This document shows positions 1 through 38,876 of a DNA stretch of 38,876 nt, piece by piece (position 1 is the first letter of the stretch; each line of letters starts with the position of its first letter). Below the pieces are notes generated by a model. It had not been told where the DNA came from, made no database searches, and was given only the letters and a program-made list of their open reading frames with translations. This stretch comes from Minisyncoccota bacterium (lineage in GTDB: Bacteria; Patescibacteriota; Microgenomatia; UBA1400; PJMF01): contig JAACWQ010000008.1 in assembly GCA_009991965.1 (NCBI GenBank), forward strand, positions 1 to 38,876. The letters are read 5' to 3'. The translations under genes and the position numbers were made by a program.

Positions 1-249
1 AATGAGATACATGAGAATCAACAGAGCCGCAATCAACATAACGAAAGTCAGAACTGAGGTGATAAGCGTGCCGATGTCGGGAGCAATACCTTTGCCAAGT
101 TTGACGTTTGTATCAACCCCGGTAACAGCTGGAGCCTCGTTACTAACTTTTTGTGCAAACACACTACTTACCATTCCAAAAGCAGAAACATACGCGATTG
201 TACTTGCAGCACCTACCTTGGTTGCAATTTTTGAAAATGAATTCGTCAT
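1..249 (-). CDS. Small VirB2/TrbC-like pilin precursor, 3' end cut by window edge
   Basis: The reading frame opens at ATG 249 and runs without a stop off the left edge (83 codons seen). Residues 1-30 look like a Sec signal peptide with cleavage after a VFA motif, then a short polar stretch and the start of a hydrophobic helix (about 65-83). This is the layout of the two-helix VirB2/TrbC-type proteins that follow upstream. It has an AAAGGA Shine-Dalgarno about 6 bases before ATG and its own extended -10 promoter, unlike most genes here. The C-terminal half, where the conserved inter-helix motif would lie, is missing from the window. Pilin-like family is inferred from the neighbours and layout; function in a fibre or secretion channel is inference. 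Confidence 0.75.
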   Translation of the reverse strand, partial: MTNSFSKIATKVGAASTIAYVSAFGMVSSVFAQKVSNEAPAVTGVDTNVKLGKGIAPDIGTLITSVLTFVMLIAALLILMYLI

Positions 250-298
250 GATGTTCCTTTTACTACTATGTAGTACGTGCTTTTACCTCTATCAGAAG

Positions 299-328
299 AT
301 TATAGCACTCCTGCATTTTTTGATGCAA
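299..328 (-). promoter_or_regulatory. Promoter of the first pilin gene (extended -10)
   Basis: On the minus strand TTGCAT (328-323) lies 18 bases before TGC-TATAAT (-10 at 304-299), an extended -10 promoter. The predicted leader of about 45 bases holds a perfect TACTAC-ATA-GTAGTA hairpin (about 262-276) just before the AAAGGA ribosome site of the gene starting at 249. This leader-plus-Shine-Dalgarno design contrasts with the leaderless starts common elsewhere in the window. Confidence 0.6.
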
Positions 329-339
329 TTACCAGTCTA

Positions 340-702
340 TTAAACAAACGTTAATACTTCAATACCAAGAACAAGTTGGAGGACTTTGAAAATAGCTACA
401 ATTGACGCCAAAACAATGATACCGATGATTGAGGTAGTAATGCGATTGCGAGCTTCTTCGAGTTTGCCCTTATCTCCGCCAGCGGTAACCCAACCAATGG
501 CGCCCCAGAGGAAATAAATAAATACGGCTAGCGCAGCAACAGTCATCATGATATTCAAAATGTGCGCCACAAGATTTCCCAGGCCAACTTCTGGCTGCAA
601 AATATTACTGATCTCGTTTCTACCAGGCAGTTGCTGTGTTTTTGCTTGGTTAAACAGGTCGATATTTGCTTGGGCGAGTCTAGTGGAGAGTTTGTGTAGC
701 AT
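340..702 (-). CDS. Small VirB2/TrbC-like pilin protein
   Basis: 120 residues from ATG 702; a longer in-frame start at 783 would overlap the upstream gene deeply and lacks support. The N-terminus (MLHKLSTRLAQ) resembles that of the paralogue starting at 1482, which supports this start. There are two hydrophobic helices (about 50-73 and 90-115) separated by the polar loop GWVTAGGDKGKLEEARNRI, the motif shared by these paralogues and placed as in VirB2/TrbC pilins between the two membrane helices. It has no clear cleavable signal peptide. Fourth-from-edge layout is tight: 4 bases from the upstream gene stop, so probably cotranscribed. Role in a pilus or membrane channel is inference. Confidence 0.8.
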   Translation of the reverse strand: MLHKLSTRLAQANIDLFNQAKTQQLPGRNEISNILQPEVGLGNLVAHILNIMMTVAALAVFIYFLWGAIGWVTAGGDKGKLEEARNRITTSIIGIIVLASIVAIFKVLQLVLGIEVLTFV

Positions 703-706
703 ATGA

Positions 707-1102
707 TTACTTTGTGGCCGATGGAAATACCAATTGGAGCAACTGAAACTCTGCGCCAAAAAACAGCTTGCTGATGTAGGCAATCAAGGTAAAAGAGCTG
801 ACGAGAACAAACAAACCGATGGCAGATTGGGTCATGCGATTTCTGGCTGATTCAAGCTTGCCCTTATCTCCACCAGAAGTAACCCACTCAATCCCACCTT
901 GCAAAAACATAATAATCACTGCTAGGCCACCGATCATAATGATAGCTCTCCAGAGAATGACAAAATATACGGCAAAAGTTGCGCCACTGTTGGCTGCGGT
1001 AGCGTCTGCGCCAAGTTTACCAACAGCAGGATTGGTTACTGCAGCAAAAGTCTGGGTAGCAGAGGCAGAGAAAAGAACGAGTGCTGTGAGTAGTTTTTTC
1101 AT
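707..1102 (-). CDS. Small VirB2/TrbC-like pilin precursor with signal peptide
   Basis: 131 residues. A clear signal peptide (residues 1-20, Lys-Lys start, cleavage near TFA-A) is followed by a short extracytoplasmic part and two hydrophobic helices (about 45-68 and 90-112) flanking the loop EWVTSGGDKGKLESARNRM. That loop is nearly identical to those of the neighbouring paralogues. The start codon overlaps the stop of the gene upstream by one base (TAATG), indicating translational coupling in the pilin operon. VirB2/TrbC-like structure is well supported; whether it polymerises is unknown. Confidence 0.85.
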   Translation of the reverse strand: MKKLLTALVLFSASATQTFAAVTNPAVGKLGADATAANSGATFAVYFVILWRAIIMIGGLAVIIMFLQGGIEWVTSGGDKGKLESARNRMTQSAIGLFVLVSSFTLIAYISKLFFGAEFQLLQLVFPSATK

Positions 1103-1482
1103 TATTTGATGTTGTTTATAAGCACGCTCAGGCTTTGTGCTGGATTGAGCAGATCAAGTCCAACAATCGAGCCAACCACACCGATGATGGCATAAGCAGC
1201 AATGAGGACTACCAAACCGAGCACGCCTTGAATCATGCTGGTGCGAGCTTTTTCGATTTTGCCTTTGTCACCGCCTGCAGTTACCCAGTTGATACCGGCA
1301 ATGAGAAAAATAACGATAAAAAACAGGCCGCCAAAAACAGTCATGACCCCAAACGCATGAGATATCAGTAGTTCTAGGCTATTGAGTGCGCCAGCTTGCG
1401 TGTTGGCACCAGTAGTAAATTTGTTAGCAACTGGAGCTTCGAATGAACCAAATTGTGCGAGTCTGGTAAATGTGGATAGCAT
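1102..1482 (-). CDS. Small VirB2/TrbC-like pilin protein
   Basis: 126 residues from ATG 1482. The longest frame begins at 1500, but a TATAAT (1497-1492) sits inside that extension 9 bases before ATG 1482, and the N-terminus MLSTFTRLAQ then matches the paralogue at 702 (MLHKLSTRLAQ). Two hydrophobic helices (about 45-68 and 87-108) flank the loop NWVTAGGDKGKIEKARTSM. It sits in the middle of the pilin array with a 1-base overlap to the next gene. The protein lacks an obvious cleavage site, so it may be inserted as a two-helix membrane protein. Function in an envelope fibre or channel is inferred. Confidence 0.82.
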   Translation of the reverse strand: MLSTFTRLAQFGSFEAPVANKFTTGANTQAGALNSLELLISHAFGVMTVFGGLFFIVIFLIAGINWVTAGGDKGKIEKARTSMIQGVLGLVVLIAAYAIIGVVGSIVGLDLLNPAQSLSVLINNIK

Positions 1483-1491
1483 GGCAAAATT

Positions 1492-1497
1492 ATTATA
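1492..1497 (-). promoter_or_regulatory. Possible internal -10 element in the pilin operon
   Basis: TATAAT on the minus strand ends 9 bases before ATG 1482. It could start a transcript with a leader of only about 2-3 bases, giving the downstream pilin genes a second promoter. No clear -35 was seen. Confidence 0.35.
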
Positions 1498-1506
1498 CAT
1501 CTTTTA

Positions 1507-2055
1507 TTACATGCTCAGGGCTGAGTAAAGATCGGGCGAGAGAATAAAGCCAGCATCACCAAAGAAAAGCAGGCCGATGATTGCCGCCAGTGCATAGGAG
1601 CCAACTATGATTGCTAGCCCAATAATGATCATAGTAAATTTGTCTTTTGCTTTTTGCATGACGTCGGAACTACCAGATTCACTGATGTACATGTAGGCCG
1701 TGGTGACAATGTTAAAAATAACAAAGAGTCCGGCCACGATGGTAATCAGGCGAATAATGCGCGAGAGAAAAATAACCAGGCCGATGCCGACAGATTCACC
1801 ATCTCTAATTCTGGCAAGATTGTTTAGGTTTGTAATTGATTTTGGTGGAGTTACGCCGCCTATTACAGATTGGCCAACAGCATCGCCACATGATTCACTG
1901 CTTTTATAAATCAGATTCGACTGTGTGTCTTTGACACAAACCCTACCATCAACACATTCACCAACAGTGGTGCAAGCAGCAGCCGAGACTCTTTGAACAG
2001 AGACAAGAAATAAAAATCCAAAAATACCGCAGATATATAGCAATGACTTCATCAT
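1507..2055 (-). CDS. Secreted pilin-like membrane protein with small Cys domain
   Basis: 182 residues; ATGs at 2055 and 2052 are both possible. A signal peptide (about 1-25, cleavage near VSA-A) precedes a domain of about 60 residues with four cysteines (two near 28-34, one near 43, one near 55), suited to two disulfides outside the cell. A linker and two hydrophobic helices follow (about 100-125 and 140-168), with the polar loop ESGSSDVMQKAKDKFTM in the position of the GGDKGK loop of its paralogues. The ending FFGDAGFILSPDLYS resembles the end of the next gene (FFGDAGYILNPTLQP), so the two are probably recent duplicates. The overlap with the gene upstream indicates coupling. Confidence 0.8.
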   Translation of the reverse strand: MMKSLLYICGIFGFLFLVSVQRVSAAACTTVGECVDGRVCVKDTQSNLIYKSSESCGDAVGQSVIGGVTPPKSITNLNNLARIRDGESVGIGLVIFLSRIIRLITIVAGLFVIFNIVTTAYMYISESGSSDVMQKAKDKFTMIIIGLAIIVGSYALAAIIGLLFFGDAGFILSPDLYSALSM

Positions 2056-2408
2056 AATCCTGGTACTGGTTGCAACGTTGGATTTAAAATATACCCTGCA
2101 TCGCCAAAAAACACCAAGCCAACAATTGCTACTATTGTGTACAGACTGATGAGTAAAACCAAACCAATGACTGTGTTGGTCAAAGATTGAGCTGTTTTTT
2201 GGTAGGTGCCCGGATCACCTTTGCTAGAGAAGTAAGAGAACGCAGCCAAGAAAATATTGATCATAGCCCAAACCCCAGCGGCAATGAGGGCAAGTTTTAC
2301 CATTACAGAGATAAAAAAGATAATGCCGATATCAGCGCCAGAAGCGGCCTGATATTTGTCTACCCCAGGAGGAATTTCGATAGTGCCGATGCCAAGATCA
2401 TTTGCCAT
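2052..2408 (-). CDS. Small pilin-like two-helix membrane protein
   Basis: 118 residues with no cleavable signal. A short N-terminal polar part is followed by two hydrophobic helices (about 27-57 and 75-105). The loop YFSSKGDPGTYQKTAQSL is the GDP variant of the GGDKGK loop seen in its neighbours. The C-terminus FFGDAGYILNPTL parallels the downstream paralogue at 1507-2055. It sits 3 bases from the upstream gene's stop and overlaps the downstream start (ATGA). VirB2/TrbC-like topology is seen in the sequence; assembly into a fibre is inference. Confidence 0.78.
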   Translation of the reverse strand: MANDLGIGTIEIPPGVDKYQAASGADIGIIFFISVMVKLALIAAGVWAMINIFLAAFSYFSSKGDPGTYQKTAQSLTNTVIGLVLLISLYTIVAIVGLVFFGDAGYILNPTLQPVPGL

Positions 2409-2411
2409 ACG

Positions 2412-2774
2412 TTACAGTCCTACGTCCACGCCAGTCAAAAGCTGGACGATTTGTACAATCCAATAGGCGCTAAAAAGAAGCGCGAGACCAACGAGTACTG
2501 AGGTAAAGATTTTTTTGCCATCTTCTACGCCTTTTTTGCCTGCCGATACAAATTTGAAGCCGGCGAAAAAAAGCATGACGAATAAAATAACGCCGCTCAC
2601 AACAAACAAATTTTTGACAATCAAGTTGACCAAAAAAGCTGGCTCGGAGTAGACATCTTTGATCGCACTATCATTGCTGAGGCGCAGACAGTTGCCCAGA
2701 TCAATCCCTTCGGTACCTGCACCAGGGATACAATCGGTTACTGCGTAAACTTTGGTGACTAACCAATCAAGCAT
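2412..2774 (-). CDS. Small pilin-like two-helix membrane protein, first gene of array
   Basis: 120 residues. A weakly hydrophobic N-terminus (MLDWLVTKVYAV) may act as a short signal, then two cysteines (about residues 15 and 29) that could form one disulfide outside the membrane. Two helices (about 48-72 and 88-112) flank the loop KFVSAGKKGVEDGKKIFTS, a charged variant of the family loop. The gene heads the minus-strand array and is only 26 bases from the divergent sigma factor gene, whose product might control it. Topology is well supported; the regulatory link is inference from position. Confidence 0.78.
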   Translation of the reverse strand: MLDWLVTKVYAVTDCIPGAGTEGIDLGNCLRLSNDSAIKDVYSEPAFLVNLIVKNLFVVSGVILFVMLFFAGFKFVSAGKKGVEDGKKIFTSVLVGLALLFSAYWIVQIVQLLTGVDVGL

Positions 2775-2800
2775 ATATACAGATAGTATACGATATACCC
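2775..2800. promoter_or_regulatory. Compact divergent promoter, pilin array / ECF sigma
   Basis: Only 26 bases separate the two start codons. On the plus strand TACGAT (2789-2794) ends 6 bases before ATG 2801, predicting a leaderless sigma transcript. On the minus strand TATACT (2790-2785) or TACTAT (2788-2783) ends 8-10 bases before ATG 2774. The two -10 elements overlap around the palindrome GTATAC, so the two directions probably compete. Confidence 0.5.
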
Positions 2801-3349
2801 ATGTCTAGTGAGAAGCACTTGATCGATCAACTCCGTCGCGGTGAGCCTGCTGCGGTGCGCGAGTGGTTCCAAACATATCATGATCGGTTGTTGCGTTTTG
2901 TTATCGCACGCCTGGAAATGCAAGAAGATGCCGAAGAATTGGTGCAAGAAACCTTCATCCATGCGCTCAAACAATTGCCGCTTTTTCGTGGCTCATCGAC
3001 CCTCTGGACTTGGTTAGTAGCGATTGCCAGACATGAAATTGCCGACTATTATCGAAAAAAATATGCCAAAAAAGCTCTCCAAACAGTGCCACTTGGCGAG
3101 CTTTTCTTGACTTACCCAACAGAAAGTACCGAGCACGTCTCACAGCAAGTTGCAGAGTGTCTCGCCAGGATGAGCTCCCGCTCGGTAGAGCTTTTGCACC
3201 TAAAATATGTAGACAAATTGCAAATAAAAGATATGGCCCAGCGCTTGGGAAAATCTGGTAAGGCGATGGAGTCAGAGCTTTTTCGGGCCAGAAATGAGTT
3301 TCGCGCAGCATATGCAGAAGTGGAAATAGAAATAGAAACAACTGTATGA
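2801..3349 (+). CDS. ECF-type RNA polymerase sigma factor
   Basis: 182 residues, usual for a group 4 (ECF) sigma factor. Region 2 (about 22-88) contains DAEELVQETFIHAL, the core-binding and -10 melting helix, then the STLWTWLVAIARHEIADYYRKK segment. A short linker leads to region 4 (about 118-172) with a helix-turn-helix (LQIKDMAQRLGKS) that reads -35 elements. It overlaps the next gene by four bases (ATGA), and the third gene starts by another GTGA overlap, so the three form one unit. Membrane partners encoded after ECF sigmas are often anti-sigma factors; here that is only a positional inference. Its promoter predicts translation from a leaderless mRNA. Confidence 0.92.
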   Translation: MSSEKHLIDQLRRGEPAAVREWFQTYHDRLLRFVIARLEMQEDAEELVQETFIHALKQLPLFRGSSTLWTWLVAIARHEIADYYRKKYAKKALQTVPLGELFLTYPTESTEHVSQQVAECLARMSSRSVELLHLKYVDKLQIKDMAQRLGKSGKAMESELFRARNEFRAAYAEVEIEIETTV

Positions 3350-3552
3350 AAAGTCAGCAAGAGTTTTTGCAATTATTAGAAAGAGAGGCGGCGCTACAGG
3401 CCAAACTCGAGACAAAGAAAATCTTGCCCAGCCAACTTGATGACATCACCGCTTTTATCGGCAGACACACTTGGCAAGTGTTGGCTAGCACATCGTGTGT
3501 CACTGCAATTTCGCTTGAGTTGGCAAAAATCTGGATAGGAGGCGGCAAGTGA
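3346..3552 (+). CDS. Small unknown protein in the sigma factor operon
   Basis: 68 residues, ATG overlapping the sigma gene stop (ATGA). The first half is charged and probably helical (LQLLEREAALQAKLETKK), the second contains a moderately hydrophobic helix (about 45-63). I recognise no family. Size, charge and coupling to an ECF sigma gene would suit an anti-sigma or adaptor role, but no anti-sigma motif (such as HXXXCXXC) is present. Real-gene status rests on the perfect overlap at both ends and absence of a better frame. Confidence 0.65.
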   Translation: MKSQQEFLQLLEREAALQAKLETKKILPSQLDDITAFIGRHTWQVLASTSCVTAISLELAKIWIGGGK

Positions 3553-3887
3553 CTTCCTGGCAATTTATTACTTCCTTTTTGTATTCGTGTGGGAAAATTA
3601 CACTTGGGTTGTTGTTGCATCCATACCAGACCATGCAGTCTTTGATACAAGAAAAGGCTTTCTTATGGTTAACATTTTTGCCATCTGCTGTCTTTGTTTT
3701 GGCAAAAGTCATTTGGTTTTTTATCCTTGTACCTCTGGTGAGATATGTATTTTCTTGCCATATAAGTAGTTTTTTTGGTTGCGCACTTATTCCGCTGTTT
3801 GCTAATTGGTTGGTTCTTTTTTGTGTCTATTGGCAAATTTTGTTGATGTATCTTGCTCTACGCTTTTTTATTTCTTTTCGCGACTAG
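3549..3887 (+). CDS. Small multi-helix membrane protein in the sigma factor operon
   Basis: 112 residues starting at GTG 3549, overlapping the previous stop (GTGA). It has three or so hydrophobic helices (about 38-60, 63-82, 86-108) after an amphipathic N-terminus with LLLHPYQTMQSL. The PYQTM stretch before the helices vaguely recalls the N-terminal part of Yip1-type membrane proteins, but at this length I would not assign the family. As the last gene of an ECF sigma operon it may sense the envelope or tether the middle protein. Function unknown. Confidence 0.65.
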   Translation: MTSWQFITSFLYSCGKITLGLLLHPYQTMQSLIQEKAFLWLTFLPSAVFVLAKVIWFFILVPLVRYVFSCHISSFFGCALIPLFANWLVLFCVYWQILLMYLALRFFISFRD

Positions 3888-4050
3888 GTTTTTTGCGTGA
3901 CTTTGGGGTGTTTTTGCGACTAAGTAAGTGTGTCATCTCATGAAAGCTCCGCTCGCCAATATAGGGTGAGAGGGTGGAACTTGGGATTGCGAGTGAGTGA
4001 GCAAAGTAGTGCACCGAATGGGGTGCTAAAATTTTTGGCAGAACTAAAAA
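3888..4050 (+). other. Intergenic region before idi with two RNA hairpins
   Basis: 163 bases without a gene. A strong hairpin can form at 3948-3974: CTCGCC (3952-3957) with GGTGAG (3965-3970), extended by TCC/GGG across one mismatch. A second, weaker one pairs GCACC (4011-4015) with GGTGC (4022-4026) and is followed by TAAAATTTTT (4027-4036), like a terminator or attenuator. The same TAAAAT (4027-4032) could instead be a -10 element for idi. No Shine-Dalgarno precedes ATG 4051. Confidence 0.4.
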
Positions 4051-4641
4051 ATGATGACAGCAGACATTCAAAACCAACAGAGTCTCGATCAAGTGACGCT
4101 GGTAGACAAAGATGATAATGTGTTGGGCGCAATGGATAAGCTCGAGGCGCATCGCAATGGAGGCATGTTACATAGAGCTATTTCTGTTTTCTTGTTTCGC
4201 AAATTCGAAGACAAAATGGAGTTGCTCATCCAAAAGCGTAGCGCCAAAAAAATTGTTGGTGCAGGCCAGTGGGCAAACACGGTTTGCGGTAATGTGCGAC
4301 CGACGGAGAACTATCTCGAGTGCGCGAGCCGTCGATTGCGAGAAGAATTGGGCATCGTTGATCCAGAACTTGCATTGCAGCCTGGAGCCAAGTTTCAATA
4401 TCAAGTTGCATGTAACGCAGAGTTTAGCGAACATGAAATAGATCAGATTTTCGTTGGTTGGTACAACGGTGAGGTATTGCCAAATCCAGAAGAAGTTGCC
4501 ACTACCACTTGGGTTTCCTGGCAATCACTCCAAAGAGGAAGGTTTATCGACCTCGAATATAATTGGACACCTTGGTTTGTGATTATGCTAGAAAAAAAAG
4601 AAGTGCTAGATAGTATTTCTGAGGCAGTAAATGAGAGATAA
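4051..4641 (+). CDS. idi: Isopentenyl-diphosphate delta-isomerase, type 1
   Basis: 196 residues, the usual size. Type 1 IDI interconverts IPP and DMAPP in the cytoplasm using a metal ion and a Nudix fold. Seen here: metal-ligand histidines H34 and H41 (EAHRNGGMLHRA), the catalytic cysteine C79 in WANTVCGN, the Nudix helix RRLREELGI (94-102), the acidic pair E127/E129 in EHEIDQIF, and a TPWF motif near the end. The oddity is N81, where most type 1 enzymes have a metal-binding histidine (CGH). First gene of an isoprenoid operon: the Nudix gene starts 11 bases before its stop, followed by isopentenyl phosphate kinase and uppS. Start could also be the second ATG (4054). Confidence 0.93.
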   Translation: MMTADIQNQQSLDQVTLVDKDDNVLGAMDKLEAHRNGGMLHRAISVFLFRKFEDKMELLIQKRSAKKIVGAGQWANTVCGNVRPTENYLECASRRLREELGIVDPELALQPGAKFQYQVACNAEFSEHEIDQIFVGWYNGEVLPNPEEVATTTWVSWQSLQRGRFIDLEYNWTPWFVIMLEKKEVLDSISEAVNER

Positions 4642-5203
4642 TCCTGAGGTAGTTTCTGGAGTCTGGCTTGCTGCAATCCCTGAAACAGATTTTCACAGAC
4701 CATTATCTAGTGCTACGAAGGTGATCCTTTCGACTGTTCCTCAAGTAGCAGATTTGCAATCTGCGGGTGGAAAAGCAGAATCGGTCTATTTTAATGGGAA
4801 AATGTTGCCAGTTAAACCATGTATGCTTGCGATTCCAAGCGGGGTGGTCGATGATGACCCGAAGGCTTCAGCACATAGAGAGCTTTGGGAAGAATTGGGA
4901 GTACGTGTTTCAGACGGGGGCCCAGATGCATTGAGAGTGCAAACACTCGAGGATCCTACCATTACTTCTCAACTCAGAGGAACAAATGGTTCTAGTAAAC
5001 AGCTGACAATTGTTGGAGCTCACATGGCGGCATTTTCTGTTTCAGACAGAATGTTTGAGACAATGTGTACTCACGTGGAGGAAGGTGTTTCAGTACGCCT
5101 TATGACACTTGCAGAACTTGTTCGTTTAGTCGAGACAGAACCAAGTTTGCTCAGGCCATCAACAATTGCACTCGGACACATATTATCAAGGCAGATTTCG
5201 TAA
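4631..5203 (+). CDS. Nudix hydrolase in isoprenoid operon
   Basis: 190 residues, overlapping idi by 11 bases. A Nudix helix is clear at about 82-90 (HRELWEELGV), preceded by IPSGVVDDDPKASA in place of the usual GGxxExGE loop. The standard acidic residue of that loop appears replaced by aspartate and the leading glycine is shifted, so the box is non-canonical. The rest fits a Nudix fold with a later segment carrying acidic residues (THVEEG). Substrate cannot be read from the motif. Its place between idi and isopentenyl phosphate kinase suggests an isoprenoid diphosphate substrate, since in plants Nudix enzymes hydrolyse IPP to IP and the kinase reverses it. ADP-ribose-type substrates are the alternative. 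Confidence 0.75.
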   Translation: MRDNPEVVSGVWLAAIPETDFHRPLSSATKVILSTVPQVADLQSAGGKAESVYFNGKMLPVKPCMLAIPSGVVDDDPKASAHRELWEELGVRVSDGGPDALRVQTLEDPTITSQLRGTNGSSKQLTIVGAHMAAFSVSDRMFETMCTHVEEGVSVRLMTLAELVRLVETEPSLLRPSTIALGHILSRQIS

Positions 5204-5208
5204 GTTTT

Positions 5209-6018
5209 ATGAAAAAATCCCTCATTCTCATCAAACTCGGTGGTTCAATATTGACCGATAAGGCAGTGCCAATGAAACTGAGAAAGAGTATGCTCGATCG
5301 TTTGGCAAAAGAGATTTTTGATTCCAGCAAGCAACTGCCATACACAGATATTATTATTGGACAAGGCAACGGTAGCTTTGGGCACGTCCCAGCAAAAAAA
5401 TATGGCACGATGGATGGGTTTGGTTCGAACCAACAGTCCGGAAAATTTGGTATGGCTTTGACACAAAACCTGGTAAGCAAGCTTAATTCGCATGTTGTCG
5501 ACGCGTTATTAGCATTTGAATTACCTGTAGTTAGCTTTCGTTTTGCAAGTACCTTAGTTACAAAGAATCGAGAATGCATCTCCAACTCTCTTGCAGTTTT
5601 GGAGCAATATTTAAAGTCTGGATTGTTGCCGGTAACCGCCGGAGACGTAATTAGCGATACGGAACTTGGTTGTAATATCTGGTCAACAGAAAAAGTTTTG
5701 GGATACATAGCTCTTCATTTTCTAGAGAAAAAAACATATGAGCATATTCGTATCATTCATGTTGGAGAAGTTGCTGGTGTTCTTGATGGAGATAAAAAAA
5801 TTATTTCAGAAATCTCTCAACAAAATAAAGAAAGTATTCGCTCTCTTATTACAAATACTAGAGGTTTTGATGTTTCTGGTGGTATGTGGCACAAGATTGA
5901 GGAATCTTTAGAATTGGCAAAGCAGGGTATTACTTCTCAAATAATATCTGGAATGAAGTCTGGTGTTCTTCAGCAAGCACTGATATCAGACATAGCAATT
6001 GGAACAAAAATCTATTAA
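5209..6018 (+). CDS. Isopentenyl phosphate kinase
   Basis: 269 residues from ATG 5209, just after the Nudix stop; the longer frame from 5065 overlaps that gene and is rejected. Amino acid kinase fold. The IKLGGSILTDK motif (8-18) is the phosphate-binding start typical of IPK, and GNGSFGH (53-59) supplies the catalytic histidine H59 that marks IPK against other kinases of the fold. A GFDVSGGMWHKIEESL motif lies near 222-237. The enzyme phosphorylates isopentenyl phosphate to IPP with ATP, the last step of the archaeal-type mevalonate route. It is uncommon in bacteria but known from Chloroflexi and some candidate phyla. Operon context with idi and uppS agrees. Confidence 0.92.
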   Translation: MKKSLILIKLGGSILTDKAVPMKLRKSMLDRLAKEIFDSSKQLPYTDIIIGQGNGSFGHVPAKKYGTMDGFGSNQQSGKFGMALTQNLVSKLNSHVVDALLAFELPVVSFRFASTLVTKNRECISNSLAVLEQYLKSGLLPVTAGDVISDTELGCNIWSTEKVLGYIALHFLEKKTYEHIRIIHVGEVAGVLDGDKKIISEISQQNKESIRSLITNTRGFDVSGGMWHKIEESLELAKQGITSQIISGMKSGVLQQALISDIAIGTKIY

Positions 6019-6027
6019 TTGATAAGT

Positions 6028-6735
6028 ATGGCAAATCCTCCTCCTACCCACCTAGCAATTATTTGCGACGGCAACCGCCGATGGGCCAAGAGCCACGGTT
6101 GGGATGTGCTCAAGGGGCACAAGTATGCTATCGACGAGGTATTTGAGCCACTCGCAGATCATGCGGCCAAGCTGGGGATTGGTTACATTACTTTTTGGGT
6201 ATTTAGTACCGAAAATTGGGATCGAGAAAAGCGTGAGATCGCGGCGCTGATGAACTTGTTTCGCAAAGTTTTTGACGAAAAAGTGCCACGCCTACACGAA
6301 AAAAATTATCGCATTAAGCACATTGGCAATCTGGCTGGACTGCCAGAAGATATCCAAAAACGAATCATCGATGGGGTAGAACTGACCAAGGCGAATACGG
6401 GGCTAACGCTGACATTTGCCATGAATTATGGTGGCCAGGATGAGCTTGAGCGCGCGATACAAAAAATTGCTGAGAAGGTAATAGCAGGCAAGCTCAAGCC
6501 AGAGCAAATTACCAAAAAAGTTATTGCCGAACATCTGGATACCGCAGGTATGCCAGAGCCCGATCTGATTGTCCGTACGAGTGGGGAGCAGCGTTTGTCC
6601 GGCTTTATGTCGTGGCAGAGTAATTATGCGGAGTTTAGTTTCCCAGAATTTAGTTTTCCCGAATTTACGCCAGAAAAACTTGCTGAGGTTCTAGCAGATT
6701 TTGCCAAGAGAGATCGCCGATTTGGTGGTAAATAA
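6028..6735 (+). CDS. uppS: Undecaprenyl (polyprenyl) diphosphate synthase
   Basis: 235 residues from ATG 6028; an in-frame TTG at 6019, directly after the kinase stop, is an alternative. This cis-prenyltransferase condenses IPP onto farnesyl diphosphate to make the lipid carrier for wall and glycan export. Seen: IICDGNRRWAK with catalytic D14, the FSTENWDR segment (about 60-67), and DLIVRTSGEQRLSGFMSWQ (about 179-197), which binds the IPP diphosphate. Next comes YAEFSFPEFSFPEF where relatives have YAEFYFTDTLWPEF; length is preserved although the DNA looks like a small duplication. It closes the isoprenoid operon. It converges with the minus-strand gene ending at 6745. Confidence 0.95.
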   Translation: MANPPPTHLAIICDGNRRWAKSHGWDVLKGHKYAIDEVFEPLADHAAKLGIGYITFWVFSTENWDREKREIAALMNLFRKVFDEKVPRLHEKNYRIKHIGNLAGLPEDIQKRIIDGVELTKANTGLTLTFAMNYGGQDELERAIQKIAEKVIAGKLKPEQITKKVIAEHLDTAGMPEPDLIVRTSGEQRLSGFMSWQSNYAEFSFPEFSFPEFTPEKLAEVLADFAKRDRRFGGK

Positions 6736-6744
6736 CTCGCGCTT

Positions 6745-8265
6745 TTAGAGTACCGAGATTCCAAAAATTACTTCGACAATTTGCATGAGCCAGTACGAGG
6801 CAAACAGCAGTAAAAAACCGACGATTGCCGCGGTCGCGCGTTGCTTGCCAGCATCGAGTGATTTTTGGTTGGTGGCGCCGGTGAGGATTTCGAAACCAGC
6901 CCAAGAAAGCATGGCAAATAGGATGAGCCCGGCAATAGGAAAGGCGAACTGCAAAAATCTGGTCACAATCCCGCCAGGAGTGGAAAGACGAACTGCTTGC
7001 GAGCTGCCCTTGAGAGGATTGAGTGCTTCAAAGTCTGCGACGGTTGGTCCTTGTGTGAGGCCGCCATCTAGATTGGAGTCATTTCCACCACCCTCGTCTC
7101 CACCTCCTTGGTTGTCACCTCCGCCAGTAGTTGGGGGGTATAGTGCATTGCAAGAAGTAGTTCCTCCGGGTTGTAAACAACATTTGAGCGCATTATTGCT
7201 GCAAATTTGGAAATTTGTGTTGTTGGTAGTACCCACTTTGCATAGACTTTGTCCGTTGGAAAATACTACATCTCCACATTTGTCTGCAATAGGTACTGGC
7301 GCGGTGCACTGAGCACTAGTTCTACAGCATTCACCTTGGACTAGTGGGCATGAGCTATATTGACCGCTCGAGAGAAGTTCGGTACCAATTTTACAAACTG
7401 TATTTGAACCTATTGCTTGAGTTGTCCCACAGTTTGATACAGGTGTAAGCACTGGAGTAGGCGTTGGTGTCGGAGTAGGTGTGGTTAGAGTGCAAGAGCT
7501 TGGCAAAGCATCGGCGCTGCAACACGTTGTGCTATTTGTAGCACAAGCTTCTGGGTTAGTAATATATTTGCCAACCTCATCTCGGCAAGCCGTACCTTGC
7601 CATGTGCCACAACCAGAAATTGGCGCTGACGGACAAACATTGTTTGTTACGCTGAGAAAATTTTTAGCACAACAATCATATTGACTATTCGCATTTGCCG
7701 AACCATCACAGAGATCAAGTTGAGTGCTTGAATACCTTGTGCCGTCAATCGAAACACACTCAGATGTCCTATCGTCGTAATTTCCACAGTAATGCTCTGG
7801 ATTATTTTGATCAACTGTTTCAGCTTGGACCGAATATGATCCAATGTCGCAAAGTTTGTCGAACCATGCTGTTCTTTTAGCAAAAAAAGTCGCGTCGAAT
7901 GTACGTGGGTCGGTGGCTGAAAAGGCAGATAGAGCATTCGGATCATTGATAATAAATGTGGCCGTATATCTTTGAGTAGAGCCAATTCTGCTCGCTACAA
8001 TTTCATCAGTATAAATAGTGCTTTTGCCCTCAGTAGCCAGTCCAAGATAGTATGCAGAGTATGGATTTTTGGAATCAAAAGTAATCGAAATTTGATGAGA
8101 TGTAGCACCAAAATTGAGACTTTGATTAAGTCCATTAATAGAAAGGTTAGAAACTCCTGCGCCACAGTCTGCGATAGTTTGCTGTGCAAATACTGGAGTA
8201 AGCTGTGTGACCAATAAAAACATCAACAGAAATACGGTGAGCGATGCTCTGATTAGTTTTTTCAT
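6745..8265 (-). CDS. Large Cys-rich secreted protein with C-terminal pilin-like module
   Basis: 506 residues. Signal peptide 1-27 (cleavage near VFA-Q), then a beta-rich domain of about 120 residues. A long cysteine-rich part follows with about 26 cysteines, several as CC pairs, split by a TPTPTPTPTP linker near 263-275 and a Gly-rich linker near 375-400. The last 90 residues hold two hydrophobic helices around the loop GATNQKSLDAGKQRATA, the layout of the small VirB2/TrbC-like proteins at 1-2774. It overlaps the upstream gene by four bases (ATGA). Likely an extracellular protein anchored by, or assembled through, its pilin module. The Cys part resembles no family I can name. Confidence 0.8.
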   Translation of the reverse strand: MKKLIRASLTVFLLMFLLVTQLTPVFAQQTIADCGAGVSNLSINGLNQSLNFGATSHQISITFDSKNPYSAYYLGLATEGKSTIYTDEIVASRIGSTQRYTATFIINDPNALSAFSATDPRTFDATFFAKRTAWFDKLCDIGSYSVQAETVDQNNPEHYCGNYDDRTSECVSIDGTRYSSTQLDLCDGSANANSQYDCCAKNFLSVTNNVCPSAPISGCGTWQGTACRDEVGKYITNPEACATNSTTCCSADALPSSCTLTTPTPTPTPTPVLTPVSNCGTTQAIGSNTVCKIGTELLSSGQYSSCPLVQGECCRTSAQCTAPVPIADKCGDVVFSNGQSLCKVGTTNNTNFQICSNNALKCCLQPGGTTSCNALYPPTTGGGDNQGGGDEGGGNDSNLDGGLTQGPTVADFEALNPLKGSSQAVRLSTPGGIVTRFLQFAFPIAGLILFAMLSWAGFEILTGATNQKSLDAGKQRATAAIVGFLLLFASYWLMQIVEVIFGISVL

Positions 8266-9491
8266 GGCGTTCCAAACCCTGGTATTCTGAGCACGGTGTA
8301 GCCCATAAATTGCAAAATGGTGACTGAGAAAATCACAAAAATCAGACCAATGATAGCATTGGTGATCATTTCTTTGGCTTGACCAGTGCGCTTAGGATCG
8401 CCTTGTGAGGTGGTTAGGATAAAGCCACCGGCCAGCGTCATGATGAGAGAAACTCCCCCCCCAATGCCAAGACCCAGGGTTACTAGTCGCTGAATAATAG
8501 CGGTTGGGCTGCGCTTAATACAGCCTATGGCGGTCCAGATGCCGGCTTGGTTTTCGTCACCACCCTCACCCTCACTTGCGCATGTGTTGCATTCTGCTTG
8601 TAAATCTTTGTCTGTGATCTGAGTACAGAGTTCAAACATTGCTCCTACAACCTCATCAGAGCGAGGAGATGCTTCTGGTTCATCAATTAGGCAAGTATTG
8701 TCACAGTCAAGAGAGACACGAAATGATTTTTCACACATTACTGGTTTTCCAATTGACGTAACGCTGTTGCCTGGATACACACGAATAGTATGGGTTCCCG
8801 AGCTCGACACCTTGTGTGTAGTTGAGGCTGACCCAGCGCCATCTGTTGTCGTCACCTCATCATCTCCGCGACCATCGATTCTTATGGTAACTTTTTCGTT
8901 TGTGTAAAGTTGGTTGCCCTTGCGAATATTTTTTACAATTACAGTCATGTCATCACTAGAACTTTTAGCTCTATCGATACAACTATTGCTATCGGCAACG
9001 TTGTTATAAAAACATGCCTGTCCATTTCTTTCTTGTTTGATAGTTGTGATTTCACAGTTTCCTTTTGCTGTAACTGAATAATTCCAGAGAACACAGTGTT
9101 TTTTTAAGGTCCTAAAGTCTCCATTGAGGATGAGCTCATGTTTTTTATTCCCAGGAGTTTCTGGAAAAATAGTTGAATCGTTTATTACAAAATGCACGCT
9201 CCCAGCCGAGTTGGTTTGTTCTTCTGCGAGTAACTTGAGGCCCCAATAATTGCCTTGTTGCTCGCGGAAAAGTATTTTGTATGTTGAGTTTGGCACTAAG
9301 CCATTGAGGATGAAATCAAATGTATTGGTATCACCTAGAACAAACTCATGTTTTAGTGAGCCGGACATTGTAGTCCAATCAGAACAGCTGTCTGCAACAT
9401 CTGTTGCATCCAACGCCCAAACCCCCTTCGGCGCCAGACCAAAAACAACAAAAAACACGAAACTTGTGAGCAGAATTTTAGAAAATCGCAT
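8262..9491 (-). CDS. Secreted protein with Ig-like part and C-terminal pilin-like module
   Basis: 409 residues from ATG 9491; an upstream in-frame ATG at 9500 lies at the edge of the predicted -10 and is less likely. Signal peptide 1-26 (cleavage near VWA-L). A beta-rich ectodomain includes a stretch like a Big/Ig fold near 190-260 (RIDGRGDDEVTTTDGAG...), followed by a Cys cluster. At the C-terminus, the sequence IWTAIGCIKRSPTAIIQRL leads into two helices around ILTTSQGDPKRTGQAKEMI, a GDP-type pilin loop that I associate with Microgenomates membrane proteins. Same topology as the next gene, with which it forms an operon. Probably part of an envelope fibre or adhesin. Confidence 0.8.
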   Translation of the reverse strand: MRFSKILLTSFVFFVVFGLAPKGVWALDATDVADSCSDWTTMSGSLKHEFVLGDTNTFDFILNGLVPNSTYKILFREQQGNYWGLKLLAEEQTNSAGSVHFVINDSTIFPETPGNKKHELILNGDFRTLKKHCVLWNYSVTAKGNCEITTIKQERNGQACFYNNVADSNSCIDRAKSSSDDMTVIVKNIRKGNQLYTNEKVTIRIDGRGDDEVTTTDGAGSASTTHKVSSSGTHTIRVYPGNSVTSIGKPVMCEKSFRVSLDCDNTCLIDEPEASPRSDEVVGAMFELCTQITDKDLQAECNTCASEGEGGDENQAGIWTAIGCIKRSPTAIIQRLVTLGLGIGGGVSLIMTLAGGFILTTSQGDPKRTGQAKEMITNAIIGLIFVIFSVTILQFMGYTVLRIPGFGTP

Positions 9492-9501
9492 TGATCTCAT
9501 T

Positions 9502-9540
9502 ATTGTACCCCATCCCAAGGCAGAACGCATTTGCTACACT
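9502..9540. promoter_or_regulatory. Divergent promoters for pilin-fusion operon and SpoIID gene
   Basis: Plus strand: extended -10 TGC-TACACT (9532-9540) ends 8 bases before ATG 9549. Minus strand: TACAAT (9507-9502) ends 10 bases before ATG 9491. Both predict transcripts with almost no leader. No convincing -35 for either. Confidence 0.5.
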
Positions 9541-9548
9541 ACTAGCTA

Positions 9549-11231
9549 ATGTCCTCGTATATCCGTTTTGCCGTGCTTGCTAGTATTTTGTGTGCTTTTG
9601 CCGTATTTGTGGTTTCGCGTGGTTCGTTGGTGCAAGCGGATGAATATCAGGAACTGGAGCAGCAAATAAATGAGATCAAGAGGGATTTGCAGCTTTCTCA
9701 AGATGCAACCACGCCGCTTGAGAGTGAAGTAAAGAATCTTGACAGCAGAATTGCTGCGGCCCGAGCTGGGATTGTACGGGCAAAGCAAGAGGTGTCAGAT
9801 CTTGAGACCGACATTAGTGACCGTGAGGTAGAGCTAGCGCTTCAGTATGAGATTTTCCTCGAGCGTGTACGCTCGCAGTACAAAAAATCGCGCGCACTCA
9901 ATCCACTTCTGATTTATCTAGCAGGCAAAGACGCAGCCAGTGTGACGAAGGATTTGGCGTATCAATCGTCGGTCAAAGCGAGAGATGACAAATTAATCCA
10001 AGGACTTGAGACAGTGATCTCGAGTCTCGAAGCAGACACGATTACTTTAGAGAAAAAACAAACGCAGCTCGCTGCGCTCGAAGCACAACTCGATGAACAA
10101 GCAGCGTTTTTTCGCGGAGAAATTTTGAAAGCAAAAGATTATCAAAAAGAACTCAGTGGCAAGATTGCAGATCTTTCGGCGAAACAGCAAGCCATCTTGA
10201 GTTCTAGATCAGGGAGTTTTACGGCGAGTATTGGAGACAGTGAATTGGCAGATGATTTCAACGCATCTATCAAGGGGTTTCGTGAATCTGCGCCATCGGG
10301 CTACTTTGGTGTTTTCTCCTTTGGAGCGTACACTCATCGCAAGGGCATGAGTCAGTATGGCGCCAGAGGCAGGGCACAAAATGGACAAAATTATAAGCAA
10401 ATTTTGCAAGCGTACTACGGCAAAGAGCCAGTGGAAAAAGACACAGGCGGAAATATTCGAGTAAGTGGGCAAGGTGAGTTGAACTTTGAAGAGCAATACC
10501 TCTGGGGGATTGCTGAGATGCCGTCGACTTGGCACGCAGAAGCACTCAAGGCCCAGGCTGTGGCGGCAAGAACGTATGCCTATCGTTACAAAGTAGAGGG
10601 CAAGGAAATCTGCACAACCGAAGCTTGTCAGGTTTTTTCCAAATCAAAATCGAACAATCCGCCAGAAGCCTGGAAACAAGCTGTGGCAGATACTCGCGGT
10701 CAGGTGCTTGAGGATGTCGTGACGTTTTATGCGTCTACTCATGGTGCATTCACCACTACTGCAGGTTGGGATACAACCGATAGGTCGGGTGGAGGAAATT
10801 TTGTCGACAAGTCATTCGAAAAGCTTGGTGGTTCGCCTTGGCTGTACAAGGCTTGGTACACCGAAGGTTATAGTTCTAGCAGCGATAAGTGTGGTCGCGG
10901 CAATCCTTGGCTTTCGCCAGAAGAATTGGCAGATATTATCAACGCAGCGCGCTATCGCGATGATCGGGTGACTCCAGTCACAACCTCTTGTTGGGGTGGC
11001 AATCCGTATTCACATGAGGAGCTGCGCCAAAAAGCCAATGGGCCTTCTCGAGTTACTGGCGTTTCAGTGATCCAGGGCAATGGAACAACCAACGAAGTGG
11101 TCTTTCAGACAGATATTGGTGAGATTCGTCTCTCTGGTTCTGAGTTTAAAACTGCCTTTAACGTTCGTGCACCTGGAAGATTGTCGATTCCGCAAAAAGG
11201 TTTTGCCTTTTTTAATATTGAGCGGAAGTAG
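9549..11231 (+). CDS. SpoIID-like peptidoglycan lytic protein with coiled-coil
   Basis: 560 residues. Signal anchor or signal peptide 1-31 (SLVQA-D). A long coiled coil (about 32-225, rich in heptads such as VKNLDSRIAAARAGIVRAK) precedes a SpoIID domain (about 250-480): HRKGMSQYGARGRAQNG, then YLWGIAEMPSTWHAEALKAQAVAARTYAY with the glutamate of AEMP that matches the catalytic residue of SpoIID lytic transglycosylases, then FYASTHGAFTTTA. It would cut glycan strands outside the membrane. Many bacteria without sporulation carry SpoIID relatives. Divergent from two pilin-fusion proteins, it may open the wall for their export; that link is inference. Confidence 0.88.
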   Translation: MSSYIRFAVLASILCAFAVFVVSRGSLVQADEYQELEQQINEIKRDLQLSQDATTPLESEVKNLDSRIAAARAGIVRAKQEVSDLETDISDREVELALQYEIFLERVRSQYKKSRALNPLLIYLAGKDAASVTKDLAYQSSVKARDDKLIQGLETVISSLEADTITLEKKQTQLAALEAQLDEQAAFFRGEILKAKDYQKELSGKIADLSAKQQAILSSRSGSFTASIGDSELADDFNASIKGFRESAPSGYFGVFSFGAYTHRKGMSQYGARGRAQNGQNYKQILQAYYGKEPVEKDTGGNIRVSGQGELNFEEQYLWGIAEMPSTWHAEALKAQAVAARTYAYRYKVEGKEICTTEACQVFSKSKSNNPPEAWKQAVADTRGQVLEDVVTFYASTHGAFTTTAGWDTTDRSGGGNFVDKSFEKLGGSPWLYKAWYTEGYSSSSDKCGRGNPWLSPEELADIINAARYRDDRVTPVTTSCWGGNPYSHEELRQKANGPSRVTGVSVIQGNGTTNEVVFQTDIGEIRLSGSEFKTAFNVRAPGRLSIPQKGFAFFNIERK

Positions 11232-11267
11232 TATAGGTTTTGCCCTACAGTTCGCGCAATCAAGCGA

Positions 11268-11642
11268 ATGTACGCTGTGGTCGTGAAAGAGAAAAAGTAT
11301 AAAATTATCTATTTCCAACCAGCCAATAGAAGTCCAATTCAAGACTTTATTGCAAAACAACAAAAATATGTTCGGGCTAAGATTTACAGGTGTTTAGATT
11401 TAGTAGAACAGTATGGATCAGATACGGGCATGCCGTTTGTGAAAAAGATTGACAGCGAGTTGTTTGAGTTGCGTATTCGAGGCTCGGTTGAGATACGATT
11501 TTTGTTCGCGGTAAGGAAAGACGTTGCAGTTATGTTGCATGGGTTTAAAAAGAAAACCCAAAAAATACCACTCAAAGAACTACAACTGGCAAAGACTAGA
11601 TTGAAAAAATATAGCATATATGTTATAAAACAGTATGCCTAA
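11268..11642 (+). CDS. HigB/Gp49-type (RelE superfamily) toxin
   Basis: 124 residues from ATG 11268; a GTG at 11283 is in frame, 6 bases after a possible TACGCT -10, and would start the protein at the family's usual KYKIIYF beginning. Family signs: KIIYFQPANRSPIQDFI at the start, GMPFVKKIDSELFELRI in the middle, and VAVMLHGFKKKTQKIPLKEL, the core of Gp49/HigB-like toxins that cleave mRNA on ribosomes. The next gene, overlapping by 8 bases, encodes an XRE-type antitoxin. Toxin-first order is the HigBA order. Plausible and intact; activity untested. Confidence 0.85.
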   Translation: MYAVVVKEKKYKIIYFQPANRSPIQDFIAKQQKYVRAKIYRCLDLVEQYGSDTGMPFVKKIDSELFELRIRGSVEIRFLFAVRKDVAVMLHGFKKKTQKIPLKELQLAKTRLKKYSIYVIKQYA

Positions 11643-11937
11643 AACTAGTAAGGAAAAACAGTATTTTCGTCCTTGGGAAGAACTTAAAAATGAATTCCTT
11701 TCTGATCCTGAGTGCAAGGCTGAATACGATAAACTTGAGGCGGAATACGAGTTGATCAGTGAATTGATTGGAAAACGATTACAAAGAGGCTTGAGCCAAA
11801 AACAGCTTGCAGAAAAGGTTGGCACCAAGCAATCAGCAATTTCTCGCCTCGAATCAGGCGAAGGCAACCCCTCGTTCAAATTTCTCAAACGCGTCGCGGA
11901 AGGTCTGGACAGCAAACTCAAAATTTCGTTCACCTAA
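11635..11937 (+). CDS. XRE-family HTH antitoxin (HigA-like)
   Basis: 100 residues. N-terminal helical part (1-50) likely contacts the toxin; helix-turn-helix at about 55-85 (LSQKQLAEKVGTKQSAISRLESGEGNPSFKFLKRVA) is a typical XRE fold. It overlaps the toxin stop by 8 bases and its own stop overlaps the recF start by one (TAATG). It would neutralise the HigB-like toxin and repress the operon promoter. The unusual part is that recF continues the operon directly. Confidence 0.85.
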   Translation: MPKTSKEKQYFRPWEELKNEFLSDPECKAEYDKLEAEYELISELIGKRLQRGLSQKQLAEKVGTKQSAISRLESGEGNPSFKFLKRVAEGLDSKLKISFT

Positions 11938-13004
11938 TGCAGCTAACCTCACTTTCATGTATAGATTTTCGGTTGCACACCAGTCGCACAATGGAGTTTT
12001 CTACTCCAACGACTATTTTAGTTGGCGATAACGCGAGTGGGAAAACGGCTGTCCTCGAGGCAATATGCCTATTAAGCACTGGCAGTAGTTTTCGCGCCAA
12101 AGTCACAGGCGAGCTGATCTCATTTAACAGAGAGTTCGCGCGAGTGGCCGCAAACATAACTGACTCAGAAGAAGAACAAACTCAGTTGCAAATCCTCCTC
12201 ACCCGTGGCGAACTACAAGGCAAAAAAGTTAGTTCGCGCACATTTTTTGTCAATGATGTCAAACGGCAACGCCGCCGTCTTACCAGTTATATTTCGAGTG
12301 TGCTTTTCCGACCAGAAGATATGCGACTTGTTGAAGGATCGCCAGCTCGTCGGAGAGGTTTTTTAGATGCTGTTTTAAACCAAGTCAGTCAAGAGTATGA
12401 GCGTGCTGTTCGCGCCTATGAGCAAGCGCTGCGTCGGCGCAATAAATTACTAGTCCAAGTACGCGCAGGCGAACAACCACGCACAAGTCTCAATTATTGG
12501 ACACAAACGTTGCTCAAACAAGGGGTAGTTTTGCAGGAAGCGCGGAGACAATTTTTTAGCCATACCGCGGTGGTATCGTTTCCCCTAGATCTGCAGGCGG
12601 TATATGTGCCATCAATTATTTCTCCAGAGCGACAGCAAGAGTATGCGGAGCGGGAAATTGCGGCAGGTCACACGTTAATAGGTCCACATAAAGATGATTT
12701 TCGTGTGGAGATAGAGTTGCAGTCAGAGCAGCGGGATATCGCTGCGTATGGATCGCGCGGGCAACAGCGTTTGGCAGTTTTATGGCTCAAGTTGTGCGAG
12801 CGTTCGTATTTACAAGCAAAACGTACAACCATGCCACTTTTGCTACTCGACGATATTTGGTCAGAGCTCGATGATAATAGTCGCGCATTAGTCGAGCAAA
12901 TTCTGCCAGAGCAGCAAGCAATTATCACTACTACCCATTTAGAATTGGCAGAAGAACTGCGACAAAAATATCCCAATCGCACACAGATCATTTCGCTTGT
13001 GTAG
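11937..13004 (+). CDS. recF: DNA replication and repair protein RecF
   Basis: 355 residues, normal length. Walker A at 30-37 (GDNASGKT, with alanine for the usual glycine), the ABC-type signature region YGSRGQQRLAVLWLKL (about 261-276) and Walker B MPLLLLDDIWSELDD (about 295-309), all in RecF order. The FRPEDMRLVEGSPARRRGFLD segment (about 122-142) is a RecF hallmark. RecF loads RecA at gaps with RecO and RecR. In most bacteria recF lies in the dnaA-dnaN region; here it follows a toxin-antitoxin pair by a one-base overlap and precedes nnrD by 10 bases. Confidence 0.93.
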   Translation: MQLTSLSCIDFRLHTSRTMEFSTPTTILVGDNASGKTAVLEAICLLSTGSSFRAKVTGELISFNREFARVAANITDSEEEQTQLQILLTRGELQGKKVSSRTFFVNDVKRQRRRLTSYISSVLFRPEDMRLVEGSPARRRGFLDAVLNQVSQEYERAVRAYEQALRRRNKLLVQVRAGEQPRTSLNYWTQTLLKQGVVLQEARRQFFSHTAVVSFPLDLQAVYVPSIISPERQQEYAEREIAAGHTLIGPHKDDFRVEIELQSEQRDIAAYGSRGQQRLAVLWLKLCERSYLQAKRTTMPLLLLDDIWSELDDNSRALVEQILPEQQAIITTTHLELAEELRQKYPNRTQIISLV

Positions 13005-13007
13005 AAT
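13002..13007 (+). promoter_or_regulatory. -10 element for nnrD, predicted near-leaderless
   Basis: TAGAAT ends 7 bases before ATG 13015. It overlaps the recF stop codon. No Shine-Dalgarno stands between, so initiation at or next to the AUG is predicted. Confidence 0.4.
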
Positions 13008-13014
13008 ACAGACA

Positions 13015-13824
13015 ATGACACTTTCTCCCAGCATTTCCCAACATCTGCAAAAAATCACTTTACCAGACGGAAACTCGCACAAAGGGCAGAATGGCAAGTT
13101 GCTCGTGATCGGCGGTAGCGAACTTTTTCACGCAGCCAGCAAATGGAGTCTCGATATTGCGAGCAAGTTTGTTGATATGGTGTTTTATGCTTCAGTGCCG
13201 AGCAACAACGAATTGGTGCGCGAGGCAAAAGGTGCATTTTGGAATGGCATCGTGCTCGAACGTGATGAAATTCCAAATTATATTACGGAAGCAGATTGTA
13301 TTTTGATTGGTCCCGGCATGGATAGAAGTGCTGAAACCAAAGAGTTGGTGACGAAGCTGGTTGCTGATTTTCCCGATAGGCGATGGGTGATCGATGCTGG
13401 TGCATTGCAAACAATCGAGCCAACGCAGTTTCCTGATGGCAGTATTTTGACGCCGCACCAAGGTGAGTATGATCGTATTTTCAACCTGCTCGGAGGCTCA
13501 ATGGACAATTTGCTCGCACGTGGCATTACCGTTCTCCTCAAGGGACCGAGTGATTATGTCTATCATCGGGCCGCAGTCACCACAATAACTGGCGGCAATC
13601 CGGGTATGACAAAAGGTGGCACAGGAGACGTTTTGGCGGGATTAGTTGCAGCTCTCTACTGCAAACAAGAAGCGGAGACGGCCGCGGTTGTTGGTAGTTT
13701 TATCAACAAGCAGACTGGCGAGTACTTAGCAGAAAAAGTCGGGCCATTTTTTAATTCGAGTGATTTGGCGGGAGCGATTCCAGAGGTTTTTTGGCGGGTG
13801 TTGCGCGAAGTTACCGCAGTTTAA
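13015..13824 (+). CDS. nnrD: ADP/ATP-dependent NAD(P)H-hydrate dehydratase
   Basis: 269 residues from ATG 13015, chosen over 12997 because a -10-like TAGAAT lies 7 bases upstream and the longer frame overlaps recF. Ribokinase-like fold: GKLLVIGGSELFHAA (about 28-42), CILIGPGMDRS (about 95-105), ILTPHQGEYDRIF (about 143-155) and the ATP-site motif GGNPGMTKGGTGDVLAGLVAAL (about 196-217) with the catalytic aspartate of GTGD. The enzyme repairs damaged, hydrated NADH and NADPH. The NnrE epimerase domain, often fused at the N-terminus, is absent here. Confidence 0.9.
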   Translation: MTLSPSISQHLQKITLPDGNSHKGQNGKLLVIGGSELFHAASKWSLDIASKFVDMVFYASVPSNNELVREAKGAFWNGIVLERDEIPNYITEADCILIGPGMDRSAETKELVTKLVADFPDRRWVIDAGALQTIEPTQFPDGSILTPHQGEYDRIFNLLGGSMDNLLARGITVLLKGPSDYVYHRAAVTTITGGNPGMTKGGTGDVLAGLVAALYCKQEAETAAVVGSFINKQTGEYLAEKVGPFFNSSDLAGAIPEVFWRVLREVTAV

Positions 13825-13857
13825 ACCTATTTATTTTCGCATTCTGTGCAATAATAA

Positions 13858-14964
13858 ATGTACTTGTTGAGTATGTTTGATCCACAATTTAGTATTTCCA
13901 GTAACATTTTGACCTATATCTCGCGGATTGAGTCGGCCAAGGCGTTGATCGATCACGCGGCACTCGTTCCGAGCTGGGAGGCAAAATTTCGCGACGATGC
14001 CTTTACCCGCACGGTTCATTACGGTACGAAAATTGAAGGCAACGATTTAACGCAAGAACAGGCGCAACAAGTCGTTCGTCTCGAGGACTATGTGGACTCT
14101 GAGGATGTTGCCAAACGTACTGGCATGTTGGCTCGCGAGCGGGATATTCAAGAAGTCATCAACTATCGCAATGTGATCGATTGGATCGATAAACAACGAT
14201 CGCCAAAGTATAACGAGCTGATCACTGAGAAAACGCTCAAAACACTGCACCGTCTGACTGTTTTTAAGTTAATTGAAGAGGGATACACGGGCAGGTTTCG
14301 AGACAAACAAGTAGTGGTTCGCAGTGCAGCGAGTAGTGGCGTTATTTTTCGCCCACCAGTGGCAGTCGAGATCCCCTACCTTATGAACGATTTTTTTGCC
14401 TGGGTGCATTTGCCTGCTGCCCAAGCAGTTCATCCGCTTTTGCGTGCCGCCATCACCCACTACCAATTGGTATATATCCATCCATTTATCGAGGGAAATG
14501 GTCGCACCGCCCGCGCGTTTGCGTCACTCATGCTGTACACCCTGCAGTATGATTTCAAACGATTCTTCTCGCTCGAACAGTACTTTGACAGCAACGTTGA
14601 CGCCTACTACCAAGCGTTGCTTTCAGTCCAACAAAATCCCGGGCAAGATTTGACCTATTGGCTCGAGTACTTTTGTTATGGGGTGGCGATTGAACTCGAA
14701 AAAATTCGTGAGCAAGTACAGCGACTTTCGCGAGATCTGAAGCTCAAAAAACAATTGGGCCGCCAAGTTGCACTCTCGGAGCGACAAATTATTTTACTCG
14801 AGTTATTCCAACAACAGGAATCAATTTCTTCCGACGATGCCCAAAAACTTTTGCCACAAGTGTCTGTCGATACCGTCCTGCGTGATTTCAAAGATCTCAT
14901 CACCAAAGGCATTATTAAGAAACAAGGGGTGACGAAGGGCGTCACCTACAGTCTGTTAGAGTAG
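13858..14964 (+). CDS. Fic-domain protein (predicted AMPylator) with C-terminal winged helix
   Basis: 368 residues from ATG 13858; ATG 13873 (MFDPQF) is an alternative. Active-site motif HPFIEGNGRTAR at about 208-219 is complete (HPFxxGNGRxxR), so nucleotide transfer to a protein target is predicted. The upstream HYGTKIEGND (about 53-62) is an inhibitory-helix motif of the TKIEGN type. A flap segment lies between. The C-terminal part (about 302-365) forms a winged-helix DNA-binding region (LSERQIILLELFQQQ... VSVDTVLRDFKDLITKGII). This is the common class of Fic proteins found across bacteria; target unknown. Between nnrD and the ligase gene, 4 bases from the latter. Confidence 0.9.
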   Translation: MYLLSMFDPQFSISSNILTYISRIESAKALIDHAALVPSWEAKFRDDAFTRTVHYGTKIEGNDLTQEQAQQVVRLEDYVDSEDVAKRTGMLARERDIQEVINYRNVIDWIDKQRSPKYNELITEKTLKTLHRLTVFKLIEEGYTGRFRDKQVVVRSAASSGVIFRPPVAVEIPYLMNDFFAWVHLPAAQAVHPLLRAAITHYQLVYIHPFIEGNGRTARAFASLMLYTLQYDFKRFFSLEQYFDSNVDAYYQALLSVQQNPGQDLTYWLEYFCYGVAIELEKIREQVQRLSRDLKLKKQLGRQVALSERQIILLELFQQQESISSDDAQKLLPQVSVDTVLRDFKDLITKGIIKKQGVTKGVTYSLLE

Positions 14965-14968
14965 GGAC

Positions 14969-16681
14969 ATGCAAACTGCAGAATTCGCCCAGTACTTAGC
15001 CCGTCTCGATAACCTCAGTTCTCGTCTCGACATGACCGCGGTGCTGGCAGAGTTGTACCAGCATTTTTCACCAGATGAACGACAGTATGCCAGCTATCTT
15101 ATACAGGGTTCGCTGGTGCCACAGTATCGTTCGCTCGAGTTCCAACTTTCAAGCAAGATGTTGTTGCGGGCAATTTGTGGCTGTGCGATAGAGTTGGATG
15201 CTACTGAGGTGCTAGCACTATACAAAAAAATTGGCGATATCGGCGTGGTGGCGGAGCAGATTTTGAGTCTGCACCAAACAACCAACACAGATATCAGCAT
15301 TGTAGAACTACATCAAAAATTGGTTTCGATTGCAGAAGAATCTGGGTCGGGTTCTCAGCAGCGCAAACTCGAAAAAACAACCGAGTTGCTGCAATCGGTT
15401 TCTCCGCTCATGGCCAAGTATATTGCGCGCATGATCACCGGTAAACTTCGTTTGGGTTTTGCCACTATGACGATTTTAGATGCACTTTCTTGGGCGCAGA
15501 CGGAGACAAAAGACGAGACAAAATTGCTCGAAGCAGCCTATCAAAAACGCGCAGACGTAGGACAACTCGCTCGCTCGTACTTGGCTGCAGAAGGCGAAAC
15601 AGCCCGCAAAACAGCGCTCGCACAGTACGATGTGTTGTTTAGCACACCGATCGTGCCACAGCTTTGTCAGCGCCTACAGTCTAGCGAAGAAATTATCGCG
15701 AAACTGGGCAAAGTTATCGCTGAACCGAAGTACGACGGATTACGGATTCAGCTGCACATCGACACGAAAAAAAAGCAGGCGTTTGCCTATACGCGCAGTC
15801 TCGAAGACGCTACCCACATGTTTCCAGAACTCATCGAACTTTTTTCACAAATTAACGCGGGGCAAGTGATTCTCGACGCCGAAGCAATTGGCTATGATCC
15901 AAAAACTGGCAAATTACTCCCATTTCAAGAAACTATCACCCGCAAGCGTAAGCACGATATTGCCGAGCAAGCAGGCAGTGTGCCAATTGTTTTTTACATC
16001 TATGATCTACTGTTTATCGATGGTCGCTCGCTCATAACTATGCCGCTGCACGAACGCAAACAGCTACTGCGTCAAACGATTACGGATAGCAAAAGCGGCA
16101 AGTTCACGCCGTATATAACAACCGAAGATGCCGATGAGCTTCGGCAATTTCACGAAGGGCAGCTCGCGCTCGGCCTCGAAGGAGCGGTGGTCAAGAAGGT
16201 TGATGCGCCATATCAAAGTGGCCGCAAAGGTTGGTACTGGGTCAAGATCAAAGAGCTGGCAGGTACGCGCGGCAAGCTGGCCGACACGCTCGATTGCTTA
16301 GTGCTTGGGTACTATGTGGGCAAAGGCAAGCGTACACAGTTTGGCGTTGGCGCATTTCTCGTTGGCGTGATTGATGGTGAAAAAGTCTTGAGTTTGGCAA
16401 AAATCGGCACCGGTCTGACCGACGAACAATTTCGAGAGCTCAAAACGCGTTGTGATGCGCTGGTCGTAGCGTCTCAACCTCCCGAGTATCAAGTTCCCAA
16501 AGAACTTTTTCCCGATACTTGGATTCGGCCTGGTTTGGTTGTTGAGATAGCGGCAGATGAATTAACAAGATCGCCATTACACACAGCTGGTCTTGCCTTG
16601 CGTTTTCCTCGTTTAGTTCGATTTCGCGATGACAAAAAGTGGGAAGATGCAACGAGTTTAGAAGAGCTCAGTTCTTTTTAG
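14969..16681 (+). CDS. ATP-dependent DNA ligase, archaeal/LigB-like
   Basis: 570 residues, the size of archaeal replicative ligases. N-terminal DNA-binding domain (about 1-215, containing LARMITGKLRLGFATMTILDAL-like signature near 150-175). Adenylation domain with the nucleotide-accepting lysine K254 in AEPKYDGLRIQ, the RKRKHDI region, LEGAVVKKVDAPYQSGRKGWYWVKIKE (motifs IV and V), and an OB-fold C-terminus. It seals nicks using ATP. Bacteria rely on NAD-dependent LigA for replication, so this is probably a repair enzyme, unless ligA is missing. A TAGAGT 6 bases before ATG may be a promoter. The 3' end overlaps the convergent hydrolase gene by 14 bases. Confidence 0.93.
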   Translation: MQTAEFAQYLARLDNLSSRLDMTAVLAELYQHFSPDERQYASYLIQGSLVPQYRSLEFQLSSKMLLRAICGCAIELDATEVLALYKKIGDIGVVAEQILSLHQTTNTDISIVELHQKLVSIAEESGSGSQQRKLEKTTELLQSVSPLMAKYIARMITGKLRLGFATMTILDALSWAQTETKDETKLLEAAYQKRADVGQLARSYLAAEGETARKTALAQYDVLFSTPIVPQLCQRLQSSEEIIAKLGKVIAEPKYDGLRIQLHIDTKKKQAFAYTRSLEDATHMFPELIELFSQINAGQVILDAEAIGYDPKTGKLLPFQETITRKRKHDIAEQAGSVPIVFYIYDLLFIDGRSLITMPLHERKQLLRQTITDSKSGKFTPYITTEDADELRQFHEGQLALGLEGAVVKKVDAPYQSGRKGWYWVKIKELAGTRGKLADTLDCLVLGYYVGKGKRTQFGVGAFLVGVIDGEKVLSLAKIGTGLTDEQFRELKTRCDALVVASQPPEYQVPKELFPDTWIRPGLVVEIAADELTRSPLHTAGLALRFPRLVRFRDDKKWEDATSLEELSSF

Positions 16682-17495
16682 CGACAATGTCAGCGACTGC
16701 TTCTGGTACATTGACAACCATATTATGGTTTGTAGGTAAAAAGTGATACGTACAGTTTGGATATGTTTGCTGGATTTTCTTTTGTGACCCACCGGAAAGA
16801 AAAACATCCTTTGTCCCAAAAATGCGGTGAATATTTTGCTTGTTTAGGGAATTTGTAGTCGTACTTTTCCAGCCAAGCAGGGCTCCCCATATAAGTGCAA
16901 ACATGACCTTGCCCATGATTTTTGTATCGTTGAGAACGCGCAGAAAATTAAGGTCAAAACTATTTTTGTAGTAGAGGTGCTCTTTGAGCGAATGATCTCG
17001 TATTGCTTGCGGGTGTAGCTTTGACCAAGTTACGAGCAGAGAATACGCTAATGGTATTTTTAACCATGATTTTCCAATTTGTATTGGCGCAGTCACAAGA
17101 ACGATCTTTTTGAATACATCTCCTGAATGTTCTTTTAGGTATTCTTGTAAAATCAGACAACCAAAACTATGGCCGACAAACACAAGTTCTACGGGATTCG
17201 TGGCATATGCTTGTATAAGTACCTCAAGATCTTTGGCATAACAATCCATGAGATCGCTTGCCTTGCTAGAGAAATTGTGGGTCGACAGACCATGACCACG
17301 CAGATCAACGGTCACACAGTGCGAGTTTGGTCTTAGTTGTAGAAGCGATTGAATAAACCAGTGCCAGCTAGTAACGCAGCCGCCCAATCCAGAAAGTAGT
17401 AGATATGTTTCGGTTGGATAAGAACTATTGCTGTGTTCAGAAACGAAGAGTGATTCACCATCAAAACTTTTGATTTTCTTAGTGACGGTGGACAT
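16668..17495 (-). CDS. Alpha/beta hydrolase
   Basis: 275 residues. Alpha/beta hydrolase fold: LLLSGLGGCVTSWHWFIQSL with the oxyanion region (about 32-52), VTVDLRGHGLS (about 62-72), nucleophile elbow GHSFG (about 107-111, Ser catalytic), a later aspartate in FGTKDVF (about 226-232) and histidine in PTNHNMVV (about 256-263). No signal peptide. Substrate cannot be told; esterase, lipase or peptidase are possible. It is 10 bases behind the glycosyltransferase gene and probably cotranscribed with it, and it overlaps the ligase 3' end on the other strand. Confidence 0.88.
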   Translation of the reverse strand: MSTVTKKIKSFDGESLFVSEHSNSSYPTETYLLLSGLGGCVTSWHWFIQSLLQLRPNSHCVTVDLRGHGLSTHNFSSKASDLMDCYAKDLEVLIQAYATNPVELVFVGHSFGCLILQEYLKEHSGDVFKKIVLVTAPIQIGKSWLKIPLAYSLLVTWSKLHPQAIRDHSLKEHLYYKNSFDLNFLRVLNDTKIMGKVMFALIWGALLGWKSTTTNSLNKQNIHRIFGTKDVFLSGGSQKKIQQTYPNCTYHFLPTNHNMVVNVPEAVADIVAKKN

Positions 17496-17505
17496 AAGCT
17501 AGAAA

Positions 17506-18381
17506 TTATTCTTCAGAATCAAAAAACCGTTTAACAATTTTCCGCACTTCAATACGCTGTTCTGCTGAAGCAGTTCTGATGAATTCCTGACTTCTTTTAA
17601 GCATTGAACGTTCTGGGCTTGGAAGTTGATCATAGTAGGCACCACCCAACATAGGATAATCTTTGCTCACAGAATCGTCGGAAAGAGATCCACCTGTCCA
17701 AAATTTTACATGATGTTGTATTACCGAAAAAAGCAGTTTAACGCTTCCAAATTTTTTCACCCTGCGAAGTGAAAAAACAAATTGAGGATACTGAAATAAC
17801 TTATAAGATAAACCATCGTTTGCAGCGCTTTGAACGAGATAGCCATCTTCAAGGAATTTTTCTTCCTCTGGAAACTGGTACTGAGAGAAATGTTTTTTGT
17901 TAATGCCTATGAGCGCGCCAACCCCAATAGGTTTGTTTAATCTAGTTTGGATTTCTAGAGTTAAGTTAAAGAAATTTGCCCATGTTTTATCATTTTTGCC
18001 TGAGGAACTTGTTGCAGTCCAAGTTGAGAACAAATCTGTTTCTGGATGCTCTGCCAAGCGATAGCGAATACCATCCAGGAACGCTGCTGGCAACCGATTG
18101 TCCGCATCCATAAAAATAATCCACTCATTTTTTGCTAACGCACCACCAGTATTTCGTTGCAGTGATACATTGCGTTTTTTTACCACTTTGACAATGAGGG
18201 GAAATTTGTCAGAAAAAGAATTTGCTTTTTCGACTGTTTTGTCATCGGAATTACCATCGATCACAATCACTTCAAAATCTCGATTAGTTTGGTTGCTGAG
18301 ATCTTCGAGCAAGAGCGGCAAGTATTTTTCTTCGTTGAGACACGGGATAACGATGGAAAAGGTTGAGGTAGTTTTTTTCAT
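17506..18381 (-). CDS. Family 2 glycosyltransferase
   Basis: 291 residues. GT-A fold: FSIVIPCLNEEKYLPLLLEDL (8-28), VIVIDGNSDDKT (about 38-49), RNVSLQRNTGGALAKNEWIIFMDADNRLP (about 70-98), the MDAD being the metal-binding DXD-type motif, then EDGYLVQSA (about 177-185) with the acidic catalytic residue region. The C-terminus is amphipathic without clear membrane helices. It would move a sugar to a lipid or protein acceptor at the cytoplasmic face. Its promoter TATAAT (18400-18395) lies 13 bases upstream, back to back with that of pth. Confidence 0.9.
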   Translation of the reverse strand: MKKTTSTFSIVIPCLNEEKYLPLLLEDLSNQTNRDFEVIVIDGNSDDKTVEKANSFSDKFPLIVKVVKKRNVSLQRNTGGALAKNEWIIFMDADNRLPAAFLDGIRYRLAEHPETDLFSTWTATSSSGKNDKTWANFFNLTLEIQTRLNKPIGVGALIGINKKHFSQYQFPEEEKFLEDGYLVQSAANDGLSYKLFQYPQFVFSLRRVKKFGSVKLLFSVIQHHVKFWTGGSLSDDSVSKDYPMLGGAYYDQLPSPERSMLKRSQEFIRTASAEQRIEVRKIVKRFFDSEE

Positions 18382-18394
18382 ACTCAGACGATTG

Positions 18395-18418
18395 ATTATA
18401 CCTGTTGGCTGCTACAAT
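18395..18418. promoter_or_regulatory. Divergent promoters for glycosyltransferase and pth
   Basis: Minus strand TATAAT (18400-18395) ends 13 bases before ATG 18381. Plus strand extended -10 TGC-TACAAT (18410-18418) ends exactly 6 bases before ATG 18425, predicting a leaderless pth mRNA. Confidence 0.6.
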
Positions 18419-18424
18419 GTGGAC

Positions 18425-18964
18425 ATGATAACAATTATTGGGCTCGGCAATCCAGGAACAGAATACCGAAATACACGTCACTCTATTGGTCAAGTAGTTA
18501 TAGATAAAATAGCTTCAATACTTGGTGTTTCATTTGAAATGTCAAAGAAAACTCATTCGCAAGTAGGACGTAATAAAAAAGACTTTTTACTCGTAAAACC
18601 CGAAACCTATATGAACGATTCTGGTAAAGCTGCGAAAGCCGTTCTGGCCTACTTTGCAAAGTTTGACCCGTCGGATCGCGATCAGGAATTACCAGAGCTC
18701 TTTGTCATTCACGACGATTTAGATATCCCATTGGGAGAGTTTAAGATCCAATTTGGTACCGGTCCAAAAGTCCACAACGGCTTGCTTTCGCTCTACCAAC
18801 ACCTCAAAACAAACCGATTTTGGCACGTGCGGGTTGGCGTAGATGGTCGCTCTGGTCAGCGAACAATGCCGGGAAGCGAGTATGTCTTGCAACAATTTAT
18901 GCCCAATGAACGCGAGACTGTTGACCATGTGGTAGAAACAGTGGCGCGAAAGCTGTTAGGATAG
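18425..18964 (+). CDS. pth: Peptidyl-tRNA hydrolase
   Basis: 179 residues from ATG 18425; the long upstream frame runs through the glycosyltransferase promoter and is rejected. Pth recycles peptidyl-tRNA released from stalled ribosomes. Active-site residues are present: N8 of GLGNPG, H19 of NTRHSIG, N61 region of KPETYMNDSG, D in HDDLDIPLG (about 99-107), and N in VHNGLLS, where valine replaces the common glycine of GHNG. Insertions of a few residues (FDPSDRDQELPEL) precede the HDDLD motif. Leaderless start predicted. Confidence 0.95.
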   Translation: MITIIGLGNPGTEYRNTRHSIGQVVIDKIASILGVSFEMSKKTHSQVGRNKKDFLLVKPETYMNDSGKAAKAVLAYFAKFDPSDRDQELPELFVIHDDLDIPLGEFKIQFGTGPKVHNGLLSLYQHLKTNRFWHVRVGVDGRSGQRTMPGSEYVLQQFMPNERETVDHVVETVARKLLG

Positions 18965-18971
18965 AACGTAC

Positions 18972-20207
18972 ATGCCAATTCATCGTTCGCATCACTTACA
19001 TCTGCCATTTTTACGCGTAGATCATAACAAACAATTGCGCTCGTTGTATCTCATGCGGGTATTGCGCGATTCAGTAAATCAATCGACTTTTTTCTTTTTG
19101 CCTATTTTTTTGTATAAGTCAGGTGTGGTGTTGCTTGCGCAGTTCCATCTCGCAGACTTTCAAGCAGGATTGTTGTTCATCGCAGGATACTTTTTGGTAG
19201 TTCGAGCAGTGATGTTGCTGACTGGCATCGGCTTTGGGAGTTACACGAGCAAAGTTGGTATTCAGCGGGCGTTTATTTTTTCCTACTTATTGCGCGCGCT
19301 GATGTTTGCTTGTTTATATTTCGCGTCGCAGTCTATTATGTTGTTATTGATTGCGGCAATTCTTGACGGCTTGAACGCAAGCTTGTTCTGGAGCAACTAC
19401 TACACAATTCTGAGTCAGTACGCGAGCAAGCATAATATTGGTAAAGATCTTGGCTTTCTACAGACAGTTCTGCAAGCAGTTTCCGCAATTGCGCCAGCTC
19501 TCGGAGGCGCGCTCGCAGGCTTCTTTGGTTTCGATACACTTTTTTTGTTCGCGCTGGCAGCGACAGTCCTTAGCATGTTTAATATTTTCCAGCTACATAT
19601 TGCCGCGCTACACGACAAAGTGAGTTTGGCGGAGTTTAGAAATTGGCTCAAACAGCGCAGATTTGATCGTTTGGCGCTATCGTATGTAGGTCGTTATTTT
19701 AACGATGCAACGTTGTTTTTGTGGCCACTGTATGTGTACTTTATTCTTGGTTCCGTCGAGAAAGTTGGGTATTTGTATACCGCATCATTGTTGCTTGCGC
19801 TCATGTTTTCATTTTTGATTGGCGTATACATAGATACACATAAGAGCAAAAAACCTTTTTTTACCACTGGTGGGATTTTGTCAATTCTCTGGTTATTGAG
19901 GAGCCAAGTGGTTGCAGTTTGGAGTATTGCGCTCGTCGATACACTCGAGAAATTGACCGCAAACTTTCACTGGCTCTTTTTTGAGACGCTTATGATTCGA
20001 CAAAGTCAGGGTTCACAAGTGTTTTCTTATTTTGTGTATAGAGAAGTCATTCAATCTTTGGCAGCGGTAGCATTTTGGTCAATTGTTTTTATTTTGATTT
20101 TACTTGCCTCTGGTTGGCAGGCATTGTTTGTCGTTGCTGCAATGGGGGTGCTGTTTAGCTTACTGGTAAGCGATGGCCGTCGATCGGGACATACGGGCAG
20201 AGTATGA
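18972..20207 (+). CDS. MFS-type membrane transporter
   Basis: 411 residues with about ten to twelve hydrophobic helices and a central cytoplasmic loop (LHDKVSLAEFRNWLKQRRFDR, about 215-235), the two-halved layout of the major facilitator superfamily. The N-terminus carries histidines and charged residues before the first helix. A LGFLQTVLQAVSAIAPALGGALAGFFGFDTLF segment (about 159-190) fits the typical helix 5/6 region. Substrate unknown. The next gene starts inside its stop (ATGA). Confidence 0.82.
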   Translation: MPIHRSHHLHLPFLRVDHNKQLRSLYLMRVLRDSVNQSTFFFLPIFLYKSGVVLLAQFHLADFQAGLLFIAGYFLVVRAVMLLTGIGFGSYTSKVGIQRAFIFSYLLRALMFACLYFASQSIMLLLIAAILDGLNASLFWSNYYTILSQYASKHNIGKDLGFLQTVLQAVSAIAPALGGALAGFFGFDTLFLFALAATVLSMFNIFQLHIAALHDKVSLAEFRNWLKQRRFDRLALSYVGRYFNDATLFLWPLYVYFILGSVEKVGYLYTASLLLALMFSFLIGVYIDTHKSKKPFFTTGGILSILWLLRSQVVAVWSIALVDTLEKLTANFHWLFFETLMIRQSQGSQVFSYFVYREVIQSLAAVAFWSIVFILILLASGWQALFVVAAMGVLFSLLVSDGRRSGHTGRV

Positions 20208-20521
20208 CGGATACAAAATCAGGATTCACAAATATTTCTTCAGTCTTGGCCAGATTTGGACTGGAAGACAAAGGTGGCTATATTACCAAAGAGTTTCAGG
20301 ATTATGGCTATCGTTTGGCTGTTGCACTCGACGACATGAAACACAAAAGCTTGTATATCAAAATGGCAAAATCAAATGATAGAAATTTGCTGCAAGAAGC
20401 GCTCTCATTTGTAACCGATGCGCATCATGCCAAGAGCAAAGCCAGGCTGTTTATGTGGAAGGTTCGTGAACTCAAAAATAAAAAGGCTGCGGTACAATCG
20501 AAAGATGCAGTTGTCTCGTAG
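20204..20521 (+). CDS. Small soluble protein of unknown function
   Basis: 105 residues, starting by ATGA overlap with the transporter gene. No membrane helix or signal peptide. Mixed helix/strand, Lys-rich, with KSKARLFMWKVRELKNKK near the end, which could bind nucleic acid. I do not recognise a family. The last 29 bases include a -10 element and the start of the GH3 gene in another frame (overlap of 17 bases). Confidence 0.65.
   Translation: MTDTKSGFTNISSVLARFGLEDKGGYITKEFQDYGYRLAVALDDMKHKSLYIKMAKSNDRNLLQEALSFVTDAHHAKSKARLFMWKVRELKNKKAAVQSKDAVVS
20493..20498 (+). promoter_or_regulatory. -10 element giving leaderless GH3 mRNA
   Basis: TACAAT ends exactly 6 bases before ATG 20505. It lies inside the 3' end of the preceding small gene. 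Confidence 0.55.
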
Positions 20522-21578
20522 TCCGTATTTCAGAACTCAGGTTTTTATTTTTCTGTTGGCGCTTGCCGCTGGGATTTTGGCGTATACGACTCGATTTCGC
20601 ACTCCTACAAATCAAGATGTTCCAGAACTAGCTGATCCTACAGAAATTGTTATCCCACAAGCAGAAATAGTCACGAGAGAGTACGCCCAAGCCCAAGTTG
20701 CAAAAAACTTATATGTTCCATTAGTGATAGAGGACCCAGACCTGTTGGCGGAGCAAGTTGCACAGCTGGCAGCTTGGCGTGTGGGCGGTATTGTCGTGTT
20801 TGGTAAACAAATTTCGCTGGCAGAGGCAAAAGCAGTAGCTACAGAACTTGGAAAGTATCCAGATTGGCAACCAGAAGTACTGGTGGATCATGAAGGTGGA
20901 ACGGTGCAGCGTTATAACGGGGCAGGTTTTACCAAATTGCCGAGTTGGCAAGAACTCTGCGCATTGCCGCAAACAGAACGCAGAGAGTTGCTCGATACTT
21001 CTTTGCAAGAGTTGCGAGACGTAGGAGTGACGATGGTCTTGGCACCGATGCTAGATCTGGGAGAAAAGAATTCAGTGCTTGGCACGAGGCTTTGTTCTGC
21101 TGATCCCAAAGTAGTTGTTGCGGCAGCGAGCGATTATATTCTCGCGGCTCGCGGAGTGGGTATTGAGCCTGTGCTCAAACACTATCCAGGAATTGGTGGT
21201 GCGGATCTCGATACGCACAAGGAACTTCCGGTGATCGATCCAAGTTTGGAAGAAATTACGGTCTTCTCTGATGTGCTCGACAAATTTCCTGATCTTGCAG
21301 TTATGGTTGGACACGTCGCCATTGCGAGCAGAGATCCAGATACAGCTTGCTCGCTTTCAAAAAAGTGTATTGCTGCAGTAACAGATTCATTTCCTAAGGT
21401 AAAAATAATGAGCGATGCACTCGAGATGGGTGGAGCCAAGCAAGACGATACCTTGAGTAACACGGCAAAAAGGGCGTTGGAGGCAGGCAATGACTACTTG
21501 CTATTTGGTAGTCCAGTAACGATGGATGAAATTGCAGTGGTGCTCAAAGACCTTACCGACACTCGTCTGCTACAATAA
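20505..21578 (+). CDS. Glycoside hydrolase family 3 (NagZ-like), membrane-anchored
   Basis: 357 residues from ATG 20505. An N-terminal membrane segment (about 9-28) anchors a GH3 catalytic domain outside the cytoplasm. Seen: VDHEGGTVQR (about 127-136; usually DQEGGRVQR), KHYPGIGGADLDTH (225-238) with the Asp-x-His dyad (D236, H238) of NagZ-type beta-N-acetylglucosaminidases, and the nucleophile candidate D304 in MSDALEMGG. The GHG of the KHFPGHG motif is GIG here (I230). It likely trims GlcNAc-containing glycans such as peptidoglycan turnover products. Leaderless start predicted; neighbours lgt and a lipoprotein are also envelope genes. Confidence 0.85.
   Translation: MQLSRSPYFRTQVFIFLLALAAGILAYTTRFRTPTNQDVPELADPTEIVIPQAEIVTREYAQAQVAKNLYVPLVIEDPDLLAEQVAQLAAWRVGGIVVFGKQISLAEAKAVATELGKYPDWQPEVLVDHEGGTVQRYNGAGFTKLPSWQELCALPQTERRELLDTSLQELRDVGVTMVLAPMLDLGEKNSVLGTRLCSADPKVVVAAASDYILAARGVGIEPVLKHYPGIGGADLDTHKELPVIDPSLEEITVFSDVLDKFPDLAVMVGHVAIASRDPDTACSLSKKCIAAVTDSFPKVKIMSDALEMGGAKQDDTLSNTAKRALEAGNDYLLFGSPVTMDEIAVVLKDLTDTRLLQ
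21571..21576 (+). promoter_or_regulatory. -10 element giving a leaderless GUG-initiated mRNA
   Basis: Extended -10 TGC-TACAAT (21568-21576) overlaps the stop of the GH3 gene and ends exactly 6 bases before GTG 21583. Confidence 0.55.
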
Positions 21579-21582
21579 AATT

Positions 21583-22059
21583 GTGCGATCTGTACAAACA
21601 ACAATTGTTAAATGTATCCTGCTCGGATTACTTGCGGGAGCCTTTCTCTTTTTCACTCTCGATGCAAAGTTACTGTGGTTGCCGTTGGCGCAGTTTTCAC
21701 TTGGTTTGCTGGCAGGAGTTGGTCTGCTCAAGTTTGACAAAGTAGTGTTGGCACCCCGCTACAACGACGAGACACATCAATTTGTTATCACGCGTTCACT
21801 GTTGTTTTTGCTCTCATTCGCCGCGGTAAGCATCTGGATGATTACTTCTTCTGGTTCAATTGTGGGGAATGGTTTGGCATTGGGAATCGCGAGCTCACTA
21901 TTGGTAGAGATGACACATTTGCGACTTGATCTCGAGTTATTTCACCTGACATTTCTTGCGCAGGTCAACAAGCGCTACTCACAACAAGATATTAACAGTC
22001 TCGTGATTGCCGCATGGGTGTTTTTTCTCTTGTTGGTTGGGTTAGTGTTTCGTTTTTGA
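21583..22059 (+). CDS. Small integral membrane protein, unknown function
   Basis: 158 residues from GTG 21583. The longest frame begins at ATG 21526, but that overlaps the GH3 gene and the promoter with 6-base spacing supports the GTG. Hydrophobic helices at about 9-25, 28-47, 70-90, 93-112 and 140-157 suggest four or five membrane spans, with a polar loop LLKFDKVVLAPRYNDETHQF between. Ends one base before lgt and is probably cotranscribed. No family recognised. Confidence 0.68.
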   Translation: MRSVQTTIVKCILLGLLAGAFLFFTLDAKLLWLPLAQFSLGLLAGVGLLKFDKVVLAPRYNDETHQFVITRSLLFLLSFAAVSIWMITSSGSIVGNGLALGIASSLLVEMTHLRLDLELFHLTFLAQVNKRYSQQDINSLVIAAWVFFLLLVGLVFRF

Positions 22060-22060
22060 C

Positions 22061-22813
22061 ATGTTACATTGGTACGGCATTTTCATTGCGGGAGCCATTC
22101 TGGTAACGTACTTTTTTGCTGAAAAGCGAGCAAAAAAAATCGGAATCTCGAGTGATCAGTTTTCTCGCTTGGCAACTACGATGCTTATTTTTGGATTTAT
22201 AGGCGCTCGCCTCTGGCATGTGGCAACAGATTGGTCGCTCTACTCGCACGATTTACTTGCTGCGATGTATGTTTGGCGAGGCGGCCTGAGTATATTTGGT
22301 GGAATTGTGGGCGGAGCGCTCGGCCTGTGGTGGGAGTGGCGCAAGCTAGTGCAAGAGAACATTACATTTTTCCATCTGAGTGACTCTATTCTTCTTGTGT
22401 TGCCAATAGGCCAGGCACTTGGTCGTTTGGGAAACTGGAGTAATCAAGAGCTCTATGGCTTACCCACCAACTTGCCGTGGAAATTGTACATCTCGCCAGA
22501 ACACCGGTTGCCAGAATTTGCGAGAGTTTCCTACTATCATCCGTTGTTTGCTTACGAAGCAATTTTGCTACTTTTATTTACAGTAGCACTTTGGCGACTT
22601 GAGAAACTGCAGCCAAAAGTTTGGAAAATTGGTAGCGGGCGAGTGACCATCGCATATATTCTGTTCTACTGTGTGTTGCGGTTTTTGCTCGATTTTATTC
22701 GGCCAGATAAACAAACATTTTTGGCTACTGGGTTTGGAGTTAATCAGCTTGTGGTTGCTCTAGTTGCTGTAACTTTGAGCAGCATTCTTATAGTGCGGAA
22801 AGTAACAGCATGA
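22061..22813 (+). CDS. lgt: Prolipoprotein diacylglyceryl transferase
   Basis: 250 residues, seven predicted membrane helices. Lgt attaches diacylglycerol from phosphatidylglycerol to the lipobox cysteine. Seen: FGFIGARLWHV (about 46-56), WRGGLSIFGGIVGG (about 72-85) and the signature IGQALGRLGNWSNQELYGLP (about 116-135), which holds the essential arginine and asparagines, then YHPLFAYEA (about 163-171) and FLLDFIRPD (about 210-218). The next gene, overlapping by ATGA, encodes a lipoprotein that would be a substrate. Confidence 0.95.
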   Translation: MLHWYGIFIAGAILVTYFFAEKRAKKIGISSDQFSRLATTMLIFGFIGARLWHVATDWSLYSHDLLAAMYVWRGGLSIFGGIVGGALGLWWEWRKLVQENITFFHLSDSILLVLPIGQALGRLGNWSNQELYGLPTNLPWKLYISPEHRLPEFARVSYYHPLFAYEAILLLLFTVALWRLEKLQPKVWKIGSGRVTIAYILFYCVLRFLLDFIRPDKQTFLATGFGVNQLVVALVAVTLSSILIVRKVTA

Positions 22814-23256
22814 AACACTGGTTATTTGGTTGCTTAGCATTTTCGCTTGTAGTCTTGAGTGGTTGCACGCAAAAGATTGCGCAGCAGCATTCACTTGAAA
22901 CAATTCAAATTGGCGAACACAAATTGCAAGTTGCAGTAATGCGCACGCCAGAAGAATTGCAACAAGGACTGAGTGGAACTGATCAAGTGCCAGGTGATGG
23001 CATGTTATTCCTCTTACCAGAACGCCAAGAAGCGCGTTTTTGGATGAAGGATATGCGGTATCCCATCGATATGATTTGGATTGATGGCGATCGGGTAGTG
23101 GGAGTGGCAGAAAATGTACAACCGCCAAGTCCTGGGCAGTCGCTCGACTCACTGCCAACTATCAGTTCTCAGCAACCAGTGACGGCAGTGCTCGAGTTGC
23201 CAGCAGGAGATTTTCGGCGGTTAGAGTTGGCGATGGGGGCGGCTGTGCGATTATAA
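22810..23256 (+). CDS. DUF192-family lipoprotein
   Basis: 148 residues. Lipoprotein signal peptide with lipobox LSGC (C19 lipidated). Mature domain matches DUF192: LQVAVMRTPEELQQGLSGTDQVPGDGMLFLLPE, then RFWMKDMRYPIDMIWIDGDRVVGV, then AVLELPAGDF. DUF192 is a compact beta fold of unknown function, found as small secreted or lipid-anchored proteins in bacteria and archaea. Start overlaps the lgt stop. It converges with the Cys-rich gene ending at 23264. Confidence 0.9.
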   Translation: MKHWLFGCLAFSLVVLSGCTQKIAQQHSLETIQIGEHKLQVAVMRTPEELQQGLSGTDQVPGDGMLFLLPERQEARFWMKDMRYPIDMIWIDGDRVVGVAENVQPPSPGQSLDSLPTISSQQPVTAVLELPAGDFRRLELAMGAAVRL

Positions 23257-23263
23257 AACCAGA

Positions 23264-23908
23264 TTATTTGATACCACATTCAGTGGCAAGGTAGTTATAC
23301 TTGCTGCAAAGACAAGCGCAGTCTGTCTTGCTCGAGGGACTAAAACAAGGTTCTATTCCTATTATGGTTTGATCACAATTGCAACTTTCAAACTCTTTCA
23401 TTTCTAGTATTTGTTTTAAATCATTTTCTTTGCTAGTGGTGCAGCTGGCACATTTAGGTAGATTGCTGTCACACGAAGCAATTCTCTTTCCAGTGTAGTA
23501 CCAACCGCCATCAGAGGAACTAACTGAGCACCTTCCATCACTGTTCTTTTCTAGGCATTTCTCACAACCTTCTTCTTTGGGTGACCTACAACCACTTGTC
23601 ACTGCGTGGTTTTGAATGGTTGCGCTGCACAGTATTACACCCGGGTAACTTTCCCCAATTCCACAGAATGGAGTACTCGTAGGACAAAACCGCTTACAAA
23701 ATGATTGTTTCCAATCTGTAATGCAGAAAACCCCTCCTTCGGCACGATATGGAGTGCCTCCCAGTGGGCAGTATGATTGCATGGATTGTATGCCAGAGCC
23801 TGCTCCGAAGCTTTTATATGGCCCAAAAACATTTGGAATAAGTGCAGTCTTCACAATCAATATGGCGACGACGATTGTACTACAGATAAATGCAGCAAGT
23901 TTCAGCAT
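23264..23908 (-). CDS. Membrane-anchored Cys-rich extracellular protein
   Basis: 214 residues from ATG 23908; the frame extends to 24058, but TATACT (23920-23915) ending exactly 6 bases before ATG 23908 and the hydrophobic start (MLKLAAFICSTIVVAILIV, a signal anchor) favour the shorter form. The remainder has about 20 cysteines in 190 residues, many as CxxC or CxC (EEGCEKCLE, CNC, CACLC), so it must be disulfide-rich outside the cell or metal-binding. The spacing recalls short knottin or Kazal-like repeats but I cannot assign a family. Probably monocistronic, as both neighbours are convergent or divergent. Confidence 0.72.
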   Translation of the reverse strand: MLKLAAFICSTIVVAILIVKTALIPNVFGPYKSFGAGSGIQSMQSYCPLGGTPYRAEGGVFCITDWKQSFCKRFCPTSTPFCGIGESYPGVILCSATIQNHAVTSGCRSPKEEGCEKCLEKNSDGRCSVSSSDGGWYYTGKRIASCDSNLPKCASCTTSKENDLKQILEMKEFESCNCDQTIIGIEPCFSPSSKTDCACLCSKYNYLATECGIK

Positions 23909-23914
23909 ACAGTG

Positions 23915-23920
23915 AGTATA
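23915..23920 (-). promoter_or_regulatory. -10 element of the Cys-rich gene
   Basis: TATACT on the minus strand ends exactly 6 bases before ATG 23908, predicting a leaderless mRNA. Confidence 0.55.
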
Positions 23921-24046
23921 ACCGAAGTAACAAAAATTAGCTTCTTGAGCCCGCTCGATATTAAACCAGGTAAGCGTGGTGGTCAGCCCAAGTGTGCTAG
24001 TTGCTCGAAGTTCCGGCGGCAGTTTTGCTTGAGCAGAATCCTTCGC

Positions 24047-24052
24047 TATAAT
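24047..24052 (+). promoter_or_regulatory. -10 element of the small orphan at 24059
   Basis: TATAAT ends exactly 6 bases before ATG 24059. The 95 bases between this and the divergent promoter hold nothing else I can name. Confidence 0.55.
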
Positions 24053-24058
24053 GCTCAT

Positions 24059-24289
24059 ATGCCAACTGTAAATATTTACATAACTGATCCCAAAGCATTG
24101 GGTGATTTACAACTATTCATACCAAAACTTAAACAGTATTTGGCAGACAAATTGACCTGCGGTGAAATCAAACTGACGGCAAAGGAAATAACTATGAGAT
24201 TCGTGCAAGAAAGCATTCCTTCGCTTGGTGATGTAAAAGTTTGGTTGAAACTATGCGAACTGGGCCATAGCTGGGCCACCATCACATAG
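24059..24289 (+). CDS. Small soluble protein of unknown function
   Basis: 76 residues from ATG 24059, chosen because a perfect TATAAT stands 6 bases upstream; the longer frame runs back through the divergent Cys-rich gene. MPTVNIYITDPKALGDLQLFIPKLKQYLADKLTCG suggests an alpha/beta fold, starting with a short strand then two helices. It resembles in general form the small tautomerase or ferredoxin-like folds, but no motif is strong enough to say. Followed by the decaying RhuM genes on the other strand. Confidence 0.65.
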   Translation: MPTVNIYITDPKALGDLQLFIPKLKQYLADKLTCGEIKLTAKEITMRFVQESIPSLGDVKVWLKLCELGHSWATIT

Positions 24290-24293
24290 TGTT

Positions 24294-25200
24294 CTATACG
24301 ACAAGTTTAATGTTTTTAAGATCTTTTTCCAATTCTTTTAAGCTTTCTCGCCTGTCGATTCTTTTTTGTTCGGTTTTAAAAATGTCATGCTCTTTCTCTG
24401 CTTTTGCTAGGGCAAGCGAATGAGATATTTTCAGCAAATGCTAGATATTGTTCCACTATTAGCCCTAAAGTTTTTATTTCCGGTTCATCAAGATAATTTT
24501 TTGCAATACTCACATCATTTTTTGTAATTTCCTTTTCTGTTTTTTTATCAAAAGATTGTATTCCTAAAAATGGTTTCGCCGAATCTATCCGGCTATACAC
24601 CAGCTCAGCAGCGGTTTTTTGGCTGATTGCCCATAAAAGCTTATTTTGAACAATTTTGAAAAACTCAAGAGTTTCTTCGTTTTTTGGGTCGTAGTCAATG
24701 CTAGTAGTGTAGATGTCTTTTATTTTTTGGTAAAAGACCCGTTCCGAAAGGCGAATTTCCCGAAGTTTTGCCTGAAGCTTATCAAAATATTCTGTAGTTT
24801 TCCCAGATTTCAATTTTTGTTCATTGAGTGAAAATCCCTGCAAAAGATATTCTTTGAGTCTTTGGGTTGCCCAGATGCGAAATTGGCTGCCACGCAAGGA
24901 GTTTACGCGGTAGCCGACGGAAATAATAGCGTCTAGATTATAGTGTTTTACATGGTAGTTTTTGCCATCAGTGGCAGTTACCGAGAAATCCTCGGCAACT
25001 GAATTTTCACTTAATTCTTCTGTTTTGAAGATATTTTTGAGGTGAAGCCCGATATTATCGACACTACAGTCAAAAAGCTGAGCCATTGATTTTTGCGAAA
25101 GCCAAAGACTTTCCTCTTTTACAATCGTATCGACAGATATTTTTCCGTCGTCTGATTGGTAGATGATGATTTGAGATTGTGATGAATATGACATAGTCAT
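24294..25200 (-). pseudogene. RhuM-family protein, frameshifted near its C-terminus
   Basis: Reading from ATG 25200 gives 271 residues ending at 24385. RhuM family signs: IIIYQSDDGKISVDTIVKEESLWLSQKSMAQLFDC (N-terminal DNA-binding-like part), YNLDAIISVGYRVNSLRGSQFRIWATQRLKEYLLQGF (about 87-123), EYFDKLQAKLREIRLSERVFYQKI (about 134-157), and AKNYLDEPEI near 235. The frame breaks in an A-run (TTTT at 24428-24431 on plus). In the shifted frame translation continues as ISHSLALAKAEKEHDIFKTE and on to a stop at 24294. So one base was gained there, or this is a sequencing error. The family is associated with mobile DNA and of unknown function. ATGA overlap with the copy upstream. Confidence 0.75.
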
Positions 25201-25620
25201 TCTTTAATAAAATTAATGAGGCCTGCGAGTTCTTCTTTATCTAGATAATTTTTAGCCACTATTACATCTGATTTACGTATGGCACCTTGTGGGCTATTTT
25301 TCCAGTTCGTCAGACCCACATTTGGTTTAGCACTGCTTGCGCGACTACTAATAATTTCTGCGGCTGTTCTACCTGAAATGGCGAAGTGCAATTTATTTTG
25401 CACTTGTTGCTTCTCTGATAAGCTCGCCCTCGGTGTAGATATTTTGCAAGTGTTTTGTGACTACACTTCTATCAACCCCAAAGAGCTCAGCTATTTTGGC
25501 TTGCGTTAGCCAGATAGTTTCACCACACAAGAATATCTCTACTTTCACCTTGCCATTTGGCGTTTTATAAAGCAAAAATTCTGTAAAACTATTTTGCTTA
25601 ACTATTTGATTTTTTTTCAT
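25197..25620 (-). pseudogene. RhuM-family remnant, internal deletion and frameshift
   Basis: Starts at ATG 25620 with a normal RhuM beginning (FTEFLLYKTPNGKVKVEIFLCGETIWLTQAKIAELFGVDRSVVTKHLQNIY, about 11-61), then stops at 25393. In another frame from 25403 to 25197 the text resumes with QNKLHFAISGRTAAEIISSRASSAKPNVGLTNWKNSPQGAIRKSDVIVAKNYL, which belongs near residue 200 of intact relatives. The middle third (about 120 residues) and the C-terminus are missing. It stops overlapping the start of the second copy, so the two were probably a tandem duplicate. It has a leader with TATAAT at 25650-25645. Confidence 0.75.
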
Positions 25621-25644
25621 ATTATTTCTTTTCTTCACACCCCA

Positions 25645-25650
25645 ATTATA
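25645..25650 (-). promoter_or_regulatory. -10 element of the RhuM locus
   Basis: TATAAT on the minus strand, 24 bases before ATG 25620, with an A/G-rich stretch (GAAGAAAAG) before the start. This conventional leader differs from the leaderless starts of surrounding genes. Confidence 0.45.
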
Positions 25651-25697
25651 GTCTTTTCTTGCCCAAACCCCACTCGCTTCACTTCTCTCAAGAATGG

Positions 25698-25703
25698 TAT
25701 GAT
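25698..25703 (+). promoter_or_regulatory. Extended -10 of the TraG-like operon
   Basis: TGG-TATGAT ends 9 bases before ATG 25713, leaving a leader of about 2-3 bases. Confidence 0.45.
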
Positions 25704-25712
25704 GAAATAAGC

Positions 25713-26291
25713 ATGCAATCCCTGCCCACATCTGGATCACGTATCACTACCACGTTGCGTTCGACAAACAATCCGCTCGTACAGCGATTTTTGGGGGGAT
25801 CAACTACATCAAAGACCAGTGAGCAGCTCGCAGTTCTCGAAAATATTCTTGCCGATGTTGCCCAAGTGGTGCCGCAGGTAATTGAGCAAGCAACTGATAC
25901 GCTCAATGTACCGCAGGCGGTTGGGTCAGCTCGCAATCCAGAACTAGCCGCGGCCACAACTCCAGATATTGCGCCGGAATTAGCTGGACACATGCAAGCA
26001 GTCGAGCAAGAACCTTCGCCAGAATTATCCCCAGAGGTTGAGGGTTACTTGGAAGCGGTAGAAAATTATGCAGAGCAACAACCACAAGAAGTGGTGATTG
26101 CAGATGGTACGTTGCCAACCAATCATTCCAATTTGCCAGCCAAAAAGGTTGTTGTTTTACCTATTACAGAAGAAGTAACCAAAGTCGCGCGTCACAAAAA
26201 TCCGACCTGGAGCATCAAGTGGTTAGTCAGTTGGAGTGAGCGCTTGATGAAGATGTTCCAAGGCTCGGTAGTGTATAGGTCACCGGAGTAA
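25713..26291 (+). CDS. Unknown protein encoded before the TraG-like ATPase
   Basis: 192 residues from ATG 25713. No signal peptide or membrane helix. An N-terminal Ser/Thr-rich part, a region of helices rich in Ala, Gln and Glu (about 45-135, with a repeated AVE/EVE pattern such as LAGHMQAVEQE and VEGYLEAVENY), then a basic C-terminus with KNPTWSIKWLVSWSERLMKMF that may touch the membrane. Three bases before the ATPase start, with GGAG serving that gene. It may be an adaptor or substrate-recruiting partner, by position only. No family recognised. Confidence 0.7.
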   Translation: MQSLPTSGSRITTTLRSTNNPLVQRFLGGSTTSKTSEQLAVLENILADVAQVVPQVIEQATDTLNVPQAVGSARNPELAAATTPDIAPELAGHMQAVEQEPSPELSPEVEGYLEAVENYAEQQPQEVVIADGTLPTNHSNLPAKKVVVLPITEEVTKVARHKNPTWSIKWLVSWSERLMKMFQGSVVYRSPE

Positions 26292-26294
26292 AAT

Positions 26295-28631
26295 ATGGGA
26301 TTCGATACATCAGGACTACTTGCCAACGTCATCTCTACCGCAACAGCGATCGGTGTTTCGTTGCTGCTCATTCTTATTTTGTGTGTTTTCGTCTACATGC
26401 TCTTTCAGTGGCTCAAACACCGAAATCGAGAACGCTATGCGCTTGATTTTGTCTCACTGGTGATTCGTGTGCCAAAGGATAACGAGATAAAAATTGATGC
26501 AGCAGAGCAGATGTTTGCAGGTTTATACTCGCTAAAAAAAACTGGCTTTAAACGATTTTTTACTGTCGAAGACTCATTCTCATTTGAAATCGTTGCACTC
26601 AAGGAGAGTATCGCGTTTTATGTGAGCTGCCCCAAGAAAATCCGTGATTTGGTCGAAAAACAGGTGCATGGTGCGTATCCAGAAGCAGATATTAAAGAAG
26701 TTGACGAAATTAATATTTTTAATCAAAAAGGTCGGGTCTCATTTACTTCGCTTAAGCTCGACAAATCAATGTACTTTCCCGTCAAAATGTACAAAGATTT
26801 GCCAACTGATGGTTTATCGCTTTTGACCTCAGCCCTAGCAAAAATGGGCGAAGGAGAAGGTGCGATTGTGCAATTTTTATTGCAACCGATTGGTAATCGT
26901 TGGCATAAGCAAGGTCGCAGTTATGTCTCAAGCCAGAAAAAGCGTGAGGCAGATCCAGAAAAAGCGACCTACGCGCACGATCCAAAGGAAATGGAAGCAA
27001 TTGGTGTCAAAACTGAAAAACCAGGCTTTCGAGTTTCTATTCGCGTGGTTATTTCTTCGCCACAAGAACAATTGGCGGAGTCTCACCTCAACAATATTGC
27101 TGGTAGTTTTGCCCAATATAGTTCTGCCTACAATGGTTTTAAGCGCGCCCGTATCTATCTCAAGCATTTGTTCATGATTGACTTTATATATCGCTATATG
27201 CCGATGTTTAATCGCAATACGTGTGTGCTCAACACAGAAGAACTTGCAACTATTTTTCACCTCCCAAACAAAACAGTCTTAACGCCACATATTAATTGGC
27301 TCAACGCCAAGCACGCGCCAGCGCCACATAACATGCCGCACTCTGGCGTGTACCTTGGCAACTCTAAGTATCGAGGTGAAAACCGCAAAGTATTTATGAA
27401 TCTCGATGATCGCAGGCGTCATACCTACATTATAGGGAAAACTGGTACCGGTAAGTCAGAGTTTCTCAAAGAATTGATTCTGCAAGATATAGAAGCAGGC
27501 CATGGAGTCTGTGCTATCGATCCGCATGGCGAGTTTGTCGAGGATCTACTACAATTGATGCCGCCAGAGCGAGCAGACGACGTGATTTACTTTAATCCGT
27601 CTGATCTGATGCGGCCGATGGGTCTCAATATGATGGAGGCCGACTCGGAGGAACAGCGACATTTTGTGGTCGGTTCGATCATTGGTCTTATGTACAAGTT
27701 GTACGATCCGCATCGTACTGGCATCATAGGACCTCGCTTTGAGCATGCCATTCGCAACGCTATGTTGACGATTATGTACAAAAAAGGCACCACGTTTATA
27801 GAGCTCGTGCGGTGTTTGACCGATGCCAAGTATGTCGAAGAACTCATGCCATATGTCAAAGACCCAGTGGTCAAGCGGTACTGGACTGACCAGATTGCCC
27901 AGACTTCGGACTTTCATAAATCAGAAGTCTTGGACTATATCGTGTCCAAGTTCGGTCGATTTGTAACCAACAAAACAATGCGTAATATCATTGGCCAACC
28001 GTCGAGCGCTTTCAATTTCCGCAAGGCCATGGACGAGAAAAAAATTATTCTTTGCAATCTTTCAAAAGGTATTTTGGGCGAGGAAGACGCGAAGTTTCTC
28101 GGTCTTATTTTAGTGCCAAAAGTGCTCACCGCTGCCATGAGTCGGGCAGATATCCCGATGGAACAGCGCAGTGATTTTTTCCTGTATGTTGATGAGTTTC
28201 AAAATTATGCCACCGAGGATTTTGCCGTTATTCTCTCTGAGGCACGTAAATATCGCCTCAACTTGACAGTTGCAAATCAGTTTGTCGGACAAATTGATGA
28301 AGAGGTCAAAAACGCGGTGTTTGGAAACGTCGGTACTGTTGTTTCTTTCCGCGTTGGTGTGCCTGACGCCAACTTCCTCCAGCACGAGTTTATGCCGACT
28401 TTCAATGAAGGTGACTTGACCAATATCGAAAAATACCATGTTTACATCAAGACAATTGTAAATAATGAACCAGTGCCAGCTTTTAGTATGTCGCTCGCAA
28501 AAGACATGACAGCAGTCAACGCCAGAATGAACCCGAAGCAGGCTGAAATGATTAAAGAGCTTTCAAGATTGAAGTACGGTAGAGACAGAGACATTGTTGA
28601 AGCCGAGATTCAACAGCGAAGTAATTTGTAA
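26295..28631 (+). CDS. TraG/TraD-like type IV secretion ATPase (CPR type)
   Basis: 778 residues. One N-terminal membrane helix (about 13-40) followed by a long non-ATPase region (about 50-370), then the ATPase: Walker A GKTGTGKS (381-388), CAIDPHGEF (about 405-413), Walker B FFLYVDEFQNY (about 625-635), and LTVANQF, the conserved glutamine segment of FtsK/VirD4/TraG-type motors. The DPHGEF and DEFQN motifs match the DUF87/HerA-TraG group, not VirB4 or VirB11. In conjugation systems such proteins pump DNA or protein across the inner membrane. No relaxase, VirB4 or VirB6 genes are in the window, so this may serve natural DNA uptake, or the pilin modules found nearby. GGAG ribosome site. Confidence 0.9.
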   Translation: MGFDTSGLLANVISTATAIGVSLLLILILCVFVYMLFQWLKHRNRERYALDFVSLVIRVPKDNEIKIDAAEQMFAGLYSLKKTGFKRFFTVEDSFSFEIVALKESIAFYVSCPKKIRDLVEKQVHGAYPEADIKEVDEINIFNQKGRVSFTSLKLDKSMYFPVKMYKDLPTDGLSLLTSALAKMGEGEGAIVQFLLQPIGNRWHKQGRSYVSSQKKREADPEKATYAHDPKEMEAIGVKTEKPGFRVSIRVVISSPQEQLAESHLNNIAGSFAQYSSAYNGFKRARIYLKHLFMIDFIYRYMPMFNRNTCVLNTEELATIFHLPNKTVLTPHINWLNAKHAPAPHNMPHSGVYLGNSKYRGENRKVFMNLDDRRRHTYIIGKTGTGKSEFLKELILQDIEAGHGVCAIDPHGEFVEDLLQLMPPERADDVIYFNPSDLMRPMGLNMMEADSEEQRHFVVGSIIGLMYKLYDPHRTGIIGPRFEHAIRNAMLTIMYKKGTTFIELVRCLTDAKYVEELMPYVKDPVVKRYWTDQIAQTSDFHKSEVLDYIVSKFGRFVTNKTMRNIIGQPSSAFNFRKAMDEKKIILCNLSKGILGEEDAKFLGLILVPKVLTAAMSRADIPMEQRSDFFLYVDEFQNYATEDFAVILSEARKYRLNLTVANQFVGQIDEEVKNAVFGNVGTVVSFRVGVPDANFLQHEFMPTFNEGDLTNIEKYHVYIKTIVNNEPVPAFSMSLAKDMTAVNARMNPKQAEMIKELSRLKYGRDRDIVEAEIQQRSNL

Positions 28632-28639
28632 CAAAAATC

Positions 28640-29002
28640 TTATTGTTCGGGTTGAGTAACTCGACTTTCGTAGTCCGTGACCACCTGATTGCAGTATACA
28701 TATCTGCTGTACTCGAGGGCTCGTTCTTGAATTGGTTGTTCTGGATTATCTCTGTCAGTAGTGCCCAAAATACTTGTAGCATGTTCTTGAAGTGCTTTTG
28801 CTTGTGCGGAAGCATTCTCGAGTGTGATATCGAGTTCATCAGGTATTTGGACTTTGTTGGCAATAGTGTTGTTAAATATAGACGTCAACTGCGTTCCTGC
28901 CTCTTTGAGTGAAAAGGTGTCGCGAGCGGGAATTATCACATAGGCGGCGACTGCCAACAGTAGCAACAGTGTGACAGTGATAAAAATTCGCAATTTGCGC
29001 AT
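28640..29002 (-). CDS. Small membrane-anchored extracytoplasmic protein
   Basis: 120 residues. An N-terminal hydrophobic helix (about 5-26) anchors a predicted helical domain with IPDELDITLENASAQAKALQEHATSIL. One cysteine only. No family recognised. It lies just behind the MacB-like permease gene (15 bases from its stop), but has its own TATACT (29015-29010) ending 7 bases before the start, within the 3' end of that permease gene region. It converges with the TraG-like ATPase gene (8 bases apart). Confidence 0.68.
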   Translation of the reverse strand: MRKLRIFITVTLLLLLAVAAYVIIPARDTFSLKEAGTQLTSIFNNTIANKVQIPDELDITLENASAQAKALQEHATSILGTTDRDNPEQPIQERALEYSRYVYCNQVVTDYESRVTQPEQ

Positions 29003-29009
29003 AGAGTTT

Positions 29010-29015
29010 AGTATA
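29010..29015 (-). promoter_or_regulatory. -10 element of the small anchored protein gene
   Basis: TATACT on the minus strand ends 7 bases before ATG 29002; leaderless or near-leaderless start. Confidence 0.45.
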
Positions 29016-29017
29016 GC

Positions 29018-30220
29018 TTACTCGTAGCGAAGAGCTTCAATCGGGGAGAGTTGTGCTGCGCGTCTGGCTGGTGCAGCGCCAAAGATGAGGCCAACCAGGC
29101 TCGAAACACCGAAAGCAAGCAGCACCGCATCAAAGGTAACCTTGGCTGGGATGAATGATTGCAGGGCAAACGTACCAGCAAAAGCTATTCCCACCCCAAT
29201 CATGCCACCAAAAAAAGACAAGAACGCCGCTTCGATCAAAAATTGCAGCATGATGAGATTGGGAGTAGCGCCAAGCGCTTTCCGCAAGCCAATTTCTCGG
29301 GTACGCTCCGTTACAGAAACAAGCATGATGTTCATAATACCTATGCCACCAACTACGAGCGAAATACTGGCAATGCCTCCCAAAGCAACGGTTAAGACCG
29401 ATAAAATCTGATTGATTGTTCCCAAAATCTCCGACTGATCTACCACCGAAAACTCGTCTGCTTTGAGTGATTTTTCGAGTTCTTTGCGAATAGCAGCCAT
29501 GTGTTCTTTGAGCCGCTCTGTTGTCTTGGTTTTCACTACAATTCGGACAATCTTGGTGGTGTCATAGGCACGAAAAAATGTCTTGAGTGGCATGTAGGCG
29601 TAGGTATCAAACGAAGGACCACCAAAGCCACCGCCCTTTTTTTCGATTACTCCAGTGACCTGAAAAGTTTGATCGCCAACGGTCACCTGCTTACCAACAG
29701 GATCTACGTTGCCAAAAAGTTCTTGGGCAATTTCGTACCCGAGCACAATTACTCGAGAGGCATTGGCATTTTCGCTTGCAGAAAAGAAGCGACCTTTTTC
29801 TGGTTTGGCATTGAATGCGGTCTCATAGTTTGGAGTTGTTCCCAGAACCGTAATCCGTTTTTTGGTATTACCTAGAGAAACACTGTCAGATTGCAAGCTA
29901 AAAGGGGCGGCCTCAGCCACGTGCTCTCTCAGCTGCTCCAACCGATTGACTTCTTTTTGAGTCAGTTTGCTATTGGCAATTCCTGTGGCCGCACTTTCGC
30001 TGTTAATGCTTCCACTATCACCAAATATATCTCCCGGAAAGATAATAATGGTATTGGCACCAAGTTCGTTGAATTGCTCGGTGACAAAGGCAGACAGGCC
30101 ATTGCCAATGCTCGTAAGTAGTACAACAGAGGCAACGCCAATAATTACGCCCAGCATCGTCAAAAATGACCGCATTTTGTTGACAAATATTGCTCGTAGT
30201 GCGACGCTAAAAACTTCCAT
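29018..30220 (-). CDS. MacB-type ABC transporter permease
   Basis: 400 residues. N-terminal membrane helix with IFVNKMRSFLTMLGVIIGVASVVLLTSIGNG (about 9-39), a MacB-like periplasmic domain (about 45-240), then three helices of the FtsX-like permease domain at about 275-395, with GIMNIMLVSVTERTREIGLRKALGA as the signature. It pairs with the ATPase and adaptor encoded upstream. This mechanotransmission class moves peptides, toxins or lipoproteins from the outer membrane face or extrudes antibiotics; substrate unknown. Confidence 0.92.
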   Translation of the reverse strand: MEVFSVALRAIFVNKMRSFLTMLGVIIGVASVVLLTSIGNGLSAFVTEQFNELGANTIIIFPGDIFGDSGSINSESAATGIANSKLTQKEVNRLEQLREHVAEAAPFSLQSDSVSLGNTKKRITVLGTTPNYETAFNAKPEKGRFFSASENANASRVIVLGYEIAQELFGNVDPVGKQVTVGDQTFQVTGVIEKKGGGFGGPSFDTYAYMPLKTFFRAYDTTKIVRIVVKTKTTERLKEHMAAIRKELEKSLKADEFSVVDQSEILGTINQILSVLTVALGGIASISLVVGGIGIMNIMLVSVTERTREIGLRKALGATPNLIMLQFLIEAAFLSFFGGMIGVGIAFAGTFALQSFIPAKVTFDAVLLAFGVSSLVGLIFGAAPARRAAQLSPIEALRYE

Positions 30221-30221
30221 A

Positions 30222-30908
30222 TTATGTTTTTTTCTGTTTTTTGTCGGATAAAATCTTACCGTCTCTAAAGACGATCAGGCGTTGTGCAATTTCTGCCACA
30301 TCATGTTCGTGAGTGACCATGATGATGGTTCTGCCTTCTTCGTGTAGCTCGGTAAGTAGTCGTTTGATGTCATCACCAGACTTGGTATCAAGATTTCCGG
30401 TCGGTTCATCAGCAAAAATGAGATCAGGATCATTGATAAGCGCACGCGCAACAGCAACCCGTTGTTGCTGGCCTCCAGAAAGTTGTGCGGGGGTATTTTG
30501 CAAACGATCTGCCAACCCTACTCGAACAAGCATTTCTTTTGAGCGACGAGTGCGTTCTGCCGAGGCGACTTTTGCATAGACAAGTGGTAACTCGACGTTG
30601 GCAAGTGCACTCGTTCGAGCGAGCAAGTTAAATTGCTGAAAGACAAATCCAATATATTTATTGCGTAGTCGAGCTCTTTCTACCTCGTTGTATGAGCTAA
30701 TCTCGCGATCGTTGAGCTTGATGGTTCCGCCTGTTGGCAATGCCAGTGTGCTTGCAACTTGCAAAAAAGTTGATTTACCAGAGCCTGATGGTCCCATAAT
30801 AGCCACAAATTCTCCACGATCGATGTGTAGCGTTATATTGTCGAGTGCTTTGATACGTACACCGCCCAAAGTGTAGTGTTTCGAAACATTCTCAAGTGAG
30901 AGTAGCAT
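30222..30908 (-). CDS. MacB-type ABC transporter ATP-binding protein
   Basis: 228 residues. All ATPase motifs are present: Walker [10 protein letters not shown] (39-47), Q-loop FQQFNLL (about 93), signature [15 protein letters not shown] (about 144-158), Walker [13 protein letters not shown] (about 166-177), and H-loop VTHEHD. The [15 protein letters not shown] start is typical of the LolD/MacB ATPase class. It lies between adaptor and permease genes with one base to the latter. Confidence 0.95.
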
Positions 30909-30922
30909 GGTACGTGCCTCGT

Positions 30923-31945
30923 TTATTCTGGTAGCAAAACCTGGTCATTTTCGCTCAGTCCAGAGAGAATCTCTACCAAGTAGTCGGTTTGTTTGTCAGT
31001 CGTAATTTCTCGTTCTTCTGTCTGGTTGTTCGTCGTCAGTACATCAACGTACGTTTTATCATTTCGAATTCGGGTGGCATTGATTGGCAAGGTGAGCGCA
31101 TTTTCACTTTTAGCAAGCTCAATCGTCGCGTCTCCATTCATGCCAAGGCGAAAGCGCACAGCATCACTTACGGCCTGCAGGGGAAATCTGACGCTATACA
31201 CGGTGCCGTCAGCAGTTTCGCTACTAGCAAAAGAAACAAACTCCACACTGGTAGTAAAGGTTTCGCCTTCAAAGGCATCGAGCCTAATTTTTGCTACCAA
31301 GCCTTCAGAAATTTTTGCTACATCTGCCTCATCTACCCGACCGACAAAGACCAGAGTAGTTGGATCAACCAGCTCAAAATAGTCGCTTCCGAGTAATTGC
31401 GTGCCAGTACTGGTAATAGGAGAATGAGTCAAAATTCCGGCAAATGGCGCGGTCAAATTGGTATTTTGCAGTGTAATATCCTGCACCTCAACATCGATTA
31501 CCTTATTTTCCAGATCCCACTGGGCTTTGTCTTTTGCTAGCTGTTCGGCATCATCGAGCCAGCGATACTTGGTGTCGTCAATCCGTGATTCCCAGTCCCA
31601 GCGCTCTTGCATATATAAATTGAGATCTTTTTGTAGCGTTTTTTGGAGGGCGGCTTTATCGATGCTCGCAATTGTTTGCCATTTTTTAATAGTATCTCCC
31701 TCTTGAGCGCTCAAATAAGTTACTTTGCCACCAGCGATAAACCTGAGGCGTGCTTTTTGCAGCGCATCAACCGTGCCAGAGATTTCGAGTGTTTCGGCTA
31801 TTTCTTGACGGACGGGGGAGACAAAGGTTTTTTTGACTTCTGCCTTGTTCGCGCGAGTGAATAAGAAGCCAATAAGTGCAAGTACAAGAATGGCAAGACC
31901 AATCAGCAGTTTTTTCTGCGATCTAATTTTTCTCAGAAGTTTCAC
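30923..31945 (-). CDS. MacA/HlyD-type periplasmic adaptor
   Basis: 340 residues from GTG 31945. The frame also has a GTG at 31951, but TATGAT (31957-31952) ends exactly 6 bases before GTG 31945. One N-terminal membrane helix (about 10-30), then the split biotinyl-lipoyl-like domain (ETLEISGTVDALQKARLRF... TAPFAGILTHSP), a short helical hairpin (about 90-150), and beta-barrel domains. It is the adaptor of a MacAB-like exporter and heads that operon. In a monoderm cell it would act on the outer face of the single membrane. Confidence 0.88.
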   Translation of the reverse strand: MKLLRKIRSQKKLLIGLAILVLALIGFLFTRANKAEVKKTFVSPVRQEIAETLEISGTVDALQKARLRFIAGGKVTYLSAQEGDTIKKWQTIASIDKAALQKTLQKDLNLYMQERWDWESRIDDTKYRWLDDAEQLAKDKAQWDLENKVIDVEVQDITLQNTNLTAPFAGILTHSPITSTGTQLLGSDYFELVDPTTLVFVGRVDEADVAKISEGLVAKIRLDAFEGETFTTSVEFVSFASSETADGTVYSVRFPLQAVSDAVRFRLGMNGDATIELAKSENALTLPINATRIRNDKTYVDVLTTNNQTEEREITTDKQTDYLVEILSGLSENDQVLLPE

Positions 31946-31951
31946 TTGCAC

Positions 31952-31957
31952 ATCATA
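31952..31957 (-). promoter_or_regulatory. -10 element of the MacAB-like operon
   Basis: Extended -10 TGG-TATGAT on the minus strand ends exactly 6 bases before GTG 31945. Confidence 0.55.
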
Positions 31958-31980
31958 CCATCAGCAGTACTCAAGCGGTA

Positions 31981-31986
31981 TATAAT
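31981..31986 (+). promoter_or_regulatory. -10 element of the tRNA gene
   Basis: TATAAT ends 12 bases before the mature tRNA 5' end, so a short 5' leader would be removed by RNase P. Confidence 0.55.
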
Positions 31987-31998
31987 GCTGAGTATCGT

Positions 31999-32072
31999 GA
32001 GCCGGTAGCTCAGTTGGTTAGAGCGGTAAGCTTATACCTTACTGGTCGGGGGTTCGAGTCCCTCCCGGCTCA
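31999..32072 (+). tRNA. tRNA-Ile with UAU anticodon
   Basis: 74 bases fold into a full cloverleaf. The acceptor stem GAGCCGG pairs with CCGGCTC and the discriminator base is A. D stem GCTC/GAGC; anticodon stem GTAAG/CTTAC with loop CTTATAC, anticodon TAT at 32033-32035; five-base variable loop; T stem GGGGG/CCCTC with loop TTCGAGT. CCA is not encoded. UAU pairs with AUA, so it is an isoleucine tRNA. Most bacteria read AUA with a CAU-anticodon tRNA modified to lysidine by TilS, which makes this species unusual. Confidence 0.92.
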
Positions 32073-32186
32073 CAAATATATAATCAGCACAGGCTTTGTT
32101 TTTAGTATGCCAGAAACAAATAAGGTTAGACTTGGTATAGAAAACTTTTTAGAGAATCTCTGTGGGCTCGCCAAAAATTTCCCTTG
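32073..32186 (+). other. Intergenic stretch after the tRNA with a 27-codon ORF
   Basis: A TATAAT at 32079-32084 is followed by a frame from ATG 32107 to TAA 32190 (27 residues, MPETNKVRLGIENFLENL...). The sequence loosely resembles the N-terminus of NamZ/DUF1343-type proteins (VKLGIDxLLE...). It may be a small gene, a truncated remnant, or chance. Its stop overlaps the end of the minus-strand gene at 32187. Confidence 0.3.
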
Positions 32187-32696
32187 TTAAGCTGTTGGAA
32201 TTTTTGTTTTGTAGCTGACGACCCGAGACCAGCCGTCTGATTTTCTCACGAGTTCTGTTCTAACTTCGCAAGTAGTTCTATCCAAATTTCCTGAATCAAA
32301 TATGGCCTTAAATTTACCATATTTTGTACTATTTTCGTGATGTCCGTCTGTAGTGTAATCTTTATATAAATTGTAAATCTCCTTGAGCCCAGAAACATGC
32401 TGGGTTTGGTGAACAACTGTAACTTTTGAACCTTCATCATTGCTTGCTCTGCGAATTTCTAGTGTGCAAGCCAGATCTCCAGACGATTTTACTGCTCTGA
32501 TATCGAGCTCTTTCTCGTCGGCTTTTCTTTTTGTAATTTCAAGGTTGTAATATATTTTTCTTGTTTTATCCCGGTGGTCTGTAAATTCAAGCTCAACGTT
32601 ATTAAACTTTGTTCTTTGGTATTTTGGATCAATTGGAGCAGGTCTATTCCAAACGTATCCGGCTACAGCTAGTGCACACATCGAGTGAGGTTGCAT
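32187..32696 (-). CDS. Protein of unknown function
   Basis: 169 residues. The promoter TATAAT (32708-32703) ends exactly 6 bases before ATG 32696. No clear signal peptide or membrane helix; the first 16 residues are mildly hydrophobic. The body looks beta-rich with many charged residues (VELEFTDHRDKTRKIYYNLEITKRK) and two of its three cysteines lie in strand-like segments (LACTLEI, TTCEVR). No family recognised. It follows the large LPQTG-like surface protein gene but has its own promoter. Confidence 0.7.
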   Translation of the reverse strand: MQPHSMCALAVAGYVWNRPAPIDPKYQRTKFNNVELEFTDHRDKTRKIYYNLEITKRKADEKELDIRAVKSSGDLACTLEIRRASNDEGSKVTVVHQTQHVSGLKEIYNLYKDYTTDGHHENSTKYGKFKAIFDSGNLDRTTCEVRTELVRKSDGWSRVVSYKTKIPTA

Positions 32697-32702
32697 GGGC
32701 GT

Positions 32703-32708
32703 ATTATA
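32703..32708 (-). promoter_or_regulatory. -10 element of the 32187-32696 gene
   Basis: Consensus TATAAT on the minus strand ends exactly 6 bases before ATG 32696; the clearest leaderless promoter in the window. Confidence 0.6.
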
Positions 32709-32734
32709 CCGCGTTGTTTAGTTTAGAGCTGGAT

Positions 32735-35032
32735 CTAGAGGAGGAGTAAGAGAGCAGCGCCGACACCAAGGGTGATTAAGCCAGCCTTGAGCCAGTTCAA
32801 CCAGTCTTCTGGGCCAGTCTGTGGCAATTCTGCAGGTAGAGCTGGTTGGCCACCTTTGGTACCTGTTGGAGGTGTGTAGGCGACAGTTTCGGTTGGTGTA
32901 GTGCAACTCGTAGAGTAGACATAGTCTGGGAGTCGACATACCTTGCCATAGCTCTGGCCAATGAGGGCGGTATCGTAGCAGATGTGTGCAGAGTTAGAGC
33001 AGTCTGCAGTGGTTGCACAAGTGACGTTGCAGCCAACAGTCGGTGCTGGAGGAGGAGTATTTGGTGCCTGACAGTTACTGTATTGCTCGTTGCCATTACC
33101 CAATCTGCAAACACTGCCAGCCGCACCGCCAACTGGATGACAGACATAGGCTGTGTTGTAAGATTTGCATTGATCTGTGGTTGTACAGGTGACGCCGCAG
33201 GAATATACATTTTCTTTTGGTTTGCACTCGCTCGAAGCAAGGTTGGTGCTTAGTCGACACTTATTACCTTGTGCAGCAGAGCAAGTGTAGTCGTTGTTGA
33301 CGGCTTTGCAGTCTGCTTCTGCCGTGTCGCCTGTGCAATCACTGTTGCAAACATAGGCAACTTTTGCTTCGCAAGTTGTTGATGTTGGATTTGTAGTCAA
33401 ACGACAGGTATTAGAAACAGTGTCACATGAGTAAAGGGCATTGCCACCTTTTGTTGTGTCTTGGCATTGTGTTGTAGTAGTACATGGCTTGTTGCAGCTG
33501 TAGTCTGCTGCCGCGGCTTCAACCTTAAGAGTAACAGAGCACTCACTTGGATTCGCTCCCTCAGTTTTTATCGTAGCTTTGTTTATAACGTTTGCGCCAG
33601 CCACAGTAGTAGCTGCTACCTTAACTTTAAACTCTGCAACTTTTGGAGCTTCTCCAACAGTTGGGTAAGTAACAGTAACCAAACCATTACTATGTGTAAT
33701 GACACTATCACCGACAGGTCCGACATACGTGAGTTCTGCAGGCAGCTGGTCGGTAATGGTCACATTTGCTGCAGGAGTGGTGCCGCCCTTGGCGGTAATT
33801 CTGTAAACAAACTCTTGACCTTTTTTGAGTGGCGTCGCACTAGTTAGCTCGGTAGAAGTAGTTATGGTGCTAAAGTCGGTGAAGGCTTTTTTGGAAGTAC
33901 AAGTTGCTGTGCCAGGAACAACAACAGCTTGGCAGTCGTTGGCTGTTGGCAGCGTACTCAAGCGACACTTGCCACCCGCATTATCTCGTTTTGCTAAAGC
34001 ACCACCCTTGATGAAGAATTGTTTGGTCGCACCATCTGGTTGTACGTACGCAGAGAAGCTCGTGAACTCGCCACTGCCAAAGCCATTGGCGGCTACATTT
34101 GGTCCATCCCAAAGTGTCCAATTTATATTGTCGGTAGAAGTTCGAACCCAAAGTTCGCCACCTTTGACGGCGTATTGTTTGATTGTTTTTGCAGTGTCAT
34201 TCATCACGTAGGCAGAGAAACTAGTTAGCGCACCTTTACCCACCGTAGCTGGCACTGCTACATTTGGTCCATCCCAAAGTGTCCAATTTATATTGTCGGT
34301 AGAAGTTCGAACCCAAAGTTCGCCACCTTTGACGGCGTATTGTTTGATTGCACCATCTTTTTGCACATAACCAGCAAAACTAGTAAGTGTGCCAGTTCCT
34401 GTTTCAGCGGTGACCGCAGTATTTGGACCAACCCAACTTGTCCAGCCGACAGCTTCTTTTGTAGCGGTGTCGATGGTAGCAGTGCGGACGAATAATTCTC
34501 CACCGCGCACCAAGTATTGTTTGACTGTGTTGTCGGGCAAAATGAGAGCATCAAAGCTAGTGGCAAGACCGGCGCCAACATTAGCGGGAATAGCCACTGA
34601 GCTATCAAACCAGTTTGGAGTCCATTGATCTACACCGTTGCCAGCATCTGGACGATAACAAATAAAGTTTGAATTTACGCCCGTGCATTGATTGGTATCG
34701 GTGCAATCAGCATCGCAAGTATAGGTATTGGATATTGATTGTCCTGGCGTAAATGCAACGTTAAAAGTTATTTGACAAGCATTTATGGGTTCTGCTGCAC
34801 TTGGGCGAGAAACTGGTGCAGTTGGAGCAACCGGTGCATCTACTTGACTTTGGCGTTGGGCGATCAAGACACCAGAGATAGCGATGATGAAGAAGAGAGA
34901 GAGGCCAACTACCGTCAGGATAGAGCGCATGCCAAATGACTTCTTTTGTTTCATTGGTGGGGTAGTTGTACCAAGTGCAGTCATACCGTGCTTGTTGTAG
35001 GTCGCTGGTTGTTGTGATTGTGGGTTAAGCAT
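32735..35032 (-). CDS. Large repeat-containing surface protein with DUF11 domain and LPQTG end
   Basis: 765 residues. Cytoplasmic N-terminus (1-33), one membrane helix (about 34-57), a short Cys domain, then four repeats of about 55 residues with the core KQYAVKGGELWVRTSTDN (about 160-350), probably a beta-propeller-like or lectin-like sheet structure. A DUF11/isopeptide-type beta domain follows (about 395-505, KKGQEFVYRITAKGGTTPAANVTITDQLP). A long series of Cys-rich units (about 510-705) comes next, each with CxxxC and C-R-L spacing. The end is LPQTG (736-740) and a hydrophobic helix. The sorting motif lacks the usual Lys/Arg tail. Likely a stalk or adhesin anchored at both ends or processed. 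Confidence 0.8.
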   Translation of the reverse strand: MLNPQSQQPATYNKHGMTALGTTTPPMKQKKSFGMRSILTVVGLSLFFIIAISGVLIAQRQSQVDAPVAPTAPVSRPSAAEPINACQITFNVAFTPGQSISNTYTCDADCTDTNQCTGVNSNFICYRPDAGNGVDQWTPNWFDSSVAIPANVGAGLATSFDALILPDNTVKQYLVRGGELFVRTATIDTATKEAVGWTSWVGPNTAVTAETGTGTLTSFAGYVQKDGAIKQYAVKGGELWVRTSTDNINWTLWDGPNVAVPATVGKGALTSFSAYVMNDTAKTIKQYAVKGGELWVRTSTDNINWTLWDGPNVAANGFGSGEFTSFSAYVQPDGATKQFFIKGGALAKRDNAGGKCRLSTLPTANDCQAVVVPGTATCTSKKAFTDFSTITTSTELTSATPLKKGQEFVYRITAKGGTTPAANVTITDQLPAELTYVGPVGDSVITHSNGLVTVTYPTVGEAPKVAEFKVKVAATTVAGANVINKATIKTEGANPSECSVTLKVEAAAADYSCNKPCTTTTQCQDTTKGGNALYSCDTVSNTCRLTTNPTSTTCEAKVAYVCNSDCTGDTAEADCKAVNNDYTCSAAQGNKCRLSTNLASSECKPKENVYSCGVTCTTTDQCKSYNTAYVCHPVGGAAGSVCRLGNGNEQYSNCQAPNTPPPAPTVGCNVTCATTADCSNSAHICYDTALIGQSYGKVCRLPDYVYSTSCTTPTETVAYTPPTGTKGGQPALPAELPQTGPEDWLNWLKAGLITLGVGAALLLLL
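34092..34185. repeat. 94-bp perfect direct repeat, copy 1
   Basis: Identical, base for base, to 34257-34350, 165 bases away (55 codons). It encodes the core of the third sheet repeat of the surface protein. Its neighbours in the gene are diverged, so this pair is a recent duplication or was kept alike by gene conversion. Confidence 0.9.
34257..34350. repeat. 94-bp perfect direct repeat, copy 2
   Basis: Second copy of the repeat at 34092-34185, coding for the second sheet unit. Recombination between the two would remove exactly one 55-residue unit in frame. Confidence 0.9.
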
Positions 35033-35036
35033 GATC

Positions 35037-36014
35037 TTAATTTACGTCGCAGCGAGCTTTGTACTGTCCTGTGTAGGTTACGTTGTAATCATACCCTGTT
35101 GATGTGCTTGTAGTCAGAAGCCGCTCTGTTTTCCCTGGCTCTGTGATGAAAAAAGAGTAGGTTGTAGATGCTGGAGGTGTGCCTGATGTTGACTGGCAAA
35201 TAAACTTGATAGTATCTCCATACTTTGCTGTGGACACAGGAGTACCACCGACCGTCATGATAAGTGTCCCACAGGCAAGAGTTGGACTTCCTGGACCGCC
35301 GCCGCCCGGAGGAGTTGTTCCACCACCGGGTGGTGTTGAACAACCGTCAGTGTATAGATTGTGTCCACAATAGGAATCGAAATTACCAGAAATGTCATAG
35401 TAGTCTACCTGACCACAGTTCGAAGCTGGAGCAGGGCAACCAGTGCCAGCTTGAACAATCACGCTACTAGATCTGCACTCTTGACCATTGTTGTAATCCA
35501 TACCGTTGGGACAATCATATGTGCGACACTCGACAGCTCCCGAACATGAGCCAGGAACTGTTGGACCACCAGTGCCACCGCCAGCTGCGCATGATCCAGA
35601 TCCTCCAGTTTGTCCAGCAGGACAACAAAAAACTAGCGTACCTGATACTGGGTGGGTACATTGAGTTGACCCAGGTATTGAGGCAGCGATACACCACGAA
35701 CTAGCATCACAAGCAGAATAAGCTGGCGCACTCGCCTGTTGGCGTACATCCTGATTCATCTGTGTGAGATAAAATCCTGCCGCAGCCCCGACTACTGTTA
35801 AGATCAAAACTAAGAGACCAATGACGCCTTTCATGGGCATGCCCTTTTTTGGTGGAGGTGTTTGATTCATCGCAGCCGGTGTGGGTGGTTCAAATGGCGG
35901 TAAGCTAGAAGCGTCGGGAGGTGTTGGTGGTGGCGTAACAGGTGTAACCACTGGCATCGGTGTGCTTGGTGGCATAGGCGCACCTGCGGATGGCTGTGAT
36001 ACTGCGTTAATCAT
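35037..36014 (-). CDS. Single-pass surface protein, Pro-rich inside, Cys-rich outside
   Basis: 325 residues from ATG 36014; the frame's first ATG at 36044 lacks support. The cytoplasmic part is Pro-rich (about 15-55, with many PPxxP), then one membrane helix (about 62-82), then FYLTQMNQDVRQQAS, a juxtamembrane pattern I associate with Microgenomates surface proteins. The outer part has Cys-rich segments with Gly-Thr linkers (TPPGGGTTPPGGGGPGS) and a C-terminal Ig-like domain (about 255-325). The next gene starts four bases after its stop. No enzymatic motif. Confidence 0.75.
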   Translation of the reverse strand: MINAVSQPSAGAPMPPSTPMPVVTPVTPPPTPPDASSLPPFEPPTPAAMNQTPPPKKGMPMKGVIGLLVLILTVVGAAAGFYLTQMNQDVRQQASAPAYSACDASSWCIAASIPGSTQCTHPVSGTLVFCCPAGQTGGSGSCAAGGGTGGPTVPGSCSGAVECRTYDCPNGMDYNNGQECRSSSVIVQAGTGCPAPASNCGQVDYYDISGNFDSYCGHNLYTDGCSTPPGGGTTPPGGGGPGSPTLACGTLIMTVGGTPVSTAKYGDTIKFICQSTSGTPPASTTYSFFITEPGKTERLLTTSTSTGYDYNVTYTGQYKARCDVN

Positions 36015-36090
36015 GTATATATTTTCGTAACAACAAACTGCCACCTAAAAATGTGGTACCACTCAGAATACAGAGTAAATGGAAGTAGCG

Positions 36091-37335
36091 TCAAGAGGGA
36101 ATTATGAGTGGTTTTAGCCCTGGGAGTACTTCTCCACCAAGGAACTTGAGGGCAGCACCCCCAGCAGCAGAAATATAGGAAAATTTGTGTTCGGCATGAA
36201 AATGGTGCGCAGCGGCAATTGTGTCACCACCACCGAGGACAGTTGTTGCGCGGGATGTGGTTATTGCGCGAGCAATCGCCTGTGTGCCAGCGGAGAATAA
36301 TGGGTTTTCCCAAACACCCATGGGACCATTCCAAAAGATTGTGCCAGCACCAGCCAGGAGTTCGCTATAGAGATGTTTTGTTTTCGGCCCAATATCAAGA
36401 TACTGCAACTTCGTTTTCTCTGGTTTGTCTGCCATATCGTGCGAAAGATCTATCGTTTTGAGCTCGTCAGCATCGGTCGTATCAAGATTGGGAGCGGCGA
36501 CAACATCGATTGGGTACAGCAATTTTGGCAAGGGAATGTAGTTATCCTTCAATACTTTTTCAGTTTTATGTTCGTCAATTAATCGTCTAGCCACAGCAAC
36601 ATAATCGCCTGCATCTTTTTTACTCGCTTCTTCGACAAAAGAGCGATAGATCTCAAAGCCTTCGGCCGAGAGGAAATTATTTGCTATCGCGCCGCCAATC
36701 AGCACCAGGTCAGCTATATTTGCTAGGTTAGTGAGTGCCCCGACTTTATCAGAAATCTTTGCCCCACCGAGAACAACGACAAATGGCCGTTTTGGTTCAG
36801 TAGTCAAGCTGGCAAGCATATTTGACTCTTCGGTCAAGGCTACGCCCGCGAAACTTGGCAAATACTTGGTAACGCCGACCATAGAGGCATGATTTCTATG
36901 TGAATTGGAGAAGGCTTCATTGACATACACGTCGGCTAGTCCCGCCAGTTTTTTGGCAAAGCCTGCGTCATTAGTAGTCTCGCCTTCGTAAAAGCGAAGA
37001 TTTTCGAGCAGTACTATAGTGTCGAGCTTCGGTTCGTCGTAATTTGTAGAAAAAGTTACCGGTAGGTTGAGTTTTTTCTTCAGGTACTGTGCAATTGGCT
37101 CCAGGCTTAGCTCTGGCACAATAGCACCCTTGGGTCTGCCTAAGTGTGAGATAAGGATGATTTTCGCCCCTGCTTCTTGCAGTAACTTGATGGTTGGCAG
37201 TGCCGCTCGCAACCTTCGATCGTCACGAACTTGTACAACGCCCCCAGATTTCTCGAGCGGTACATTAAAGTCCACGCGCACAAGAACACGTTTGCCCGCC
37301 ACATCTTTTTTCGTCACCGTTCGTAGTCGCTGCAT
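36091..37335 (-). CDS. pgk: Phosphoglycerate kinase
   Basis: 414 residues from ATG 37335, supported by TACGAT ending 6 bases upstream; the frame extends to 37368 without other support. Pgk makes ATP and 3-phosphoglycerate from 1,3-bisphosphoglycerate. Seen: VLVRVDFNVPL, SHLGRPKG, LLENLRFYEGE, VNEAFSNSHRNHAS, VVLGGAKISDKVG, FWNGPMGVWE, VLGGGDTIAA and ISAAGGAALKFLGG, all in order. Family length is about 390-420. DAAFSxxHR is NEAFSNSHR here. Confidence 0.96.
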   Translation of the reverse strand: MQRLRTVTKKDVAGKRVLVRVDFNVPLEKSGGVVQVRDDRRLRAALPTIKLLQEAGAKIILISHLGRPKGAIVPELSLEPIAQYLKKKLNLPVTFSTNYDEPKLDTIVLLENLRFYEGETTNDAGFAKKLAGLADVYVNEAFSNSHRNHASMVGVTKYLPSFAGVALTEESNMLASLTTEPKRPFVVVLGGAKISDKVGALTNLANIADLVLIGGAIANNFLSAEGFEIYRSFVEEASKKDAGDYVAVARRLIDEHKTEKVLKDNYIPLPKLLYPIDVVAAPNLDTTDADELKTIDLSHDMADKPEKTKLQYLDIGPKTKHLYSELLAGAGTIFWNGPMGVWENPLFSAGTQAIARAITTSRATTVLGGGDTIAAAHHFHAEHKFSYISAAGGAALKFLGGEVLPGLKPLIIPS

Positions 37336-37341
37336 AGCGGC

Positions 37342-37370
37342 ATCGTAATCTCTTTTTTGGCGCAACACAA
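37342..37370 (-). promoter_or_regulatory. Promoter of pgk, leaderless
   Basis: Minus strand: TTGTGT (37370-37365), 17-base spacer, TACGAT (37347-37342), then exactly 6 bases to ATG 37335. Both elements at standard spacing make this the best-supported leaderless promoter. Confidence 0.6.
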
Positions 37371-37398
37371 GTCATCCCGCTGTCTCGAGTTTCTGTGG

Positions 37399-37404
37399 TA
37401 TACT
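37399..37404 (+). promoter_or_regulatory. Extended -10 of the S1-domain gene
   Basis: TGG-TATACT with a leader of about 30 bases containing AAAGGAGA (about 37419-37426), a strong Shine-Dalgarno, before ATG 37441. Thus both modes of initiation coexist in this genome. Confidence 0.55.
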
Positions 37405-37440
37405 GCGCGCACTCTTTTGAAAGGAGACCCAAACCCGCTA

Positions 37441-38561
37441 TGACTGCGAAATCAACAAAAACTACGGCGAAAAGCGCCGGTCCAAGTACTATGGATGAGC
37501 TACTTGCTCAGACGAAACACACTATCAAAGTTCCTCGAAAAGGTGAACTTGTTACTGGAATAATTACTGGCAAACAACGTCGTGCCCTCATGATCGACAT
37601 CGGAGCCAAGACAGAAGGCATCGTTTCAGAAAAAGAATTTGAATCTGCCAGTGAGTATATTGCTGACCTCAAAGTCGGCGATTCAATCGAAGCGATTGTT
37701 GTCGCACTCGAAAATATCCAAGGCCAAGTATTGCTTTCGCTCAAGAAAGCGGCTTCAGACGCGCGTTGGGACTTTTTCACCGAAGCACTCGAAAAAGGGA
37801 CAGAGCTCGAAGCTCAGGCAATCGACGTCAATAAAGGTGGCCTTATAGTAGTAGTCCAAGGTATTCGAGGGTTTATTCCTTCGAGTCAATTTGGCAAGCA
37901 CCTCATGGGGAACTTCGCTTCACTGCGTGGCACAACCGTCAAGGTCAAGGCAATCGAAGTCGACCGAGACAAAAATCGCCTTATTTTTTCTGAACGTCAC
38001 GTTTCAGAATCTGGCGAAATAGAGCAAAAAGAAGAGGCACTCGCTTCGGTCAAAACCGGCGTGATTTACGACGGTGTTGTCTCAGGTGTTATGCACTTCG
38101 GCTTGTTTGTAACTGTCCAGGTACCACTGGAAAAGGACAAAAAAGGTCAAGTAGAAGGTTTGGTGCACATTTCTGAGATTTCTTGGGAAAAAGTGGCGCA
38201 TCCAAAGGATTATCACAAAGTTGGCGACGCACTCAAGGTACGTGTGCTTGGTGTTGACGAAAAAACCAACAAACTCAACTTGTCTATTAAACAACTGAGT
38301 GATGACCCATGGCTTGATATAGATACTCGCTATGAGGTCGGTATGAGTGTCGAAGGCACGGTCTCACGCACCGAACCATTTGGTGTTTTTGTTAATGTTG
38401 AGCCAGGTGTTGACGGTTTGATTCATTCAAGTAAGCTTGATGGTGCGACGCAATTGAACAGAGGTGATAAGATTACGGTAAATGTGGAGAGTGTCGATCC
38501 GCAACAACGTCGTATGAGCCTGAGTTTGGTTCTGACAGAGTTGCCGGTGGGATACAAATAA
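37441..38561 (+). CDS. S1 RNA-binding-domain protein (ribosomal protein S1-like)
   Basis: 373 residues from ATG 37441, chosen for the AAAGGAGA site; the frame from 37395 lies across the promoter. Four S1 domains: about 31-100 (KGELVTGIITGKQRRALMIDIGAKTEGIVSEKE), 115-180, 200-285 (GVIYDGVVSGVMHFGLFVTVQVPL) and 300-370 (EGTVSRTEPFGVFVNVEPGVDGLIHSSKL). Family S1 proteins of this four-domain type bind mRNA and may help initiation on ribosomes; full S1 in enterobacteria has six domains. In a genome with many leaderless mRNAs its role in initiation is open. Confidence 0.9.
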
Positions 38562-38576
38562 ACAAAGGAAAATAGT

Positions 38577-38738
38577 ATGGCAAAACAACGAATGATTGTC
38601 ACCGACGACCAGGTTCTCATCGACATGGACTTACTCTTTAACGCAATCCGCGAAGCGGATGGCAAGTGGGAACAAGTTGAGTCAGAGATGCAGGCCTACC
38701 TGGCTGCGATTACCAATATGACCCGAACAGAAAAATAA
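38577..38738 (+). CDS. Small protein of unknown function
   Basis: 53 residues, with AAAGGA 7 bases before ATG 38577 and a stop at 38736-38738. The sequence is acidic and helical (DLLFNAIREADGKWEQVESEMQAYLAAI), with no membrane part. It follows the S1-like gene by 15 bases, so probably cotranscribed. I do not recognise the family; the ribosome site is its best support. Confidence 0.6.
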   Translation: MAKQRMIVTDDQVLIDMDLLFNAIREADGKWEQVESEMQAYLAAITNMTRTEK

Positions 38739-38768
38739 GTACTTTCTGCCTGGAGTGAGGAGTTTTTT

Positions 38769-38876
38769 ATGGAATATGTTATCACCTGTGGCGACGAGGG
38801 TGTGCAGATCAACGCTGGTACTCGATTAGGCATCGTTGGCGCCGGCTTTCAAGTCGAAGGATTTACCGAAGTGCTC
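38769..38876 (+). CDS. Unknown protein, 5' part only, cut by window edge
   Basis: 36 codons from ATG 38769 to the right edge without a stop. GAGGAG precedes ATG by 6 bases. The start MEYVITCGDEGVQINAGTRLGIVGAGFQVEGF suggests a beta strand-rich, possibly cytoplasmic domain. Too short to identify. Confidence 0.55.
   Translation, partial: MEYVITCGDEGVQINAGTRLGIVGAGFQVEGFTEVL

Follow-up and report, generated by a model that had tools for sequence, protein, structure and literature searches.

The members of the pilin-like gene array that opens the window (contig JAACWQ010000008.1, here C22, analysed over its 38,876 nucleotides) are positional orthologues, each keeping its own place and its own identity across dozens of distant relatives. 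The bacterium, a very small member of the candidate phyla radiation, probably depends on a host. It carries a row of about nine different pilin-like genes, in which old, mutually distinct paralogues follow one another in the order B-C-D-E-F-I-J, with extras at genus level. Two larger proteins, X and Y, come before these paralogues and a transglycosylase, a VirB6-like protein and VirB4 come after them, in an order that is retained across the class. Judged on sequence, each type seems to be a dedicated component of a single machine and not a spare copy that could stand in for another, a reading to which we give a probability of roughly 0.6. Multi-pilin arrays of 2-11 genes in Patescibacterial type IV secretion systems (T4SSs) have been published already; new here are the position-locked orthology of the members and the recognition of X and Y as partners with pilin domains.

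The minus strand of positions 1-2774 encodes six complete two-helix pilin-like ORFs and a seventh that is cut at base 1, most of them overlapping their neighbour or separated from it by a few bases. The first gene is type B (2412..2774, 120 aa), which lacks the GGD loop, followed by type C (2052..2408, 118 aa) and type c (1507..2055, 182 aa), an additional copy of type C in this genus whose nearest neighbours are the third genes of two genomes, G001 and G002. Types D (1102..1500, 132 aa), E (707..1102, 131 aa) and F (340..702, 120 aa, ATG at 702) come next, all three with the GGDKGK loop, and then the N-terminal part of type I (1..249), cut by the contig start, with a signal-peptide region resembling that of type I in another genome of the genus. 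Type I probably occupies the major-pilin position. Sec-like signal peptides are found in types E and I, and several members, C among them, have no clear one. Gaps precede I and J and may hold separate promoters. Chance ORFs are excluded by profile scores, packing and conservation. An earlier reading of this DNA, made from sequence only, had counted at least seven paralogues; that number stands, although the full set, at about 11 genes, is larger: X and Y lie elsewhere in the window, and contig C7 ends with a further two pilins and the C-terminal part of another. The same reading described a shared GGDKGKxExARxx loop, which is exact in just three of the seven (the genes at 340, 707 and 1102), and extra Cys domains, a remark that fits 1507-2055 best, where four Cys follow a signal-like N-terminus.

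By sequence, the family of the array is PF18895 (T4SS_pilin) and not TrbC/VirB2 (PF04956), as had been supposed. At the Pfam gathering score of 26.6 bits, types D (30.2 bits), E (28.2 bits) and F (29.8 bits) exceed the PF18895 cut-off, as do X and the I2 gene on C7; C (26.0 bits) falls slightly under it, B (21.6 bits) and Y (22.3 bits) are lower, type c is weak at 10.7 bits, and the cut seventh gene gave no PF18895 score. A profile built in this analysis recovered all six complete genes at 62-84 bits (B and c at 62, C at 64) and Y at 68 bits. Among type I members, PF18895 matched 41/41 and PF04956 matched six of the 41 weakly. PF04956 was rejected as the family of the array on finding no match in the bacterium's own genome at E ≤ 0.001; its best window member reached 15.8 bits against a cut-off of 27.9. 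A plasmid search with the type I pilin returned five weak matches, one of them annotated as a Mbov_0395-family pilin-like conjugal transfer protein, and profile and single-sequence searches for relatives of solved structure gave no credible match.

The AF2 model of type F predicts a helical hairpin (41-73/78-112) with its turn at GGDK and a pLDDT of about 95 in the helices, consistent with the hairpin and short charged turn that characterise PF18895. Searching the PDB with this hairpin using Foldseek returned nothing significant, with the A. pernix conjugation pilus appearing only at E 5.4; a helical hairpin is too generic for identification in this way, and likenesses to ring subunits such as the F-ATPase c subunit were equally not significant. 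The model of the 422 aa protein X was unusable (pLDDT 42).

Positional orthology was assessed from reciprocal best hits, picked from sequence alone, among 32 arrays of the order (496 pairs). Collinear hits outnumbered non-collinear hits by 6126 to 24 (99.6%), genome pairs in such counts not being independent, against 50% collinear (maximum 53%) when gene order was permuted. With one genome per family the ratio was 799:5. Using just the first half of the domain gave 701:5, the second half 652:10 and the N-terminal extensions alone 1001:37. Collinearity extended to other orders of the class (3214:63; 98-99% at class level) and was not retained towards other classes (417:431); a frozen set of five genes is peculiar to one further lineage (583:2). 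Such collinearity denotes distinct conserved lineages and does not imply joint assembly of the products.

Members of the same type are 40-55% identical between genomes, compared with 27% for paralogues within an array. Types C (with its extra copy), D (35/35), E (29/29) and J form clades in the tree; F and I were not separated cleanly. Gene number is near-constant (seven in 19/32 arrays) and recent duplicates are almost absent, with a single pair above 70% identity in the 32 arrays. Copy changes occur at the I/F position, including one 92% identical pair in G001. Recent tandem expansion is contradicted by the low within-array identity and the old clades. In this between-genome comparison we did not find the pattern of shuffling, recent duplication and recombination that would mark an antigenically variable array. 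Of the options raised by the sequence-only reading, a hetero-polymer or complex of distinct subunits is favoured by the positional orthology, and interchangeable subunits are disfavoured, since the lineage of sequences found at a given position stays the same from family to family and from order to order. That interpretation as a whole is partly supported; its observation of the array is confirmed, and the array is indeed conserved in relatives.

The array is probably the pilin section of a T4SS encoded on the chromosome of a Microgenomates-like Patescibacterium, and contigs C22 and C7 each hold part of the locus. Pilin halves are cut at C22:1, the start of the window, and at C7:60075; the fragment on C7 is a matching C-terminal end for the cut type I pilin and finishes ...GFSSYQDLFLNIVNVSGT before its stop. 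We infer that the two contigs join here; the F gene of a same-genus genome is likewise split by its own contig ends. C7 carries a transglycosylase (SLT), a VirB6-like protein, VirB4, a TrsD-like protein and dnaA. Domain search identified SLT, dnaA and VirB4 (a 637 aa VirB4-type ATPase, P-loop_TraG/AAA_10), and the putative names VirB6-like and TrsD-like were given by position and topology to a 627 aa polytopic protein and a 328 aa protein, which have no Pfam match, lie at the expected places and are conserved in relatives. A relative (L087) has X-Y-B-C-c-D-E-F-(I-like)-I-I2-J-SLT-VirB6 in one contiguous locus, and three class-level loci (L123, L126, L127) hold pilins with VirB6-like, TrsD-like or VirB4 genes on a single contig; the nearness of VirB4 to the pilins is seen through these three loci, and in the bacterium's own genome depends on the C22-C7 join. 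Only one VirB4/VirB6 set was seen with the array. A free-standing, non-T4SS array was rejected on the scaffold genes of C7 and of the relatives.

The array had seemed free of T4SS scaffold genes because of the contig break. That observation is true of the window for VirB4 and VirB6, though not for a TrwB/HerA-type ATPase on the plus strand (26295..28631; PF01935 and PF10412 over cut-off), which is possibly a coupling protein; no linkage of this gene to the array was seen in relatives, and no relaxase was found among the scanned window genes. X and Y occupy 6745-9530 on the minus strand and are both long in this genome, with C-terminal pilin domains. X (8262..9530, 422 aa, PF18895 40.3 bits) has a predicted extracytoplasmic region and a C-terminal part 53% identical to L087, and Y (6745..8265, 506 aa) has a large Cys-rich N-terminal region. 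Wherever both are recognised in relatives, X comes first and Y second. Divergent from X is a SpoIID-domain protein (9549..11231, plus strand; PF08486), a conserved neighbour found at the equivalent place in most X-Y loci. Similarly, an ECF-type sigma factor (2801..3349, plus strand; PF04542, PF07638, PF08281) is divergent from pilin B, an arrangement present upstream of 23/30 testable arrays in the order, and is a candidate regulator of the array.

That the members are positional orthologues speaks against the published idea of antigenic variation and favours a heteromeric pilus or channel in which each pilin type would be a non-redundant subunit. Type I, which is the most conserved and is preceded by a gap where it may have a promoter of its own, would most likely be the major VirB2-like pilin, and B-F and J would be minor pilins or pieces of the pilus or channel. 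The ectodomains of X and Y could be positioned at the tip or at the base, in contact with the host. The two helices may be lodged in the membrane, as in VirB2, until VirB4/VirB6 build the fibre, with the charged loop directed towards the cytoplasm and then towards the lumen once the fibre is assembled. The minor pseudopilins of type II secretion, GspG to GspK, are ordered, non-interchangeable pilin paralogues of one heteromeric structure; they may serve as a works-like comparison only, being an unrelated protein family and machine.

The published Patescibacterial VirB2-like arrays (Quinonero-Coronel et al. 2025, PMC12102498) are likewise tandem PF18895 pilins near VirB4/TrsD/VirB6 T4SS genes, about 25% identical, often near dnaA and abundant in Microgenomatia; that study stresses variability, antigenic or for hosts, whereas the members here are position-locked, with X and Y added. 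Southlakia epibionticum also has a sequence-divergent pilin series in a chromosomal T4SS cluster (SEML1_0006-0019; Wang et al. 2023, PMC10633639), which is essential (PMC10633639) and numbers six pilins (PMC12857230). It belongs to another class, and between the order of this bacterium and the sampled genomes of other classes gene order is non-collinear or weakly collinear and one-to-one pilin matching is not established. The role of the epibiont T4SS has been called completely unknown (PMC11665869), the T4SS being essential in the sole species tested. For this phylum, the earlier reading's assumption of a single pilin per conjugation system is outdated (PMC12102498, PMC12857230, PMC10633639). 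VirB2/TraA/TrbC conjugative and archaeal CedA1/TedC pilins (PMC9905601) are also small, with two hydrophobic helices, a charged turn and VirB4 and VirB6 partners, but their systems are described with one pilin, and the array here stays below the PF04956 cut-off with no significant structure or sequence match. Clusters of VirB2 paralogues in Rickettsiales (Ehrlichia, Anaplasma; PMC7789307, PMC3556328) similarly contain several divergent (about 26% identical), mostly tandem genes; unlike the present array, they belong to a diderm T4SS, with 4-5 copies in Ehrlichia.

The conservation pattern would be the same if the pilins were dedicated but separate, each serving its own structure or life stage with no shared fibre, and with the linked ECF sigma factor perhaps in control. 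The possible promoters before I and J and the frequent divergent sigma factor would agree with this, but the tight packing of B to F, with ends overlapping or nearly so, suggests joint expression, and one VirB4/VirB6 set accompanies the array; we consider such separation unlikely. It is equally improbable that the two-helix proteins stay in the membrane as a mixed ring or scaffold of the T4SS channel, a version of the non-pilus complexes proposed earlier, for which AF2 provides just the predicted hairpin and its non-significant fold matches, ring subunits included. Members without obvious signal peptides and the usual absence of pilins from monoderm conjugation systems (PMC12102498) would fit a ring; the PF18895 family, the VirB2-like hairpin with its positively charged loop, the Sec-like signal peptides of E and I, and the transglycosylase and ectodomain proteins within the locus argue against it. 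Alternative surface variants, diversifying for different hosts or to escape recognition (an idea put forward for Bartonella and Anaplasma and carried over by analogy to Patescibacteria, PMC12102498), would suit the low within-array identity and the copy changes at I/F, but are already strongly disfavoured, and quite improbable, given near-perfect positional orthology in order and class, near-constant gene number, almost no recent duplicates and unshuffled types.

Returning to the favoured heteromeric assembly, we tentatively extend it, at slightly less than even odds, to Patescibacterial T4SSs as a group. These may have an obligately heteromeric pilus or channel made from a lineage-specific, frozen VirB2-like set (seven core pilins plus X and Y in this order, five in the other sampled lineage), with a fixed mixed composition as opposed to a single-pilin polymer. 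If the pilins are such a frozen, non-redundant set, the host-variation idea is probably mistaken, and one would have to ask instead how a single machine makes use of many different pilins.

At positions 1-2774, where the sequence-only reading had claimed seven VirB2/TrbC-like pilin genes in a row, we found six intact small open reading frames (ORFs), closely packed on the minus strand, and a seventh truncated at the contig edge; the window makes up all of contig C22 in a genome (854 kb) spread over 26 contigs. Three of the seven passed the cut-off of T4SS_pilin (PF18895), and TrbC/VirB2 (PF04956) never scored above its own. Against PF18895 in Pfam, two of the remaining four fell below cut-off, one was weak and the truncated one was unscored. 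An array-derived profile gave 62-84 bits for all six intact ORFs. The loop GGDKGKxExARxx, noted as common to several of them, is exact in three, those at 340, 707 and 1102. Y (6745-8265, 506 aa) and X (8262-9530, 422 aa), both larger proteins with a C-terminal pilin domain, are also encoded on the minus strand, and X precedes Y wherever both are recognised.

At the end of another contig of the same genome, C7, lie two further pilins and the last part of a third, whose C-terminus reads ...GFSSYQDLFLNIVNVSGT*; their strand is the one that would carry on the gene truncated at position 1 of C22. Downstream of these pilins and on the same strand, C7 encodes an SLT transglycosylase-domain protein (1425 aa), a VirB6-like polytopic protein (627 aa), proteins of 1427, 342 and 328 aa (the last in a TrsD-like position), a VirB4-type ATPase (P-loop_TraG/AAA_10) and dnaA, interspersed with other genes, some of opposite strand. 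In a Candidatus Microgenomates bacterium (locus L087, WFTH01000081), the one named relative on which the class assignment rests, the order X-Y-B-C-c-D-E-F-(I-like)-I-I2-J-SLT-VirB6 lies within a single contig, the letters from B to J denoting small pilin types and c an extra C copy. In a same-genus genome its own contig ends split the F gene, and the two halves match up. From the matching truncated gene ends, the contiguous L087 locus and this split F gene, we infer that C7 adjoins C22 and that the set comprises X, Y and nine or more small pilins. A near-identical duplication of type I, like that in the relative G001 (copies 92% identical), probably caused the assembly to break at this point.

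The order of these genes was compared in 32 pilin arrays from 31 genomes of one order, the window's genome included. Reciprocal best hits for each array pair were taken by pilin-core alignment score, ignoring position, and their order was then examined; this test is independent of the pilin-type labels, which are the product of one clustering. Within the order, 6126 pairs of hits kept the same order and 24 did not, and shuffling gene order 200 times gave 50% collinearity with a maximum of 53%. Genome pairs are non-independent through shared ancestry, and we therefore put weight on the effect size, the permutation control and a repeat with one genome per family (799:5 collinear to non-collinear) rather than on a p value. 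Restricted to one half of the pilin domain, the test gave 701:5 (first half) or 652:10 (second); on only the N-terminal extensions, within one family, it gave 1001:37. Outside this order but inside the class, arrays were collinear with those of the window's order (3214:63) and among themselves (814:9), whereas comparison with several other classes pooled was random (417:431) and doubles as a negative control. A second lineage elsewhere in the phylum, with mostly five-gene arrays, has its own frozen order (583:2), agreeing weakly with that of the window's order (466:218).

Mean identity between types inside one array is 27%, and the same type across genomes is 40-44% identical (55% for type I). 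D (35/35), E (29/29), J (31/31) and C with its extra copy (41/41) form clades in the tree and B almost does; I is nested inside F, so the F/I split is probably the youngest. Seven genes is the commonest array size (19/32). Usually five close-packed genes are followed, across a gap that in most arrays measures ~40-140 bp, by type I and then by J, with a second gap between these two in many arrays. Departures from seven genes (6 to 10) mostly reflect further copies of type C or I, or an array that meets the end of its contig. The GG[D/N/S] loop is kept in 98% of type I members.

AlphaFold2, given only the window and L087 sequences, predicted with confidence that type F folds into a hairpin of two helices (41-73 and 78-112) joined by the GGDK turn; the predicted hairpin agrees with a VirB2-type pilin, a fold too simple to serve as proof. 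A Foldseek search of this model against the PDB gave no significant match, sequence searches found no credible solved relative of the pilins, and modelling of X yielded no usable structure.

VirB2-type pilins are membrane-inserted hairpins that are assembled into a fibre with VirB4 and VirB6. By this analogy, drawn also from PMC9905601, the array's pilins would sit in the membrane with both N- and C-terminus outside, and VirB4 and VirB6 would pull them into a fibre. As the most conserved type, and one that lies behind a gap of its own, type I is the candidate major subunit; minor or position-specific roles would fall to the remaining types. X and Y, which have large N-terminal regions in the window's genome, may be tip or base proteins contacting the host. 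The data establish the genes, their kept order, how old the types are and the neighbouring T4SS genes; joint assembly, a fibre and the parts played by I, X and Y are proposals.

An ECF sigma factor lies divergently upstream of the array in 23 of 30 testable arrays of the order and may be its regulator. In the window (2801-3887) it is followed by ORFs of 68 and 112 aa, which might be anti-sigma or membrane partners, all divergent from the array; this region is kept upstream of the array across much of the order. TATACTA ends ~5-9 bp before the start codons of B (window 2774), I2, J and SLT (the last three at 19898, 19399 and 18971 in locus L016), and could be a -10 box, with leaders very short or absent. 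Divergent from X is a SpoIID-domain protein (9549-11231), kept beside X-Y pairs across the class and a possible cell-wall remodelling partner.

Elsewhere in the window, a 210 aa ORF and, after it, a 778 aa TrwB/HerA-type ATPase that matches phrog_5156 strongly (E 2.6e-100) lie distant from the T4SS cluster (25659-28631), the latter a possible coupling protein. The protein at 32735-35032 (765 aa) is of surface type: it has a DUF11 domain and, before its hydrophobic C-terminal tail, an LPQTG-like motif, which suggests sortase anchoring. A Gp49-like and helix-turn-helix pair (11268-11937) is laid out as a HigBA/RelE-type toxin-antitoxin module, and a Fic-domain gene precedes an ATP-dependent DNA ligase with three Pfam ligase domains (13858-16681). 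In four loci from a few relatives (L059, L061, L062, L113), a short pilin and then a ~433 aa protein with an N-terminal pilin domain directly precede TrsD-like and VirB4 genes, an apparent second type of T4SS locus; genome G017 has two copies.

The window's array belongs to an already published kind. VirB2-like arrays of 2-11 genes occur in 383 Patescibacteria assemblies, abundantly in Microgenomatia, with pilins ~25% identical and the T4SS often near dnaA (PMC12102498). In S. epibionticum a pilin series within the T4SS cluster is essential (PMC10633639); that T4SS has six pilins (PMC12857230), and its role has been termed completely unknown (PMC11665869). The new element is the frozen order: our literature search, with most subscription papers outside its coverage, found no earlier report of positional orthology. 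Antigenic variation or host adaptation has been put forward for such arrays (PMC12102498). The frozen order speaks against such variation only as regards positions, and is compatible with fast change at single surface residues.
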